From Polytrichum commune (Eukaryota; Streptophyta; Polytrichopsida; Polytrichales; Polytrichaceae), in NCBI GenBank assembly GCA_950295325.1, contig OX485804.1:11842001-11906000 (forward strand): a stretch of 64,000 nucleotides of DNA, read 5' to 3'. The position numbers and the translations under genes were made by a program. Below, one piece after another: positions 1 through 64,000 of the stretch (position 1 is the first letter of the stretch; the number at the start of each line of letters is the position of its first letter). Under the pieces are notes generated by a model that was given only the letters and a program-made list of their open reading frames with translations, was not told where the DNA came from and did not search any database.

Positions 1-3000
1 CAAACTCACTTCACACTTAAATCAGATTCAGGCCTAATCACAACCTTATCAACTTATAACCCAATTGATTTCACACTTAAGTCAACCCACTTAATACCCT
101 TGTCTAGGGTGTCTAGGGAGCGAGACACATTTTTTTGAACAAACCTAACTTTCGGAAATTTGATTTCAGGCCTTATATCAGCGTTTCCAACTTCACACTC
201 AAATCAGATTTCAGGCCTAACAACATTATTACCAACATCCAATTCAAACTCACTTCACACTTAAGGTTGATTTCAAGCCTAACAAAGACCTTACCAACAT
301 CCTACCCTAACTGATTTCAATCATAATTCAGCCCAGTTAAGACCTCGTCCAGGGTGTCTCGGGACCGAGACACAATATTTTGAACAATTCAAATTTCAGG
401 CCTAATCACAACCTAAGAAACATATAACCCAAACTCACTTCACACTTAAATCAGATTCAGGCCTAATCACAACCTTATCAACTTCTAACCCAATTGATTT
501 CACACTTAAGTCAGCCCACTTAATACCCTTCTCAAGGGTGTCTCGGGACCGAGACACACTATTTTGAATAAAGCTAAAATTAAGAGATTTGATTTCAGGC
601 CTTATATGAGCCTTAACAACTTCACACTTAAATCAAATTCATGCCTAATCACAACCTAAGCTACATATAACCCAAACTCACTTCACACTTAAATCAGATT
701 CAGGCCTCATCACAACCTTATCAACTTCTAGCCCAATTGATTTCACACTTAAGTCAGCCCACTTAATACCCTTCTCAAGGGTGTGTCGGGACCGAGACAC
801 ACTATTTTGAATAACGCTAATATTAAGAGATTTGATTTCAGGCCTTATATGAGCCTTAACAACTTCAAACTTAAATCAGATTTCAGGCCTAATCACAACC
901 TAAGCTACATATAACCCAAACTCACTTCACACTTAAATCAAATTCAGGCCTAATCACAACCTTATCAACTTCTAGCCCAATTGATTTCACACTTAATTCA
1001 GCCCACTTAATACCCTTGTCTAGGGTGTCTCGGGACCGAGACACACTATTTTGAACAAATGTGAATTTCAAAAATTTGATTTCAGGCCTTATAGCATCCT
1101 TAACAACTTGACACTTAAACCAGATTTCAGGCCTAATCACAACCTAAGCAACATATAACCCAAACACACTTGACACTTAAATCAGATTTCAGGCCTAATC
1201 ACAACCTAAGCTACATATAACCCAAACTCACATCACACTTAAATCAGATTCAGGCCTAATCACAACCTTATCAACTTCTAGCCCAATTGATTTCACACTT
1301 AATTCAGCCCACTTAATACCCTTGTCTAGGATGTCTCGGGACCGAGACACACTATTTTGAACAAATATGAATTTCAAAAATTTGATTTTAGGCCTTATAG
1401 CATCCTTAACAACTTGACACTTAAACCAGATTTCAGGCCTAATCACAACCTAAGCAACATATAACCCAAACACACTTGACACTTAAATCATATTTCAGGC
1501 CTAATCACAACATAAGCAACATATAACCCAAACTCACATCACACTTAAATCAGATTCAGGCCTAATCACAACCTTATCAACTTCTAACCCAATTGATTTC
1601 ACATTTAAGTCAGCCCACTTAATACCCTTCTCTAGAGTGTCTCGGGACCGAGACACACTTTTTTGAACAGACCTAACTTTGGGAAAATTGATTTCAGGCT
1701 TTATATCGGCTTTACCAACTTCACACTCAAATCAGATTTCAGGCCTAATGACATTATTACCAACATCCAATTCAAACTCACTTCACACTTAAGGTTGATT
1801 TCAGGCATAACAAATACCTTACCAACAACCTACCCTAACTGATTTCATACATAATTCAGCCCAGTTAAGACCTTGTCCAGGGTGTCTCGGGACCGAGACA
1901 CACTATTTTGAACAATTCAAATTTCAGGCCTAAACACAACCTAAGCAACATATAACCCAACCTCACTTCACACTTATATCAGAGTCGGGCCTAATCACAA
2001 CCTTATCAACTTCTAATTTGAAATCACTTCACACTTAATTCAGCCTACATAAGACCCTTGTCTAGGGTGTCTCGGGACCGAGACACACTTTTTTGAACAA
2101 AGATGACTTACAGAAATTTGATTTCAGGCCTTATGTCAGCCTTAACAACTTCAAACTTAAATCAGATTTCAGGCCTAATCACAACCTAAGCAACATATAA
2201 CCCAAGTTCACTTCACACTTAAATCAGATGCAGGCCTAATCACAACCTTATCATCTTCTAACCCAATTGATTTCACACCGAAGTCAGCCCACTTAATGCC
2301 CTTGTGTAGGGTGTCTCGGGACCGAGACACACTATTTTGAACAAATGTGAGTTTCAAAAATTTGATTTCAGGCCTTATAGCAGCCTTAACAACTTGACAC
2401 TTAAACCAGATTTCAGGCTTAATCACAACCTAAGCAACATATAACCCAAACACACTTGACACTTAAATCAGATTTCAGGCCTAATCACAACCTTATCAAC
2501 ATATAACCCAAACTCACTTGACACATAAAACAAATTCAAGCCTAATCACAACCATAGCAACATCTAACCCAATTGATTTCACACTTACTTCAGCCCACTT
2601 AAGACCCTTGTCTAGGGTCCAAGACCGAGACACCCCTTATTGACCAAATCTTACTCTCAGAAATTTGATTTCAGGCCTACTAAACACCTTTACAACATGA
2701 CACTTAAATTTCACACTCACATCAGATTCAGGCCTATTCACAAGCTTACCAAAGTCTATCCATCACTCACTTCACACTTAAATCAGCTGTCGGGCATCAT
2801 CACAAGCTAAGCAAAAAATATCCCAAACTCAGTTCACACTTAGATCAGATTCAAGCCTAATCACAACCATAGCAACATCTATCCCAATTGATTTCACATT
2901 TAGTTCAGCCCACTTAGGACCCTTGTTGACCAAATCTTAATGGCAGAAATTTGATTTCAGGCCTAATCACAACCTAAGCAACATATAACCCAAACAGTTT

Positions 3001-3025
3001 TCAGGCCTCAAGACAAACAGATTAA
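1..3025. repeat. 61-bp-period minisatellite, array 1
   Basis: Degenerate tandem array. The common monomer contains CACACTTAAATCAGATTCAGG followed by CCTAATCACAACCTAAGCAA and is 61 bp long. Every few monomers a different, highly diverged pair (122 bp) carries GTGTCTCGGGACCGAGACAC, a 9-bp inverted repeat around a GA core. Good copies start at 354, 538, 1025, 1637, 1882, 2067 and 2311, with variants at 781 and 1331. Spacings of 184, 243, 244, 306, 306, 245, 185 and 244 bp are close to 3, 4 or 5 times 61. The array decays after about 2600 and runs off the left edge. The 70-72 codon ORFs in it are periodic artefacts. Confidence 0.93.
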
Positions 3026-3044
3026 ACGAATTGATTGGGAAGTA

Positions 3045-4818
3045 TTAACTCACTCCGGCCCAAAAGCACGCCTTAGCTAGAAATGCACCCAGTTTCTCCT
3101 CGTTGGTGGGCTTAGGGGGCAGTTTGCGGGCCTCACGTGTAGATGCAGAGGAGTTTAAATATTCCAACCATTTAACCTTAGAAGCGGCCGATGCTTTTGC
3201 AGTAACGATCAACTGCAATTTCTCCATATTGAGCTCGGGTGTAATTGAGTTAAGACTATAGTGACGTCCAATCTGTAAAACATATAGCTATTTATTAGAA
3301 TCTCAGGGGTCATTAAAGATCATGAAGATTGAAAAATGTGCTTGTAAAGTAGAGTTTATACCTCTCGAAGCCATCCATCCGTCAAGTCCGGGTTTGACAG
3401 AGCAACTAGTTTCGACATTTTCTTATGAAGTGCCTTGGCTCTTTTCTTTGTAGCAACTTTCATAGCGGTTGTTTTTTCAGCGGCGGACACTTCTACATCT
3501 GATTGCTCCACAAGTTGTCGAACACCCTCATCTGCAGCAAGTCCAAGTTCATGCTGCACATGGGTAGACTTAGTTAGTCATCCAAGTATACTGTAACCTA
3601 GGTGATCATTTGATTTTAGATAATGACAATATGTTAGTGATTAAAACAATGCAGTACATATTATAGAGATCATACCCGGAAGATGAAGTTCGTGAATACT
3701 TGAAGATTCAATGTGTACCAAGTTTTTTTGGCATTTTGAGTTCTCTTGCACCTCTTCATCTCTGATGGAGTCAATATGTCTTGATAATGTTCGATTGGCA
3801 TAAGACCATACTTTTGAATCCTAAAAAGGGTGTGAACAAAGTTGGTCTTGACGTGAGAGTCTTCAGTATGCTTGCAATTATCAATAAAAAAGGGCGGATT
3901 AGCACATGACATTAATGGTATAACAAGAAGCATTTTACATAGAAAGAAATACAAATTAATTAACAAAACTTACTTGTTGATGTTATGCATCACTTGCATA
4001 ACAACCCCAACTTTGTCTTTTGTGTCAAGTAGGATGCTATCCACCATATAATGTCAGGCCTCATCTGTTTTGTGAAGTCTTTCAATATGATTTAACCATG
4101 CCTTACGCCTATGGTTACCGTCACATACAAAGAACATCAAATCCTTGAAACCGGCTAACTCCGGAACAGACTGAAGATAGGAATTGAATTCTTCATTTTT
4201 TGAATTCCAAATGGGACCCCAGGATGCCTTATCAGCTTCAGACACCTCCTGTGTTTTGCCTTCTTCATCTGTTAATGTCACATAAAAAACTGAGGAGCCC
4301 TCTCTATACCCATGGACAAACTCCTGCTCCAATTTATCAAGATCAGTTGAGAGTGTTGGCCTCACCATAGGCATGGCAAGCATTCTACATAAAGGAATAT
4401 TGAACCTCGATGAACTGAAAGGTTTGACTCTCAATTGAGAGATCATGGCCACGGAATTCAATTTCTGACGGGATCTAAGTTCATCTTCATCATCGTCAAA
4501 CGTATCCTTATCTCCAAGCCCATCTTCATCCTCATCCTGACCTTCATCAGAACTGTCAAGATCAATTGCAGTCTCTCTTGAAGCTTGAGTCGCTGCCGGT
4601 GAAGCCGGTGCCGGTGAGTCCTGGGGGGTGGGGCACTCGACCTACAAAACACAGGTATGTATTTAAGACACAAAGCTGCATGGCATAATGTACAATTAAT
4701 TCATACATTATGTAACTACGTGAGTACTTACCTATTCCCCAACATTCTGCTCATCATGGTCCATGATGCCTTCAATAGCATTTGAAACGTAAGTTTCAAG
4801 ATCGGTAGCTCCCAAACT
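3045..4818 (-). pseudogene. Gene B, exons 4-8: ParB/sulfiredoxin-like DGNHR protein, decayed
   Basis: Minus-strand exon cluster with GT-AG borders: 4732-4818, 3974-4641, 3676-3870, 3362-3553 and 3045-3272 (stop TAA). The 4641 exon starts with a Pro/Ala-rich part, then an acidic Asp/Glu run, then a globular region. Near residue 346 of the proposed full protein it has F-V-C-D-G-N-H-R-R-K-A-W, which resembles the xDGxHRxxA motif of ParB/sulfiredoxin-fold proteins. The last two exons are Lys/Ala-rich and helical-looking. Damage: TGA at 4054-4056 (likely CGA, Arg), TAG as the last codon of exon 4732-4818 (likely CAG before GTAAGT), and the donor after Asn-Lys near 3974 reads AAGTAAGT where AAG|GTAAGT would keep frame, so one base seems lost. 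All other junctions are phase 0. The cluster is an island in the minisatellite. Probably the 3' part of the gene that starts at 14119. The function is inferred from one motif only. Confidence 0.7.
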
Positions 4819-4849
4819 CTGCGGAAAATCCAATGCTTAATTTTCCAAT

Positions 4850-5988
4850 TTTGATGTCAGGCCTAATCACAACCTTTCCAACAACCAACCCAAACTAAAC
4901 TCAAAGTCAAAAAATACGTTTTGGCATAATCAACATCTTGGCATATAAACTAAATTCACACTCAAATCAGATTTCAGGCCTAATTACAATCCAATAATCA
5001 TTTAACCAACAATGAAATTTCAGATTTCAACTCTAAGCACATTATAACCAACATCCAATTCAAATTCACTTCACAATTAAGGTTGATTTCTGGCCTAACT
5101 AAAACCTTACCAACATCCTAACCCAACTGATTTCACACATAATTCAGCCAACGAGACACCCTTGTCTCGGGTGTCTCGGGACCGAGACACACTATTTTGA
5201 ACAAATGTGACTTTCAAAAATTTGATTTCAGGCCTTATATCAGCATTGCCACCTTCACACTTAAATCAGATTTTAGGCCTAATCACATTATTGCCAACAT
5301 CATATTCAAACTCACTTCACACTTAAGGTTGATTTCTGGACTAACAAAACCCTTACCAACATCCTAATCCAACTGATTTCAAACATAGTTCAACCCAGTT
5401 AAGACCTTCTCTAGGGTCTCTGGGGACCGAGACACACTATTTTGAACAATTCAGATTTCAGGCCTACACACAACCTATGCAACATACAACCCAAACTCAC
5501 TTCACACTTAAATCATATTTATGCCTAATCACAATCTTATCGACTTCTAACCCAATTGATTTCACACTTAAGTCAGCACACTTAATACCCTTCTCAAGGG
5601 TGTCTCGGGACCGAGACACACTATTTTGAATAAAGCTAACATTAAGAGATTTGATTTCAGGCCTTACATGAGGCTTACCAACTTCACACTTAAATCAGAT
5701 TCAGGCCTAGTCACAACCTAAGCTACATATAACCAAAACTCACTTCACACTTAAATCAGATTCAGGCCTAATCACAACCTAAGCAACTTCTAACCCAATT
5801 GATTTCACGCTGAATTCAGCCCACTGAAGACCCTTGCCTCGGGTGTCTCGGGACCGAGACACACTATTTTGAATAAAGCTAACATGAAGAGATTTGATTT
5901 CAGGCCTTATATGAGGCTTCCCAACTTCACACTTAAATCAGATTCAGGCCTAGTCACAACCTAAGCTACATATAACCCAAACTCATCT
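4850..5988. repeat. 61-bp-period minisatellite, array 2, first segment
   Basis: Same family as array 1, with palindrome copies at 5171, 5600 and 5843 and a variant near 5416. It begins just upstream (in gene B orientation) of the exon starting at 4818, so it would sit inside an intron. It is cut at 5988 by an LTR-type insertion. Confidence 0.9.
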
Positions 5989-8854
5989 TGTGAACCCTTT
6001 GAGTGGTCCACCACTCTGCGGGATCACTTTTAGTTAGAATGTTAGCATTAAAAGTTAGAATTGATAGGGAATTTAGGAAAAATTAGTTCATTTAGCATTT
6101 AGCCTAGAAGAAGGAAGGTCAAAATGAAACTAAGTAGTGCTAGAAGATAGCAAAGTAGAAAAAATGTGCTAGCTAGTAAAAACAACTAGCTAAGCAAATA
6201 TTAGTAGATGCTAGCTATTAAGCAAATATTAGTAGATGCTAGTTATTAAGCAAATGTTAGTAGATGCTAGCTAAGCAAGTGTTAGTTTATTAGTTAGTGT
6301 GAGGCACACAAGACTATTGGAGGTGTTTTACGTAAGAAGATAAAATCGGCGTGAAGAATTTTGAAGACAAAAAAGAAAGAGAGCAAGGGGATACTTGCCC
6401 ACTTGCCCCCTTGCCAATTCGATGGCGGAAAAATTAGAAAGATTTCTAAAGGTTTTTTGTCGGAGCCACCTCGGCGAGAGGGTGGCAACCTCAACCGGGA
6501 AAACCCCCGAGCCAAAATTTCGGGAAAGGGTTTGAAAAATGGATCCGGTGGAGGAGGGGTCCAACCCTTTTGTGAGAGGGTTTAAAAACCCCTCCTTCCA
6601 CCTTGTAGCTCTCTCTCTTTCTCTAGTTTTTGGGCGAAGCCCTGCTTCAATGTAGTTAGGAAAAAATCCTTTAGCATGTATTCTCAATGGTCTAAAAGAA
6701 AGGCTTGAGAACCTCCTCTACTCTCTCTCTCCTAGTTAGGTTGTGTGTTTATTAACACACCAACAAAATTATTCCTTCTTTTGTAGAGGTAGGTTGGATG
6801 GTAGAGTTTTGAGTAGAGGCATTATAGACCTCATCTGCCAATGCCCTGAAGGCTTAGTTCAAAAGCTAGAACAAGATACTTATCATTTTTCTCTTAGAGA
6901 GATTTCATATAGCTATCCATAGCCGTTTCCCATTTGTGATTTGGTTGAGATGACAATTAGTTATGGATTTTCAAAGATGGAGTAGAAAAACTGGGTGGTC
7001 TTGTGGGTAGCGGCTGCTGGATCAGACCTGCGAGCCCAATAGGAATTTTAATTCTAAGAAATTATATTTTTCCCAAGTAGAACTGTTGTGTAGCTTTCCA
7101 AAATGGCTTAGAACATTTGATTTGAGCATGATTTGAATTAGATATGAATTGTGCAAGATGGGACACATAGTTTGAGAACTTTTGGTTGACTGCTGCATTA
7201 CAGAGGACCTGCTGGGTTCACTTCGGCTTACCTTTCTAATCACATATTTTTATCAAATACATATTTTTAATATCTCTCCAGGGTCATATAGAACGTTTGA
7301 TTTGACTAAGATTTGAATTAGATATGAATTGTTGAAGGCGAGATACATAGTTTAAGCCTTCTTGATTGACTGCTGTGTTACAAGGAGTCCGCTGAATTTC
7401 TATTAGCTTAACCTGCTGATGTCATAATTTTTCTAGTTAGAGCTTGTTCATAGCTTTCCAATGGTATAAGGAAAGCCTAGATCCAAGTAGTAAGGAATGT
7501 GCTATGAATTTTTGAAGTTAGAAGGTAGATAGGTGGGTTGGAAGGGTCGGTTGAATCGACCTCACACTTCCAACCCTCATAACTTTTGCATTTCTTATCC
7601 GATTAGAGTGATTTTTAGATCATTGGAAAGATAATTTGGTGCACTAAGTATAAATATTATGCTTAGGATTAAATTACAGGGCAGAATAACACTTTATATT
7701 TTAATTGTTAACTAAGGTACGCTTACTACCAAACTAGTTACAAAGAAGGAGGCACGGTCGACGCTCGGAAAGTGGAGCAAGGAAGGAGGTAGCGGCTCGG
7801 CCTACATCAAGCCCAAATCAACCGAGGAAAATTGAGGTAAATTAACTAACCTTAAGCCTTCCATTTAGGATTGGAGGGAGCACGGCTAAGGTACGCATCT
7901 CTAAACCCACTCACCTATCTCGTAAGGTCAAGTGGCTTGACCACTTGACCGCCAAGGGAGTACCCAATTCCATGGTTTTCGGGGCCCTGGGTATGTTTTG
8001 TGGTAGTAGCTTCATTTATTAGCAAGTTTCGTATGTGATAAGTCGGATTAATCACCGACACGACCACTCTGAATGTTGTTGGTGGAAAGGTGGGGTTAAT
8101 GACCCGCGAATCCACTATTATGTTGTTGGCCCCATAGATTGGGAGTAATGGCCCCAATTTATGAAGATTGCGCAACAGGTTGAACCTACAGGTCGCCCGT
8201 CACCCTGGTCCCATTGAGTTGCATTTCGTGGTCTATCCAGTGTAAACACATTTAACAATCAAAACATACAAAATAAATCGTAAACCCTTGTTGGGAAGAG
8301 ACCCGAGGTAAGGGGTGATGCCTAATATGTTAATGTAGTAAGTTAGGACGTGCAAACAAAAGTAAGTAATTAAAAAGGAATTTGTATGAAGGGTGGGACT
8401 TAGGCCAAGTTCCCCCGCTTAGAAAACTAAATAGAACTAAATAAAGAAATAGGAAGAATTGAATGGTCCATCAAATTGTCGTTATTCCGTTCGTTGAGTT
8501 AGGGTGGTATGAGTCACACCCGGTTGGGTGTATCAGAACCATCCCAATTCACAAATTAGGATTGCCTTGGTTTCAAGGCTGGTGCGTCTGCGCGTAGAAT
8601 AGGTTGTAGGTTACGGTTAGAACTAGATATGAAATTGGTTAGTGGAATTTAAAGCCACACTAGTAAAAAACTAAGGCCTAACCTCCGGAGGTACTACGAC
8701 GCATATTTAATCTCCCTTAAAAATCTAACTACTCACGTTATACACCTATCATCCGGGTTCGGCTTGGGCGCCTGCAAATGCAGGCCACCTTCACCGAAGG
8801 GCTTGTGTGATACTTTTAGGCTCCCTCGAAAGGGGGTGGCCCAAAAGTACCACA
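5989..8854. mobile_element. Solo LTR or very long LTR-type insertion, TSD CATCT
   Basis: The insertion starts TGTGAACCC and ends ACCACA, giving TG...CA termini flanked by a 5-bp duplication CATCT (5984-5988 and 8855-8859). No second copy of the 5' end is found inside, so it behaves as one LTR of about 2.87 kb. Contents: short tandem repeats of TTAGTAGATGCTAGCTATTA type (about 6180-6290), a TATA-like TTTAAAA in a GC-rich context near 6575 followed by CT-rich sequence, two diverged copies of a segment of about 185 bp (7080-7430), and a 3'-terminal imperfect hairpin (about 8808-8854). No protein domain is recognisable; short ORFs in it are not convincing. Strand is undetermined, though the TATA-like box suggests plus. 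Confidence 0.75.
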
Positions 8855-10300
8855 CATCTTCACACTTAAATCAGATTCAGGCCTCATCACAACGTTATCA
8901 ACTTCTAACCCAATTGATTTCACACTGAATTCAGACCACTGAAGACCCTTGCCTCGGGTGTCTCGGGACCGAGACACACTTTTTTGAACAAAGCTAACTT
9001 TAAAAGATTTGATTTCAGGCCTTATATGAGCCTTGCCAACTTCACACTTAAATCAGATTTTAGGCCTAATCACAACCTAAGCAACATAGAACCTAAGCTC
9101 ACTTCACACTTAAATCAGATTCAGGCCTCATCACAACCTTATCGACTTCTAACCCCAATCGATTTCACACTTAAGTCAACCCACTTAATACCCTTCTCAA
9201 GGGTGTCTCGGGACTGAGACACACTATTTTGAACAAATGTGACTTTCAAAAATTTGATTTCAGGCCTTATATCAGCTTTACCTACTTCAAACTTAAATCA
9301 GATTTTAGGCTTAATCACATTATTACCAACATCAAATTCAAACTCAATTCACACTTAAGGTTGATTTCAGGCCTAACAAAAACCTTACCAACATCCTAAC
9401 CCAACTGACTACAAATATTGTTCAACCCAGTTAAGACCTTCTGTAGGGTCTCTCAGGGACGAGACACACTATTTTGAACAATTCAGATTTCAGGCCTACA
9501 CACAACCTATGCAACATACAGCCCAAACTCACTTCACACTTAAATCAGATTCAAGCCTAATCACAACCTAAGCAACATATAACCCAAGCTCACTTCACAC
9601 TTAAATCAGATTCAGGCCTATTCACAACCTTATCGACTTCTAACCCAATTGATTTCACACTGAATTCAGCCCACTGAAGACCCTTGCCTCGGGTGTCTCG
9701 GGACCGAGACACACTTTTTTGAACAAAGCTAACTTTAAAAGATTTGATTTCAGGCCTTATATGAGCCTTGCCAACTTCACAATTAAATCAGATTCAGGCC
9801 TAATCACAACCTAAGCAAAATAGAACCTAAGCTCACTTCACACTTAAATCAGATTCAGGCCTCATCACAACCTTATCAACTTCTAACCCAATTGATTTCA
9901 CACTTAAGTCATCCCACTTAATACCCTTGTCTAGGGTGTCTCGGCACCGAGAGACACTATTTTGAACAAATGTGACTTTCAAAAATTTGATTTCAGGCCT
10001 TATATCGGATTTACCAACTTCACACTTAAATCAGATTTTAGGCCTAATCACATTATTACCAACATCAGATTCAAACTCAATTCACACTTAAGGTTGATTT
10101 CAGGCCTAACAAAAACCTTACCAACATCCTAACCCAACTGACTACAAATACTGTTCAACCCAGGTAAGACCTTCTCTAGGCTCTCTCGGGGCCGAGACAC
10201 ACTATTTTGAACAATTCACATTTCAGGCCTAATCAAAACCTAAGAAACATATAACCCAAACTCACTTCACACTTAAATCAGATTCAAGCCTAATCACAAC
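8855..10300. repeat. 61-bp-period minisatellite, array 2, second segment
   Basis: Continuation of the same array. Palindrome copies lie at 8958 and 9693, with variants near 9202, 9448, 9937 and 10181, again about 244 bp apart. If the preceding 2866-bp insertion and its 5-bp duplication are removed, the distance from the copy at 5843 to that at 8958 becomes 244 bp, so the phase is restored. Confidence 0.92.
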
Positions 10301-10743
10301 CAGAGCCCAACATTTTCCTTTCTAATTGCACCCATACCCAAACCATGCCCACCCATAGCATAACATGTGCGCACCCATGCCCACCCATGCCCACACATAG
10401 CATGACATGTGCCCACCCATGCCCACCTATGCTATTCAAATTGCGCCCATGTATTAAAAAATTATGTAATGTGTATTGTGTAATTGTGTAATTGTGCCCC
10501 ACCCATGCCCACCCATGCCCACCCATGAACAATAATATCGCAGCCATGCCCACCCATGCCCACCCATGAACAATAATATCGCAGCCATGCCCACCCATGC
10601 CCACCCATGAACAATAATAGCGTAGCCATGCCCACCCATGCCCGCCCATGAACAATAATATTGCACCCATGCCCACCCAAAACCCATGGGCATGGGTGGG
10701 CATGGGCATGGGCATGGGTATGGGCGCCCAATGTAGGGCTCTG
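10301..10743. mobile_element. hAT-type MITE with CCCATG-rich core, copy 1
   Basis: Ends are CAGAGCCCAACATT and its inverse AATGTAGGGCTCTG, imperfect terminal inverted repeats of about 14 bp with one mismatch. They are flanked by a perfect 8-bp duplication ATCACAAC (10293-10300 and 10744-10751), as expected for hAT elements. The interior is built from CCCATGCCCACC repeats and a unit of about 40 bp containing GAACAATAATATCGCAGC, present about three times. The ORFs of up to 152 codons across it (Met-Gly-Trp-Ala-rich in the reverse frames) are simple-repeat artefacts. A second copy lies at 61834-62197. Confidence 0.9.
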
Positions 10744-13260
10744 ATCACAACCTAAGCAACATATATCCCAAGCTCACTTCACACTTAAATCAGATTCAGG
10801 CCTATTCACAACCTTATCGACTTCTAACCCAATCGATTTCACACTTAAGTCAGCCCACTTAATACCCTTCTCAAGGGTGTCTCGGGACCGAGACACACTA
10901 TTTTGAACAAAGCTAACATTAAGAGATTTGATTTCAGGCCTTATATGAGGTTTACCAACTTGACACTTAAATCAGATTCAGGCCTAATCACAACCTAAGC
11001 TACATATAACCCAAACTCATCTTCACACTTAAATCAGATTCAGGCCTATTCACAACCTTATCGACTTCTAACCCAATTGATTTCACACTGAATTCAGCCC
11101 ACTAAAGACCCTTGCCTCGGGTGTCTCGGGACCGAGACACACTTTTTTGAACAAAGCTAACTTTAAAAGATTTGATTTCAGGCCTTATATGAGCCTTGCC
11201 AACTTCACAATTAAATCAGATTCAGGCCTAATCACAACCTAAGCAAAATAGAACCTAAGCTCACTTCACACTTAAATCAGATTTAGGCCTCATCACAACC
11301 TTATCAACTTCTAACCCAATTGATTTCGCACTTAAGTCAACCCACTTAATACCCTTGTCTAGGGTGTCTCGGACCGAGAGACACTATTTTGAACAAATGT
11401 GACTTTCAAAAATTTGATTTCAGGCCTTATATCGGATTTACCAACTTCACACTTAAATCAGATTTTAGGCTTAATCACATTATTACCAACATCAAATTCA
11501 AACTCAATTCACACTTAAGGTTGATTTCAGGCCTAACAAAAACCTTACCAACATCCTAACCCAACTGACTACAAATATTGTTCAACCCAGTTAAGACCTT
11601 CTCTAGGCTCTCTCGGGGCCGAGACACACTATTTTGAACAATTCAGATTTCAGGCCTACACACAACCTATGCAACATACAACCCAAACTCACTTCACACT
11701 TAAATCAGATTCAAGCCTAATCACAACCTTAGCAACATATATCCCAAGCTCACTTCACACTTAAATCAGATTCAGGCCTATTCACAACCTTATCGACTTC
11801 TAACCCAATCGATTTCACACTTAAGTCAGCCCACTTAATACCCTTGTCTAGTGTGTCTCGGGACCGAGAGACACTATTTTGAACAAATGTGACTTTAAAA
11901 AATTTGATTTCAGGCCTTATATCAGCTTTACCAACTTCAAACTTAAATCAGATTTTAGGCCTACTCACAACCTAAGCTACATATAACCCAAACTCACTTC
12001 ACACTTAAATCAGATTCAGGCCTAATCACAACCTTATTAACATACAACCCAAACTCACTTCACACTTAAATCAGATTCAAGCCTAATCACAACCTAAGCA
12101 ACATATAAACCAACCTCACTTCACACTTAAAACAGATTCATGCCTAATCACAACCATTTCGACTTCTAACCCAATTGATTTCACACTTAAGTCAGCCCAC
12201 TTAATACCCTTCTCAAGGGTGTCTCGGGACCGAGACACACTATTTTGAACAAAGCTAACATTAAGAGATTTGATTTCAGGCCTTATATGAGCCTTACCAA
12301 CTTCACACTTAAATTAGATTCAGGCATAATCACAACCTAAGCAACATATAACCCAAGTTCACTTCACACTTAAATCAGATTCAGGCCTAATCACAACCTT
12401 ATCGACTTCTACTCCAATTGATTTCACACTGAAGTCATCCCACTCATTACCCTTGTCTAGGGTGTCTCGGGACCGAGACACACTTTTTTGAACAAACCTA
12501 ACTTTCGGAAATTTGATTTCAAGCCTTATATCAGCTTGCCAACTTCACACTTAAATCAGATTTCAGGCCTTATCAGATTATTACCAACATATGATTCAAA
12601 ATCACTTCACACTTAAGGTTGATTTCAGGCCTACCAGAAACCTCAACAACATTATACCTAAACTGATTTCACACATAATTCAACCCAGTTAATACCTTCT
12701 CTAGGGTCTCTCGGGACCGAGACACACTATTTTGAACAATTCAGATTCAGGCCTAATCACAACCTATGCTACATATAACCCCAGCTCATTTCACTTTTAA
12801 TTCAGATTCACGCCTAATCACAACATAAGCTACATATAACCCAAACTCACTTCACACTTAAATCGGATTCAGGCCTAGTCACAACCTAAGCAACTTCTAA
12901 CCCAAATGATTTCACACCCATAGCAGATTTCGGGCCAGAGCAACATCTAACCAACACTGAATTCACACTCACCTCAGATTCAAGCCTAATCACAACGTTA
13001 TCAACTTCTAACCTTGCCTCACTTCACACTCACATCAGATTTCGGGCCTATTCATAACCTATGCAACATCAAACCAACACTGAATTGACACCCACATCAG
13101 ATTCATGCCTTATCACAACCTTATTGACTTCTAACCTAAACTAAATTCACACTCACATCAGATTCAGGTCTAATCACAACCTTACCTAAGTGTACCCTAA
13201 ACTCACTTCACACTCAATTCAGCCCACGTTAGACCCCCCCAAAGGGTATCTCGGAACCCT
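10744..13260. repeat. 61-bp-period minisatellite, array 2, third segment
   Basis: Palindrome copies lie at 10877, 11121, 12219 and 12462, with variants near 11365, 11609, 11850 and 12708. Monomers after about 12900 are strongly diverged, and the array fades out at about 13260, just before gene B exon 3 (in gene orientation). Removing the 443-bp MITE and one TSD makes the spacing 10181 to 10877 equal 245 bp. Confidence 0.92.
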
Positions 13261-13434
13261 GACACACTTTGGAGAATAATGCTGGCTTTCAGAAATCTGA
13301 TTTCAGGACCGATAGCCACAAGTGGCAAGTGGCGCTCTACCTAAAATTCTCTCTCAGGTATCCAAAAATATGGCTCGGGTCTCCAACTGTCTCTCTTCGA
13401 ACCCTACATCAGAAACCAGATTCAAGGAGCCTAC

Positions 13435-14119
13435 CTCTTCCTCGAATTGCATCTCGTCATTATCCATGGTCCCTTCGCAAAGGTCAGCTGCGTCCCGATC
13501 AAAATCTCCGAGTCCCTGTTCAGTGAATAAACTATTTTCGTTGGATAGAAACATTACCCTAATCCGAAAACCATAAAAGTCACCAATTGAAAACAATCTT
13601 CACAAACCTGTTGCTCACTATGATCCGATGTTGAGGCACTCGAGGCTGCCCCAGGTTGAAGTTGTGTCTGTGTCATTCCCTATTCCAGATGCCCAATCCA
13701 AATCCTATTTACATTCCATCACCAAAAATAAAAACAACATAATAGAAAGCTATTGGGTCTCTACTGTTCTAATTATCCGTGAGAGTGGTTCACATTACGT
13801 TTTTGAAGAAAACAATATCATGAGGATTTTTGATAAACAACACCTCACTGCCCCCTTTGTCATCTGGGTTGTCTTCCTCCGTTACTGGAAATAAAACGAT
13901 GGGAGCTACCGCTTCAACATCAAACGTTTTTTCCCCTTTGGAACCTCTACCTGTACCCTTAGAAGAAGTAACCCCTCTTCTACCCATTGTTGTCCGCAAA
14001 TTGTACGGCGTCCCTAAGCTTTCTCTTGATTCTAACCTTTGCCTTCTCTCAATTCGCCTCTGTTTCTCACTATTCCTCCTTACTTCTTGTTCTGCTCTTG
14101 CTCTCGACCTAGTGTTCAT
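13435..14119 (-). CDS. Gene B, exons 1-3: basic N-terminus of the DGNHR protein
   Basis: ATG at 14117-14119. Exons 13844-14119 (92 codons), 13608-13679 (24) and 13435-13515 (27) all join in phase 0 with GT donors and AG acceptors. Exon 1 is very basic (Arg/Glu-rich, M-N-T-R-S-R-A-R-A-E start) and could be a coiled or nucleic-acid-binding tail. Exon 2 is Gln/Ser-rich and exon 3 is acidic (ends F-E-E-E). A TATA-like box lies 29-36 bp upstream. No further exon fits before the minisatellite. The next phase-0 acceptor in the same orientation is at 4818, so these exons probably continue into the 3045-4818 cluster through an intron of about 8.6 kb. That join is inference and needs RNA evidence. No known family is recognised in this part alone. 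Confidence 0.6.
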
Positions 14120-14147
14120 CTCTAACAAACATCTGGAGCAAACACAT

Positions 14148-14155
14148 CTTATATA
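14148..14155 (-). promoter_or_regulatory. TATA-like box of gene B
   Basis: TATATAAG on the minus strand, about 30 bp before the ATG at 14119. The implied 5' UTR is very short. Confidence 0.45.
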
Positions 14156-14180
14156 TCATTTTCAAGTCTGTCAGAATTAA

Positions 14181-14470
14181 CATCTATGCGCCATCGTTAT
14201 GTTCACATTTTCTTGTATTTAGATAGTTAATCTGCAGTTACTTAAAGTGATCCTTTGTTAATCCACCCTGCATTCATACACTACAAAATCCTTTTCTACA
14301 TAATCGTATCCTTCCATGTCAGATAATTTCGTGGTGATAAAGGGATGACTACTATTGTAGTACATTCTATTCATACATGAAACAGGTTGTCCATAATTTA
14401 CATAAATAACTATTGACTATTAATTGATCTATCAGGTTATCTAATATTCGGGCATTGCTGTCTACCCTAG
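14181..14470. promoter_or_regulatory. Divergent intergenic region between genes B and C
   Basis: AT-rich spacer between two divergent TATA-like boxes. I see no repeat or ORF in it. It would hold the shared upstream control region of the minus-strand and plus-strand genes. Confidence 0.35.
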
Positions 14471-14473
14471 GTG

Positions 14474-14480
14474 TATATAA
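14474..14480 (+). promoter_or_regulatory. TATA-like box of gene C
   Basis: TATATAA followed by an ATG at 14534, 54 bp downstream. The spacing suits a pol II core promoter. Confidence 0.45.
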
Positions 14481-14533
14481 TACCCGATTACTTGTACCCA
14501 TTCCTTCATCTCATCTCATCATATTCTTCTCCA

Positions 14534-14962
14534 ATGGGTACTGACTCAAGTCTCCCGAGCCTTGCTCCTTTAGGTGCTCCTAGTTCATCACAAATCCACA
14601 CCACATTGTCGATTGATGGTTTTCCAGACGTCAACAACATGAAGATTCCAAACCCACCTTACTGCTCAGTTACTCCGGCGGTCGCAGTTCAGAGTCCACA
14701 TCCCGGAACTCCATCTTTGCAGACGGATGTTGCAACGCTGATAGAGGACAAGTCTACTTTACAGACTCATGCCTATTCTAGAGTAGGGGTTATTAAACCG
14801 GGCACTTACTCTAGATCTCTATTAAGGCAGGCCCCACGTCCCCAAGGTCAGGGACTCGGTTGCGCAGGATGCACTGCAGTTCATAGTTTAGGGATTGACC
14901 ATTGTCATAAACATGACGGTGACAAAAATGGCAAAGGGCCCCATAAGCGTCTTCGTCGTTAA
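14534..14962 (+). CDS. Gene C: small Cys/His-rich basic protein (unknown)
   Basis: 142-codon ORF from M-G-T-D-S-S to TAA. I chose the ATG at 14534 because it lies 54 bp after a TATA-like box; the frame is open for some 60 bp more upstream. The N-terminal two thirds are Pro/Ser/Thr-rich and low in structure. The C-terminus has C-A-G-C-T-A-V-H, then D-H-C-H-K-H, then a basic tail G-P-H-K-R-L-R-R that could be a nuclear localisation signal. The Cys/His spacing would allow one metal site. No family is recognised. It lies head-to-head with gene B and upstream of the transposase on the same strand, so it may be an accessory protein of the same element, or a leader exon of the transposase if a splice site is used before its stop. 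Confidence 0.5.
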   Translation: MGTDSSLPSLAPLGAPSSSQIHTTLSIDGFPDVNNMKIPNPPYCSVTPAVAVQSPHPGTPSLQTDVATLIEDKSTLQTHAYSRVGVIKPGTYSRSLLRQAPRPQGQGLGCAGCTAVHSLGIDHCHKHDGDKNGKGPHKRLRR

Positions 14963-15275
14963 TCACAATGTAGCATTCTAATATTATTGCCAAGCTACTA
15001 TCATGCTCTCCACATTATTCTTGGCTGCCGTCATTCTTATGACCTTATTTGCCAATATATATTATAATCAACAATGTTTAGAATGTATGCCTGTTATTGG
15101 ATTGTACTATTTGATATGTATGCCTGTTATAGGATTCTACTATTCGGTTTCTTGCCTATCTCGGACTTGCATCCAAAATTGGTTTTTCAGCGGTCTTTCA
15201 GCTTGCTCTGCATGACTCTGAAATTCCGCTTGCTGGTACATAAATTACCAGATTGCACAGTAAATTCTTTCCTGT

Positions 15276-15283
15276 TATATATT
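15276..15283 (+). promoter_or_regulatory. TATA-like box of the MULE transposase gene
   Basis: TATATATT 55 bp before the ATG at 15338, the same geometry as for gene C. The spacer upstream also has two near-identical stretches of GTATGCCTGTTAT type near 15085-15145. Confidence 0.4.
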
Positions 15284-15337
15284 CTCTCCATTACAATGTT
15301 CAGAGTACTTGTTTTGTTCAGAGTTCAGTGGTTTAAT

Positions 15338-18300
15338 ATGGCCCTGCTTTGTGCTGAACCTCATTCTGTTCCGGTCCTCTTTCCATTAGGTGAAGACGGT
15401 CATGCTATAGTCACTTGTGCAACATTGAGTTTGAGGTTTCAATATCGTGAGGTCACTATCTTTGTCGAAGAAGAAGTTTTTGACGATCATACCGGTCTAC
15501 TTTCACATGCAATTCGTCAAACTAGGGTAGAGAATGACGTCGGTGCGTTCTGGTTGCTGAAGCCTGGAAAATATCGTGTATATGGAGTCTCAGAGTCTAT
15601 GTTAGAGTGTTCGACTGAACTTCTAACACCTAAGGAGTCGTCCACTGTTAGCATTGAGAGACCGGTCCTGGCTAGGGTCAAAATTGAGCCCGGTCTAAAT
15701 ACAATATATGAGTTGAGTGATGATTCCGACGGCGATGTTGAATTCCTAAAATCAGAGAGGAAAGTCCCAACTTCGCTCTCTCCACAAGTAGTTCGCAAGG
15801 AAACAACTCCTCCTGTTAGTCCGTCTCGTAATCCTGGTCAGTCCAATGTTGTGACAAGTCATGTTGTCAGTATCATTCATTCATTGATGCGCCTTGGAGC
15901 TCGTAAGCGGTCCAAAAGTGTGTTATCTCGAATTAACTTTGATGCGATCAGACTCCAGCAGGTTGATTACCTTCCCCCTTGTTACGATGGGGACGTTATC
16001 TTTGAATTTCCACCTTTAGGTGACCATGGCCAGAATACAAAGGCCAAGCTCCTTCGTGGAATGGATAGAAGGTACGATGGCCATGCTTGGTCTCGCACAA
16101 TTACAACCAATATTCAGAATGATCTCAAGCTTTTGTTTCGTACATCTTCTTGTTTGGGCCACCTCCGTTGCGACAATCCTGCTTGTGAGTATCTTCGGCG
16201 AGACCACAGGACTTCCCAAGTTAATGAAATAGAGTGGGAAGGATTATCTAAGAAATTGTTTGAAGTAGGGTCCAAGCCTCCAACTGGTTCGACCGTTGTT
16301 TGCAAATCATGTAACGTCCCTCCCACCTGTGTTGCTGTCTGCACTGCCAAGATCTACTATGTTACCGCGACACCTCACATGACGAGGGCTTGTGTGCACT
16401 TGGGATCTCACGACCATCCCGTCAAGTCATGTGATCATCGGGACTTCATCGATTTGACAAACACCTTGATTGGGGATCAAATCGAACGCACCCCCTCAGC
16501 CACTCGCTCCACTATTGTGCTTGAAACTGCAAAGGAAGTACTGGGCCCACTCCTCCTTGCTAAAGAATGTGACCCACAAAAGATCTTGGAGTTGGACGAG
16601 CTGCAAGTTATTTTCGATCGGTGTAAGCACCTCACCTCGCCCAACATTCGTAACGCAGTCACCACGTTCAGGACTATGCGTCGCTTTGGAGTCATGGACA
16701 GTATTACCAAGTTACGCGGTGCTAGCAATTGGAGGTTCGTGCAGCAGAATAGGTTTCCAGGGCAAGGAGCGGACATGGACAAGGTCTTTGTCTTCAAGAT
16801 GTCTGAAGTTGGACCGGGCAGCGGAGTCGACCTGGTCCAACGAATGCAACCCGGTGGTGACTTGGAGAACTCCTGAATAATGTTTGACCATGTCAAACGG
16901 GTCAGGTCGTGGACGACAATGGCTTGCCATGTGTACGATTCCACATATTGCCGTGTCATGACCATCGCAGTATGCGACATGCAGTCTGAAGATGTTGTAG
17001 CCCAGTCAGTCGTATGGAAGAACCTGAACGCTCTCATGGCTCAACATGGAGTGGACAAAGTCAATTTTAAAGGTTTCATGGCCGACAGTGCCCAAGCCAA
17101 CTGGAATGCTGTTCGAATCATATACGGAAGTGGGGATGCGTCTGAGAAGATGGTGGATAGAGAGAGGACTTGTTTTTTCCATTGGACGCAGTCCTTGGAG
17201 AAACATACCAAGGCCGATATCCGTCAAGACCTGCAACATCAGCATCGAATACTATGCCAGCAATACAAGAATGCGAAATCGATGGCGGAGGCCGAGACAA
17301 AGTATTTGGCAATTCAGGCATGGTGGATGTCATCCGGGGCAGCAACTGAACAAGGTCTACCTCGACTTGAGCTCTGGCTGGCCTTCTGGCATTTCCGTTA
17401 CCGCCAATGGGGTGGATTTATGGAGTTGGTAAGTCTATACTTCCCTCTATATTTCCTGTATAGTTCCCACTTTATGGTTCAACTACATTGATTCCACCAT
17501 TATTCTAATTCGGACTGTATGGGCATTGCAGGATCTAAGTGAAGCTGAACTAGCGGAAATGCCATCCTGTAACCTTGCTGAATCTATCCACAACAAGTGG
17601 AAGCAGCAATCTGGCGATCGGGGCAGCGACCTTTATGTGGCAACAATCGATAACTTCGTGCGTGCTTTCATGCAGTGCTCAGCATATTCCCAATTCCTAA
17701 AGGGAGAGAACCCTGGAACTGGACCGTCGAAGGAGGAATTGAAGTTGAGGCGTGCTCAGAGGTCTGCCGTAAAAACAGGAATCTCGAAACCGCTGCATGA
17801 GGCCATCTTGAAGATGCCTGGCGGTGACGAGTGGTGCACCAGGACTCCCCACCTCGAAGGGGAAGAGGTATTTGTTTCTCTGAAGCGTAAACCGGATACT
17901 GCTTTCGGTGACGAACGTGAATCTCACAGGCCAGACAAGATCAGTATATCCCGACCACGCGTCCAAACCAGATCTGCCCGACTGAACGATTCTCCACCTC
18001 CTGTGACAACTCCACATTCACCCACAACTGCAGATGAAGACCAACCGCAATTTCCAACACACGACGCTCCGCAGCAGGTGGATCGGCACCACGTCACCGC
18101 GATTGAGGAGACATTATGCAACCCTGCCCAGTGGCACATCGCACGGCTGCCTAAGACATCTGCGAAGGCTTGCTTTGCTCTACAAGCAATCACCAAGAAG
18201 AAGTGCGTCGCTCGGATTGTACAAGACGGGAAGAACACCGCTGCACCTACCTACTCAGGCCTCATGGATAACTATCGGAAGAAGAGATTGGACCTTCAAG

Positions 18301-18981
18301 ACTTCTTTTTCTGCAATGACGACATTGAGAGATGCGTTAAGGGTACAAAAAGGAGGTGGGTGGTCTCGGTCCCGAACGTTCCGGAGGTATGGCCGGTTAA
18401 GTTGGGGACCAACTTAACTTGCAAAGAGATCCTCTCTTTAGAAAACACAGGATTTAGACTGCCCCAGCGGAAGGAGATGACACCTTCCAGAATTTTTCAG
18501 GACCACCCGTTACCTTTGGACTTAGCAAGCTACACGACTCCTGCATATCCAGATGAGTTTCCCACCCGGCGTTCAGGGAAGTTGATTAGGCGCAACAAGA
18601 AAGCCCCGTCAACAAAAACACGCCAATAATTGTGCCTCAGCCCTATCACTGAAAGCCAAAGTGCACAAACTGTGCATGCTTCCAGCCCCTGCCTTAGGAT
18701 GCATCGTCTCCTTGGATTCCGGCACGCCCCCAAAGGTTCAGCAATACTACTTGACGATTTCGCAGCTGCCAGCATGCACTTGTCCTAACTTCAAGGACAT
18801 GGCGACTAAAGCAATTGGAAAAAAGGGTCAATGGGCCAACTGTAAGCATTTGTACTATTTGTTTACTGTAGTGTGTGGTTTGGACTCAGATTCAGACACG
18901 TTCATTCATGCAGCTAGTTTTAGCTTCAACGAAGTGAAGCGAGTTTTGGATGCTGGTTTATTGAAATACCTTGACTCTTAG
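15338..18981 (+). pseudogene. MULE (Mutator-like) DDE transposase with SWIM zinc finger, two lesions
   Basis: Exon 1 is 15338-17428, the intron 17429-17531 (GTAAGT...GCAG, 103 bp), exon 2 17532-18981; about 1,170 codons. Start chosen at M-A-L-L-C-A-E because it follows a TATA-like box; the frame is open to 15074. In order: an N-terminal domain of unknown type (1-110); a SUMO-consensus V-K-I-E (114-117) and an acidic hydrophobic patch; a Cys/His cluster at 278-365 (C278, C283, C322, C325, C331, C335, H347, C352 and others) like the WRKY-GCM1-type fingers of MULEs; the DDE core with V-Y-D-S (D534) and F-M-A-D-S (D583), then C-F-F-H-W and N-L-A-E-S-I-H-N-K-W; and a SWIM finger A-C-T-C-P-N...N-C-K-H-L-Y near 18775-18850. 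Lesions: TGA at 16874-16876 with the same frame continuing, and a frameshift near 18612-18627 in an A-run before the SWIM part. The SWIM plus DDE layout is typical of Mutator-like transposases; the N-terminal domain is not familiar. Confidence 0.82.
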
Positions 18982-18984
18982 AGT

Positions 18985-19445
18985 TTTCTGTTTCTTTAAA
19001 GAAACATATGTATGTAAGATTTGTTATAATCATGATGTAGTGAGACTAAAAGGGCCACTACAAGACATTTGACGCACCACATGTATTTCTCTTTCGTTGT
19101 TCCAAAGTTGCGTGACCTTTTTGGAGTACCACTAATTCTCCTTGTACTGAAACAGTACGTGTTTGACTTGAGACAAACCCATATTTATTACTGATATTAG
19201 TTCCAAATGTTCAATTTAAGCCCCTAAACCATATTTTTCACTGATACAATAACATTTTTTCCTATATCATAGCCCTTAATTGTCCACGGTCATAGGTCCC
19301 ACTGTTCACTAAATTTAGAAGAAAAAAATTACTTAAAATACATTTAGTCCAAATATACCCTAAACTTACTGCTTAAAATAACATTTTAATCAAAATATCG
19401 CGGAAGTTACCGCTCACCGCTCGCAAAATAGCTTCGTCCATGTTC
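18985..19445. other. Spacer after the MULE gene
   Basis: AT-rich and non-coding. It may hold the right terminal region of the MULE, but no matching left end is inside the window. A CACTACAAGAC at 19050 recalls CACTA ends, without a supporting partner or duplication. Confidence 0.4.
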
Positions 19446-20278
19446 AATTTGACAGGGATTCCACAGGACTTTGCATGCATCAAACTGAGTACACTCTAAG
19501 CATCCTCAGCCTCTTCAACATGGAGGATTGCACCCCATCCTTCACTCCTCTCCCAGAATGTTTGACACTGTCAAAGGACTCCGGTACCCCACCTGTCAAC
19601 GCCAAAATCTATGGGATGCTTGTTGGTAAGTTATTATTCCTTACCAAAACCCGCCCAGACATCGCTCATGCAGTAAGTGTTATCAGTAGGTTTATGCAGA
19701 ATCTCCAAGAAACCCACTTACAAGCAGCCAAACATGTTCTATGTTATGTGCGTCGCTACCCTGACCTACGCTTGTTTTACAAACAAGGGGAGGAGAATCA
19801 TCTTCATGGCTATACCAACGCAGACTACGGACAAGATGTTGATGACCGAATCTCTGTAGGGGCATACATTTTCTTTCTTGGCAATTCTCTTGTTTCCTGG
19901 AATTCCAAGAAACAGTCTAGCACTTCGAGGTCTTCATATGAATTTGAGTATAGAGCTCTTGCTCAGTGCTCGTGCGAAGCTGTATGGATCAGAAGACTGT
20001 TGGGCGAACTAAAAATCCTAGACAACAAACCGACTCATCTCTACTGCAACAATCAAAGCAGCATCAAACTTAGCTACAATCCAATGTTCAATGAGAAATC
20101 CAAACATTTTGAAATTGATTTTCACTTCACTCGACAGAAAGTCGAATATAACATCATCAAAATCGAGTTCATTCCCTCTCAAGAACAACCAGCCGACATC
20201 CTCACGAAATCGCTCGGCATGATCAAGTTTGAAGGTTGCAGGAAGCGACTTCACCTTCGCATCATCCTCAACTCTTAG
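19446..20278 (+). CDS. Copia (Ty1) pol, C-terminal RT and RNase H, 5'-truncated
   Basis: Open frame of about 275 codons to TAG at 20276-20278; the first in-frame ATG is at 19475 but the coding frame starts earlier. Hallmarks of the Copia RT/RNase H end: L-V-G-K-L-L-F-L-T-K-T-R-P-D-I-A, H-L-Q-A-A-K-H-V-L, G-Y-T-N-A-D-Y-G, S-W-N-S-K-K-Q-S-S-T-S-R-S-S, Y-C-N-N-Q-S-S-I-K-L, H-F-T-R-Q-K-V-E and Q-P-A-D-I-L-T-K. The RNase H aspartate in the Y-T-N-A-D-Y motif is kept, although the usual Asp before Ala-Asp is Asn. No stop interrupts it. Gag, protease, integrase and most of RT are missing, so the element is a 5'-truncated remnant. Confidence 0.95.
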
Positions 20279-21003
20279 ACCCTCACCGAATGACGAGGGA
20301 AGTGAACTCTCAGAGAACCCTCAGTGGAAGGACTCCACGCCTCATCTAACCCTGTCTCCTCACTTTGATAACTTCCACTCTCACTGTAGACGTGAAATTT
20401 TCCAGGGCAAGGGATCTCCGTCTTCATAGAAGCCCAGTCAAATTCAGTTGAACTTCCAAATGAACTCCAGGTTCCTTCACTTTTTCTAGAATCATCAGCC
20501 CTTGACTGAAGACACACTGATTGCGGAGCGAAATCCACGAGGTGCTCCGAAAGCAACATTGAAATCGACTTCAACTCATCTTCGACCCGCTCCCGTAATG
20601 TAGGCCGGTGCTCCCTGCGTTCTTCAAGGTACCGAACAAAACCAGGAGTGTCGACCATGACTACTTCTAAAGCAACCCACTCCAGCGACTTGGTCACGTT
20701 CTCCTTCCAAACACGGTTCACCCTCCTTAACCTCCATAACAGAGAAATGTTCACTCTCTGGTGGAGAAGAGGCCAGATAATTCGCTCAAGCACCAATTCG
20801 TCACTTAGAGGGGGAAGCAACGTTGCTGGCTCAATTTTTCTCTCCTGATCTCTCTCCCTCAAGGGTTGCACACTTCTATCAAAAACTCTCTCCTCGATCA
20901 CATCTATCAACTGAGAGATTCCACGTTTCAGCATCACAAGGATTGTCCATACCAGCAACGTTACCAAACGCACCCAAGTTATCTCCCTCAACCGCAAATC
21001 CAT
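20275..21003 (-). CDS. Antisense ORF in the Copia 3' region, F-box-like protein
   Basis: 242 codons from ATG 21001-21003 to TAA 20275-20277. Its stop overlaps the pol stop tail-to-tail (the TTAG at 20275-20278 serves both strands). Residues about 9-25 are hydrophobic (W-V-R-L-V-T-L-L-V-W-T-I-L-V-M-L), a possible membrane segment. Residues about 65-110 read L-P-P-L-S-D-E-L-V-L-E-R-I-I-W, then L-L-W-R-L-R-R-V-N-R-V-W-K, which fits an F-box-like helical motif. The C-terminal part is Ser/Glu-rich. The uninterrupted frame and protein-like composition argue for a real gene carried in reverse orientation between pol and the 3' LTR. It may be a captured host gene. Function unknown. Confidence 0.6.
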   Translation of the reverse strand: MDLRLREITWVRLVTLLVWTILVMLKRGISQLIDVIEERVFDRSVQPLRERDQERKIEPATLLPPLSDELVLERIIWPLLHQRVNISLLWRLRRVNRVWKENVTKSLEWVALEVVMVDTPGFVRYLEERREHRPTLRERVEDELKSISMLLSEHLVDFAPQSVCLQSRADDSRKSEGTWSSFGSSTEFDWASMKTEIPCPGKFHVYSESGSYQSEETGLDEAWSPSTEGSLRVHFPRHSVRV

Positions 21004-21065
21004 GGTCACTCACGCTTACGAGTAGCTTGACACTTGTACATCAACTCTGTAGGAGCCTTGTGTGC

Positions 21066-21074
21066 AAGAGGGGG
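21066..21074 (+). promoter_or_regulatory. Polypurine tract of the Copia element
   Basis: AAGAGGGGG directly before TGTTGAAACATA, the arrangement expected at the start of a 3' LTR. Confidence 0.7.
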
Positions 21075-21230
21075 TGTTGAAACATACTGCCCACAAGGCT
21101 GTTACCTTAGGTAGTTTTCTTATTTAGTTACTTAGGGTTTGCTTCAGTAATTAGGTTTAGCAGCTTTCTCAAACACATCACTACTAGAGATTGTGTACAA
21201 TCTAGACATGTAACAAGACATTTATTGAAG
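21075..21230 (+). repeat. Copia 3' LTR (start clear, end uncertain)
   Basis: Begins TGTTGAAACATACTGCCCAC right after the polypurine tract. With the 5' LTR absent the right border cannot be fixed; 21230 is only an estimate. Confidence 0.55.
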
Positions 21231-21539
21231 TAAACAAAGACGTGACCTAATAGCATATATTACTAGAAAGTGTGTTGTCTACGACATGTCTTGGGAGACC
21301 ATGCCCTACAGCCCATGAATCGTTTATTTGGACATAGCCAATATGTTTAGGACCATTGCTTATGATGTCTAAATATACTAAAAGTTTTACGGGCTCCACG
21401 ATAAATTATTACTTAACGTTAAGGCGTGCATGCATGTGTAAGGCTATCATTGGTTGATATGTTGAATAATGAGTGGTCTTATTTTATAACAAATGAGTGC
21501 CATTTAAAAGAGATATCCACCATTAGTAAGTCCAATCCT

Positions 21540-21695
21540 CACCTCCCGAGCCTTGCCATCTATAAGCACCTATAGTTCTAAGTGCCTAAACACTTACCTA
21601 GTAGGCTAAGCCAAGGGCGGGGGCCAAGGAATTTGATCCTTAAACCTCTTGGCTCCCACATAGAGGCCTTAGCCACTAAGCCACTACTCCGCACA
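21540..21695 (-). mobile_element. tRNA-derived SINE-like remnant
   Basis: On the minus strand there is an A-box-like TGGCTTAGTGG (21673-21683) and, about 45 bp on, a B-box-like GGATCAAATTCC (21628-21639). This is the internal pol III promoter layout of tRNA-derived SINEs. No intact cloverleaf or clear tail is seen, so the borders are approximate. Confidence 0.4.
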
Positions 21696-21719
21696 TGATA
21701 TATTAGAAGTATTTAAAAC

Positions 21720-22500
21720 ATTTGTATATAGAGGCTCTAAGTTACTCTTTATTTTTTATTTATTGTATACAATATAATATCAACTATATACGGCATATAT
21801 TATTTACTGTCCATTATTCACTGTGTATAATTTATTATCCAGTATTTGTTATATACTGCCTATTATTTATTATTAATTGTCTTGTATTTGCTATTTACTA
21901 CCTCATATTTACTATGTATTACCTAATATTCATTGTTTATAATTTATAGTTTATAGCTTATAGTATTTTAAATTTTAAATTTATTATTTTTAGTATGTTA
22001 TTATTATCTATTGTATATAGTATACTATTTACTAATTATGATATGATATTTAATAGTTAATATTTATAGTATATTATTACTATTAATGGTATGATATTTA
22101 TTATTTATTATTTATTATTTTCAGTATGTCATTCTTATCTACTGTATATAGTATATTGTTTACTATTTATAGTCTGATATTTAATTTTCAATATTCATAG
22201 TATATTAGTACTATTAATGGTCTTCTGTTTATTATTTATAGTATTTTATTATTATCTTCTTTATATAGTATATTATTTATTATTTTCAGTATGTCATTCT
22301 TATCTACTGTATATAGTATATTATTTACTATTTATGGTCTAATATTTATTATTTTGTTCTATTATTATTTTGTTCTATTAATGGTATGCTATTCTTATTT
22401 ACTATTTATAGTATATTATTTTACTATTAATGGCCTTTTATTTATTATATATTGGAAATTGTCTACTATTTACTGTGTACATGATTTTCCACATACGTCC
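21720..22500. repeat. AT-rich low-complexity tract
   Basis: Built almost entirely of TATTATTTATTAT, TATAGTATATTA and similar words, with imperfect longer repeats such as GTATGTCATTCTTATCTACTG near 22120 and 22287. No coding signal. Confidence 0.85.
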
Positions 22501-22548
22501 TAAAAATTACCGACCATAATTCACACAATCTATTAGGCAAATTGTCTG

Positions 22549-22586
22549 ATTGTTTATAGGACGATGTGAGTCGTCCTATAAACAAT
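22549..22586. other. Perfect 16-bp inverted repeat (hairpin)
   Basis: Arms ATTGTTTATAGGACGA and TCGTCCTATAAACAAT around a 6-nt loop TGTGAG. No T-run or gene end is nearby. Confidence 0.9.
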
Positions 22587-22589
22587 ATC

Positions 22590-25500
22590 GGGGCGTAAAT
22601 GTGTCCACAATGACTATTTTCTAACACTTATACTAGAAACATGTCGATTTCCTTTTTTTCATGAAGTGTTGGTCCAATTAGCACATGCATGCTAAAACAC
22701 TGTACTAAAAACCCTTGTTTCCTTTGTAGTGCATGTACATATACTGTGAGCTCACGCTCATTTCTTCGAACAGCATGTTCCAGACAGTGAGTTATGTCTT
22801 GGTTCCTCGAACCTTGTTTGTACTTGAGAGATTCAACATACCTAACCATCATTTTTGTGCTTTTGTATTTGCAAATCATGTTGTTCTCATTCGTTAAGGG
22901 ATTAAGATACACGTTGCAAGATTTTGTGTTGAGAGCGTGGGATGGCGAGGTGAAGGAACTGGAGGAGAGACTTCCATTTTGTCCAGGGTTTAAGCGTTAC
23001 ACGAGTGTCTTCAATTTTTTGATTTCTGATAGAAGCATTCTACTAGTTCAAGAGAAATATGCTCGTATGTCATGACTCTCTTGCCCTTCCACTCACCTTC
23101 CTGCGTTGTAACTGTCATCAACAGATCACGCTGACTTCCACGAATCTCATCAAGACCACAAATTTCAACGTCCATCTGGAATATTGATGTTGTTTAGAGC
23201 TAACGACAAACCAAGCTGTCTCTTTATGTTAAGTTTGCAACACTCAATCATCCAGTTGGCCGCATGCACTTCATCGATCTTCACCTTGCCGACTACTCAT
23301 AGCTCCAATTACGTCATGTGAGTCGGTGCCCAACTGAGGTGATCCTATATAGCCATATAACTCGAATACTCATGGTGGTCAATTAGTTCATTACCTAGTT
23401 TTCAGATTGCCAAGTTTGCACTTCCAATCATTCACCTAATTCTCAACCCTCTGCTTTCTTAGACTTCATTCTCAATCAACCTCTTGCAGTTCACACTATC
23501 TTGGTTGTAAAGGTTTGTGAGTTTGGGGGATTGGAGGTTAAGTTCTTTCGTTAGTTTCTGTTTCTCAAGTTCGCAAGAGTCTGCTAGCTGTGGTAGTTGC
23601 GAGTTGGCAGCGTGGTGACATAATTTCGTACTCTAGAGAGTTCTGGGTTCTAGGTATCATTATCCTTGCTTATGTGTGGGCATTCTGAGATTTCAATGTT
23701 TTTTGCTGTGTTTTTTTTCCTCTTCCAAACCAAAGGCAACCAACTGCAGTGGCATCCTTACAACATGATTGCAAAAGTGTCCCTACTGTAGCAGGATTGA
23801 GAAGTTCGTTATGCGCTATTAACTTACAATCTTACGTTTACAAGTGTCTTTGTGCGGCATTGCCAACTGCCCCCGCATCCCCTCTACACATACGATAATA
23901 TATGCGCAAGTAACAGATCATGAATAATAACATCAAAAAAAAATAAAAAATGAGAGAAACGATTCTTCCTTCCCTTGAGTCAAGGCGGGGCCCTTCCTCT
24001 TACTCCCGTTTGTTTAAGTATGCCCTACTCGGAGTAACTTGAAGGATCATTCTGTTTTTTTCACTGTTGCAGATTTCGAGGGGTGGCTTTTGAGGATGGT
24101 ATGTCCGCTTGTATATGCTTGATGAGCAAGCGCCCCTTCAAACTTACACTTAAGTTTCACTTATAGCAATCATCGGTCCAGGTTAGTTCGAATGCGAGAC
24201 TCAGAAGAAACACAACTTGGTGAATCGTCACTTCTACTACTGATTACTTACTTACACTCTCGAACTCATCATCTATCGTCTTGGTCCTAGGATGTGTCGG
24301 AATTGGGGAATTCGAAGAATGCCGAGAGTGTTTTTATGGGTAATCTTTGTGTATGTGTATGTGTATGTGTTTGTTGGTGATCTTGTTTTTGGGCGCCCTT
24401 AAGTCGGGTGGGCTTGTTGTGAGCAATTTGGGTTTGGGTTTGGGTTTGGGTTTAGGGATCATAGGGAGTTTGTGTTGTGGGTTAAGAAAAGTTGGCGTAC
24501 TTGGATGAGTTGGGGTTCAGTTGAGTTTTGGATTTCCAAGAAGGGGGGGGTCCTAAGTATATCTTTGCAAGCTGCCTGTAAGTTCGATGAATTTGGAATT
24601 CGGGTGGGAGGGCATTTGTTGCGTTTTTTTGTGGAATGTGTCGATATATAGGGAGAAGGAGAATTTTGAAGAAGCATGAGGGCGCTGCACAGCCATGAAA
24701 AGGCAGAGGTGGGAGCAATTCGACATAGAAAGAAAAGAACGGCTACAAAAATTCTTCGTGATATTTTTTGTGTGAAGAACCATAACCATCCATTTTGTGA
24801 GGGGAAATAGAGACCCCACAGACAGAGACAAAGACAAATTTGCTTCGTGTTAGGGATATGAAGAAGTCTTCGGGGTCATGTAATGCAATTATTTTTTCTT
24901 CTATTTTCCTTTATGAATTCGAGACCTAACTTCAAAACCTGCCTCAGATCGAAGATTCATGGGCAAAGCCAAACATAAAGGGTTAAGCTCTTTCGTCAGT
25001 TTCAGTTTCAGTTTCTTGAGTTTGCAAAAGTCTGCTAGTTGTGTCAGCTGCGAGTTGGCAACGTGGTGACGTAATTTTGTACTCGAGAGAGTTTAAAACT
25101 GCAGAGGCATTTTTTTTCCCTTCGCTTATTTATGTGTTTTGGTGATAATACAGAATGATAAAATAGATCTCGAGAAGCTGAAGAATGATCGTGAAGAGCT
25201 GAGAAGCTGAAGTTTGTAATCTGGTTTTGCAAGAGTGCCGAATTTTTTCCCATGTGTGACCCCAGTCTTATGTGTAATACATTGTGAGAGAACTCTACTA
25301 CATTCATAAAAATGAACATCATATGTAGACAATGATGATAATGTTACGTAGACAATGGTAGTTAGTTGAATGACTTGTGCAACATTCAACTTTATTCGTA
25401 AATTCCAAACACATTTATGCAAATGAAAAATTGTGAAATAATACATTTATACAATCAAAATTGTCACTTCTTTCTAGCTAGATTTCTAAAAGTAATCATA

Positions 25501-25790
25501 TTGTTTGAAGAAATAAACTTTGGCAATTCAACAACCTTAACGACGACGGCGATGATCTGCCGATGCTGCGTTTGGGCGATGCACTGAAGTTCATCACCAA
25601 GTGGCCAATGGAAGCACTGAAGGCTATCCCTCCGGAACCTCAACAAGCCTCTTAGAATTTGGTAGTTTACGCATTTATGAAAAATGTGGGAAAGATGAAC
25701 ACATTTGGATATGTTTGGAGACATGGACTACGTAATATCATTCAAGTTATTTATATTTATCTGTTCAATTTATGTGCTCAATTTTTTACC
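22590..25790. other. No confident gene; a duplicated segment and a possible exon remnant
   Basis: A segment of about 115 bp near 23535-23650 (TCTGCTAGCTGTGGTAGTTG, then GAGTTGGCAGCGTGGTGAC) recurs diverged at 24985-25100. On the minus strand at about 23100-23175 a short exon-like stretch (M-D-V-E-I-C-G-L-D-E-I-R-G-S-Q-R-D-L-L) is bounded by AG and GTGAGT, but it links to nothing recognisable. (GTGTAT)n lies near 24350. Confidence 0.4.
24430..24450 (+). other. G-quadruplex-type G3T3 run
   Basis: GGGTTT repeated to give four GGG runs with TTT loops, followed by TTTAGGG. It resembles a degenerate plant telomere repeat, but is too short to call an interstitial telomere. Confidence 0.7.
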
Positions 25791-25794
25791 TGGC

Positions 25795-26481
25795 TCAGTC
25801 ATGTAGCGCATGACTTGAATGTGTCGTTATTGCTTGGAATGTGTCGTCATTGCTTGGAATGTGCCTAGAAATGTGACTGACATTCAGAATTGCAAATAAT
25901 ACAAATTTAACTCAATACAGTTACAACCACGCACAAAGAACTACGCAATGTGACTCTTCATCTGCGCGAATATCATTCCATCATGTCATATTGTACATCA
26001 CATGTTATTAAGAATATGACTATAGGACGTCATATAATAATGTCATCCCCGTAGAAAATGCGACTAACGCCCCAAAAAATATGACTTCAAGCAGTCAAAA
26101 AACTAGCAGTCACATTCCACATGACCTGCCACGTCGGCAAAATTATGATACATGCAAGTCATATTACACGTCAGCAAAAAACATGACTATATGGAGTCAC
26201 ATGTCACGTCGGATTGGTATTTTTTTTGCTCGGGTAGGTCAAAATATGGCACAGACTCCAAGGCTAGTCAAGGTATGCCCCACGTGCTGTGGGAATCGTA
26301 GAATCTGTCATTTTATACGCCCCCACAACCGTATATATTCATATGACTCATGTCCGAAGCGACTCATCGGTAATGACTAGACCCAGTCACCGCGCGCGTC
26401 ATCCTCATCCGGAGCCTCGTCAGTCATATTTTGGGATTTTATGACTTAAAGCAGTCATAAAATGTGTGTTTTGTTATAGTG
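25795..26481. mobile_element. CACTA-like element end with GTCAT/ATGAC subterminal motifs
   Basis: The last bases are TTTTGTTATAGTG (26469-26481), the inverse of a CACTATAACAAAA-type terminus. Just inside is TTTTATGACT-TAAAGC-AGTCATAAAA. Some 650 bp inward is crowded with GTCAT, ATGAC, TGACT and AGTCA in both orientations, as in the subterminal repeats of En/Spm elements. No matching CACTA start or 3-bp duplication was found, and no transposase. The left border is arbitrary. Confidence 0.5.
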
Positions 26482-28049
26482 CTTTGTCAAGCTCTCTTCC
26501 ATAACAGTGTCTAAAGACACTTCAACGTCTATTATAGTAAGAGTTCCTCATGGCATGATGAACACAATGCTTAATATCATACATGTGTCACCCTGCAAGA
26601 TTCACACTAGATTCAAGGCTAGTTGGTGTGTTGGACGTAGTCCCCCCTTTATTGGAAAAGGGACCTCAACCCCTAGGTTACATAATGTTATAAAATATTA
26701 CGAGGGTTCAAATGTTTATTAATAGATGACCCAACATTAGCATGGGAATTTGATGGTAAGGTGGCATACATTCTCAAACTCAATATATACTTATTGTGCA
26801 AGATTTTAGGGTGTTGGTCTTGGGTAAGGTGTTGGTTTTAGCACCATCTCTACCATATGTTCATGTAGAGTTCTTTCATTTTGTTTGCAAGTAGTTGATG
26901 GAATTTTAATTCTAGGAGCAATATCCAACAAAATCGTGCTTCCAAAAGGATATGCACCATTTTGATCGGAAACTAGAGTATCTAGGGGGTAGGGAGGACA
27001 TCAAATTCACAAATTTCCCAACCTTCATCCAATTTCCATCTTCACTCAATTATTTGTACATGCATTTTTGAGAATTTGGTGACACATTATAGCTCTTCAT
27101 AGACTCTTCATTGGCGTAAGAGTTGAGGAAGACATGAGTTCCACTCATGTCAATCAACATATGAGCTTTAGGCGATTATTATGGTCAGATGACTAGGTGG
27201 AATTTGATGAGTGGGGGATGAGTGGTAGCTCATAACAAGGACCACAACAAACAAAGCGAGAGAAAGAAACTCTTCATTGGCTTTATTTGAGTAAGAAATG
27301 TGTCTATTACAATGTTGCTATGAACTTCGAGAGGTTGTTGCGTTCAAATGCCTACATGGCATTTTATGGGCGATAGCTTGTTGAGAAGTTGTCAAAGAGG
27401 AGAGGGAAATAAACTCCTCGTTTGTTCCATTTGAGCAAGATTTAAGCACTACATTAAAAATATTGAACGAAATTGGGGGAGTGGCAATTCTTCATTTAAG
27501 AAAGATATAAACTTAATGTGAATATAAGAATATTCTAGCTTTCAAGGAAGCCTTTTGCATTCTACCCATATTCAAATGCATGGACAAAATGTGATGGGTC
27601 ATAGCTCGGTGAATTGATCTTGAAAACATCTTGAAAATAAATTTACCATGTGCTTTGTCTGAGTAAGAATCAAGATCATTTGAAAGTTTTGGTAGAATGC
27701 TTTCAGGTTATGATCTTGTGATGACACTTGTGGTTTGAAATTTTATCTTATGTAAGTATTTATACCCTTAACTTCGTTTGAAGCTGCAGTGATAACTTCA
27801 AACTCTTAAAAGAAATTGTCGTGTCCAAAGAATAGGTATAACATATTGCCAAATCCTCATAGGCTTATCGTACGGTATGTACTAGCTTAATTGATACATT
27901 AACAATAAATTAAAAACTCTCCGAGATAATTGTAGCATGTAAGTTGTCTAATGAATCATTGTTGGGAAGCTACAGACTGTAGATTGTGCGCTTCATCCTT
28001 GTGCCGACACTTGCCAAAGCCTAGAACAATTAGTGCAGACCTTGTACAG
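26482..28049. other. Non-coding, AT-rich
   Basis: No ORF with protein-like composition. A weak repeat of TTTGAGTAAGAAATG/TTTGAGCAAGATTTA type recurs around 27290, 27430 and 27660. Confidence 0.5.
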
Positions 28050-28109
28050 CCGCTAGCCCATGGACTTTTTGGGCTAGCGGCTAACCTAATAGCTTACAGT
28101 TATGGCTGA

Positions 28110-28290
28110 AAACGATTCTCGAAAAAAATGGGCTAGCCCAGCTATGGCTAGATCGCGGCTTGAAAACTAGGCTAGCCCATTTTTTTCAGCCTAGTTATGG
28201 CTAGATCGAGGCCTCAAAAAATATGGGCTAGTCCAGCTATGGCTAGATCGAGGCCTCAGATAATATGGGCTAGCCCAGCTAGTTATTAGC
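28110..28290. repeat. Left 42-bp repeat array with GGGCTAGCCC
   Basis: About four imperfect units containing ATGGGCTAGCCCAGCTATGG and CTAGATCGAGGCCTCAAAAA. It starts after a CGATTCTCGAAAAAAATGGG that also opens the right array, so both arrays are in the same orientation. Confidence 0.85.
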
Positions 28291-28373
28291 TAGCTAAAGA
28301 TAAGTCATGTAACTCAATTGGCTCAAGCTAAGGCCCAGCCATGTCATCCCTACCATTACCATAAAAATTTTAG

Positions 28374-29450
28374 GGTTGAGATCATCTGTCCATATCCAAG
28401 TGCAACCGGTTACATGTTTACATCTTAAGTTTGGATATCTCTTTACTCAAGTGGGCTATATTCTCTACATTCCTCTAAAAAGATGGGTCGTCCTCTTGAA
28501 GTCTTGAACAAGAACTTCAACAAGTTCATTCTAAAACTCAACCAGCTCATCTGCAACTAGTTCTAGTAGCCAGATCTCTGTAAGTAGTAGCCGGATTTCA
28601 CCTGCAACTAATAGTTGGATCTCATTTGTAACTAGTAGCTTAGCAATTCAACTTAGTCAAGATCAACTTCATCTGCACATAATAGGATCCAATTTGACTA
28701 GGTCAAGATTGATTTTTACATCTACACAGGGCGGCGCTTCAAGGGGCTCTCAAAGAACAAGCAAGCAGAGGTACTTGTAGAAACTTCAATCCATTGTTCA
28801 GAAAGATTTAGGGTTGAGATAATATGTTTAGATCCAAGTGTTTTCAAGTGCAACTGGTTACATGTTTACATCTTTGGATATGTCTTTACTCAAGTGGGCT
28901 ATATTCTCTACATTCCTTTAAAATGAAGGGTCGTTTTCTTGAAGTCTTGAACAAGAACTTCAACAAGTTCATTCTGAAACTCAACCAACTCATCTGTAGC
29001 TAGTAGGCGGATCTCATCTGCAACTAGTAGGCGGATCTCATCTGTAAGTAGTAGGTCAGCAATTTGACTGAGCGAGGATCAACTTCGTCTACACAGAACA
29101 TGATCCAATGAAACTGAGCCAGGATTGATTTTTAAATCTGCACAGGGTGCTGCTTCAAGGGCTCTCAAAGAACGAGGAGGCAGAGGTAAAGATTACTTGT
29201 AATTACTTCAATCCAATGTCAGGGAAGATTTAGGGTTGAGATCATCTCTATAGATCCAAGTGGTTCCAAGTGCAACCGGATACATGTTTATATCTTTGGA
29301 TATGTGTTTACTCAAGTAGCTATATTCTCTACATTCCTCTAAAATGATGAGTCGTTCTCTTAAAGTCTTGAACAAGAACTTCAACTGATTAATTATGAAA
29401 CTCAACCAACTCATATGTAACTAGTAGTCGGATCTCATCTGTAACATACA
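28374..29450. repeat. Three direct repeats of about 430 bp
   Basis: Copies start near 28374, 28811 and 29232 with GGGTTGAGAT, then CCAAGTGCAACCGGTTACAT, and share TCTTGAACAAGAACTTCAAC. They are diverged relatives of the small hAT MITEs at 45479 and 49257 (common words: CAACCGGTTACATGTTGACA-like, TCTTGAACTTCAACC). Confidence 0.8.
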
Positions 29451-29581
29451 TGGCGATACATATGATTCACCTTGACTAACGATACCTGTGTGAATGTGCA
29501 TGGTCCGGGCGGGCTTCCTAGAGAATTGCGCAAGATCAGAATCTTTGAACTACTTCATTGTGTTGTTGGCATTGTGTATGA

Positions 29582-32060
29582 ATGGATCTGCATGCAGAAG
29601 ATGCTAGCGTGATTTTTGATTCCAGCAAGGAGCTCATGAGGAGGATAGAGGAGTTCAAGTTGCATCTTGTTCATAACAATCTTAAGAATCAAGAGGTTGT
29701 ACGTATGACAAAGTCGAAGTTAGCCAGCCAATCCATTCTTGAGAAGGCTAGTGTGAGAGTGCAAAACGAGGAAAAAAAATCATTTTTCTTTCGATGTTTG
29801 GTTGGCGATTGCTATGCCAGGCAAACTCTCATAAGGATCAGTAAATCATCCACTAGCAATGCAACAGAGCACATTAGGCAAGTGCATACGGCAGTCTCAG
29901 CCAAAACTGTTGCGACTAGCAAGAAGATTGATCAAATTTCGAAGCTTCTTGATACTTCTGAACCATCTTTTGTCAAGGATCCTCAACGATGGTTCGCATG
30001 CAATATCACTGTTTGGCATTGTGAGCAGCCTTCCCTCGCATTTCAAGCTATGCAATCTGAACGATGGAAGGTCATCGCTGCAAAATTGCCATGTGGTCCG
30101 AATGGCATGGCTCCGATCAACCTTCGCAAGCACCTTATTGAGCATTATATGACAGTCAAGAGCACCATCACTACTACCTTTGCCATCGGCAAGTCTCAAT
30201 TCAACATTCCATTTCTAGCAATTCAAATCGATCTTGTCACTGCCAAATCATCTAGCATGAAGTTCATTGGTATTCGTGCTAGCATGAATTGTTCCGGGAG
30301 CTCTTTAAGCCACAATCTCGCCGTTAGGGAATACAACCCAACCCCAACTGAGCGGCGTAATAATCAAGCCTCCGATATTCTCATCAATTGGCTACGTGCA
30401 ATTCTTGTTGAATTCAATATTGATCTTGACGACATTCTAACTTCTTCGACTGATTCTGGGTCCGACATCAAGCGGGCCCTTGAGGTAGTCTTGAAGACTC
30501 TCCGTGAGTGGTGTACCTCGCATCTTCTCAATCTTTCTCTCGTCGGTGCCTTCGGGACATGTGTGGACAAGAATAAAAGCAAGAATAAGAAGGCCAGAGC
30601 TATTTTCAGTCGAGTTCGACAATTTATTGAGTTTGTCAACAAGTCTGGTATGTTCAAAGCCATCTTTGATGAGAATGTGAAGGATGTATTTGAACGTTTT
30701 CTGAAGTTGCATAACTCCCCCCAACACCGTTGGTTTGCAATGGAGGACGTCCTTAGTTCACTTATCAAATTGTGGGATGTTTGCATCACTACCACGCGCA
30801 GTTTGGACCTTGCATTTGATTTGATTGACCTTCGGGATATTTTGATCGAGTTTTTATCCATCATCCATCCTGTAAGGAACCTGTAGAAGTTAGCATAGTC
30901 AATGAGATCATTCGTTTGTGCTGATATTCATTTCGCAAACATGTTTTTCAAGGTACTAGATTCAAAGACCCATCTTGAGATCCATGATCCAACTTCTATT
31001 CCATTTGTTGGCTGCCCTCAAGATCCTAAAGCCAGAGTATTTCGAAAAACATGGGATTTGAACTTGCTTACTCGGGAAATCCATGATGATCTTCTGGTTG
31101 CAATGTCCAAGCGATTCTACAACCGCTACCATCCATTGCACGCCCTTCGTAGGCCAGTGGATTTTTTTGGTGCATCGCCAAAGAAAACCCAAGCTACAAT
31201 ATCTCAAGCTGATACCCACTTCTCATACTTGTTGGACATGCAAGCGGCTCTTTGCCCAGATCTTCGAGATGGGGCTTTGCTCAAAAAGATGATCATGAAG
31301 ATGTCTACAAATATTGCCGTTGTGGATTTGCCAAGGGGCTCGATTGACGTGGCGGGCGTGATCGAGAAATTTTACGATCTCATCCATGATGGTGTGATTT
31401 GAAAAACCATCAAGCGATTGGCGGAGAAGAAAGTTGAGGCGATCATATCCCTTCTCCCGGAGAGCAATGCTGACCGCGGCTGTCTAGTCAAGCGTCGAAA
31501 GATAGCATCGGATCCTATAGCATCTAGAGCAATGTTGCAGGATCTCATTGGCGACGCAGTGCAAACCAGCCCCATCTACAACATGGAGATTGAGTGAGGA
31601 GGTGGATATTGAACATGATCCGGTGGCCATGGTGGCGGCCGAGATACACATGTATTTCTCCATCGCCAGTGAGAAATTCTCAGAACTTGGGAATTTGGTT
31701 AGTTGGTGGTGGAATGAACGATATAGAATGCCGTGTTTGGTGGAAGTAGCCGCCGCTTTACTAGCCTCCAAGCCCGGATCGGGTGGACTAGAATATGACT
31801 TTGGCAGTCTAAATGATATCATTACTCCAAAGAGATCATCGCTTGGGGGAGGATTTGCAGAGGCATCAATGATGTTGAAGTTGAACAAACATCTAATGCC
31901 ATACGATCCTGAAAAGTTGATCTTGTTGGATAATTCCGATTGGAAGAATCACATTCCCAAACGCCCTATTTTCGATGAGGAGTTGCAGATAGAGGATGAT
32001 GACAATTTGTTGGTAGAGAATGATGAGCAACATGTTTTAGATATTAATGACGATGAGTGA
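29582..32060 (+). pseudogene. hAT transposase pseudogene
   Basis: Frame from ATG 29582. Near residue 65 a BED-like finger: C-L-V-G-D-C, later H-I-R-Q-V-H. Middle: S-T-D-S-G-S-D (catalytic Asp context, usually Asp-Asn/Ser-Gly) and W-C-T-S-H-L-L-N-L (the C-x-x-H step typical of hAT), then Q-H-R-W-F-A-M. C-terminus (31548-32060 frame): L-A-S-K-P-G-S-G-G-L-E-Y-D-F and L-N-K-H-L-M-P-Y-D, the hAT dimerisation region. Lesions: TAG at 30884-30886 and 30896-30898 with the same frame continuing, TGA at 31400-31402, and a frameshift near 31595. The first two stops sit where CAG (Gln) reads well, the third where CGA (Arg) does. No intron is needed. Non-functional as it stands. Confidence 0.88.
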
Positions 32061-32154
32061 TTTTGACTGATATGAAATATAATTGTATTGATAAGACAAT
32101 GTCTCCTTGAATTCATTATATGAGCTACATGAATTAATTTATTAGGTCAGCTAG

Positions 32155-32343
32155 TCCAGTTATATGGCTAAAAACGGTACCCGAAAAAAATGGGCTAGCC
32201 CAACTATGGCTAGATCGAGGCCTTAGAAAATATGGGCTAGCCTAGCTATGGCTAGATTGAGGCCTCAAAAAATATGGGCTAGCCTAGCTATGGCAAGATT
32301 AAGGCCTCAAAAATATGGGCTAGCCCAGCTAGCTAATGGGCTA
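32155..32343. repeat. Right 42-bp repeat array with GGGCTAGCCC
   Basis: About four units of the same 42-bp repeat as at 28110-28290, in direct orientation, opening with CGGTACCCGAAAAAAATGGG. Confidence 0.85.
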
Positions 32344-34038
32344 TAAAAGGTGTGAATTAGTGTGATTTTACACGCCAACAGACAATGCATACCAGACTCA
32401 ACAATTTGATGGCAAAGCTTTCAATTTCTAAGTAAATACTTCATGAACTTTGCTTTAAGGGAAATCCACAAGGTTGAAGTTGTGAATACACAGCCTAGGA
32501 ATACGTACTTAAATGCAAGCACCAAATGGGATATTTATTGTGTTTTCAATTCCGACTTCAAAAGACGAGAAGACGAGAAGCAAAAGGAAAATGAATCCTA
32601 GTTTAAGAAGGTGTAGCAATATTACATGAAGCTTGAAACTTGAATTGTTGTTGTCCATGCAACCCTAAACCTCCATTGCTCTTCGTCCAAAAAAAACCCA
32701 GATGAGAAATAAGCAAAATGTATGTGGACATGTGGATGCATTTGTTGAAATGGTTGCCTTTGGATGAAAAGGACCATCATCCGCCGATGGAAGGATTGGT
32801 TGGCTTATTTAGGGTTTCTTGGGGGGGGGTCAAGAACCATACACATTATGCTAAAGTTTATAGTATGATGGTTGTATGTGTGTAATATGCAGAGTAATAT
32901 ATGTGTAGTGTAATGTATGCACAGTGTAATGTATGTGCAAATTGTTCACACAAAATTTCTACTACTTATAAATAAGTTAGGGTGATTATAATTATGCGAC
33001 TCTAAAATTTATATATAAGGATAGGTTGTTAAACAATACCATTCAATAAAAATTTAGCTACTTATAGGGTGGAAAATATTCAACAAAGGAAGGTTTGTAA
33101 CCCCCCCCCATTAAATAGGGGGGTCTCGCACGTGTATACATAAATCAAGTGTTGGTGCACCCTGTGGCAACATGACCTCACATGTGGACCTATAGGATTG
33201 CAATAACAATGTGGCAAATAAAGGCAACCTAGATGCCAACCGGTTGACATGCCTTAAATTAACCCTACAACCTTCACTGAATTTCCCTCCCAATTTGTAC
33301 GTTGCACAAAATTCCACATTGATGTAATTTTAGAGTGAAATGAATGCCCTTTGTTGAATAATGTAATGTGGTCACTACAAGGTTGTAGAATACATAAATT
33401 GGATAATTGGCTTGTTGATGTTTAACTTTCTAGATGATTACCATGTTATGTTAAAGCAATTGATACGACTATGGCAATAAATTGCTCAAAGCTTGGACAA
33501 TCAAATTTTAAAAGGTTTTTATGTACTACAAGTGAATGAAACCCAGGGGATGCACTCCATTGTCAAGTTGAACATCACGTGTAAACAAAAAAAATCTACA
33601 TTTTCTAAGTTACATCACCAAAATGAGTCAAAATATTATCAATTTTTTTCAAGAGTAGACATACATAATATCTATTACATAGTAAAAAAATGATAACCAA
33701 ATTTGATGATTTTTATTTTTTTTAATACAACATACCATTTCTAACTAGAATGATGCAAAATTGAACTAAAACAAACACTACAAAAATGATGATGACTACA
33801 AAATTCAAAAAAATATTATCAATGTATATGTATATGTAGAAAAATATCATAATTTTTAAAATTATCTATGGCATATAATATAGGGTCAGCAAACTTTGAT
33901 CGCACGTGTATGGAGTGCAACCCCCAGGGAATGAAAAAGTACCTAGACTTTATATGCATTGTGCGCCTTTAGTATTATGAGAGGGTTAATCCTGGGAGTA
34001 CAAACACATATTTTAACAAAATATTATGATGTTGTTCA
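32344..34038. other. Non-coding AT-rich stretch
   Basis: No protein-like ORF recognised. Homopolymer runs include G9 near 32821 and C9 near 33101. A GTAATGTATG repeat lies near 32880-32940. Confidence 0.55.
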
Positions 34039-34740
34039 TCATGAGATCATTGTGCGTGACCTACATCGGAGAACGGTTGGGTGCTTTGAACCGATGGTCA
34101 AACCACCCGAATTCTCTTCATCAATAAGTTTAAAACTTTGCAATTCCAACCACTCACATTCATGAACGAGGGACCCTAAGGCGATACTAAGGGTGCGCAT
34201 GGCCAATTCCCTTCCATAGCAGATTCGCCTTCCAGTTGAGAAGGCAAGAAGGTGGAAATTAGGGCCATATGCACTCCACTTTGCGTCCAAATTAAGAAAT
34301 ATGTTTGGATTAAATGTGGAGGCATCTTTACCCTACATGGTTGGATCCCTGTTGATGGCCCATATATTGCCCAACACGGTTGTGCTTGCGGGTATGTGAT
34401 AGCCGGCCAACACTGCGTCCTCAAGGTTGCAATGTGGGATGGCGAGCAGGGTTCATGGATGAAGACGCAAAACTTCCTTCAACACAACCTACAATAGTAG
34501 CCTTAAGCCGAGGCCAAATATTTTGTACCTTGAGGTTCAAAAGAATGGGAGAAATGTCTCATGGGTTGACAAAGAGGCTACCACTCCTTCTTGAGCCCAA
34601 AACATACAAAGGGGTTGGGCTTGCCGATTGATAGAGCTGGCAAGCCCACCAAGGTGCGGTTTGCAAAGGGCGAACCGCATGAAGCAAAAGAGGCGGCGAT
34701 GCATGTAACCTTTTAATGTGGGACATTGGATATTTGTCAA
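34039..34740 (-). pseudogene. Cytochrome P450 pseudogene with large internal deletion
   Basis: The minus-strand frame ending at 34039 has E-V-L-R-L-H-P (K-helix ExxR, 34465-34476), G-Y-H-I-P, N-I-W-A-I-N-R-D-P, F-N-P-N-I-F (PERF-like), and the haem loop F-S-T-G-R-R-I-C-Y-G-R-E-L-A (consensus FxxGxRxCxG; first Gly replaced by Ser). In-frame stops follow L-H-P (TGA) and R-D-P-T-M (TAG, expected Trp), and there is a frame slip before ExxR. Just upstream, 34537-34740, a stretch K-P-H-L-G-G-L-A...G-V-V-A-S-L-S-T-H-E-T-F resembles the P450 N-terminal beta region. The roughly 250 residues that normally lie between are missing. The haem-loop part is certain; the N-terminal match is tentative. Confidence 0.8.
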
Positions 34741-34749
34741 GATTTCACT

Positions 34750-35125
34750 CTATGTGAAATAAACAAGGTGCATGTCATTATAAAGGTTACCTTCTTTGAA
34801 ACTCACATGATAGATGTGAAGCGCAAGCCGGTGAGCTTGCAGTACGTTTGTGATGCACCATGATGGCAAAGAATTGAATTGCAAGTTGGAAAGGACTCCT
34901 ATGGTAGGAGGAACCAAGTTGAATTTGATCTTAATGGACCAAATGAATAAAGAAAAAAAGAAAAAAGAAAAATGATAATGGTCGTGGTTCAATTGGAGCA
35001 ACTCTAAGGAACTCATGAGGAGGCTAGGAAAGATGGGCCTCCCCCAAACCACATTGGTGGGATGTTGGTAAGATACAAGGATGTATTCACCAATGTGTTG
35101 CCAAAAAAAATTACCGCCAAGAAGT
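34750..35125. other. Spacer between P450 and Gypsy remnants
   Basis: No coding signal; an A-rich run lies near 34950. Confidence 0.5.
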
Positions 35126-35127
35126 GA

Positions 35128-35496
35128 AAATCATTTTTGCTCAACGAGAGATTGAGTTTTTGAGATATGTAGTGACAAATGAAGTTGGTGGACGAACATA
35201 AAGAATGTCAAGGCAATTCAAGAGGAGAATTGGCCCTTGATTAAAAAAGGGCTTAGGTCATTTGTTGGCCTAGCCAACTACTACCACCACTTCATTCGAG
35301 AGTTTTTGAAGGTTGCTAGGACCTTATTCAACTTATTGAGGAAATGGCTATCCCAAGAGTGGGATGAGCCTTGCCGCCAAGTCTTCGAGGAGCTTAAGAG
35401 CAAATTCTCTTCACCGCCCGTGCTCAAGTTCACGGAGTTTGACAAACCTTTTGAGGTGCATACGGGGGCGAGTGACTTTACCATTGGCGGATGTTA
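35128..35496 (+). pseudogene. Gypsy (Ty3) pol fragment, RT thumb to RNase H
   Basis: Contains I-F-A-Q-R-E-I-E-F-L, then after two in-frame stops L-R-S-F-V-G-L-A-N-Y-Y-H-H-F-I, E-E-L-K-S-K-F-S-S-P-P-V-L and P-F-E-V-H-T-G-A-S-D-F-T-I-G-G. These are the conserved RT/RNase H junction of Gypsy elements; the RNase H motif usually reads T-D-A-S-D, here T-G-A-S-D. Only this slice remains. Confidence 0.88.
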
Positions 35497-35845
35497 ATGC
35501 AAGATGGATGGCTATTGCATATGGGAGCATGAAGCTCGATGGTTGTCCGACCTTGTGAAAGAAATGGCTATCCCAGGAGTGGGATGATGCTTATCACCAA
35601 GTCTTTGGGGAGCTTAAGAGCAAGTTCTCTTCTTTGCCCGTACTCAAGTTCGCGGAGTTTGACAAATCTTTTGAGGTGCATACGAGGGCGAGTGACTTTA
35701 CCATTGGCGGATGTTAATGCAAGATGGATGGCCATTGCATATGGGAGCATGAAGCTCGATGGTTGTCCGACCTTGTCCGACTTGTGAAAGAAATGGCTAT
35801 CCCACGAATGGGATGATACTTGTCACCAAGTCTTTGGGGAGCTTG
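35341..35845. repeat. Tandem repeat of the Gypsy RNase H segment (2 full copies plus a partial)
   Basis: GAAATGGCTATCCCA recurs at 35341, 35561 and 35790, giving units of 220 and 229 bp. The third copy is cut after about 56 bp at GCTTGTGTCGCGCACC. Confidence 0.92.
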
Positions 35846-36530
35846 TGTCGCGCACCACTCCATGAGGAGTGCTCGGAACACCATGGGCACAAGGGGGACC
35901 CCGGAGTGACACCTGGGACTTGTGGCGCCGTTGGTGAGAGGGCCCAAATGATCCTAATGTGGGCGAGGGCCCCGGGCGTTGGGAACGCCTCCCACCCACG
36001 AAGACTAGGAGGCGCAAGAATGCTAAAGAACACCTCAATCGGAGGTGTGAGCTAGGAGTTATGGCAATTTGAGTGGGGCGCTGTCCCGGGACAGCGCCCT
36101 GATACAACAGTGCCTGGGAGTGATTCCCGGGACTGCCAAGGTTCAAACAGGCATAACTGCAACAGTACTTCTCTGAATGGGGCAAATGAGGAGTCCATCG
36201 GCATCTACGTATAGTGTAGATGAAGATGAAATGGTTGCTTGTTAGCATTGGACATCATACAAGGAAGTTATGATGGTCTGAAGCTGCTGGGGGCTTCTAG
36301 GCCCAACAACTAATGTAAAATGTCTACTTGGCCCAAGTCTTGGTAGAGACAAGAGGTTTCTTGACAGTGGGGTAGGGGCCCCCGCGTAGAGTCCTAGAGG
36401 CTTATATGGGTGAGATGGTGTGGCCTCACCCACCCGAGGCTGAGCGGCACGGCCTCCATGGGCATTGGCCCAATGTGAGGCCATAGTTGCCTAAGATGGT
36501 TCAGGTTGTTGTAGTGTTGCTCCGGCAATG
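35846..36530. repeat. GC-rich LTR-like block
   Basis: Starts TGTCGCGCACCACTCC abruptly at the broken third repeat and is much more GC-rich than its surroundings. It holds hairpins, including a perfect 24-bp palindrome at 36076-36099. It looks like a Gypsy LTR or part of one, but no second copy, target duplication or right end is visible. ORFs on both strands (up to 141 codons) look like by-products of high GC. Confidence 0.4.
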
Positions 36531-37713
36531 CGATGATCAACATAAGGGTCCATGAAGGGCTTCAAATTTTAGACTTTGAACTTGTTTCAAATTGTTAGTT
36601 AATTAAACTCATGGAAGGATTAATGTAGAACTAGAAATTTGATGATTTGAATTTGGAATAGGGACTTTTGAGCTGGGCAGAGTCGAGGGCAGTTGGGCAG
36701 TAGACAGAGTCTCGGGGGCAGCAAAGTCGAGGGCAGCCGGGCAACGACAACTCCTCACAAACGAGGAGTGCCTAGTGCCGAGGGTAGGCAACACCAAAGA
36801 TCTTTGAACTCCTATTTCAAAAGTTCTTGAGAATGTTATTATTTGTTTGAAATTATAAGTCATTAATTCATACAATTTATATTTCTTAAACTTGTTGAAT
36901 ATATTTTTAAGCTTGTATTGCTTATGTTTTTGTATTCCATCTATAGTACGACAATTTTACGCCATTTGTCATATTAACGAGAAGTCGCCACCTCGATAGT
37001 ACGACATTTTTTGTGTTTCCTAAGCACGTCATACTAAGGAGGGAGAACAATAGGTCCATCTAACCGCTCATTGAGGGTCATATAGTGTCGACATGGATGA
37101 GATTTATATTTGGTAGGCAAACGGAGCTAAGGTTTATGGGGTGGCAACTTGTGGTTGATTACCCTCCATAAGAGTTTTTGATAACTGTTGTAGCCAAGCA
37201 TTAGCATTTAGATGGGCAGTTATGGGTTAACCTATAGACCGATTGTGTGTTACCCTACCTTTACCACTTCAAAACGTGTAGCAATTTCCATATGCATGAT
37301 TTCAATTATTTGTTTTTATTTTTTGACATTCTTCTTAGAATTTGTTCCTCTTTACAAGGAAAAAAATCCCCGCTATCGCTCCTCCTAAGCAAATGAAAAC
37401 TCTCTTATTTGATCGGTCATAGGTGCCTCAACCTTTAAACCAAATATTTTCAGTATCCGTTCTGGGAGCCTCACAAACCACAAACAAGGCAAGTAAGGTG
37501 CGTTAATAAGAAAATAACCGAATAAGGGCTGCCTACCGTAGGCAGGGGTGGACAGGTGGCAGGCGTGGGTCCCACCCGCGAGTCCCTGGCCCTAGCCCGA
37601 CTCGCTTCCTCTTCCCAACAGTAAGCTTACCAACAAGTTGTGTGTTGCGGGGGTGTATGGAGCAACAAGCGACTCGCACACGGTAGCACGAATCATCGGG
37701 AGCTTCGGACATC
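36531..37713. promoter_or_regulatory. Upstream region of the V-ATPase gene
   Basis: AT-rich until about 37500, then more GC-rich over the last 200 bp before the ATG. No TATA box stands out. A GAGGGCAG-rich patch and an ACTCCTC/GAGGAGT hairpin lie at 36670-36770. Confidence 0.35.
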
Positions 37714-40700
37714 ATGTCGGACGCGGCGGAGCTTACACGAGAGGAGGTAAGTCGAATCCATTGCCAATGCACGTAACTTTGAATTCGCTCATTCCTTCTC
37801 TTATATCCTTCACATCCTTGTGTGAAAGCAAATAGAGGATGGAAGGAATGCCACGGGTTGGATTTTTGGATTGCTGCTGAGGGTTTTGGAAAGGGCTCGC
37901 TCAATCTCCCGGTTTAGGTTTGGGTTGGGGATCGACGATGGTAGGTTGACATTGGAGATGGATGGAGCGAGGTTTGGTTCGGGAACTGAGGGATGGCAAT
38001 TTGGGATGGCAGGTGTTGAAGAGAGATATACCATGGGAGACCTATATGACCGCGAAGTTGATCAACGGCACGGGGTTACAACTTCTGCGGCGGTATGATC
38101 GCCGCCCTGAGAACGTCCAAGCTGCATTGCTGGAGGAGGTAAACACATCGTGCCTTTTGTGAGCGTACATCTTTACCCTATTTGGATTTCTGCCAATTTG
38201 TTGAAGATTTGGAGGGAGCGGGCATGTAGTCGTGTAGGTTTAGGCTCCAATTTAAGCAAATCTACTTGGGGCTGGAGTTTTGACAGCTCAAGATCACCTG
38301 CCCACAGTGTTCCCATGGCATTCTGTTTGATTATGTATGGGTTAAGACGATGATTGTCATTTGAGGGACCAGGTGGCAATTTAGCATTTAAAAATGACCG
38401 CCTATGAAATCTAAGGACAGGGAGCTACACTACACACATGGGCATGCGATTGCTTGTTAATTCATAGTAAAGGAATCTCTACACCCATTTCAAAATGTTG
38501 GATAATTTTGTCTTAGGGTTTTTAGCAAATCTACTGGGTGCTGAAGTTTTGAGAGCTCAAGTTCACCTGTCCACAGTCTTTCCATGGCCTTCTGTTTGAT
38601 TATGTATGTGTGGGTAAAGATGATTGTCATTTTATGTGTTAGCTGGCATGATAGCATTCAAAACATGACCGCCTATAAAATTTAAAGACAAGTGGCTACA
38701 CTACGCACATGGGGCTTCACTTAGTTGGGCATCTAATCGCTCATTACATTTTACCTGGAAATTCATAGCAAAGCAATCTCTACACACATTTCAAATGTTG
38801 GATAATCATGTCTTAGGTTTTTAAGCGAATCTACTGGGTGCTGAAGTTTCGAGAGCTCAAGTACACCTGTCCAGAGTGCTTTCATGGCTTTCTGTTTGAT
38901 GGTAGCATAATAGCATTTGAAACATGATCGCCTTTGAAATTTAAGTCAGCAGCCCTGACTACACACATGGGAATTCACTTAGTTGAGCATGTGATTGTGC
39001 ATTACATTTTGCTGGAAGATTCATAGCAGAGGAATCCCTACATCTTTTTGGAAAGCTTAGATAATCTTTGAAATAGGGTTTTTGAGAAGTGTGGCACTAA
39101 ATCAGGTCTGCTTTATATTCAAGTGTATCCTGAGAGGACCCAAGTAGTCTGCTGAATGTGATGATGAATGACAATCCACATGCGCAAACAATGTTTTCTG
39201 TTCTTTTGTGACTAAGACGGTTGTCATTTCAAGGCTACCAATTTGCAGAAGTTTCACCACCATGCACATTTTTTGCGGTTGTTTTGGTGTTGTGCAGAAT
39301 GGGGTAACCTATGTCAGAGTATTTGTGGGCATTCTGCGCGACATCTCCAAGCAGGAGACTGTGGAGTACATGCTTGCCATGGTGGATGAAATGCTCACTG
39401 GTAAGGCTCCCAACTTGTTCTTTATAAAACCTCGATGATGTTGTTAATCCGTTGTATGAGGAATGGATTGTGATGATGGAGTGAATAATACTTTACTTGT
39501 TGCCTCATGAATAATACTTTATAGTTGAATAACACCTGCATGATCAGTTTCCACAAAAACAGTTCGTCTCAGGGTTTGCACGAGCACCCCCAAGATATGT
39601 AGAGGATCTATGTGAACTTAAGTTATAGGCCTGACAAGTAACTTTATTCAAACTTGTGGCAGCTAATCCAAAACGGGCACGCTTGTTTCACGACAAGTCC
39701 TTTCAAGACAATGAGGATGTGTATCGACCTTTCTTAAGGTTTGATTTTCTTTTTACCTTTCCTGGGATATTGTCCAAGCTTTCAGCCATGTTGGGTAGGG
39801 TCTATCAAACTATGGATCTTCAAGGGACAATATTCTCCTCTGACAATTGGACGGCCTTTGTATTGAATGTGGAGCCCAAGGAGTGTCTCAAGTAGTGTCT
39901 TCCACATGTATTTGTGCAGTCTTGGAAAGAGCACATATGTCAATACTCAATTCCGGTCCTACTTTCCACAAGCTAGTGTTGGAGTATGCAGTTATAAATG
40001 GACCAGTCCTGGGTTTGGGTTACTGTGCATCATGTTAAAGAACAAACTAAAATTCAACACTAGAGGTGTATTTAGGGTCCTCCATAATCTCTACTCATAC
40101 ATTCAAATGCTGGGTTACCACATCTGCCAAAAATGCTGTATGGCTGGGATGGATACAGACAATGTGGTGGCCCTGTTTTTTTTTAAGCTTTGGTTGATGT
40201 CGTATGTGTGACATATAGATGCCTGCTATTGTACTATTTGTGTCTGGTGCCCTCCCCCAAATCCATGAGGTGAAAGTTCTGAGGGAAAGACTGAAGTGGC
40301 TTTCTGGTTTTATTCTGATGCACAGGTTGTTGCAAAAGAAAAACTGGTTTATTCAAGAAAAGAGCTGCAAGATTCTTACGTTGATTATCAGGTATGTGGA
40401 AACTGTTCCACAATTTGGATCTTATGTGAGGAACTTGCAAGGAGACCACATTTGGTAGAGCATTCTACTCCAGGAGAATGAAGGAATTCTTTGAACTCTA
40501 CCCAGCCCAGATGCTTACAATACCAAAACATGCTAAATTATTCGCCTCTTTGCGTATCTTGTAACCGCTGTTCTACATGCTTCTTATCCCGCTAAGAAAT
40601 ATGACTATATCACTTGGATTTAGGAATTGTACCTGCATTTTCTTTTAGCTTGAGTTCCTGTAACTCAGTCAGGCTTGCACTTAGGGTGTTGCAGTGCCCG

Positions 40701-43700
40701 ACCATATGAGGATATAGACATGGAAGATAATGCAGCATCATCTTCACAGAAAAAAGTTGATTCATTCAGCGAAGTTCTTCGCAACCTTGTGGACTGGCTC
40801 ATCACCCAGGTACATCCATCATCCTGCAAACCCCTCTGCCTCTTTGGCAAGTTTGCTGCTATGCACTTCAATTTTGTTTGCGAGATACTAGTTTTGTTCC
40901 GAGTATTATTGTGACACTTCTTCTTTTGGATGATCAACAAAGAATTAGGACGTTGCTAATCATGTGTGTTGTGAACATGACTCTTAGTTTTACTAAAGCC
41001 GTATATATAGATATGCATATATATTCTCTATTTCTTTTTCTGTGGATATTTTTGTGTCTAACAATCACCAAGAAATCGTTTACAGTTAAGGATTCCATCT
41101 CATCCTACTCGAGGAATACCAACTGCTGTGAGCTCCTTGGCAACCTTGTTGCGCATCTCAAAAGTGCGAGCTATGTTTGTGAAGGCTGATGGCACCAAGC
41201 TCCTCGCTCCTTTGATCACCCCTGCCTCCACCCAGCAGTATATTCAGGTTATATACTAGACATTTCATTCGCCGGTTTTAAAGGCTAGCCCAAGAGAACA
41301 TAAATGCGGCGATCAAGTGAAATCATTTCTTTTGGGCCTCTGTAAACATATTTTTTTTCTTATTAGAGTTATCCTCTAAATCAACATGACTTTTTTGTTG
41401 GGAGTTGGTTGTTTTGCATACAAGACCTTCCACGTTTGGTAAGTTTCTGGTGGATGCTTGGAGGTGGTGTAGAGGTGTGAAGAAAGAACACTTACATCAG
41501 TTCATTGAGGGTCAAACTCACTTTGATATGATGGTTTTTTAAATGAGTTTGGCCCTCAATGAACTGAAGTCGGCTGCCCTTTATTCAATATCAAATACTA
41601 CTTGTGACCATGCACCACAAGTGGGATATGATCATTGATGTTTTATGCAAAACAATCAATGGAAAAGTATAGGGGATTACAGGGGACCAACTCTGACAAA
41701 AGGTCCCATTGAGTTAAAGGACAACTCTATTGGGTACTGGCAACATCAAGATATCATTGGTAGTAGGGAAGACTGCTTACTTACAATAAAAACAAGGTGA
41801 TGTGTAATGATGTGTAATGATGTGCATCCTCTAATGTTTGAGGCACCTGTTCTGGCATAAGTGTTTGGATCAAGCCAAACTGACCTGAGTCAAGGATAAC
41901 CTTTAAAATCATATAGAAAGGAAAGGAACCAAATACTGTTTTAAACGTACTATCTGTTCTGAGTACTGCATTCCGCCACAAGTCTGGAGTTGCATGACCA
42001 AACTTGGATATTGATTGTGCTTTACAACTCTATTTACTCAAATCCTTATAATCACTGTGAGAGTTCCTAAAGCTTGTTTTTGAATGGCAGCTGCTGTATG
42101 AGGCAACACTTTGCATATGGCTTTTATCATTTCATGATGCAGCCGTTGAAGCATTTCGTATGGCAAGAGTGTTACCTCGGCTGGTGGAAGTTGTTAAGAG
42201 CTCTACTAAGGAAAAGGTTGAAGGTGTTCCTTCTTTATCAAATTATCTTTTATATCATTGATCTGGAGTTCTTGTTCCGTCTATCAGATAGGAAATGTAT
42301 GGCTTAAGATTCTGGTTCTTAATGTTAGATGTATGAAGTTCCTCTTCCAGTCAAGAGGATGCTATCAACGCTCACATCCTTCAAGAGGAATCTCCATATT
42401 CAAGTTTAAAATTTTTTCCGCTACTTCTGCTTGTCATGACTATTTGAACTACTCTTTCATCTTATGGGTCACATGAAGTTATCCTAAGTAGAAAATGTAA
42501 TATTGCAGGTGGTTCGAGTTGCTATATTGACATTTCGCAACCTTACAGCCAATGAACACTTGGCTGCAGAGATGGTAGATCTCGGTATGCCTAAGGTTGT
42601 GCAGAGCTTGAAGTTGCAAGCTTGGGGTGACGAGGTAATTTTTTTTGAGCAGCAGTTGCTGTGTGACTATTTACGACACTAAATAGTCCTATTAATGTGG
42701 GTGGAAAATGAATGTGGAAATAATCAATCTGGGACACATGAATTGTCTAGTTGGGGTGGAAATAATGTGAACCCCTGAGCCCAGGTTATTCTGTAAGTCT
42801 TTCTGGAAACTTCTGACCAACACATTAAGTATTAGTTCAAGTACAAAAGTAGCATAGAATAAAATAGTCACCCACACATATCAATTTCCTTGGAAAACAA
42901 TTGTGGTCCACACTAATTTCAAACTAGATTTTTGGTGCGGGTTCAAAACTTGAAGTTTATTGTGGCCCACATCAATTGCACTATTTAGTGTACTTTGCAT
43001 ACTGTATTGTTTAAAATCTGACTACCTTGTACATTAGTACATGAGATTTCTCTTTTTATTTACATGATTTATGAGTGAAGTGAGACACTTAACTAGAAGT
43101 TTGGAGAAGAGAGATTGAACTTAATTTAATTACTGAAAGAGATGGCGTTTGCATCTGTTTGGAGGCTTGGCCTCCCAAACTTGGATTGATGTTGTCACAA
43201 AAAGAAGTCAATAGAGCTGGTGGGTTGTGTGTGTGTAGGATTTGTCACAAGCTTTGGACACAGTGGACGCAGCTTTGAAGGACAGTATTCGAAAGCTTAG
43301 CTCCTTTGACAAGTACAAAGGTGAAGTCTTTTCTGGAAATCTGGATTGGACTCCCATGCATAAGGATCCTGTATTCTGGCGGGAAAACATTACGAAGTTT
43401 GAAGAAAATGATTACCAGGTTGTTTCAACTATCCTCCTTTTTCAGGGTCGTGTTTCTGAAAATGTAAATCCATTCCTTGGTCATGCATCATCACATTCTC
43501 TTAGAATTGTGATTTCTTGAGGCGGAAGTGACACTACAGAGCTTTGAGTTCTTAACCCTTCAAAGACCAGGGGTGTGTTTATACGGGATATGTAATGATT
43601 TGTGCAAACCTCGACAAGTATTGAAACATTATTATTTGGTCTATGATATCGAATCCCTATCTGAACCACAACCTATCAAAAGGAGGAATGGAAAATAAAA

Positions 43701-44279
43701 GCATATGTGGGAGCGGTTAACAATATATGTGGAATGCACTTGAGTTTAGGTCAACTATACAAGCTCAACTATCCCTATAATTCGACTGACATATATGTGT
43801 GCTTTGATTGGAATATTGCATATTATAAATGGGACGGTTCCAGGTAGGGTCAAGAAGTATCTTTAAACCCCTCTGTACGATACCTTGAGGCCCAGAATGG
43901 GCCCCTCAGACCAATAAGGATAAATGTGGTACTTTTTTGTATGTTGCATAGAATCATCTGGCTACCTATCCCATTCAAAACAGGTGGGTGCTCCAAGCAT
44001 GCCCTTTACTAAGCACTTGTTGAATTTGTGCAGGTATTGCGAATTTTAATTACGATATTGGATAATTCTCGGGACACGAAGACCCTCGCAGTTGCGTGCC
44101 ACGACATAGCTCAGTTTATCCAAGTCCATCCTGCAGGTCGCGGCATCATACTTGACTTGAAGGCAAAGGAGCGTGTCATGAAGCACATGTCGCATCCGAA
44201 TCCTGAGGTCTCGAAGCAGGCTCTTTTGTGTGTACAAAAGATCTTGCTTAGTGCCAAGTATGCAAGTTACATGCAATGA
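37714..44279 (+). CDS. VHA-H: V-type proton ATPase subunit H (Vma13), 11 exons
   Basis: Exons: 37714-37746, 38013-38138, 39298-39400, 39663-39738, 40326-40391, 40695-40809, 41086-41247, 42091-42216, 42509-42634, 43239-43418, 44034-44279. All borders are GT-AG, and together they give 1,359 nt, 452 codons plus TGA, the usual length of plant subunit H. Landmarks: [71 protein letters not shown], and [11 protein letters not shown]. The protein is an all-helical HEAT/armadillo-type repeat subunit of the peripheral V1 sector at the tonoplast and endomembranes. It is needed for coupled proton pumping and inhibits ATP hydrolysis in free V1. No stop, frameshift or bad splice site is seen, so it appears functional. 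It is the only clear host housekeeping gene here. Confidence 0.97.
38256..39080. repeat. Tandem repeat inside V-ATPase intron 2
   Basis: Units start at about 38256, 38525 and 38825 (GCAAATCTACT..., then GAGAGCTCAAG, CTGTTTGATTATGTATG, TGACCGCCTATGAAAT), periods 269 and 300 bp, with a partial fourth. This accounts for most of the 1,159-bp intron. Confidence 0.85.
41498..41566 (+). other. 23-bp-stem hairpin in V-ATPase intron 7
   Basis: Arms 41498-41520 (CAGTTCATTGAGGGTCAAAC...) and 41544-41566 pair with a single T/C difference that would be a G-U pair in RNA, around a 23-nt loop. Confidence 0.85.
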
Positions 44280-45478
44280 GTGACTTGTGAATCTAATTTT
44301 AATTTTCATCTCCGTTTACCAGATTACATTGCTATGACCCTGTCTGAAATGTGAGCTGATTGACAATCTCACTGTATAGAAAGTGACGATGTATGATCTC
44401 GAGGCATTTTCAAAGCCTCCCACATGATTTCTAATAATGTATCATCCTTTTCTAAAGCTCCTCTACTACAACCATGTAAGCCTCTCACATTGTACCTCAC
44501 TTCTGTTTGTCTTCCCCAAGTTTAAAATTTGTGAAATTTGTGAAAATATGTGTGGATTAGTTGGTTATCTTTCACCTTCTGCATCACCTTATTCTGCAGT
44601 ATTAGAAATTATATTAGCATCTTGCCTAGATGTTAACCACCCCTTGTCATAACCCTTCCTATAGAAATGATTTGTGTGCAGGAGATTAGCATTGATGAAT
44701 CCAATAATATGGAACTGAATTCAAGCCTGTGAAGTGTAAACCAAACTTACTGGTCTCAACTTTGACCCAATGAGTAGATTAAAAAATCACTCACGTTCTA
44801 GCTGTGCTCTCTAATGTAAAACGCCACGTATTCCTCTCTTGGGAGCACCTGTGAGCATCTATGTGCATCTGGTTTTAAATAAGAGTTATATATTGCTGCC
44901 ACATCAATTATTGTTACCAAGTTTGAAGGATGAAAAGTATGCAATATTTATGGTGCTCCATCATTACTGGCCATTTGTCTTCAAGAATAATCAGCATAGA
45001 GGATGACACTCAATATGGCCAGACTTCATGAACACAAAAGCCCGACGGTGCTCTAATTGGTGTACCTTCGAGTCTTTTGTTTGGAAGGCTTTTGGAGTGA
45101 GTCGTTTGGTCAGCAGGCTAGCATGGGAAGAAAAGCTGCTGAAAACCACCATATATGGTGGGCTGAAATTACCTTGAACCTTTTTTTGGTCTAAAACCTT
45201 CTGGTGGTGGTGAATCCCAAAAGAAGTGAAAGATGTCATAAAATTATTGACCCATTATACTATTTCCCAAAATTGATGTCAATGATTACCCCTATTTACT
45301 CACACGAGATGATGGGCATGCCTCTTGTCACTACCTGTGCGCAGTAGAGTCAAACAAAAGTGTGGCCCATATCAAGAATATCCAATCGAGGGTCTGTCCG
45401 ATGATGTGTCACGAGGACTTAAAAGGCATTGTCCCCCACAATTGACGCAGGACATTTTTGTGAAGCTTAAAGGTGAAG
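44280..45478. other. 3' flank of the V-ATPase gene
   Basis: Probably the 3' UTR and then intergenic DNA. No clear AATAAA was recognised near the stop, and no further gene is seen. Confidence 0.4.
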
Positions 45479-45683
45479 CAGTGATCGGGGAGATTTTTGG
45501 GCATAATCGGTTGAGATCCTAGTGTTTGCAAGTCCAACCAGTTACATGTTGACATCCTTCAGTTTTTCTATATTAATTTGAGGTATATTCCATAAATTCC
45601 TCTAAAGTGATTGGTAATTCTCCTGAAGTCTTGAACTTCAACCGGTTCATCTATAACTAACTGTCGGTTCTCCCATATCATTG
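45479..45683. mobile_element. Small hAT-type MITE, copy 1
   Basis: Left end CAGTGATCGGGGAGA, right end the inverse of CAATGATATGGGAGA. Flanking 8-mers AGGTGAAG (45471-45478) and AGGTGTAG (45684-45691) match at 7 of 8. Closely related to the element at 49257-49475 (shared GTTGAGATCCTAGTG and CAGTTACATGTTGACATCCT). Confidence 0.75.
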
Positions 45684-48600
45684 AGGTGTAGCTTCGAACT
45701 ACTGTACTTTGTGAAATACTTATGACTTGATAAACCACAATAGTGCTGCTTTGCTACAGCTCTTTCAGCGAGGCTGCCTTTGTAGCTGCATTTGCAGGAT
45801 ATTGCTCCTGACAGGCTTCAAACCTCAGTCAAACTGCTCAAAGTGTTTGAAGTGTTTGAAGTGAAGGGGAGCGCCAGGCTGAAATGCCAGGGAAGTCAAA
45901 TATGGTGATCAAGTGGGATCTTCTCACATAAACATTCTCAGTGGAGTTGACATGTAGAAGTGTTTCTTGAATCTATATAAGGTAGAAGTGTGTTATTCGA
46001 ATACTTTTCTCTCTGAGTCCACTTCTTGTAGGATATGAAACATGCAATTAGTGTGAGATGATTACAAATCCAAATCATGTGAGTAATCATTTGCCTTATG
46101 AATATCTTATTCATAGTCAAAGTTAAGATTCTCATGCTCATTGAGTAGTCATACATGTGTCCCCAATCATGTTCACTATTTACCCTAGAATGATTAGCAT
46201 AGTTTGAGCATGTATTCCAATCTCGTTTAAAAACATGTCTTTTTGGTGTCCGTTCTTAAACCCACAACTAACCACATACCAATCAAACATAGGTGTCTAA
46301 ATTATTACGATGTTGGATTTAGGCATGTCCGACCTTGACCTTATTCTTGAGTTCAAATTGAATTATCAGAAAATCGTGACGTAGGGTTGGGACATGTGGA
46401 TGGTTCCACATAAATTGGGGCGATATCTATGATCAAGATCAAGCTAGTGTTGTTATCAACATTCAAGTTCTGAACATAGAAGGGTCTGCTAACTCTTTTG
46501 CCTAAATTGATAGTCTGAACAAGCTAGTGTATTCAAGGTAAGCATAAACCCAAGTACGTTAGATTCAACCTTCATGTGTATGGAAGCGGTTCAATATTCT
46601 TGCTGCAAGGGGTTTTGATTCCTCATCTAGGGGTGCCCCCACAAGGAGCTTAACAATGTTATGCTTTTAAGTGATTACTTTCCCCAAATTAGCCCACTTC
46701 TCCTAAGATATTAAACATGTAATTAAAGCAAGATGATTAGCAAATCCAAATCGATGCCATAGCCACTATCTTGATAACTTTTGGAGTTCACATGAATATC
46801 TTAATCATTTTAAAACCGAGGATTTTTATTTTCCTCGCTAATGATCATATAGCATCCCCCCCTCCTCCTCCCCCACTCGTAATTATGTTGACTATCGACA
46901 CTAGAAGAGTCAAAAAAAAATTTGAACACGTAGTCTAATCTCTTTTGAACATTGATGTCTTTTTGATGTCCATTCTTAAATCCACACCTAACCACACATC
47001 CCTTAGATATAGGTTTCCAATTAAGATAACTAACCAAATCAAGTCTACTTACCTAATAGGACCTTATTTCTCAATTCACCTATATATATATATATGTTAC
47101 CGCATTATGAATTGATGTACATGGGTGTTGGTTTTAATGGATTTGTAGCATGAGTAATGTCTTATCTCAATGCACCTCTTACTAGTCTTTTAGATTGGCC
47201 CAGATCCTCACAATGCTTTGTACTATATAAGATTCGTGATGCGACATTGGATGTGAGACCGATCATCTATCGCACGGAGCTTGCCTAATCACCCAATGTA
47301 GTAATATCTCCTAATAAGTCTAGTGGAAGCATCACCTACCAAGTTGAGATTCGCTAGATTCTTCACAGAAACGATAAACCAACCTGAGAAAGGGACGTTG
47401 GGTGTTATGGTGGCGCTATTACGGTGTTCTTTTAGGTGGAATAGCTAGGTGAGATCCTCACTCTGTGAAGCCGGCCATGCACTCAAGTATGTGACAGATT
47501 ATTCTCCATTTTCCTCCTCATCTCGTGCGTGACTTTTCAATCATCTCAATCTAAAGTTCGGACTCTGCTGCCCATTATTGCTTGAGTTGCTTCAAGGCTG
47601 CCTCCGACTGAATCCAAGACAGATTGTGAGCACTCATTGTTTTGCATGCCACCCCTCTTGTTCAAGGGCTTCAACAGTAAGGGGCGCTTTAAAAAAATGG
47701 AAACTAGGGCACGATTGTCGCAAAAATCCAGACCCATTGCACTCATCATTTACTTTGCGCTGCGTGGTATGAAGTTTGTTGGTGGCGAAAGCCCAGGTTG
47801 ACCTTGGTGCACTTCCAAGCTGGGCATTAAGGCCCATTTTTACACTAGAGCTCGAGCTTGAAGTTGCAATATTTGGGAGATTGATATTTGGAGTTGACAA
47901 CGTTTCATTTGAAGCTCAAACTATTGAGAGCTTCACTAATCTCTCAAGACTTTCATCAAGTGTAAAGTCGCCATGTTCATAGTGAGGTATCGAGGGAATA
48001 TGATACTAAGCAAAGGAGGATCCATGATAAGTTAAAGAATGCTTGAAAGTTGATAGGCTTGAGATCCACAAAACAAGAGCTCGAATTCTTGGCATTCTTA
48101 TCCTAAGCGATCTCCAAGAGGTAGGTTAGGGTTTTGACCAAAAAAGCTCTCAAAAGCTTCTCATAGACGTTCCACATGGGATCCATCAAAGCGCCCTCTA
48201 AGTGTTATAAACCCAACAAACAAATCAAGCTCTCTAGTTGAAAGCTCAAGTGTAAAATGGACTTGAGTGATTTAGCATGCGTAAGAGGTTCCTCTTTCCG
48301 TCAATGAGAAGGCTCCTTACTTCGAGCTCCCAAGTTCAACCTCTCCAGTGTAAAGGGGACCTTGAGTCTTGGGCTTTGGGACAAGGTTGATTTATTTGGA
48401 GACACAATGACATGGTCTTCCAAATAGTTTAGCTTTGGCATAATATAAAGTTGGTCCTCGTGCCTATAAAGTGACATGATAATTCATTGACCATGGATTA
48501 ACTTGTGTTGTAAAAATAAGCAAGCAATGTTTTGGAAATGTAAACACTTGTGTTTCAAATGTTGTTATTTGTACATGTCGTGTCGCCATTATGTAGGTGA

Positions 48601-49256
48601 TTGCATATTACAAAACCATAAACATGATATGCGCAAAATTACAGTACCATAGTGAAGATATTAAAGCGGACATGCGGTGGCAATTTAATCTGAAATTGGC
48701 CCAAAAATCCAAAATTATCTAAACTCTAGTTGGTTTTACTGCTTACATGTCTTTGGGAGGTTGCAGCGATGACGACAAAGCAAATGAGAGTCCAACATAC
48801 TCTCATGAACATACAATACTGATTGGACATAATTCGTCTCTGGCATAATGTATACTTGGTTTTCGTGTCTGTTAAAAATGACAAGATAATTCAATGGCCA
48901 TGGATTAACTTGTGCCGCAGTTTATGGGTGGTCAAGAATCCAAGATCGATGTACAAGAAGGTAGACACTAGATTAGGGTCCAATTAGGGCTCAATGCATG
49001 CTTACGTGCCTTTTGGGAGCTTGGGATGACTATGTGGACAATGGGCGTACAATAATGACGGGAGATACAATGACATGGTCTTCTTGCACATAATTTGTCT
49101 TTGGTATTAAGCATAGTTGGTCGCTGTGTCTGTTAAAAAAATGACATGATAATTCATTGGCCAGGGATGAGATTGTGTCGCAGTGGATGGATCCAAGATG
49201 AGCAGGGACTAACTTAGCCCTAGATTAGGGTTTGAAATGCTTCCGTCAGTGATCGG
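45684..49256. repeat. Diverged intergenic repeats
   Basis: Two copies of a dispersed repeat at about 46050-46330 and 46720-47040 (GATGATTAGCAAATCC, CTTTTTGATGTCC, TTCTTAAA(C/T)CCACA), related to 52990-53240. Three spaced copies of another repeat with AATTCATTG(A/G)CCATGGAT near 48490, 48890 and 49150. ORFs of 60-90 codons are found on both strands, none recognisable. Confidence 0.55.
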
Positions 49257-49475
49257 GGAGATTTTTGGGCACAATCAGTTGAGATCCTAGTGTCTGCAAG
49301 TCCAACCGGTTACATGTTGACATCCTTTGGTTTTCCTTTAGTAAATTGGGGTATATTCTATAAATTCCTCTAAAACGATTGGTAACTCTCCCCAAATCTT
49401 GAACTTCAACCAGTTATTCTCAAACTGAACCGGCCGGTTCATCTGTAACTAACTGCTGGTTCTCCCCGATCATAG
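49257..49475. mobile_element. Small hAT-type MITE, copy 2
   Basis: Ends CAGTGATCGGGGAGA and the inverse of CTATGATCGGGGAGA. Flanking 8-mers GCTTCCGT (49249-49256) and GCTTCTGT (49476-49483) match at 7 of 8. It contains the perfect 16-bp palindrome TGAACCGGCCGGTTCA at 49426-49441. Confidence 0.82.
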
Positions 49476-52117
49476 GCTTCTGTGTCTTGCACCTAGCTGG
49501 GATCTTGTAAACCGTGATGCCTACAAACAAGGCTCGACATACTCTCGTGAACTAGCAGTCTAGCACACAATGAGTCAGTCACTGAGAGACAGGATTTTGT
49601 AGCCGCCTGCAGCACTATACAGCTAGGGTGATGCTTCGACACCTCTAGTGTCTGTGTGCATATATATATATATACACACACAGTATGTACGTAGGGAGGT
49701 GGTCCACTAAACAGTCAATCAAGGGTTTCCAAAGAATCCACTTCGAGGTGATGTTTGTGAATAAAACAAGCTAGACTCTGTTACACCATGCACTGATGAT
49801 GGCACGAAGAGACAAACAGGTGAACTAGAGACGCAAACATGGAACTGTTAACAAGTCTCCAGCTGCTCTGAATCTAATCTGATAGAGGACTACTCCTGCG
49901 TGCCGTCATTACCGTCCCTTGAAGAAATATTGAGAATTCTAGGTCAACCTCTTGTCACTACACTGATTATCCCATTTGTGCATTTGGTATTAATACCTGA
50001 AACACACACTGTTATGCCAAATCTCAAAATTAGGGAGGGCTGGAATTGTTATTGAGTCACAATACGGAATTCATGAATACACGTTCATTTTACTATACAT
50101 TTTAAGAAAATTAGTGCGTGTTTTAAGGTGCTTTGAAGTTTATGGTTGCAACTCTAAGAATCATTTGTGATGGTGTAACAACAACAACAACAACAACAAC
50201 ATGTGTTGTAAAGTGTTTACTCCTCCAAACCTGGAGAAAACAATGACGAAAACATTAGTACTTTACGCAAACCCTAGATCTTCTAGTGGCACTAATTTCA
50301 TAGCGTAGAAAAAAATTAATATCACCTTCGCTCATTTCTAATATGCACTATTAGCCAGCCCTCACTAAATGGGGTAATCAGTGTGATGACCACTACGTAT
50401 ATACGAGTCCCACAAAACATGTCATATGCCACTAAATTTTTTGCAAACTTCCTGATACGATAGTTGTCATCTTACCCTGAAAGTAGTCATCGCACCAACT
50501 ATTAAATCCTAGTCTTTGTAGTTGCAGTCATTTAAAACACAACAACTGACATTGTCCTCTGAATTGGTTGGCAGGCATGTCAAAGTACGGACCATATTAT
50601 TCATGTTGGCATTTGACGACAAGATTTATAGATTTGGGAACCAAGCTCATGAGTTTTCCATCCTCTGTTTCATACCTTGCGCTTCCCAGATCCAACATTG
50701 ACTGTGGGTGGGAGACATTACCACAAGAATTATTGAGCATAAATCCCAGCTTATTTCCCAGGCAAATGTTGCAGTAAACTGTGAAGGCTTGGGGATTATT
50801 TACATCATGGACCATGAAGTTGTCCTTTGCTCCTCTAAAACATGTGATTGGTTGTTGAACTCGTCGTGGGATCACTTCGGTTTACATTCACAAGAAGAAA
50901 ATAAAATGTAAGAGTGACCATGAAACTTGAGGTCCCCAAAAAACCTATTTGCATGCCTTACATTATCCATTGTCATGATCTAACGGGTTTTGTGGTGGGA
51001 GAGGTAAAAGACGTTCTCCTGCTGCAAATGACAGGGGACCATGACAGAGAGAGCCGTTTTTATTTTTTATGAGTGGTTTTGCCAAACGTTTCCATAGTTA
51101 TGAGGACAGAAGAGGAGAAGGTCAAACATGAAGAAATCTCTCAAAACCGCCTTCTTTAGGCATACATTAAATCAACACATCGACTTTTTGGTGCATAGTC
51201 ACTTCTCTTGATCCACGTTTGGTTTACACCTAAATAGGAGCCCAAAGACTTTGAAATTGCTTTCTTTAGAAATCGGACCATGGTAAAATGCCCTCTGCCA
51301 TGGGATGACTTCATGGTCCATGATGTAAACAACCTCGTATGGTATTGTCATGGAATGGGCTTAATCGTCTACGTAGTTGTTTGAAGTTGATGTAATTTTC
51401 ATTGCTTTTTCCTTTCTAATTCTGAATATTAGTAAGCATGTACTCTTAATATTCATGCGGCAACATGAAATAATATAGTTGAGCAGTAAACAACACCCAA
51501 TCCCGAATTCTCTCTACTTAATTACTTGCATTTACAGAGATGTCTGCTAATGAGTGAGTACCTGTGCCCTAAGGCCCCAAATTATATTCTCCTCAAAGCG
51601 TGCTCTCAATTGGTTGCAAAAACCGCAGATATCCTGTTAATGATTTAGGCTTATGGGAGGGTATATCATGGAGGAAGTCTCCATAGAAAGGGTCACCAAG
51701 AACAGTTCTCCAATAATATGTGGGGCCACTCTTTGCTTAATGACGATTTGAATGTTGGAATCTTGGGACTCTTGTCTTTCAGATCATACAGTATCATCGT
51801 AACCTGGGTACTTTATGTATTTATTACGAGGTTTGGCAACATCTTGGGGTCGAAGGCATCTTATGTTGTTCAATATGCATGGGCGGGGCTTTATTCCAAA
51901 CTTTTGTTAGTTTGTCCATTCTCATAAACTTCCTAGTGCCCATTAAGGCTCAAGGCCCTTCTCACATGGGGCTCACATGCCTAACAACAATCACAAACTT
52001 TCGCTATAAAGTGAAGATCGCAACGTCCAATAGCATAGAATACGTGAAGCAAAGTTGTTGGCAATTGTATTATAAATCATATTATCCATATTATGCTTTG
52101 TGCTCATGATCTATAAC
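49476..52117. other. Intergenic; microsatellites and a diverged inverted duplication
   Basis: (TA)n flanked by CA repeats near 49655-49682; (CAA)n near 50178-50202. Around 50560-50960 and 51170-51370 there are diverged inverted segments sharing CTTCATGGTCCATGATGTAA. On the minus strand an ORF of 92 codons (50597-50875) contains D-N-F-M-V-H-D-V-N-N, and the inverted partner encodes D-D-F-M-V-H-D-V-N-N on the plus strand, so the repeat may derive from a coding sequence. The family is not recognised. Confidence 0.4.
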
Positions 52118-52120
52118 TTA

Positions 52121-52619
52121 GGGCTACTCCACACACAAGACTAAGAGCCCGTGACCAGTACACTTCAAGCACTCTCATTGGTGGAAAAGGCAGAGCCGGT
52201 CCAAGTTCACTTCACACTACGCTTGAGGGACCACCGGAGTATGTGAATGCAAGATGGATGTAATGTCCACATGGACTCTTACATGGCATCAAACGGATCA
52301 TGTTTCATGGTTACTTGGACTATTTTCAAAAACCACCTCTTGGAGGTAGGCCTACCACCAAACCAGGAGACCATGGTACTCCGAACGCTCACAACCGTTG
52401 GTTTATTCTATTTTATCATGTGTGAGAACTCGCTTGAATAAAAATTCATTGAAATAGCATTTGGTTGAGGGCCGGGTCACATACAACTTCACACTACACT
52501 TGAGGATCCGTGACCACACTACATTATCTTGGAGGTGTCTTGGGACGGCCTTTGGACACTTTCTTTTGGGCTCTCACAATTTCATGGTCACGGCTCTTGG
52601 CTCGTGTGTGAAGTGGCCC
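52121..52619 (+). mobile_element. Tourist/Harbinger-type MITE, copy 1
   Basis: 499 bp with imperfect inverted ends: GGGCTACTCCACACACAAG and the inverse of GGGCCACTTCACACACGAG, both continuing into an AAGAG-CC-GTGACC block. Flanked by TTA on both sides (52118-52120, 52620-52622). The 3-bp TTA duplication and GGGC ends fit PIF/Harbinger-type MITEs. An ORF of 64 codons inside (52247-52441) recurs in copy 2 but looks incidental. Confidence 0.82.
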
Positions 52620-52989
52620 TTAAGGACATAAATGTGAGCATTTCCAGGCTTGAATCTTGATGGAGATTCATCTTCTAAGACTTTTAGTCTTCAAGTTGCA
52701 CACATATTTAATACAACTATATAAAGTGCCAAGAAACACCGTGAAGAAGCGACCATAGGTGGATGATGCAAACTAGAAAGTTGTAAAAACATGGTTTATG
52801 TGAAGAAGTTTACAAAATGCAACATAATGATATATAAACCAAGGTCATTTTTGGTGTGGCATAAATTATCATGATTATGGTGTGCCATTTGCATACCATA
52901 AGTGTGCAAGTGGTATGCAATTTCACATAAATGTATGATAGACGTGCCTAACATGGATACTTTTCTCTCTGTACTCACTTCTAGTAAGA

Positions 52990-53240
52990 TATGAAATACG
53001 CAATTAGTGTGAGATGATTAGCAAGTCCAATTCGTGGCCATAGCCATTTGCTCTGTGATTTTGGAGTATATATGAATACCTTATGCATCATGGAAGGTTA
53101 TCTTGTTCGTAAATGAATCTTATAAATTTTTCAATTATGTTGACTATCGAGCCAAGTATGGTTAGCATATTTTTGAGCACGTAGTCCAATTTCTTTTCAA
53201 TACTTGTCATTTTGGTGTTTATTCTTAGATCCCAAGGGAT
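52990..53240. repeat. Dispersed repeat, third copy of the 46-kb family
   Basis: Shares GATGATTAGCAAGTCCAATT, TTATGTTGACTATCGA and ACGTAGTCCAATTTCTTTT with 46720-47040, in the same orientation. Confidence 0.7.
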
Positions 53241-53249
53241 GGACTCTTC

Positions 53250-54142
53250 ACTGGAAACATAAATGACATATGTGGGTGAACATGAAATAAAATCCCCTCC
53301 ATACGAGAAATTTATAAAGAAAAAAAAATGTATAGGTACAAACATTAGGCTAGAAAATAGACTTGTGTCCTTATATTAAGCTTTTCAATTTAATGTGATA
53401 AATGCCTCCACTATGTACACAAAATAAAAATGTAAAATAAATAGGCCTTGTTTACATACGTAATCTCCTTTTCATTTTCCAATGAGAAAGGCATTTACCA
53501 TTTTTCATACATAGTATATATAGTAACTCATAACAATCCAACCTCAAAACTCAAGTCATTTCAATGAAACGAGGTAAATTACATGAAATTGGCACATCTA
53601 TTGTCAAATTTCCTCTAAAACTTAGTGGCCCCTTTTGCACATCTACCTTTACCTCAAAAACACATTAATTTCAATGTGCACACTAGAGAAAAAAACAAAA
53701 CCTCTCCCTTTTGTATACTACTACCTCAAATAACACCCCTTTCTACACTCACGTTAGTTTGTACGTAGTATAAGGAGTTTACCCCCATGGGTCTCACTAG
53801 ATCCATACCAAACCACATACCACTTAAAATATCAATGTCCAAATCATTGCTATGTTGGAATTAGGCATGTCTACCTTGTATGAGAGATTTGAGATAGTTT
53901 ATCATTTTCCCAACTTGAAAGCTTGAGGATTGTTAAAGCAAGGTTGGATACATGTGCAAGATGTGCGGCTCTATTGTGAAGCACTTTTAACTCCACATAT
54001 AATGTCAACCTTGCTAGCTTTGGCTTGGGAATTGTCTCATCTAGTAACTTAGCAAATGCAAATAATGAGGATTGTCATAATTTTCAGTTTCAACATCCAA
54101 GATAGGATGCAAATTCACAAAAAACACTTTCTCTTGAGTGAT
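53250..54142. other. Non-coding AT-rich stretch
   Basis: No protein-like ORF or sharply bordered repeat recognised. Confidence 0.45.
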
Positions 54143-54870
54143 CACATAGATGCTCAATAACCGTATTCACTATTGAGCCTAGAATGGTTAATTTATTTTG
54201 AGCACTTAGTCTAGTTTCACTGTAACACGTATTTTCTTTGGGTATCTGTTCCTTGACATAAAGCGTGCAGACTTGCCATGTAGCACTGAAATATAGGACT
54301 CTGATTAAGAAATGAAAATGAAAAAAACACATAGATGCTCGATAATCGTATTCACTATTGAGCCTAGAATGGTTAATTTATTTTGAACACTTAGTCAAGT
54401 CTCACCGTAACACGTAGTTGTTTGGGTATCCGTTCCTTGACATAAAGCGCACAGAACTTGCCATAGAGCACTATAATTTAGGACTCCGATTAAGAAATGA
54501 AAATGAAAAAAACACATAGATGCTCGATAATCGTATTCACTATTGAGCCTATAATGTTTAATTTATTTGGAGCACTTAGTCTAGTCTCACCGTAACACTA
54601 TTTTGTTTGGGTATCCATTTCTTGACATAAAGTGTGTAGACATGCCATGTAGCACTAAAATTTAGGACTCCGATTAAAAAATGAAAATGACAAAAACACA
54701 TAGATGCTCAATAACTCTGTTCACTATTGAGCCTAGAATGGTTAACTTATTTTGAACACTTAGTCAAGTCTCACCGTAACACGTAGTTGTTTGGGTATCC
54801 GTTCCTTGACATAAAGCGCACAGAACTTGCCATAGAGCACTATAATTTAGGACCCCGATTAAGAAATGCA
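54143..54870. repeat. Tandem repeat, four units of about 185 bp
   Basis: CACATAGATGCTC(A/G)ATAA recurs at 54143, 54330, 54513 and 54697. Each unit contains CACTATTGAGCCTAGAATGG and TGACATAAAGCG. The units share words with the dispersed repeats at 46 kb and 53 kb. Confidence 0.92.
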
Positions 54871-55655
54871 ACCACATGCATATATCATAACATATCCTAT
54901 CCTATACATTGGTTGAAGTTGGCAACCAACCCACATGTCCACGTGATTACAAGATGATGACTGTCAGAGTAAGATCGGCTTTAATCGATAAGAATCAATT
55001 TTATTAGCTAGCTAGGGTGCCGGACAAATCGATCCATTTTACTAAACACGAAACCCGGTGCCGGTTAAGCTGTTTTTGTCCACACGTCCATCATAATTGA
55101 TCCATTGTAACTTAATTAGTAGCTGAAGCAAGCTCTCTAATTAAGTACTGACATTGGTACGGCGATGCCAAGATCTTCTTAGCTAGCTAGCTAGTTCGTG
55201 TGCATTATTAACAAGTATATGCTAAAAATCTTGTCCCCCGGCCACGTGCATGATGTTAGAGTAATCAGCTTAATTCTAAGCTTGATAATCAGCACAAGGC
55301 TCCAAGACGCTGGCCTGCTGGCATATATACAGTCTAACCCTATGTTCGGGGAAAACCGACGGTTAGTTCATTATCAGTTGATGGATTTTCTCTCATGGCT
55401 GGTCCAAATTTCCAACCATCGGATGGCAATCCGACTGTAATTTCAATCCTCCGGCAATTAGCCGATGGACCAGAAAATGTCCCGGAAATGTAGCCAATTC
55501 TTCTTGTGAGATACTGGATTTCAGCCGGAAGCATCCAGAGCGCTATTTGACTGGGGCATCTGATGATGCACTTGAGGAAGTACCCTAAACCTTAAACTTT
55601 TTGAATTATGCAACCTTTCCATGACCAAATCCAATTGCTTCTATGAAGAATTGGG
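54871..55655. other. No gene recognised
   Basis: AT-rich with GCTAGCTAGCTAG runs near 55183. Short ORFs on both strands (80 and 64 codons) have no recognisable domain. Confidence 0.4.
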
Positions 55656-55659
55656 GGAC

Positions 55660-55709
55660 CCTTGGCCTTCAAGCGGTGAAGGCATTGCTAGGTTCAATTC
55701 CTGCCAAGG
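55660..55709 (+). mobile_element. tRNA-like fragment without anticodon arm
   Basis: CCTTGGC (55660-55666) pairs with GCCAAGG (55703-55709). Inside are AAGCGGTGAAGGC (A-box-like) and GGTTCAATTCC (B box, 55691-55701). At about 50 nt it is too short for a tRNA; it fits a SINE head or tRNA relic. Confidence 0.4.
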
Positions 55710-55714
55710 ATATT

Positions 55715-56990
55715 AACTCTTCAAATTTAAAGTTTTGAACATGCCTTTCTTTTCTCTTATTCAAGATTTTGTACTAAGAAATGATTTCTAATGACTTTTC
55801 ATACATTTTTTAAACAATTAGTGCCAATATGAATTCCATTTAATTGGATATTGGCCAATGAAAATATGAAAATATAGGCAATTGGCCGATTGATTTTACA
55901 AAAGACCGGCTCTTGCCGATGTAAATTGGAAAAAATCCAACCCTTTGTAGCAACTACCGGCAATTAGCCACTAACTAAGGCTTCAAAAACTTCCCGAACT
56001 CTGGTCTAACCTTGATAATGTCACACCATCTGTTTCACCAAAAAGAGTGATATAAACAAGGTGTGACATATTTGATAATGTCACATTTTGAAGATTTGTG
56101 CATAATGTGATATTATCAAAAAAATAGGTAGAAAATCAAAATAAAATCACAATGTAAAAAAGAAAATAACAAATATGAGACTTCAATGTTTTTGAATGTA
56201 AAATCTAATTCAAAATTGTGAATAACAACAAGAGCACATCATAAAGTGTCATTGAGATCAGGTAAAGACCTCTCACTAGAGACAAAGAAGCTTATAATGT
56301 CACATTGTTTTGTTGATGTTAAATGTGCAACACCAATTTTAATGAGTTTGTCATGGATTTTTTTCCATTCCTAACAACTCCAGAGTGTTGAAAATTTGAG
56401 AACCTTGGCTAGCCGTAAAATTCAAAACATCTTTAGCATATTTTTGTGCATCGCTTAGCTTCACTACTTGAGACTCATCATCACTGCTATCAACAATCAA
56501 TGGGTCTACTTCCATGGAATCAAGAACTTGTTCGCCATCTTGCACTAATTTATGTTGATCCATCCAACCATCACATACAATCCATCCATACTTGGTATTA
56601 TCACATTTACACTACGGATTTTGGAAAAAAAAATAATGACATTACCAAGGGTGATAGGGATAATAACGAGGGAGTTTTACACAATGAAAATCGGTTTCAA
56701 ACTTTTGGGTGACAATATCAAGGTGTTCTATTAACAAGGGTGACGTTATCAAGGTTAAACTGTATATCGCCCGAGTTCGAGTCGTTCTTTTAAAAGAATA
56801 TGTTCATTAGGTTATGAAAATACTATGTCAAAGCCGCCTAATCAATACAAAAGCCAAGCATCATGCCGCGACAATGCTCACCTTATAGTAGCAATTAAGT
56901 AGCAATTTCAAGCGAATCGTCACACATTGGTTTTGTAATTAAGCTGAGCCCATGCCAACAGGCTCCCTCAAGAGTCGAGTCTATATAGTG
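55715..56990. other. No gene recognised
   Basis: AT-rich. GATAATGTCACA recurs (56010-56110, 56290) and a minus-strand ORF of 70 codons (56351-56563) has an acidic, protein-like composition (I-V-D-S-S-D-D-E-S) but no start context or family. Confidence 0.35.
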
Positions 56991-56999
56991 GACTCTCGG

Positions 57000-57765
57000 C
57001 CTCTTGGACCCGGTAACGTTTAGAAAGCGCCCGTTCTGATGCCTGTATTTGGTCCCAAAATGGGCAGCTACTTGTTTCAAAATGAATAGTAAAGATAGTC
57101 TTCAAAGGATTGAAAAATGCAGCTCATTGGTTTTTAAGAGGTGTCTAAACTCCGTAATATCAATCTCCTTAATGTCACTCCTTCTCTTATGTTCTAAAAC
57201 CCTAGGGAACGGATGTTCTCGAACATGGTCTTCTTGGACTGGGTAACTTTTAGAAAGGCTCAATATAGGGTAGAAGTGCCCATTCCGACCCATGTAGTTG
57301 TTCCAAAATGAATAGTGAAAATAGTATGCTAAGGATTGAAAAATGTAGCTCATTGATTTATAAGAGACGTATGATGTAAATACACTCTAGACTCTGTAAT
57401 ATCAAATTCCTCAATGCCACTCCTTCTCTTATATCCCGAAAGCCGAGGGAATGAGTGTTCTCAAACAGGTTCAAAAGAATCTAGTGGACTCTCAGTTCTT
57501 GGACAAGGTAACTTTTAGACTAGCGCAATATAGGGTAGAAACGCTCATTCCGACACCTATATTTGGTCCAAAAGTGGGCACCTACTTGCTTCAAAATGAA
57601 TAGTAAAGATAGCATTCAAAGGATTGAAAAATGCAGCTCATTGATTTTTAAGAGATGTATGATGTAAATACACTCCAAAGTCCATAACACCAAACTCCTT
57701 AATGTCACTCCTTCGCTTATATCCCGAAACCCTAGGGAGCGGATGTTCTCAGTTTAAAGCTCCCT
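57000..57765. repeat. Tandem repeat, three units of 230-265 bp
   Basis: GGTAAC(G/T)TTTAGA recurs at 57012, 57242 and 57507. Units share AAAATGAATAGT, AAGGATTGAAAAATG(C/T)AGCT and CCTTCTCTTAT. A diverged partial copy is at about 58150-58250. Confidence 0.88.
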
Positions 57766-58385
57766 CCTTGTTATCATGCTTCCCTCTCATATGTTATGGG
57801 TTTCGTCATCAAAGTAAACCACCAAGGAATTCAAACCACATGTTGACATACATCACGTTGTCATCATGGTAGTCATTGTCATTATTGCATTGTTGACTTT
57901 GTATTATTCCATAATATCACATGCTACACTAATTCTCTTTTATCACGCATCCATATTAACACTACAAAACTCATTAATATCACATGCACTTTGGTTGCCA
58001 TAATCATGTTGTTACGGAATTGAGAGTGTCCATACTTAATATATTGATTATCTATGTCACATGTGCGGTTATATTCCGATTTTCTCCTTGAGATAAGATA
58101 GGGTATAAAATATGTGCAGATAAGGTGGGAGTGTCTATTCCAATCATTGACCAATTTTGACACTTATTTTTGGTCCCAAACTGGGCAGATGCTTACTTCA
58201 TTATGGTAACTAAAGATAGTATTCTATGGATAAAAATGCAGCTCATCGATTAAGACATGGATAATGCAAATACGTTCTTATCAAAATACATTCATAGATA
58301 ATGTAATAATATCAATTTTGCACATACGGTTATTTTTTATTTTCTTTTGGGGATAAAATAGTGTACTTAATAAGGTCTCTACTCC

Positions 58386-58537
58386 CATAACATTATCAAG
58401 ATCCATAAAAGTGTTATGTGGGACTGATAGTATTCCACATAGTATTCCTGGATATTCCCCACATTCAATATCCAAGAATACTACGTGGAATACTGTTAGT
58501 CCCACATAACACTGTTATGGATCTTAATAATGGTATG
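58386..58537. mobile_element. Foldback element, copy 1
   Basis: 152 bp that fold almost end to end: CATAACATTATCAAGATCCA...GTGGGACTGATAGTATTCC against GGAATACTGTTAGTCCCAC...GGATCTTAATAATGGTATG, inverted arms of about 50 bp. A second copy is at about 63486-63647. Confidence 0.8.
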
Positions 58538-58714
58538 CCTTAAACATAATAAATGTGATTTTAAGGCTTGGTGAGGATTTGTATAGAAGTCATATATTTA
58601 GACCTTTGACCTTTAGGGATTATTTGGATATCGTTGAGAAATTTCTCGACAAATGTGTTTTAACATGAACAACTGGTGATACAAAAATAAATAAATAACC
58701 TACGTCAAGCAATC

Positions 58715-58940
58715 TGAAGTGAATTTGAGCCCGTTGGCCCTACCCTGCTTAAGAATCCTCTTGGTGCAGGGTGGGGTTTACTGCCTACCTTGCAGTGGGT
58801 GGGCTCTTGGCTTCCTACTTACCTATCTCATTTTTTTTTGTCAAGTAAAGGGAAGATTTCACAGCGGGAATCAAACCGCCAATCACTCCATTCGGAAATG
58901 GGTACCTCTTTACGACCACCTGTTAGTTTAGGGTCATCTT
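58715..58940 (-). mobile_element. tRNA-derived SINE-like element
   Basis: The minus strand begins with an A-box-like TAACAGGTGG (about 58917-58926) and a B-box-like GGTTTGATTCC (58867-58877), followed by an A-run and GC-rich sequence. The structure fits a SINE; ends are approximate. Confidence 0.4.
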
Positions 58941-59719
58941 GGACCACTCGAGGATACAATAGAAACTCGAAGGTTAGGATAGGGAAAATACTTGATGACA
59001 AACCTAAAATGTTGCAATGTTTGGGGCATTGTATGCAAAGGACTACTCCTTAAATAAGGTACATGCACCTATTGTGGACATTTTTGGTGAGTTTGGGTAC
59101 TTAGAACTTAGACGCTTCATACAATTGATATGCCAATGATCTTGTTTGATTAGCAATTCAAAGTGGATTTAGACGTCATGCAACTCAAAATGTTTGAAAT
59201 ACATCTCAATTGAGTTTCTAAGTAAGAAGTTCCTATGGATTGTGGTCACATAGGGGGCATGTATTTGTGCTACCAATCTCGGTCATGCACCACCTTTTGC
59301 ATGGGATAAAGTGCTTCTGGAATAACTTATTATGACCTTATCTACACCTCATAATTATGAGAAAGTGGCATCACAAGTTACATGCCACACTTACTTCCAA
59401 TACCTTTTACATATTTCATTAAAGTGTAAAATCGGCAAATCCATGGCCTTACCTATGTTGAAACCTCCATACATTTATAGATTCCATTATTTTGTATACA
59501 TATACGGAGAGTATTACAAATGCTTTGTGTCTTATGCACCCTTAGTTATGTGTGTCCACTACAAGTTGACACTAACCAAAATAGGTGCCCCTACCTTTAA
59601 TCTATGTAGAAGTACATGTCTTCTTCCAAGTTTTGGGTCATGCCATTTTGGCCTACCACACGATGTAACCTTCATGATGATTCTTGCAACATTGTTTGAC
59701 TCAACATGAGCAAGAACTA
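58941..59719. other. No gene recognised
   Basis: Includes a 125-codon plus-strand ORF (59332-59709) with hydrophobic, Tyr-rich but unrecognisable sequence. I do not call it a gene. Confidence 0.4.
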
Positions 59720-60166
59720 CACTAAAAATGATATTTAGTGTCACCAATTCTAATTGTCTTGCTCAATCCTAATTGTAAACCGTGTAGTGTCACCAACACT
59801 AAAATTTAACGCAACATTATTTGTCATTCCTTGTAATTTTTTGGGGGGAGGAGGGGGGGGGTTTATGATTTACAATGTCATAGTTACTATCACTTACCAA
59901 GTATTTTTTCATCCAAATTTCAATCATCCATGACAATATTTCATCACATATTTGTTAGGATGTAAATTATACCAAACATGAGAAAATTTACCCTCGGGTG
60001 GAGCGGAAATGAGAAGAGTAGCCAACAAGTAAGGCGGGTTTTGGCCAATGGATGAACTCATCCATCATCCATGATAAGATTTGTTCACTTATTCATAAGA
60101 AGTGTCATCCGAAAAGTTACCATAGTGACTTAAAATGCCATATGACACTAAATATCATATTTAGTG
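59720..60166. mobile_element. MITE with CACTAAA...TTTAGTG ends, TSD TA
   Basis: Starts CACTAAAAATGATATTTAGT and ends with the inverse of CACTAAATATGATATTTAGT; each end is itself palindromic. TA flanks both sides (59718-59719, 60167-60168). The ends recall CACTA elements but the duplication is TA, so the class is open. The right 100 bp matches the sequence from 63683 in inverse orientation. Confidence 0.65.
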
Positions 60167-60168
60167 TA

Positions 60169-61825
60169 CCATTAGAAAATAATCTCACTCTAACTATGAG
60201 GGGTTCCCGAGGTTTTCACCTTCAACATACATGGCTACAGCAAATCCATGGCCCGATCACACAATGAGGTATCGTATTAGCAAACATAAATTTGAGAATC
60301 TCTCATTTGTGCACCTTCAAGACTACTTAAGGTAGAAGCATCCACATAAAAAACAAACACTTAAGCTCCTTAACATGTTCACAATATTTCACAAATCTTT
60401 CAAACAATTAACAAGTCCATAAAATATCAAGTGCAGTTGAGTTCATGAATCTTTTGACATCGTGTGATTTAGATATGTTTTATGAAAGTCCATACTTTTT
60501 TTATGTTCAGAATTGTTACATAGATCCCCTAAAAAAGGATAATGCTCTATTATTGGAGTCTCTATCAGTCTACCTATTATGTTTTTTAGTCTATAGACAT
60601 AACATTATTAAGTTGCTATCAGCCGTTCCATTCTAAGAATATCTAATCACTTTGCTTCACCTGAATCTCACTTGTTATTTAGGCTGAATCTACTCATTGA
60701 CAAGCATCTGTAAGGTATAATTCTAGTATTCCCGGCCCCACCCAACCTGGTCACTCAACTTAATAATGGCATAAGAACTATATCATAAGTATTCATTTTG
60801 AATTAGGTGCATAACTTGCTAATTAGCGACTTGGAGACCAAAAGATAAAATAACATAATAATAAAATTGGGTTACGGATGACTCAATTGGGTGCTTCTCC
60901 CATAAATGTGATTTTTGTTTTAATGCACAACCTTTGAGGTAACAAGTTGTTTGCAATTGCCTCTAAGGACATTTTACACATGTGACCAAGGACTATAAGA
61001 AGAATTGATTTAGGATTTCTCATGGTCACGGTTGGTAGTCTGAAAATCATGACCAAGAGTTAATTCACATCATTTTTTCAAAGCCTTAATCATCATGGGA
61101 CATAGTTAAAAGCAAACTTAGACCATGATTTAGTGTTTTGAATGAAAACCAAAAAAAAGAAAAAATGACGATGTTTGCTCAATTTGGATTTAATATAATT
61201 ATACATTAATTTTTACTTATGACATGGTCAACTTATTTTCTGCCAAGACAACCTATTTGGGACTTGGGTTCTCTCTTCGCAAGATTCAAATCACACCAAA
61301 CACTATCCAACTCTGGACATGTAGGATTTCATGTCACTACCATGCCCCTTTCTCATTCATTTTTTTGGCATGCTCACCCATGGTCACTTTTATTCTTGGC
61401 AACCTTGTGTAACATGAGGTGGGACTCCCACTCAACGAATGGGAGATTTAAAAAAACGGTGGTCATGGTCATTGATTACTGAGATAGATGTGCCTTAAAT
61501 GGTTACAACTCTGATTTGTACAATCTAACATTGCTTGATATGTGAATGTGAATGAATAAACTGAGTTCAAATGCAAAGAAACCTGAAACCAACCATGAAG
61601 TGATATAAACTTCTAAAGGTGATGACCAAGAGGATCATAACTTGGTCACATAACCCCCTCCCCCTCCCCCCCCCCAACCCAATTTATACTGACTACTAAG
61701 CATAAAATAACTAACAAATTTGAACATGAAATCCAATCTCTTGTAAACACAAGTCTTTTGGTGTATGTGATACCAACGAATTGCAAACAGGTACATGAAC
61801 CACATTAGTCATGTCTACCAAGTTA
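60169..61825. other. Non-coding AT-rich stretch
   Basis: No protein-like ORF recognised. A C-rich run of CCCCCTCCCCCTCCCCCCC type lies near 61651-61675, followed by a weak relative of the 46-kb repeat family near 61690-61770. Confidence 0.45.
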
Positions 61826-61833
61826 GTGTATAC

Positions 61834-62197
61834 CAGAGCCCAACATTTTCCTTTCTAATTGCACCCATACCCAGACCATGCCCATCAGCAACGACCTATG
61901 CCCACCCATGCCCACCCATAGCATGACATGTGCGCACCCATGCCCACCCATGCCCACACATAGCATGACATGTGCCCACCCATGCCCACCCATGCTATTC
62001 AAATTGCGCCCATGTATTCAAAAATTATGTAATGTGTATTGTGTAATTGTGTAATTGTGTAATTATGCCCCACCCATGCCCACCCATGCCCGCCCATGAA
62101 CAATAATATTGCACCCATGCCCACCCAAAACCCATGGGCATGGGTGGGTATGGGCATGGGCATGGGCATGGGTATGGGCGCCCGATGTAGGGCTCTG
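61834..62197. mobile_element. hAT-type MITE with CCCATG-rich core, copy 2
   Basis: Same ends as the copy at 10301 (CAGAGCCCAACATT; inverse of CAGAGCCCTACATC) and a perfect 8-bp duplication GTGTATAC (61826-61833, 62198-62205). It is 79 bp shorter than copy 1 overall, mainly because it has fewer of the 40-bp internal units, with smaller changes elsewhere. Confidence 0.92.
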
Positions 62198-62205
62198 GTG
62201 TATAC

Positions 62206-62785
62206 ATGCCCTAAGTCATAACATGATCACAAAGTTCATTATAACTGGTTCTCTTCAATCAATGGTGAACCATGAAGTGCAGACTCTGAACATTCAGCAA
62301 CAACACTTCATGTGGACAATTTGCCATGATTTACAATAATAAATGAAAGTCATTCTCCACCACTTTTAAATACACTTACATGACTCCAGTCAATCATGCT
62401 ATATATCAAGTATCTTCTCATCCTAACAGAAATCAGAACAAACTGTGCTCATTATGATGCACATAATTACTTTTCATTTTTTTAATGGTAGGTTCATTTA
62501 CAAAGTGCCTCACTGTCTTTGCAGGGAATCAATAAAAATTGACCTTGAAAACATGATTTTAAGAGTGCTTTTTATCCCCCACGACTATACCGTGGGGTTA
62601 AAGGAATCGATTCTAAGCCAGCAGGCACAGATTCCTCATGGGGGTCCTTCCGTTTCGCACGCGAGGGACTCTAACTTAATTTCTCGTTCTCTATGAGTGA
62701 GTTGTAATTATGAGCCTTAAATACAAAAATATATATGGATGGGAGAGAATGATGTGTGAAGTCCACTAGACTCCCACCTCTTTGA
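62206..62785. other. Spacer between two MITEs
   Basis: No gene or repeat recognised apart from an 83-codon plus-strand ORF (62445-62696) without a known domain. Confidence 0.4.
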
Positions 62786-63285
62786 GGGCCACTTCACACA
62801 CGAGCCAAGAGCCGTGACCAGGAAATTATAGGAGCCCAAAAGAAAGTGTCCCAAGGCCGTCCCAACACACCTCCAAAATCATAGAGTGTGGTCACGGACT
62901 CTCAAGTGTAGTGTGAAGCCATATGTGATCGGGCCCTCAATCAAATGCTATTTCAATGAATTTCTATTCAAGCGGGTCTTTGCACATGATAAAATAAAAT
63001 AAACCAACGGTTGTGAGCATTTGGAGTGCCGTGGTCTCCCGGTTTTGTGTTAGGCCTACCTCCAACAGGTGGTTTTTGAAACTAGTCCAAGTAACCATGA
63101 AACACGATCCCTTCGATGCCATGTAGGAATCCATGTGGACTTTACATCCATCTTGCATTCACATACTCTGTTGGTCCCTCAAGAGTAGTGTGAAGTGAAC
63201 TTGGACCGGCTCCCCCTTTTCCACCAATGAGAGTGCTGGAATTGTAATGGTCACGGGCTCTTAGTAGTTGAGTGTGAAGTGGCCC
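62786..63285 (-). mobile_element. Tourist/Harbinger-type MITE, copy 2 (inverted)
   Basis: 500 bp, reverse-complement relative of 52121-52619. Ends GGGCCACTTCACACACGAGC and the inverse of GGGCCACTTCACACTCAACT, flanked by TGA on both sides (62783-62785, 63286-63288). Confidence 0.82.
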
Positions 63286-63485
63286 TGAGCTGGGCCTCTA
63301 CCATTATTACCAAGGTAAAGGGGGTCTAGATTGTAATAAAACATGAGTTTTACTGGGTTTCTCTAGATTAGTTCAGGGTAGTATGATATTAATTTTTGGG
63401 GTGCAAATCTTTCAAAAATAAAGATTTATATGTTGTAATAGATTAGCTTGCGTTTTATTCAACTCAGGTAATTGTGGTAGGGGCC

Positions 63486-63647
63486 CCGGAACATTATTCA
63501 GATCCATAACAATGTTCTGCAGGACTGATAGTATTCCAGGGAATATCCCCCCACATTCAAACAGGGATGTGAAAATATACATGGAATATTCTTTGAAATA
63601 CTATCAGTCCCGCAGAACACTGTTATGGATCTTAATAATGTTATGCC
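63486..63647. mobile_element. Foldback element, copy 2
   Basis: Same arms as 58386-58537: AGATCCATAACAATGTTCTG...GGACTGATAGTATTCC against ATACTATCAGTCC...CAGAACACTGTTATGGATCT. The inner part differs. Confidence 0.78.
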
Positions 63648-63653
63648 AAATCA

Positions 63654-63674
63654 CATAGATAGATAGATAGATAT
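63654..63674. repeat. (GATA)n microsatellite
   Basis: About five ATAG units, directly before the element end at 63683. Confidence 0.85.
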
Positions 63675-63682
63675 AAACGCTA

Positions 63683-64000
63683 CACTAAATATGATATTTA
63701 CAGTTATATGGTATTTTATGTCACTATGGTAACATTTCGGGTGACACTTCATATGAATAAGTGAACAAATATTGTCATGGATGAAGAGAAAACTCACAAA
63801 ATATCAACCACTCATTGACAATATCATAGCAAGAGGTTGGAACGTAGCTCCACTTATCGTACTAGCATCAGGAGCCAGAGCCACAACCCACATCCCCTCG
63901 ATGAACGAACTTGAAACAAAACTTAAACTCCCTACATCCCAAATTAGAAGCACATTCAAACAAATAAATATAATCGCTACACAATATGCACATTCAATAT
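63683..64000 (+). mobile_element. Element terminus and partial ORF running off the window
   Basis: 63683-63780 repeats, in inverse orientation, the right end of the MITE at 59720-60166. From ATG 63781 a frame stays open to the window end (73 codons): Y-Q-P-L-I-D-N-I-I-A-R-G-W-N-V-A-P-L-I-V, G-A-R-A-T-T-H-I-P-S-M, I-A-T-Q-Y-A-H-S-I. The pattern W-x-V-x-P-L-I-V...G-x-R...H-x-x-S resembles a segment found after the RT domain in some non-LTR retrotransposon proteins. That assignment is from memory of the family and is weak. No stop in view. Confidence 0.45.

Follow-up and report, generated by a model that had tools for sequence, protein, structure and literature searches.

A Mutator-like transposon gene of Polytrichum commune with dyad-bearing tandem arrays in its introns

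The stretch of Polytrichum commune DNA analysed here (64,000 nucleotides, hereafter the window) contains part of a gene whose introns are filled with tandem arrays. A large Mutator-like DNA transposon carries this gene, gene B, as its second gene; the transposase of the element has a SWIM-like motif recognised by eye. Most of the arrays share an inverted-repeat (dyad) site, and by analogy with VANC and its motifs in VANDAL we consider, with a probability of about 0.5, that the arrays are target sites for a DNA-binding protein of the element itself.

The element and the structure of gene B

The element extends over C2:11837472-11861439 (~24 kb), so that its left end lies 4,528 bases outside the window; its ends were placed where homology among copies stops. 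A terminal inverted repeat of about 30 bp, GGGAAAA(G/A)CTATTTTGCGAGCGGTGAG / CTCACCGCTCGCAAAATAGCTTCGTCC, was found at both ends, and target duplications of 10 bp in 4 of the 4 copies read. PMC6446971 gives 8-11 bp as the range of MULE target-site duplications; the element has a duplication within this range together with terminal inverted repeats. Gene B and the transposase gene are divergent. A transposase of the MULE type would be expected to have an RNase H-like fold and a SWIM finger. At the C-terminus of the transposase a CxC...CxH SWIM-like motif was seen by eye, a Pfam scan of the protein gave no match, and a structure model of its core, built from 3 sequences, reached a pLDDT of 38. 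Open frames of 2,300-2,500 residues in some transposase relatives were considered as giant fusions and rejected, as the long frame runs through N in L055, the one examined of three such relatives.

Gene B has 14 exons and 1,292 codons and runs on the minus strand from 14119 to a point 3,066 bases beyond the left edge of the window. Boundaries were set by GT/AG and by comparison of copies, and coordinates of exons 9-14 are given as genome position minus 11842000. The features are:

1 to 19439, no strand: right-hand part of the Mutator-like DNA transposon (homology shared among copies, terminal inverted repeat, target duplications)
15068 to 18981, plus strand: transposase gene of the same element, in several frames in this copy
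13799 to 14119, minus strand: gene B exon 1, phase 0
13608 to 13667, minus strand: exon 2, phase 0
13435 to 13515, minus strand: exon 3, phase 0, with the donor GTAGG in the window and in 12 of 12 aligned copies
4819 to 13434, minus strand: intron 3, 8.6 kb, with a 61/245/306-bp array and 18 inverted-repeat sites
10301 to 10743, no strand: later insertion in the intron-3 array, with hAT-like ends CAGAGCCC/GGGCTCTG and the 8-bp duplication ATCACAAC
5989 to 8854, no strand: later insertion in the intron-3 array, with LTR-type ends TG...CA and the 5-bp duplication CATCT
4732 to 4818, minus strand: exon 4, seen in family A; it duplicates exon 3 in diverged form
3974 to 4641, minus strand: exon 5, with a domain that looks ParB/sulfiredoxin-like
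3676 to 3871, minus strand: exon 6, entered in phase 2
3362 to 3553, minus strand: exon 7
3054 to 3272, minus strand: exon 8
1 to 3053 and on to -158 left of the window, minus strand: intron 8, with a second array and 10 inverted-repeat sites
-159 to -394, -512 to -1208 and -1581 to -1928, minus strand: exons 9, 10 and 11, left of the window
-2092 to -2365, -2474 to -2678 and -2775 to -3066, minus strand: exons 12, 13 and 14, left of the window

The initial annotation had described three phase-0 exons (13435-14119) and five further exons on the same strand as one gene. All of them were recovered on the minus strand, at 14119-13799, 13667-13608, 13515-13435 and 4818-3054, as were the 61-bp-based array between exons 3 and 4, the two later insertions in it, both with target duplications, and the 8.6-kb repeat-filled intron of a mobile-element gene. 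The proposed gene of ~599 codons is the same gene, but 3045-3054 is not its end: with six more exons left of the window, 608 of the 1,292 codons had been covered. The repeat noted after the last exon is indeed an array left of exon 8, but it fills intron 8, with exons 9-14 beyond; the gene was cut short because this array was taken for the 3' flank.

We predict from the genomic sequence that exons 1-3 and exons 4-14 form one gene. At 25 of 40 exon-1-3 places scored in the genome, an exon-5 match followed on the same strand no more than 15 kb downstream; each of the three other placements gave 1 of 40. When the limit was widened to 60 kb, the count was 30 of 40 compared to 3, 4 and 2. This linkage greatly exceeds chance. 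For the 40 places, two rows of one split match were merged and small rows of already listed places left out. This count was made again with the full set of 150 exon-5 rows scored, while an earlier gap count used hand-picked exon-5 and exon-12 rows and the exon-12 linkage count hand-picked rows. Since the genome searches scored part of their candidates (40 of 135, 40 of 167, 40 of 947 and 150 of 1,247; for transposase relatives 150 of 1,705), the counts are lower bounds, and all comparisons were made within one genome. Donors are GT at 13 of 13 introns and acceptors AG at 12 of 13, and phases close over the 1,292 codons except at the defects described below. Exons 1-3 and 4-14 could instead be two genes, with the intervening array as spacer or promoter: four copies read keep the 5' exons and the methyltransferase-side exons without exons 5-8, and exon 3 of the window copy can be read past its donor into a short tail. 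However, that donor is kept in all 12 copies although the sequence beyond it diverges between families A and B, exon order and strand hold in the 25 linked places, and the splice sites on both sides of intron 3 are phase 0, which makes two genes very improbable.

Copy defects, constraint and predicted domains

The window copy of gene B is damaged. A base lost at a donor had been proposed for the exon 5-6 junction; this does not hold, as 8 of 12 relatives have a phase-2 end of exon 5 (L004, L006, L009 and L012 instead carry indels within this exon) and the acceptor before exon 6 is AA in the window copy compared to AG in 12 of 12 relatives. Neither is the frame clean apart from that junction. 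Exon 4 ends in TAG, a codon that reads GAG in 6 of 6 close copies, and exon 5 has TGA at 4056-4054, where 10 of 12 relatives have TGG, L006 TGA and L008 TCG. Stops are present in many gene B copies, the window copy among them. Between families gene B is under purifying selection: dN/dS of family A against family B lay at 0.16-0.20 in exons 5-8 and at 0.25-0.58 in exons 1-3. Among close family-A copies the values were 0.97 (exons 1-3, L001, 9 changes) and 0.43-0.51 (L005), indicating little constraint.

The gene B product is predicted to have ~1,290 residues. By fold, exon 5 looks ParB/sulfiredoxin-like, with weak E-values. In a Foldseek search with its model (pLDDT 73), 29 of the top 35 PDB matches were named ParB, Noc, ParB-like PadC or sulfiredoxin, the remaining six being Atu1540 (4) and SbnI (2); probabilities reached 0.99, the best E was 0.028 and none was ≤0.001. 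The curated ParB family in Pfam gave no match in the 18 members scanned, while a phage tail-tube family matched 3 of the 18 (best E 0.00059). A PHROG ParB-like match covered residues 161-188, which form the GNHRRQAW segment, with E 0.16, and no ParB came up when PDB sequences were searched with an exon-5 profile. Pfam scans covered pieces with exons 1, 3, 5 and 8 and gave no useful match.

Exons 10-13 are predicted to encode a degenerate N6/N4 DNA-methyltransferase-like domain. PF01555 (N6_N4_Mtase) scored 34 bits on the joined exons 10-13, above the cutoff of 26.7, and 24.1 bits, below it, on exon 12 alone; PHROG DNA methyltransferases matched gene B at 3.7e-8. The catalytic (D/N/S)PP(Y/F/W) motif is absent, including DPPY, and D(L/I)P(E/Q)G was found instead in 9 of 9 sequences compared.

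Arrays and inverted-repeat sites

Tandem arrays make up 32-94% of intron 3 in 12 of 12 family A and B copies (L001-L012), and in the copies read of families C and D, where exon 5 is ~70% identical to family A, arrays lie between exons 1-2 and exon 5. The intron-3 array, which the initial annotation had read as a minisatellite that grew inside an intron and split a gene, is therefore not a recent split. That annotation had also called for a genome search for uninterrupted copies with exon 3 near exon 4: none of the copies read was array-free. Among 30 linked places the smallest distance from exon 3 to exon 5 is 1.7 kb, in L008, and this copy has an array too. The observation made there was thus largely right and confirmed in part, and its interpretation, supported in part, half right. 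The arrays in the introns of gene B turn over. Intron 3 varies from 3.0 to 8.6 kb among family-A copies with exons 92-100% identical, and array sequences differ between families. The intron-8 array is lineage-specific; in three measurable copies of other families (L031, L010 and L007) intron 8 is 155-172 bp long.

Despite the differing array sequences, a 20-bp inverted repeat, GTGTCTCGG-NN-CCGAGACAC, is common to most arrays. At the level of sequence this dyad site is conserved across families: its 20-bp core is 16-20/20 identical among families A, B1, B2, B3, C and E, with flanks 21-52% identical. Core identity is partly due to selection of sites, because the search demanded 7 of 8 core letters and near-symmetry; the C consensus comprises 4 sites and that of E 2. 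The 14-bp core had 757 genome-wide matches compared to 2 for a reversed control, and among the first 100 matches listed, all on C1, 95 had a gene-B exon match no more than 10 kb away. In 72 kb, 28 of 28 dyad sites fell within introns 3 and 8, in one orientation. The dyad occurs about once per higher-order unit, with arms of 7-14 bp and, in the clearest cases, a spacer of 0-2 bp.

Distant families have other, quite different inverted repeats. An inverted repeat that at most 1 of 60 shuffles matched was found in 16 of 34 element arrays, representing 7 of 10 families, and in 0 of 7 arrays outside the element, the shuffles keeping base composition only. The other 18 element arrays fell short of 1/60, and 2 of the 7 control arrays reached 2/60. 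In families C and F3 the inverted repeat failed this test, and F1 gave an unrelated repeat at 2/60.

Explanations for the arrays and comparison with known systems

The arrays might be ordinary intronic minisatellites that expand by slippage, a hairpin-prone dyad being kept for array instability and not for protein binding. The spread of intron-3 lengths among nearly identical family-A copies fits this, recombination between the two arrays would account for copies that lack exons 5-8, and an inverted repeat could persist by promoting slippage. Yet the same 20-bp core recurs in arrays with dissimilar flanks, all 28 sites face one way, and none of the arrays outside the element carries such a repeat at ≤1/60, even though two come close. 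Spacers of 0-2 bp are moreover too short for a hairpin loop, and we regard slippage as unlikely. The dyads could also bind a host protein (an insulator, transcription or chromatin factor) exploited by the element, with gene B acting elsewhere. Confinement of the sites to element introns in 72 kb would agree with this, but the quite different dyads of distant families are more readily understood if they co-evolved with an element protein that changes fast than with a host factor that is conserved; a host factor appears less probable still than slippage.

Under the preferred reading, target sites for the element's own protein, the gene B product would bind the arrays as a dimer on a ParB-parS-like dyad; the parS sites of ParB-parS systems are dyads, as are the sites in the gene B arrays. 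Binding might label the chromatin of the element or protect it, an anti-silencing role like that of VANC in VANDAL, or it might tune element expression. Introns tolerate changes in length, which may be why the dyads stay dense there. More tentatively, and with some doubt, this could be a eukaryotic transposon family with its own ParB-parS-like system, in which a ParB-like/methyltransferase-like fusion binds dyad arrays grown in the introns of its own gene and sites and protein diversify together per family, with the result that a family marks no copies but its own. If the element's own protein does bind the sites, growing target arrays inside introns may be a general transposon strategy, and there would be a clear reason for some introns filling with minisatellites. 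As one genome offers several families with different sites, the match of protein and site is directly testable.

The portions of the literature searched gave no account of a MULE that carries a ParB-methyltransferase gene; an earlier description may exist. The bdelloid rotifer N4CMT (PMC8885841) is likewise a eukaryotic protein with an N6_N4_Mtase domain in permuted order, but it comes from a host gene and has SPPY, a chromodomain and demonstrated activity, whereas gene B belongs to the element and has D(L/I)P(E/Q). The bacterial ParB-methylase Bce_0392 also combines a ParB/sulfiredoxin-like and an amino-methyltransferase-like domain in one polypeptide (PMC5512222). Unlike this protein and ParB-parS, gene B is eukaryotic, multi-exon and transposon-borne, with arrays of many sites and a methyltransferase-like domain without DPPY.

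The VANDAL elements of Arabidopsis have motif arrays in one orientation in the introns of VANC21 and VANB21, and VANC proteins carry tandem peptide motifs (PMC5735166). The VANDAL target duplication is 9 bp (PMC6446971), compared to 10 bp here, and the VANDAL motif is YAGTATTAY, compared to a dyad in the gene B arrays. Gene B is predicted to be ParB-like and methyltransferase-like and is likened to VANC by layout; anti-silencing is a feature of VANC and would extend to gene B by analogy. Like VANC, gene B is an accessory gene of a MULE (by target duplication and terminal inverted repeats) with motif arrays in its introns. VANDAL (PMC5735166, PMC10398659) and the element analysed here are both Mutator-like elements with accessory genes, with a short motif in dense tandem arrays of one orientation in noncoding parts including accessory-gene introns, with motif and repeat differing between families, and with an accessory protein of repeated peptide segments and variable exon structure, exon 4 of gene B being a duplicate of exon 3. 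If the element protein binds the sites, this would be the VANDAL scheme of tandem motif arrays and a matching accessory protein, realised with another kind of protein, whose fold is related to that of bacterial partition proteins.

Gene B and its transposon

The window spans C2:11842001-11906000 of a 408-Mb genome, judged eukaryotic by the spliced genes in it. DNA searches of this genome returned at least 48 matches to exons 1–3 of gene B, the second gene of the Mutator-like transposon ("the element"), and at least 56 to exons 4–8. At 25 of 40 scored exon-1–3 places, a same-strand exon-5 match followed within 15 kb downstream, and each of the other three placements was seen at 1 of these 40; widened to 60 kb, the numbers were 30 versus 3, 4, and 2. 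At the 30 linked places exons 3 and 5 were 1.7–56 kb apart (middle value 4.9 kb), and the longest of these gaps may combine pieces of separate copies.

The initial annotation had described both exon clusters and the array between exons 3 and 4 as one gene, and all three were found as described. It had also read the array at 1–3053 as the 3' flank of the last exon, which was not borne out: in other copies the arrays end left of the window and conserved exons follow. As exons 9–14 are present there in the window's own copy, this array is intron 8. The features are as follows (negative positions lie left of the window):

14119 to 13435, minus strand: gene B exons 1–3
4818 to 3054, minus strand: gene B exons 4–8
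1 to 3053: tandem array, intron 8
-159 to -3066, minus strand: gene B exons 9–14
-4528 and 19439: sharp ends of the element, up to which copies agree

The 14 exons comprise 3,876 bases, or 1,292 codons. Since boundaries were set by GT/AG and comparison of copies, the splice-site count (GT at 13 of 13 donors, AG at 12 of 13 acceptors) depends on the gene model. The only non-AG acceptor belongs to exon 6 in the window copy; all 12 relatives carry AG there. In the window copy exon 4 ends in TAG and exon 5 contains a TGA, and with these stops it probably cannot yield a complete product. Exon 4 duplicates exon 3: none of 2,000 shuffles and none of 346 in-frame windows taken from other exons reached the score of this match. 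In the copies L007, L010, L011, L024, and L032–L035 the exon-4 peptide matched best on exon 3 and a second exon of this kind was searched for and not found, while L031 matched neither peptide.

The element has inverted terminal repeats, and target duplications were 10 bp in all four copies read; ATGTTCAATT flanks the window element on both sides. By eye, its surroundings (19440–20278 and left of -4528) read as a Ty1/copia-type pol frame. The transposase had no match in Pfam, and the Mutator-like assignment is based on duplication length, terminal repeats, and, by visual inspection, a SWIM-like motif. Among 40 transposase matches listed, 12 had an exon-1–3 match within 5 kb, divergent in all 12. 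The right flank of one element (L020+L003+L019, C6:35285500-35303000) reads as exon 10 of another gene B copy, so this element apparently landed in a member of its own family. A CCCACCCATG-rich tandem stretch at 61894–62179 resembles one in the hAT-like insertion at 10301–10743.

Intron arrays across families

Tandem arrays made up 32–94% of intron 3 in all 12 family A/B copies analysed; unit sizes differed between families.

Array unit sizes by element family (bp)
A: 61, 245, 306
B1: 234, 301
B2: 55, 266
B3: 65, 140, 204, 214
C: 74, 121, 234, 354
D: 46, 129

As exons 8 and 9 are just 161, 172, and 155 bp apart in L010, L007, and L031, the intron-8 array is, as far as read, a family A feature; L010 carries a second array in intron 10, with two weaker copies of the inverted-repeat site (dyad). 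Copies at C4:31.57 Mb and C4:52.50 Mb show exons 1–3, an array, and exons 9–10, with no match to exons 5–8, the structure expected from recombination between the two arrays. Exons 5–8 were also absent in L034 and L035, as were exons 9–10 in L034. In the mosaic L007+L048 (C4:45953700-45962900), exons 1 and 10–12 are ~94–96% identical to family A in protein and exons 5–9 ~67–88%, an unevenness that points to interfamily recombination or gene conversion.

A dyad within the arrays

Searching for any repeated inverted repeat with 7-bp arms, we found GTCTCGG-N2-CCGAGAC to be the commonest in the window and in 12 of 12 A/B copies; in shuffled sequence (three copies, 20 shuffles each) the same inverted repeat never occurred twice. 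When up to 4 mismatches were allowed, the 72 kb around the window held 28 sites (18 in intron 3, 10 in intron 8), all in one orientation. Genome-wide, the 14-mer TCTCGGGACCGAGA occurred 757 times versus 2 for the pattern read backwards. A gene B exon match lay within 10 kb of 95 of the 100 first-listed 14-mers; three of the remaining five were isolated (C1:24742530, C1:37727981, and C1:39091866, away from any listed gene B exon) and may be chance or element remnants.

Among families A, B1, B2, B3, C, and E, the 20-bp core was identical at 16–20 positions and the flanking array sequence at 21–52%. Sites were chosen by 8 of the 20 letters plus near-symmetry; the remaining 12 letters agreed at 8–12 positions. 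Family D (GTTTCGG-NN-CCGAAAC; GAGGCCTCGGATCCGAGGCCTC in a second array) agreed with this core at 12–13 of 16 called positions. Still more distant families, represented here by the ParB exon plus its upstream stretch, have different dyads, namely GTTTGGGTCG-NN-CGACCCAAAC in F2 and ATTGGCGG-tg-CCGCCAAT in F4. An inverted repeat matched by at most 1 of 60 shuffles was found in 16 of 34 element arrays, which came from 7 of the 10 families, the exceptions being C, F1, and F3; none of seven arrays outside the element reached this level (two stood at 2/60). Elsewhere in the window, the tandem arrays at 35341–35844 (220 bp) and 54143–54868 (185 bp) held no significant inverted repeat.

Predicted protein and proposed role

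The exon-5 alignment (18 sequences, identity down to 37%) gave a structure model with a mean pLDDT of 73. Of its best 35 PDB matches, 29 were named ParB, Noc, PadC, or sulfiredoxin, with probabilities up to 0.99, yet a best E of 0.028. In PHROG, a ParB-like family matched over a short segment that takes in GNHRRQAW (E 0.16). A Pfam scan of the 18 members gave no ParB match; three matched Phage_tube_C instead. Joined exons 10–13 matched Pfam N6_N4_Mtase (34 bits, cutoff 26.7) and phage DNA methyltransferases. Methyltransferase activity is doubted, because all 9 sequences compared have D(L/I)P(E/Q)G at the position of DPPY.

Between families A and B, dN/dS was 0.16–0.20 for exons 5–8 and 0.25–0.58 for exons 1–3; against family D it was 0.06 for exons 5–8 and 0.08 for exons 9–12 (dS saturated), and 0.46 for exons 1–3. 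Within family A, L001 gave 0.97 for exons 1–3 (9 changes) and L005 gave 0.43 and 0.51.

Spacers of 0–2 bp point to a DNA site for a dimer and not to an RNA hairpin, and we suggest that the dyad, with such spacers, is a site of this kind. ParB binds parS. By analogy, we propose that the gene B product would bind the dyads in the same way and, once bound, would protect or regulate its own element, a proposal drawn from these spacers and two known systems. Fusion of ParB to an adenine methylase is known from bacteria (PMC5512222). The nearest precedent is VANC, the anti-silencing proteins of Arabidopsis VANDAL elements: their motif arrays, too, occupy introns of genes that the element itself carries, all face one way, and vary from family to family (PMC5735166; PMC10398659).
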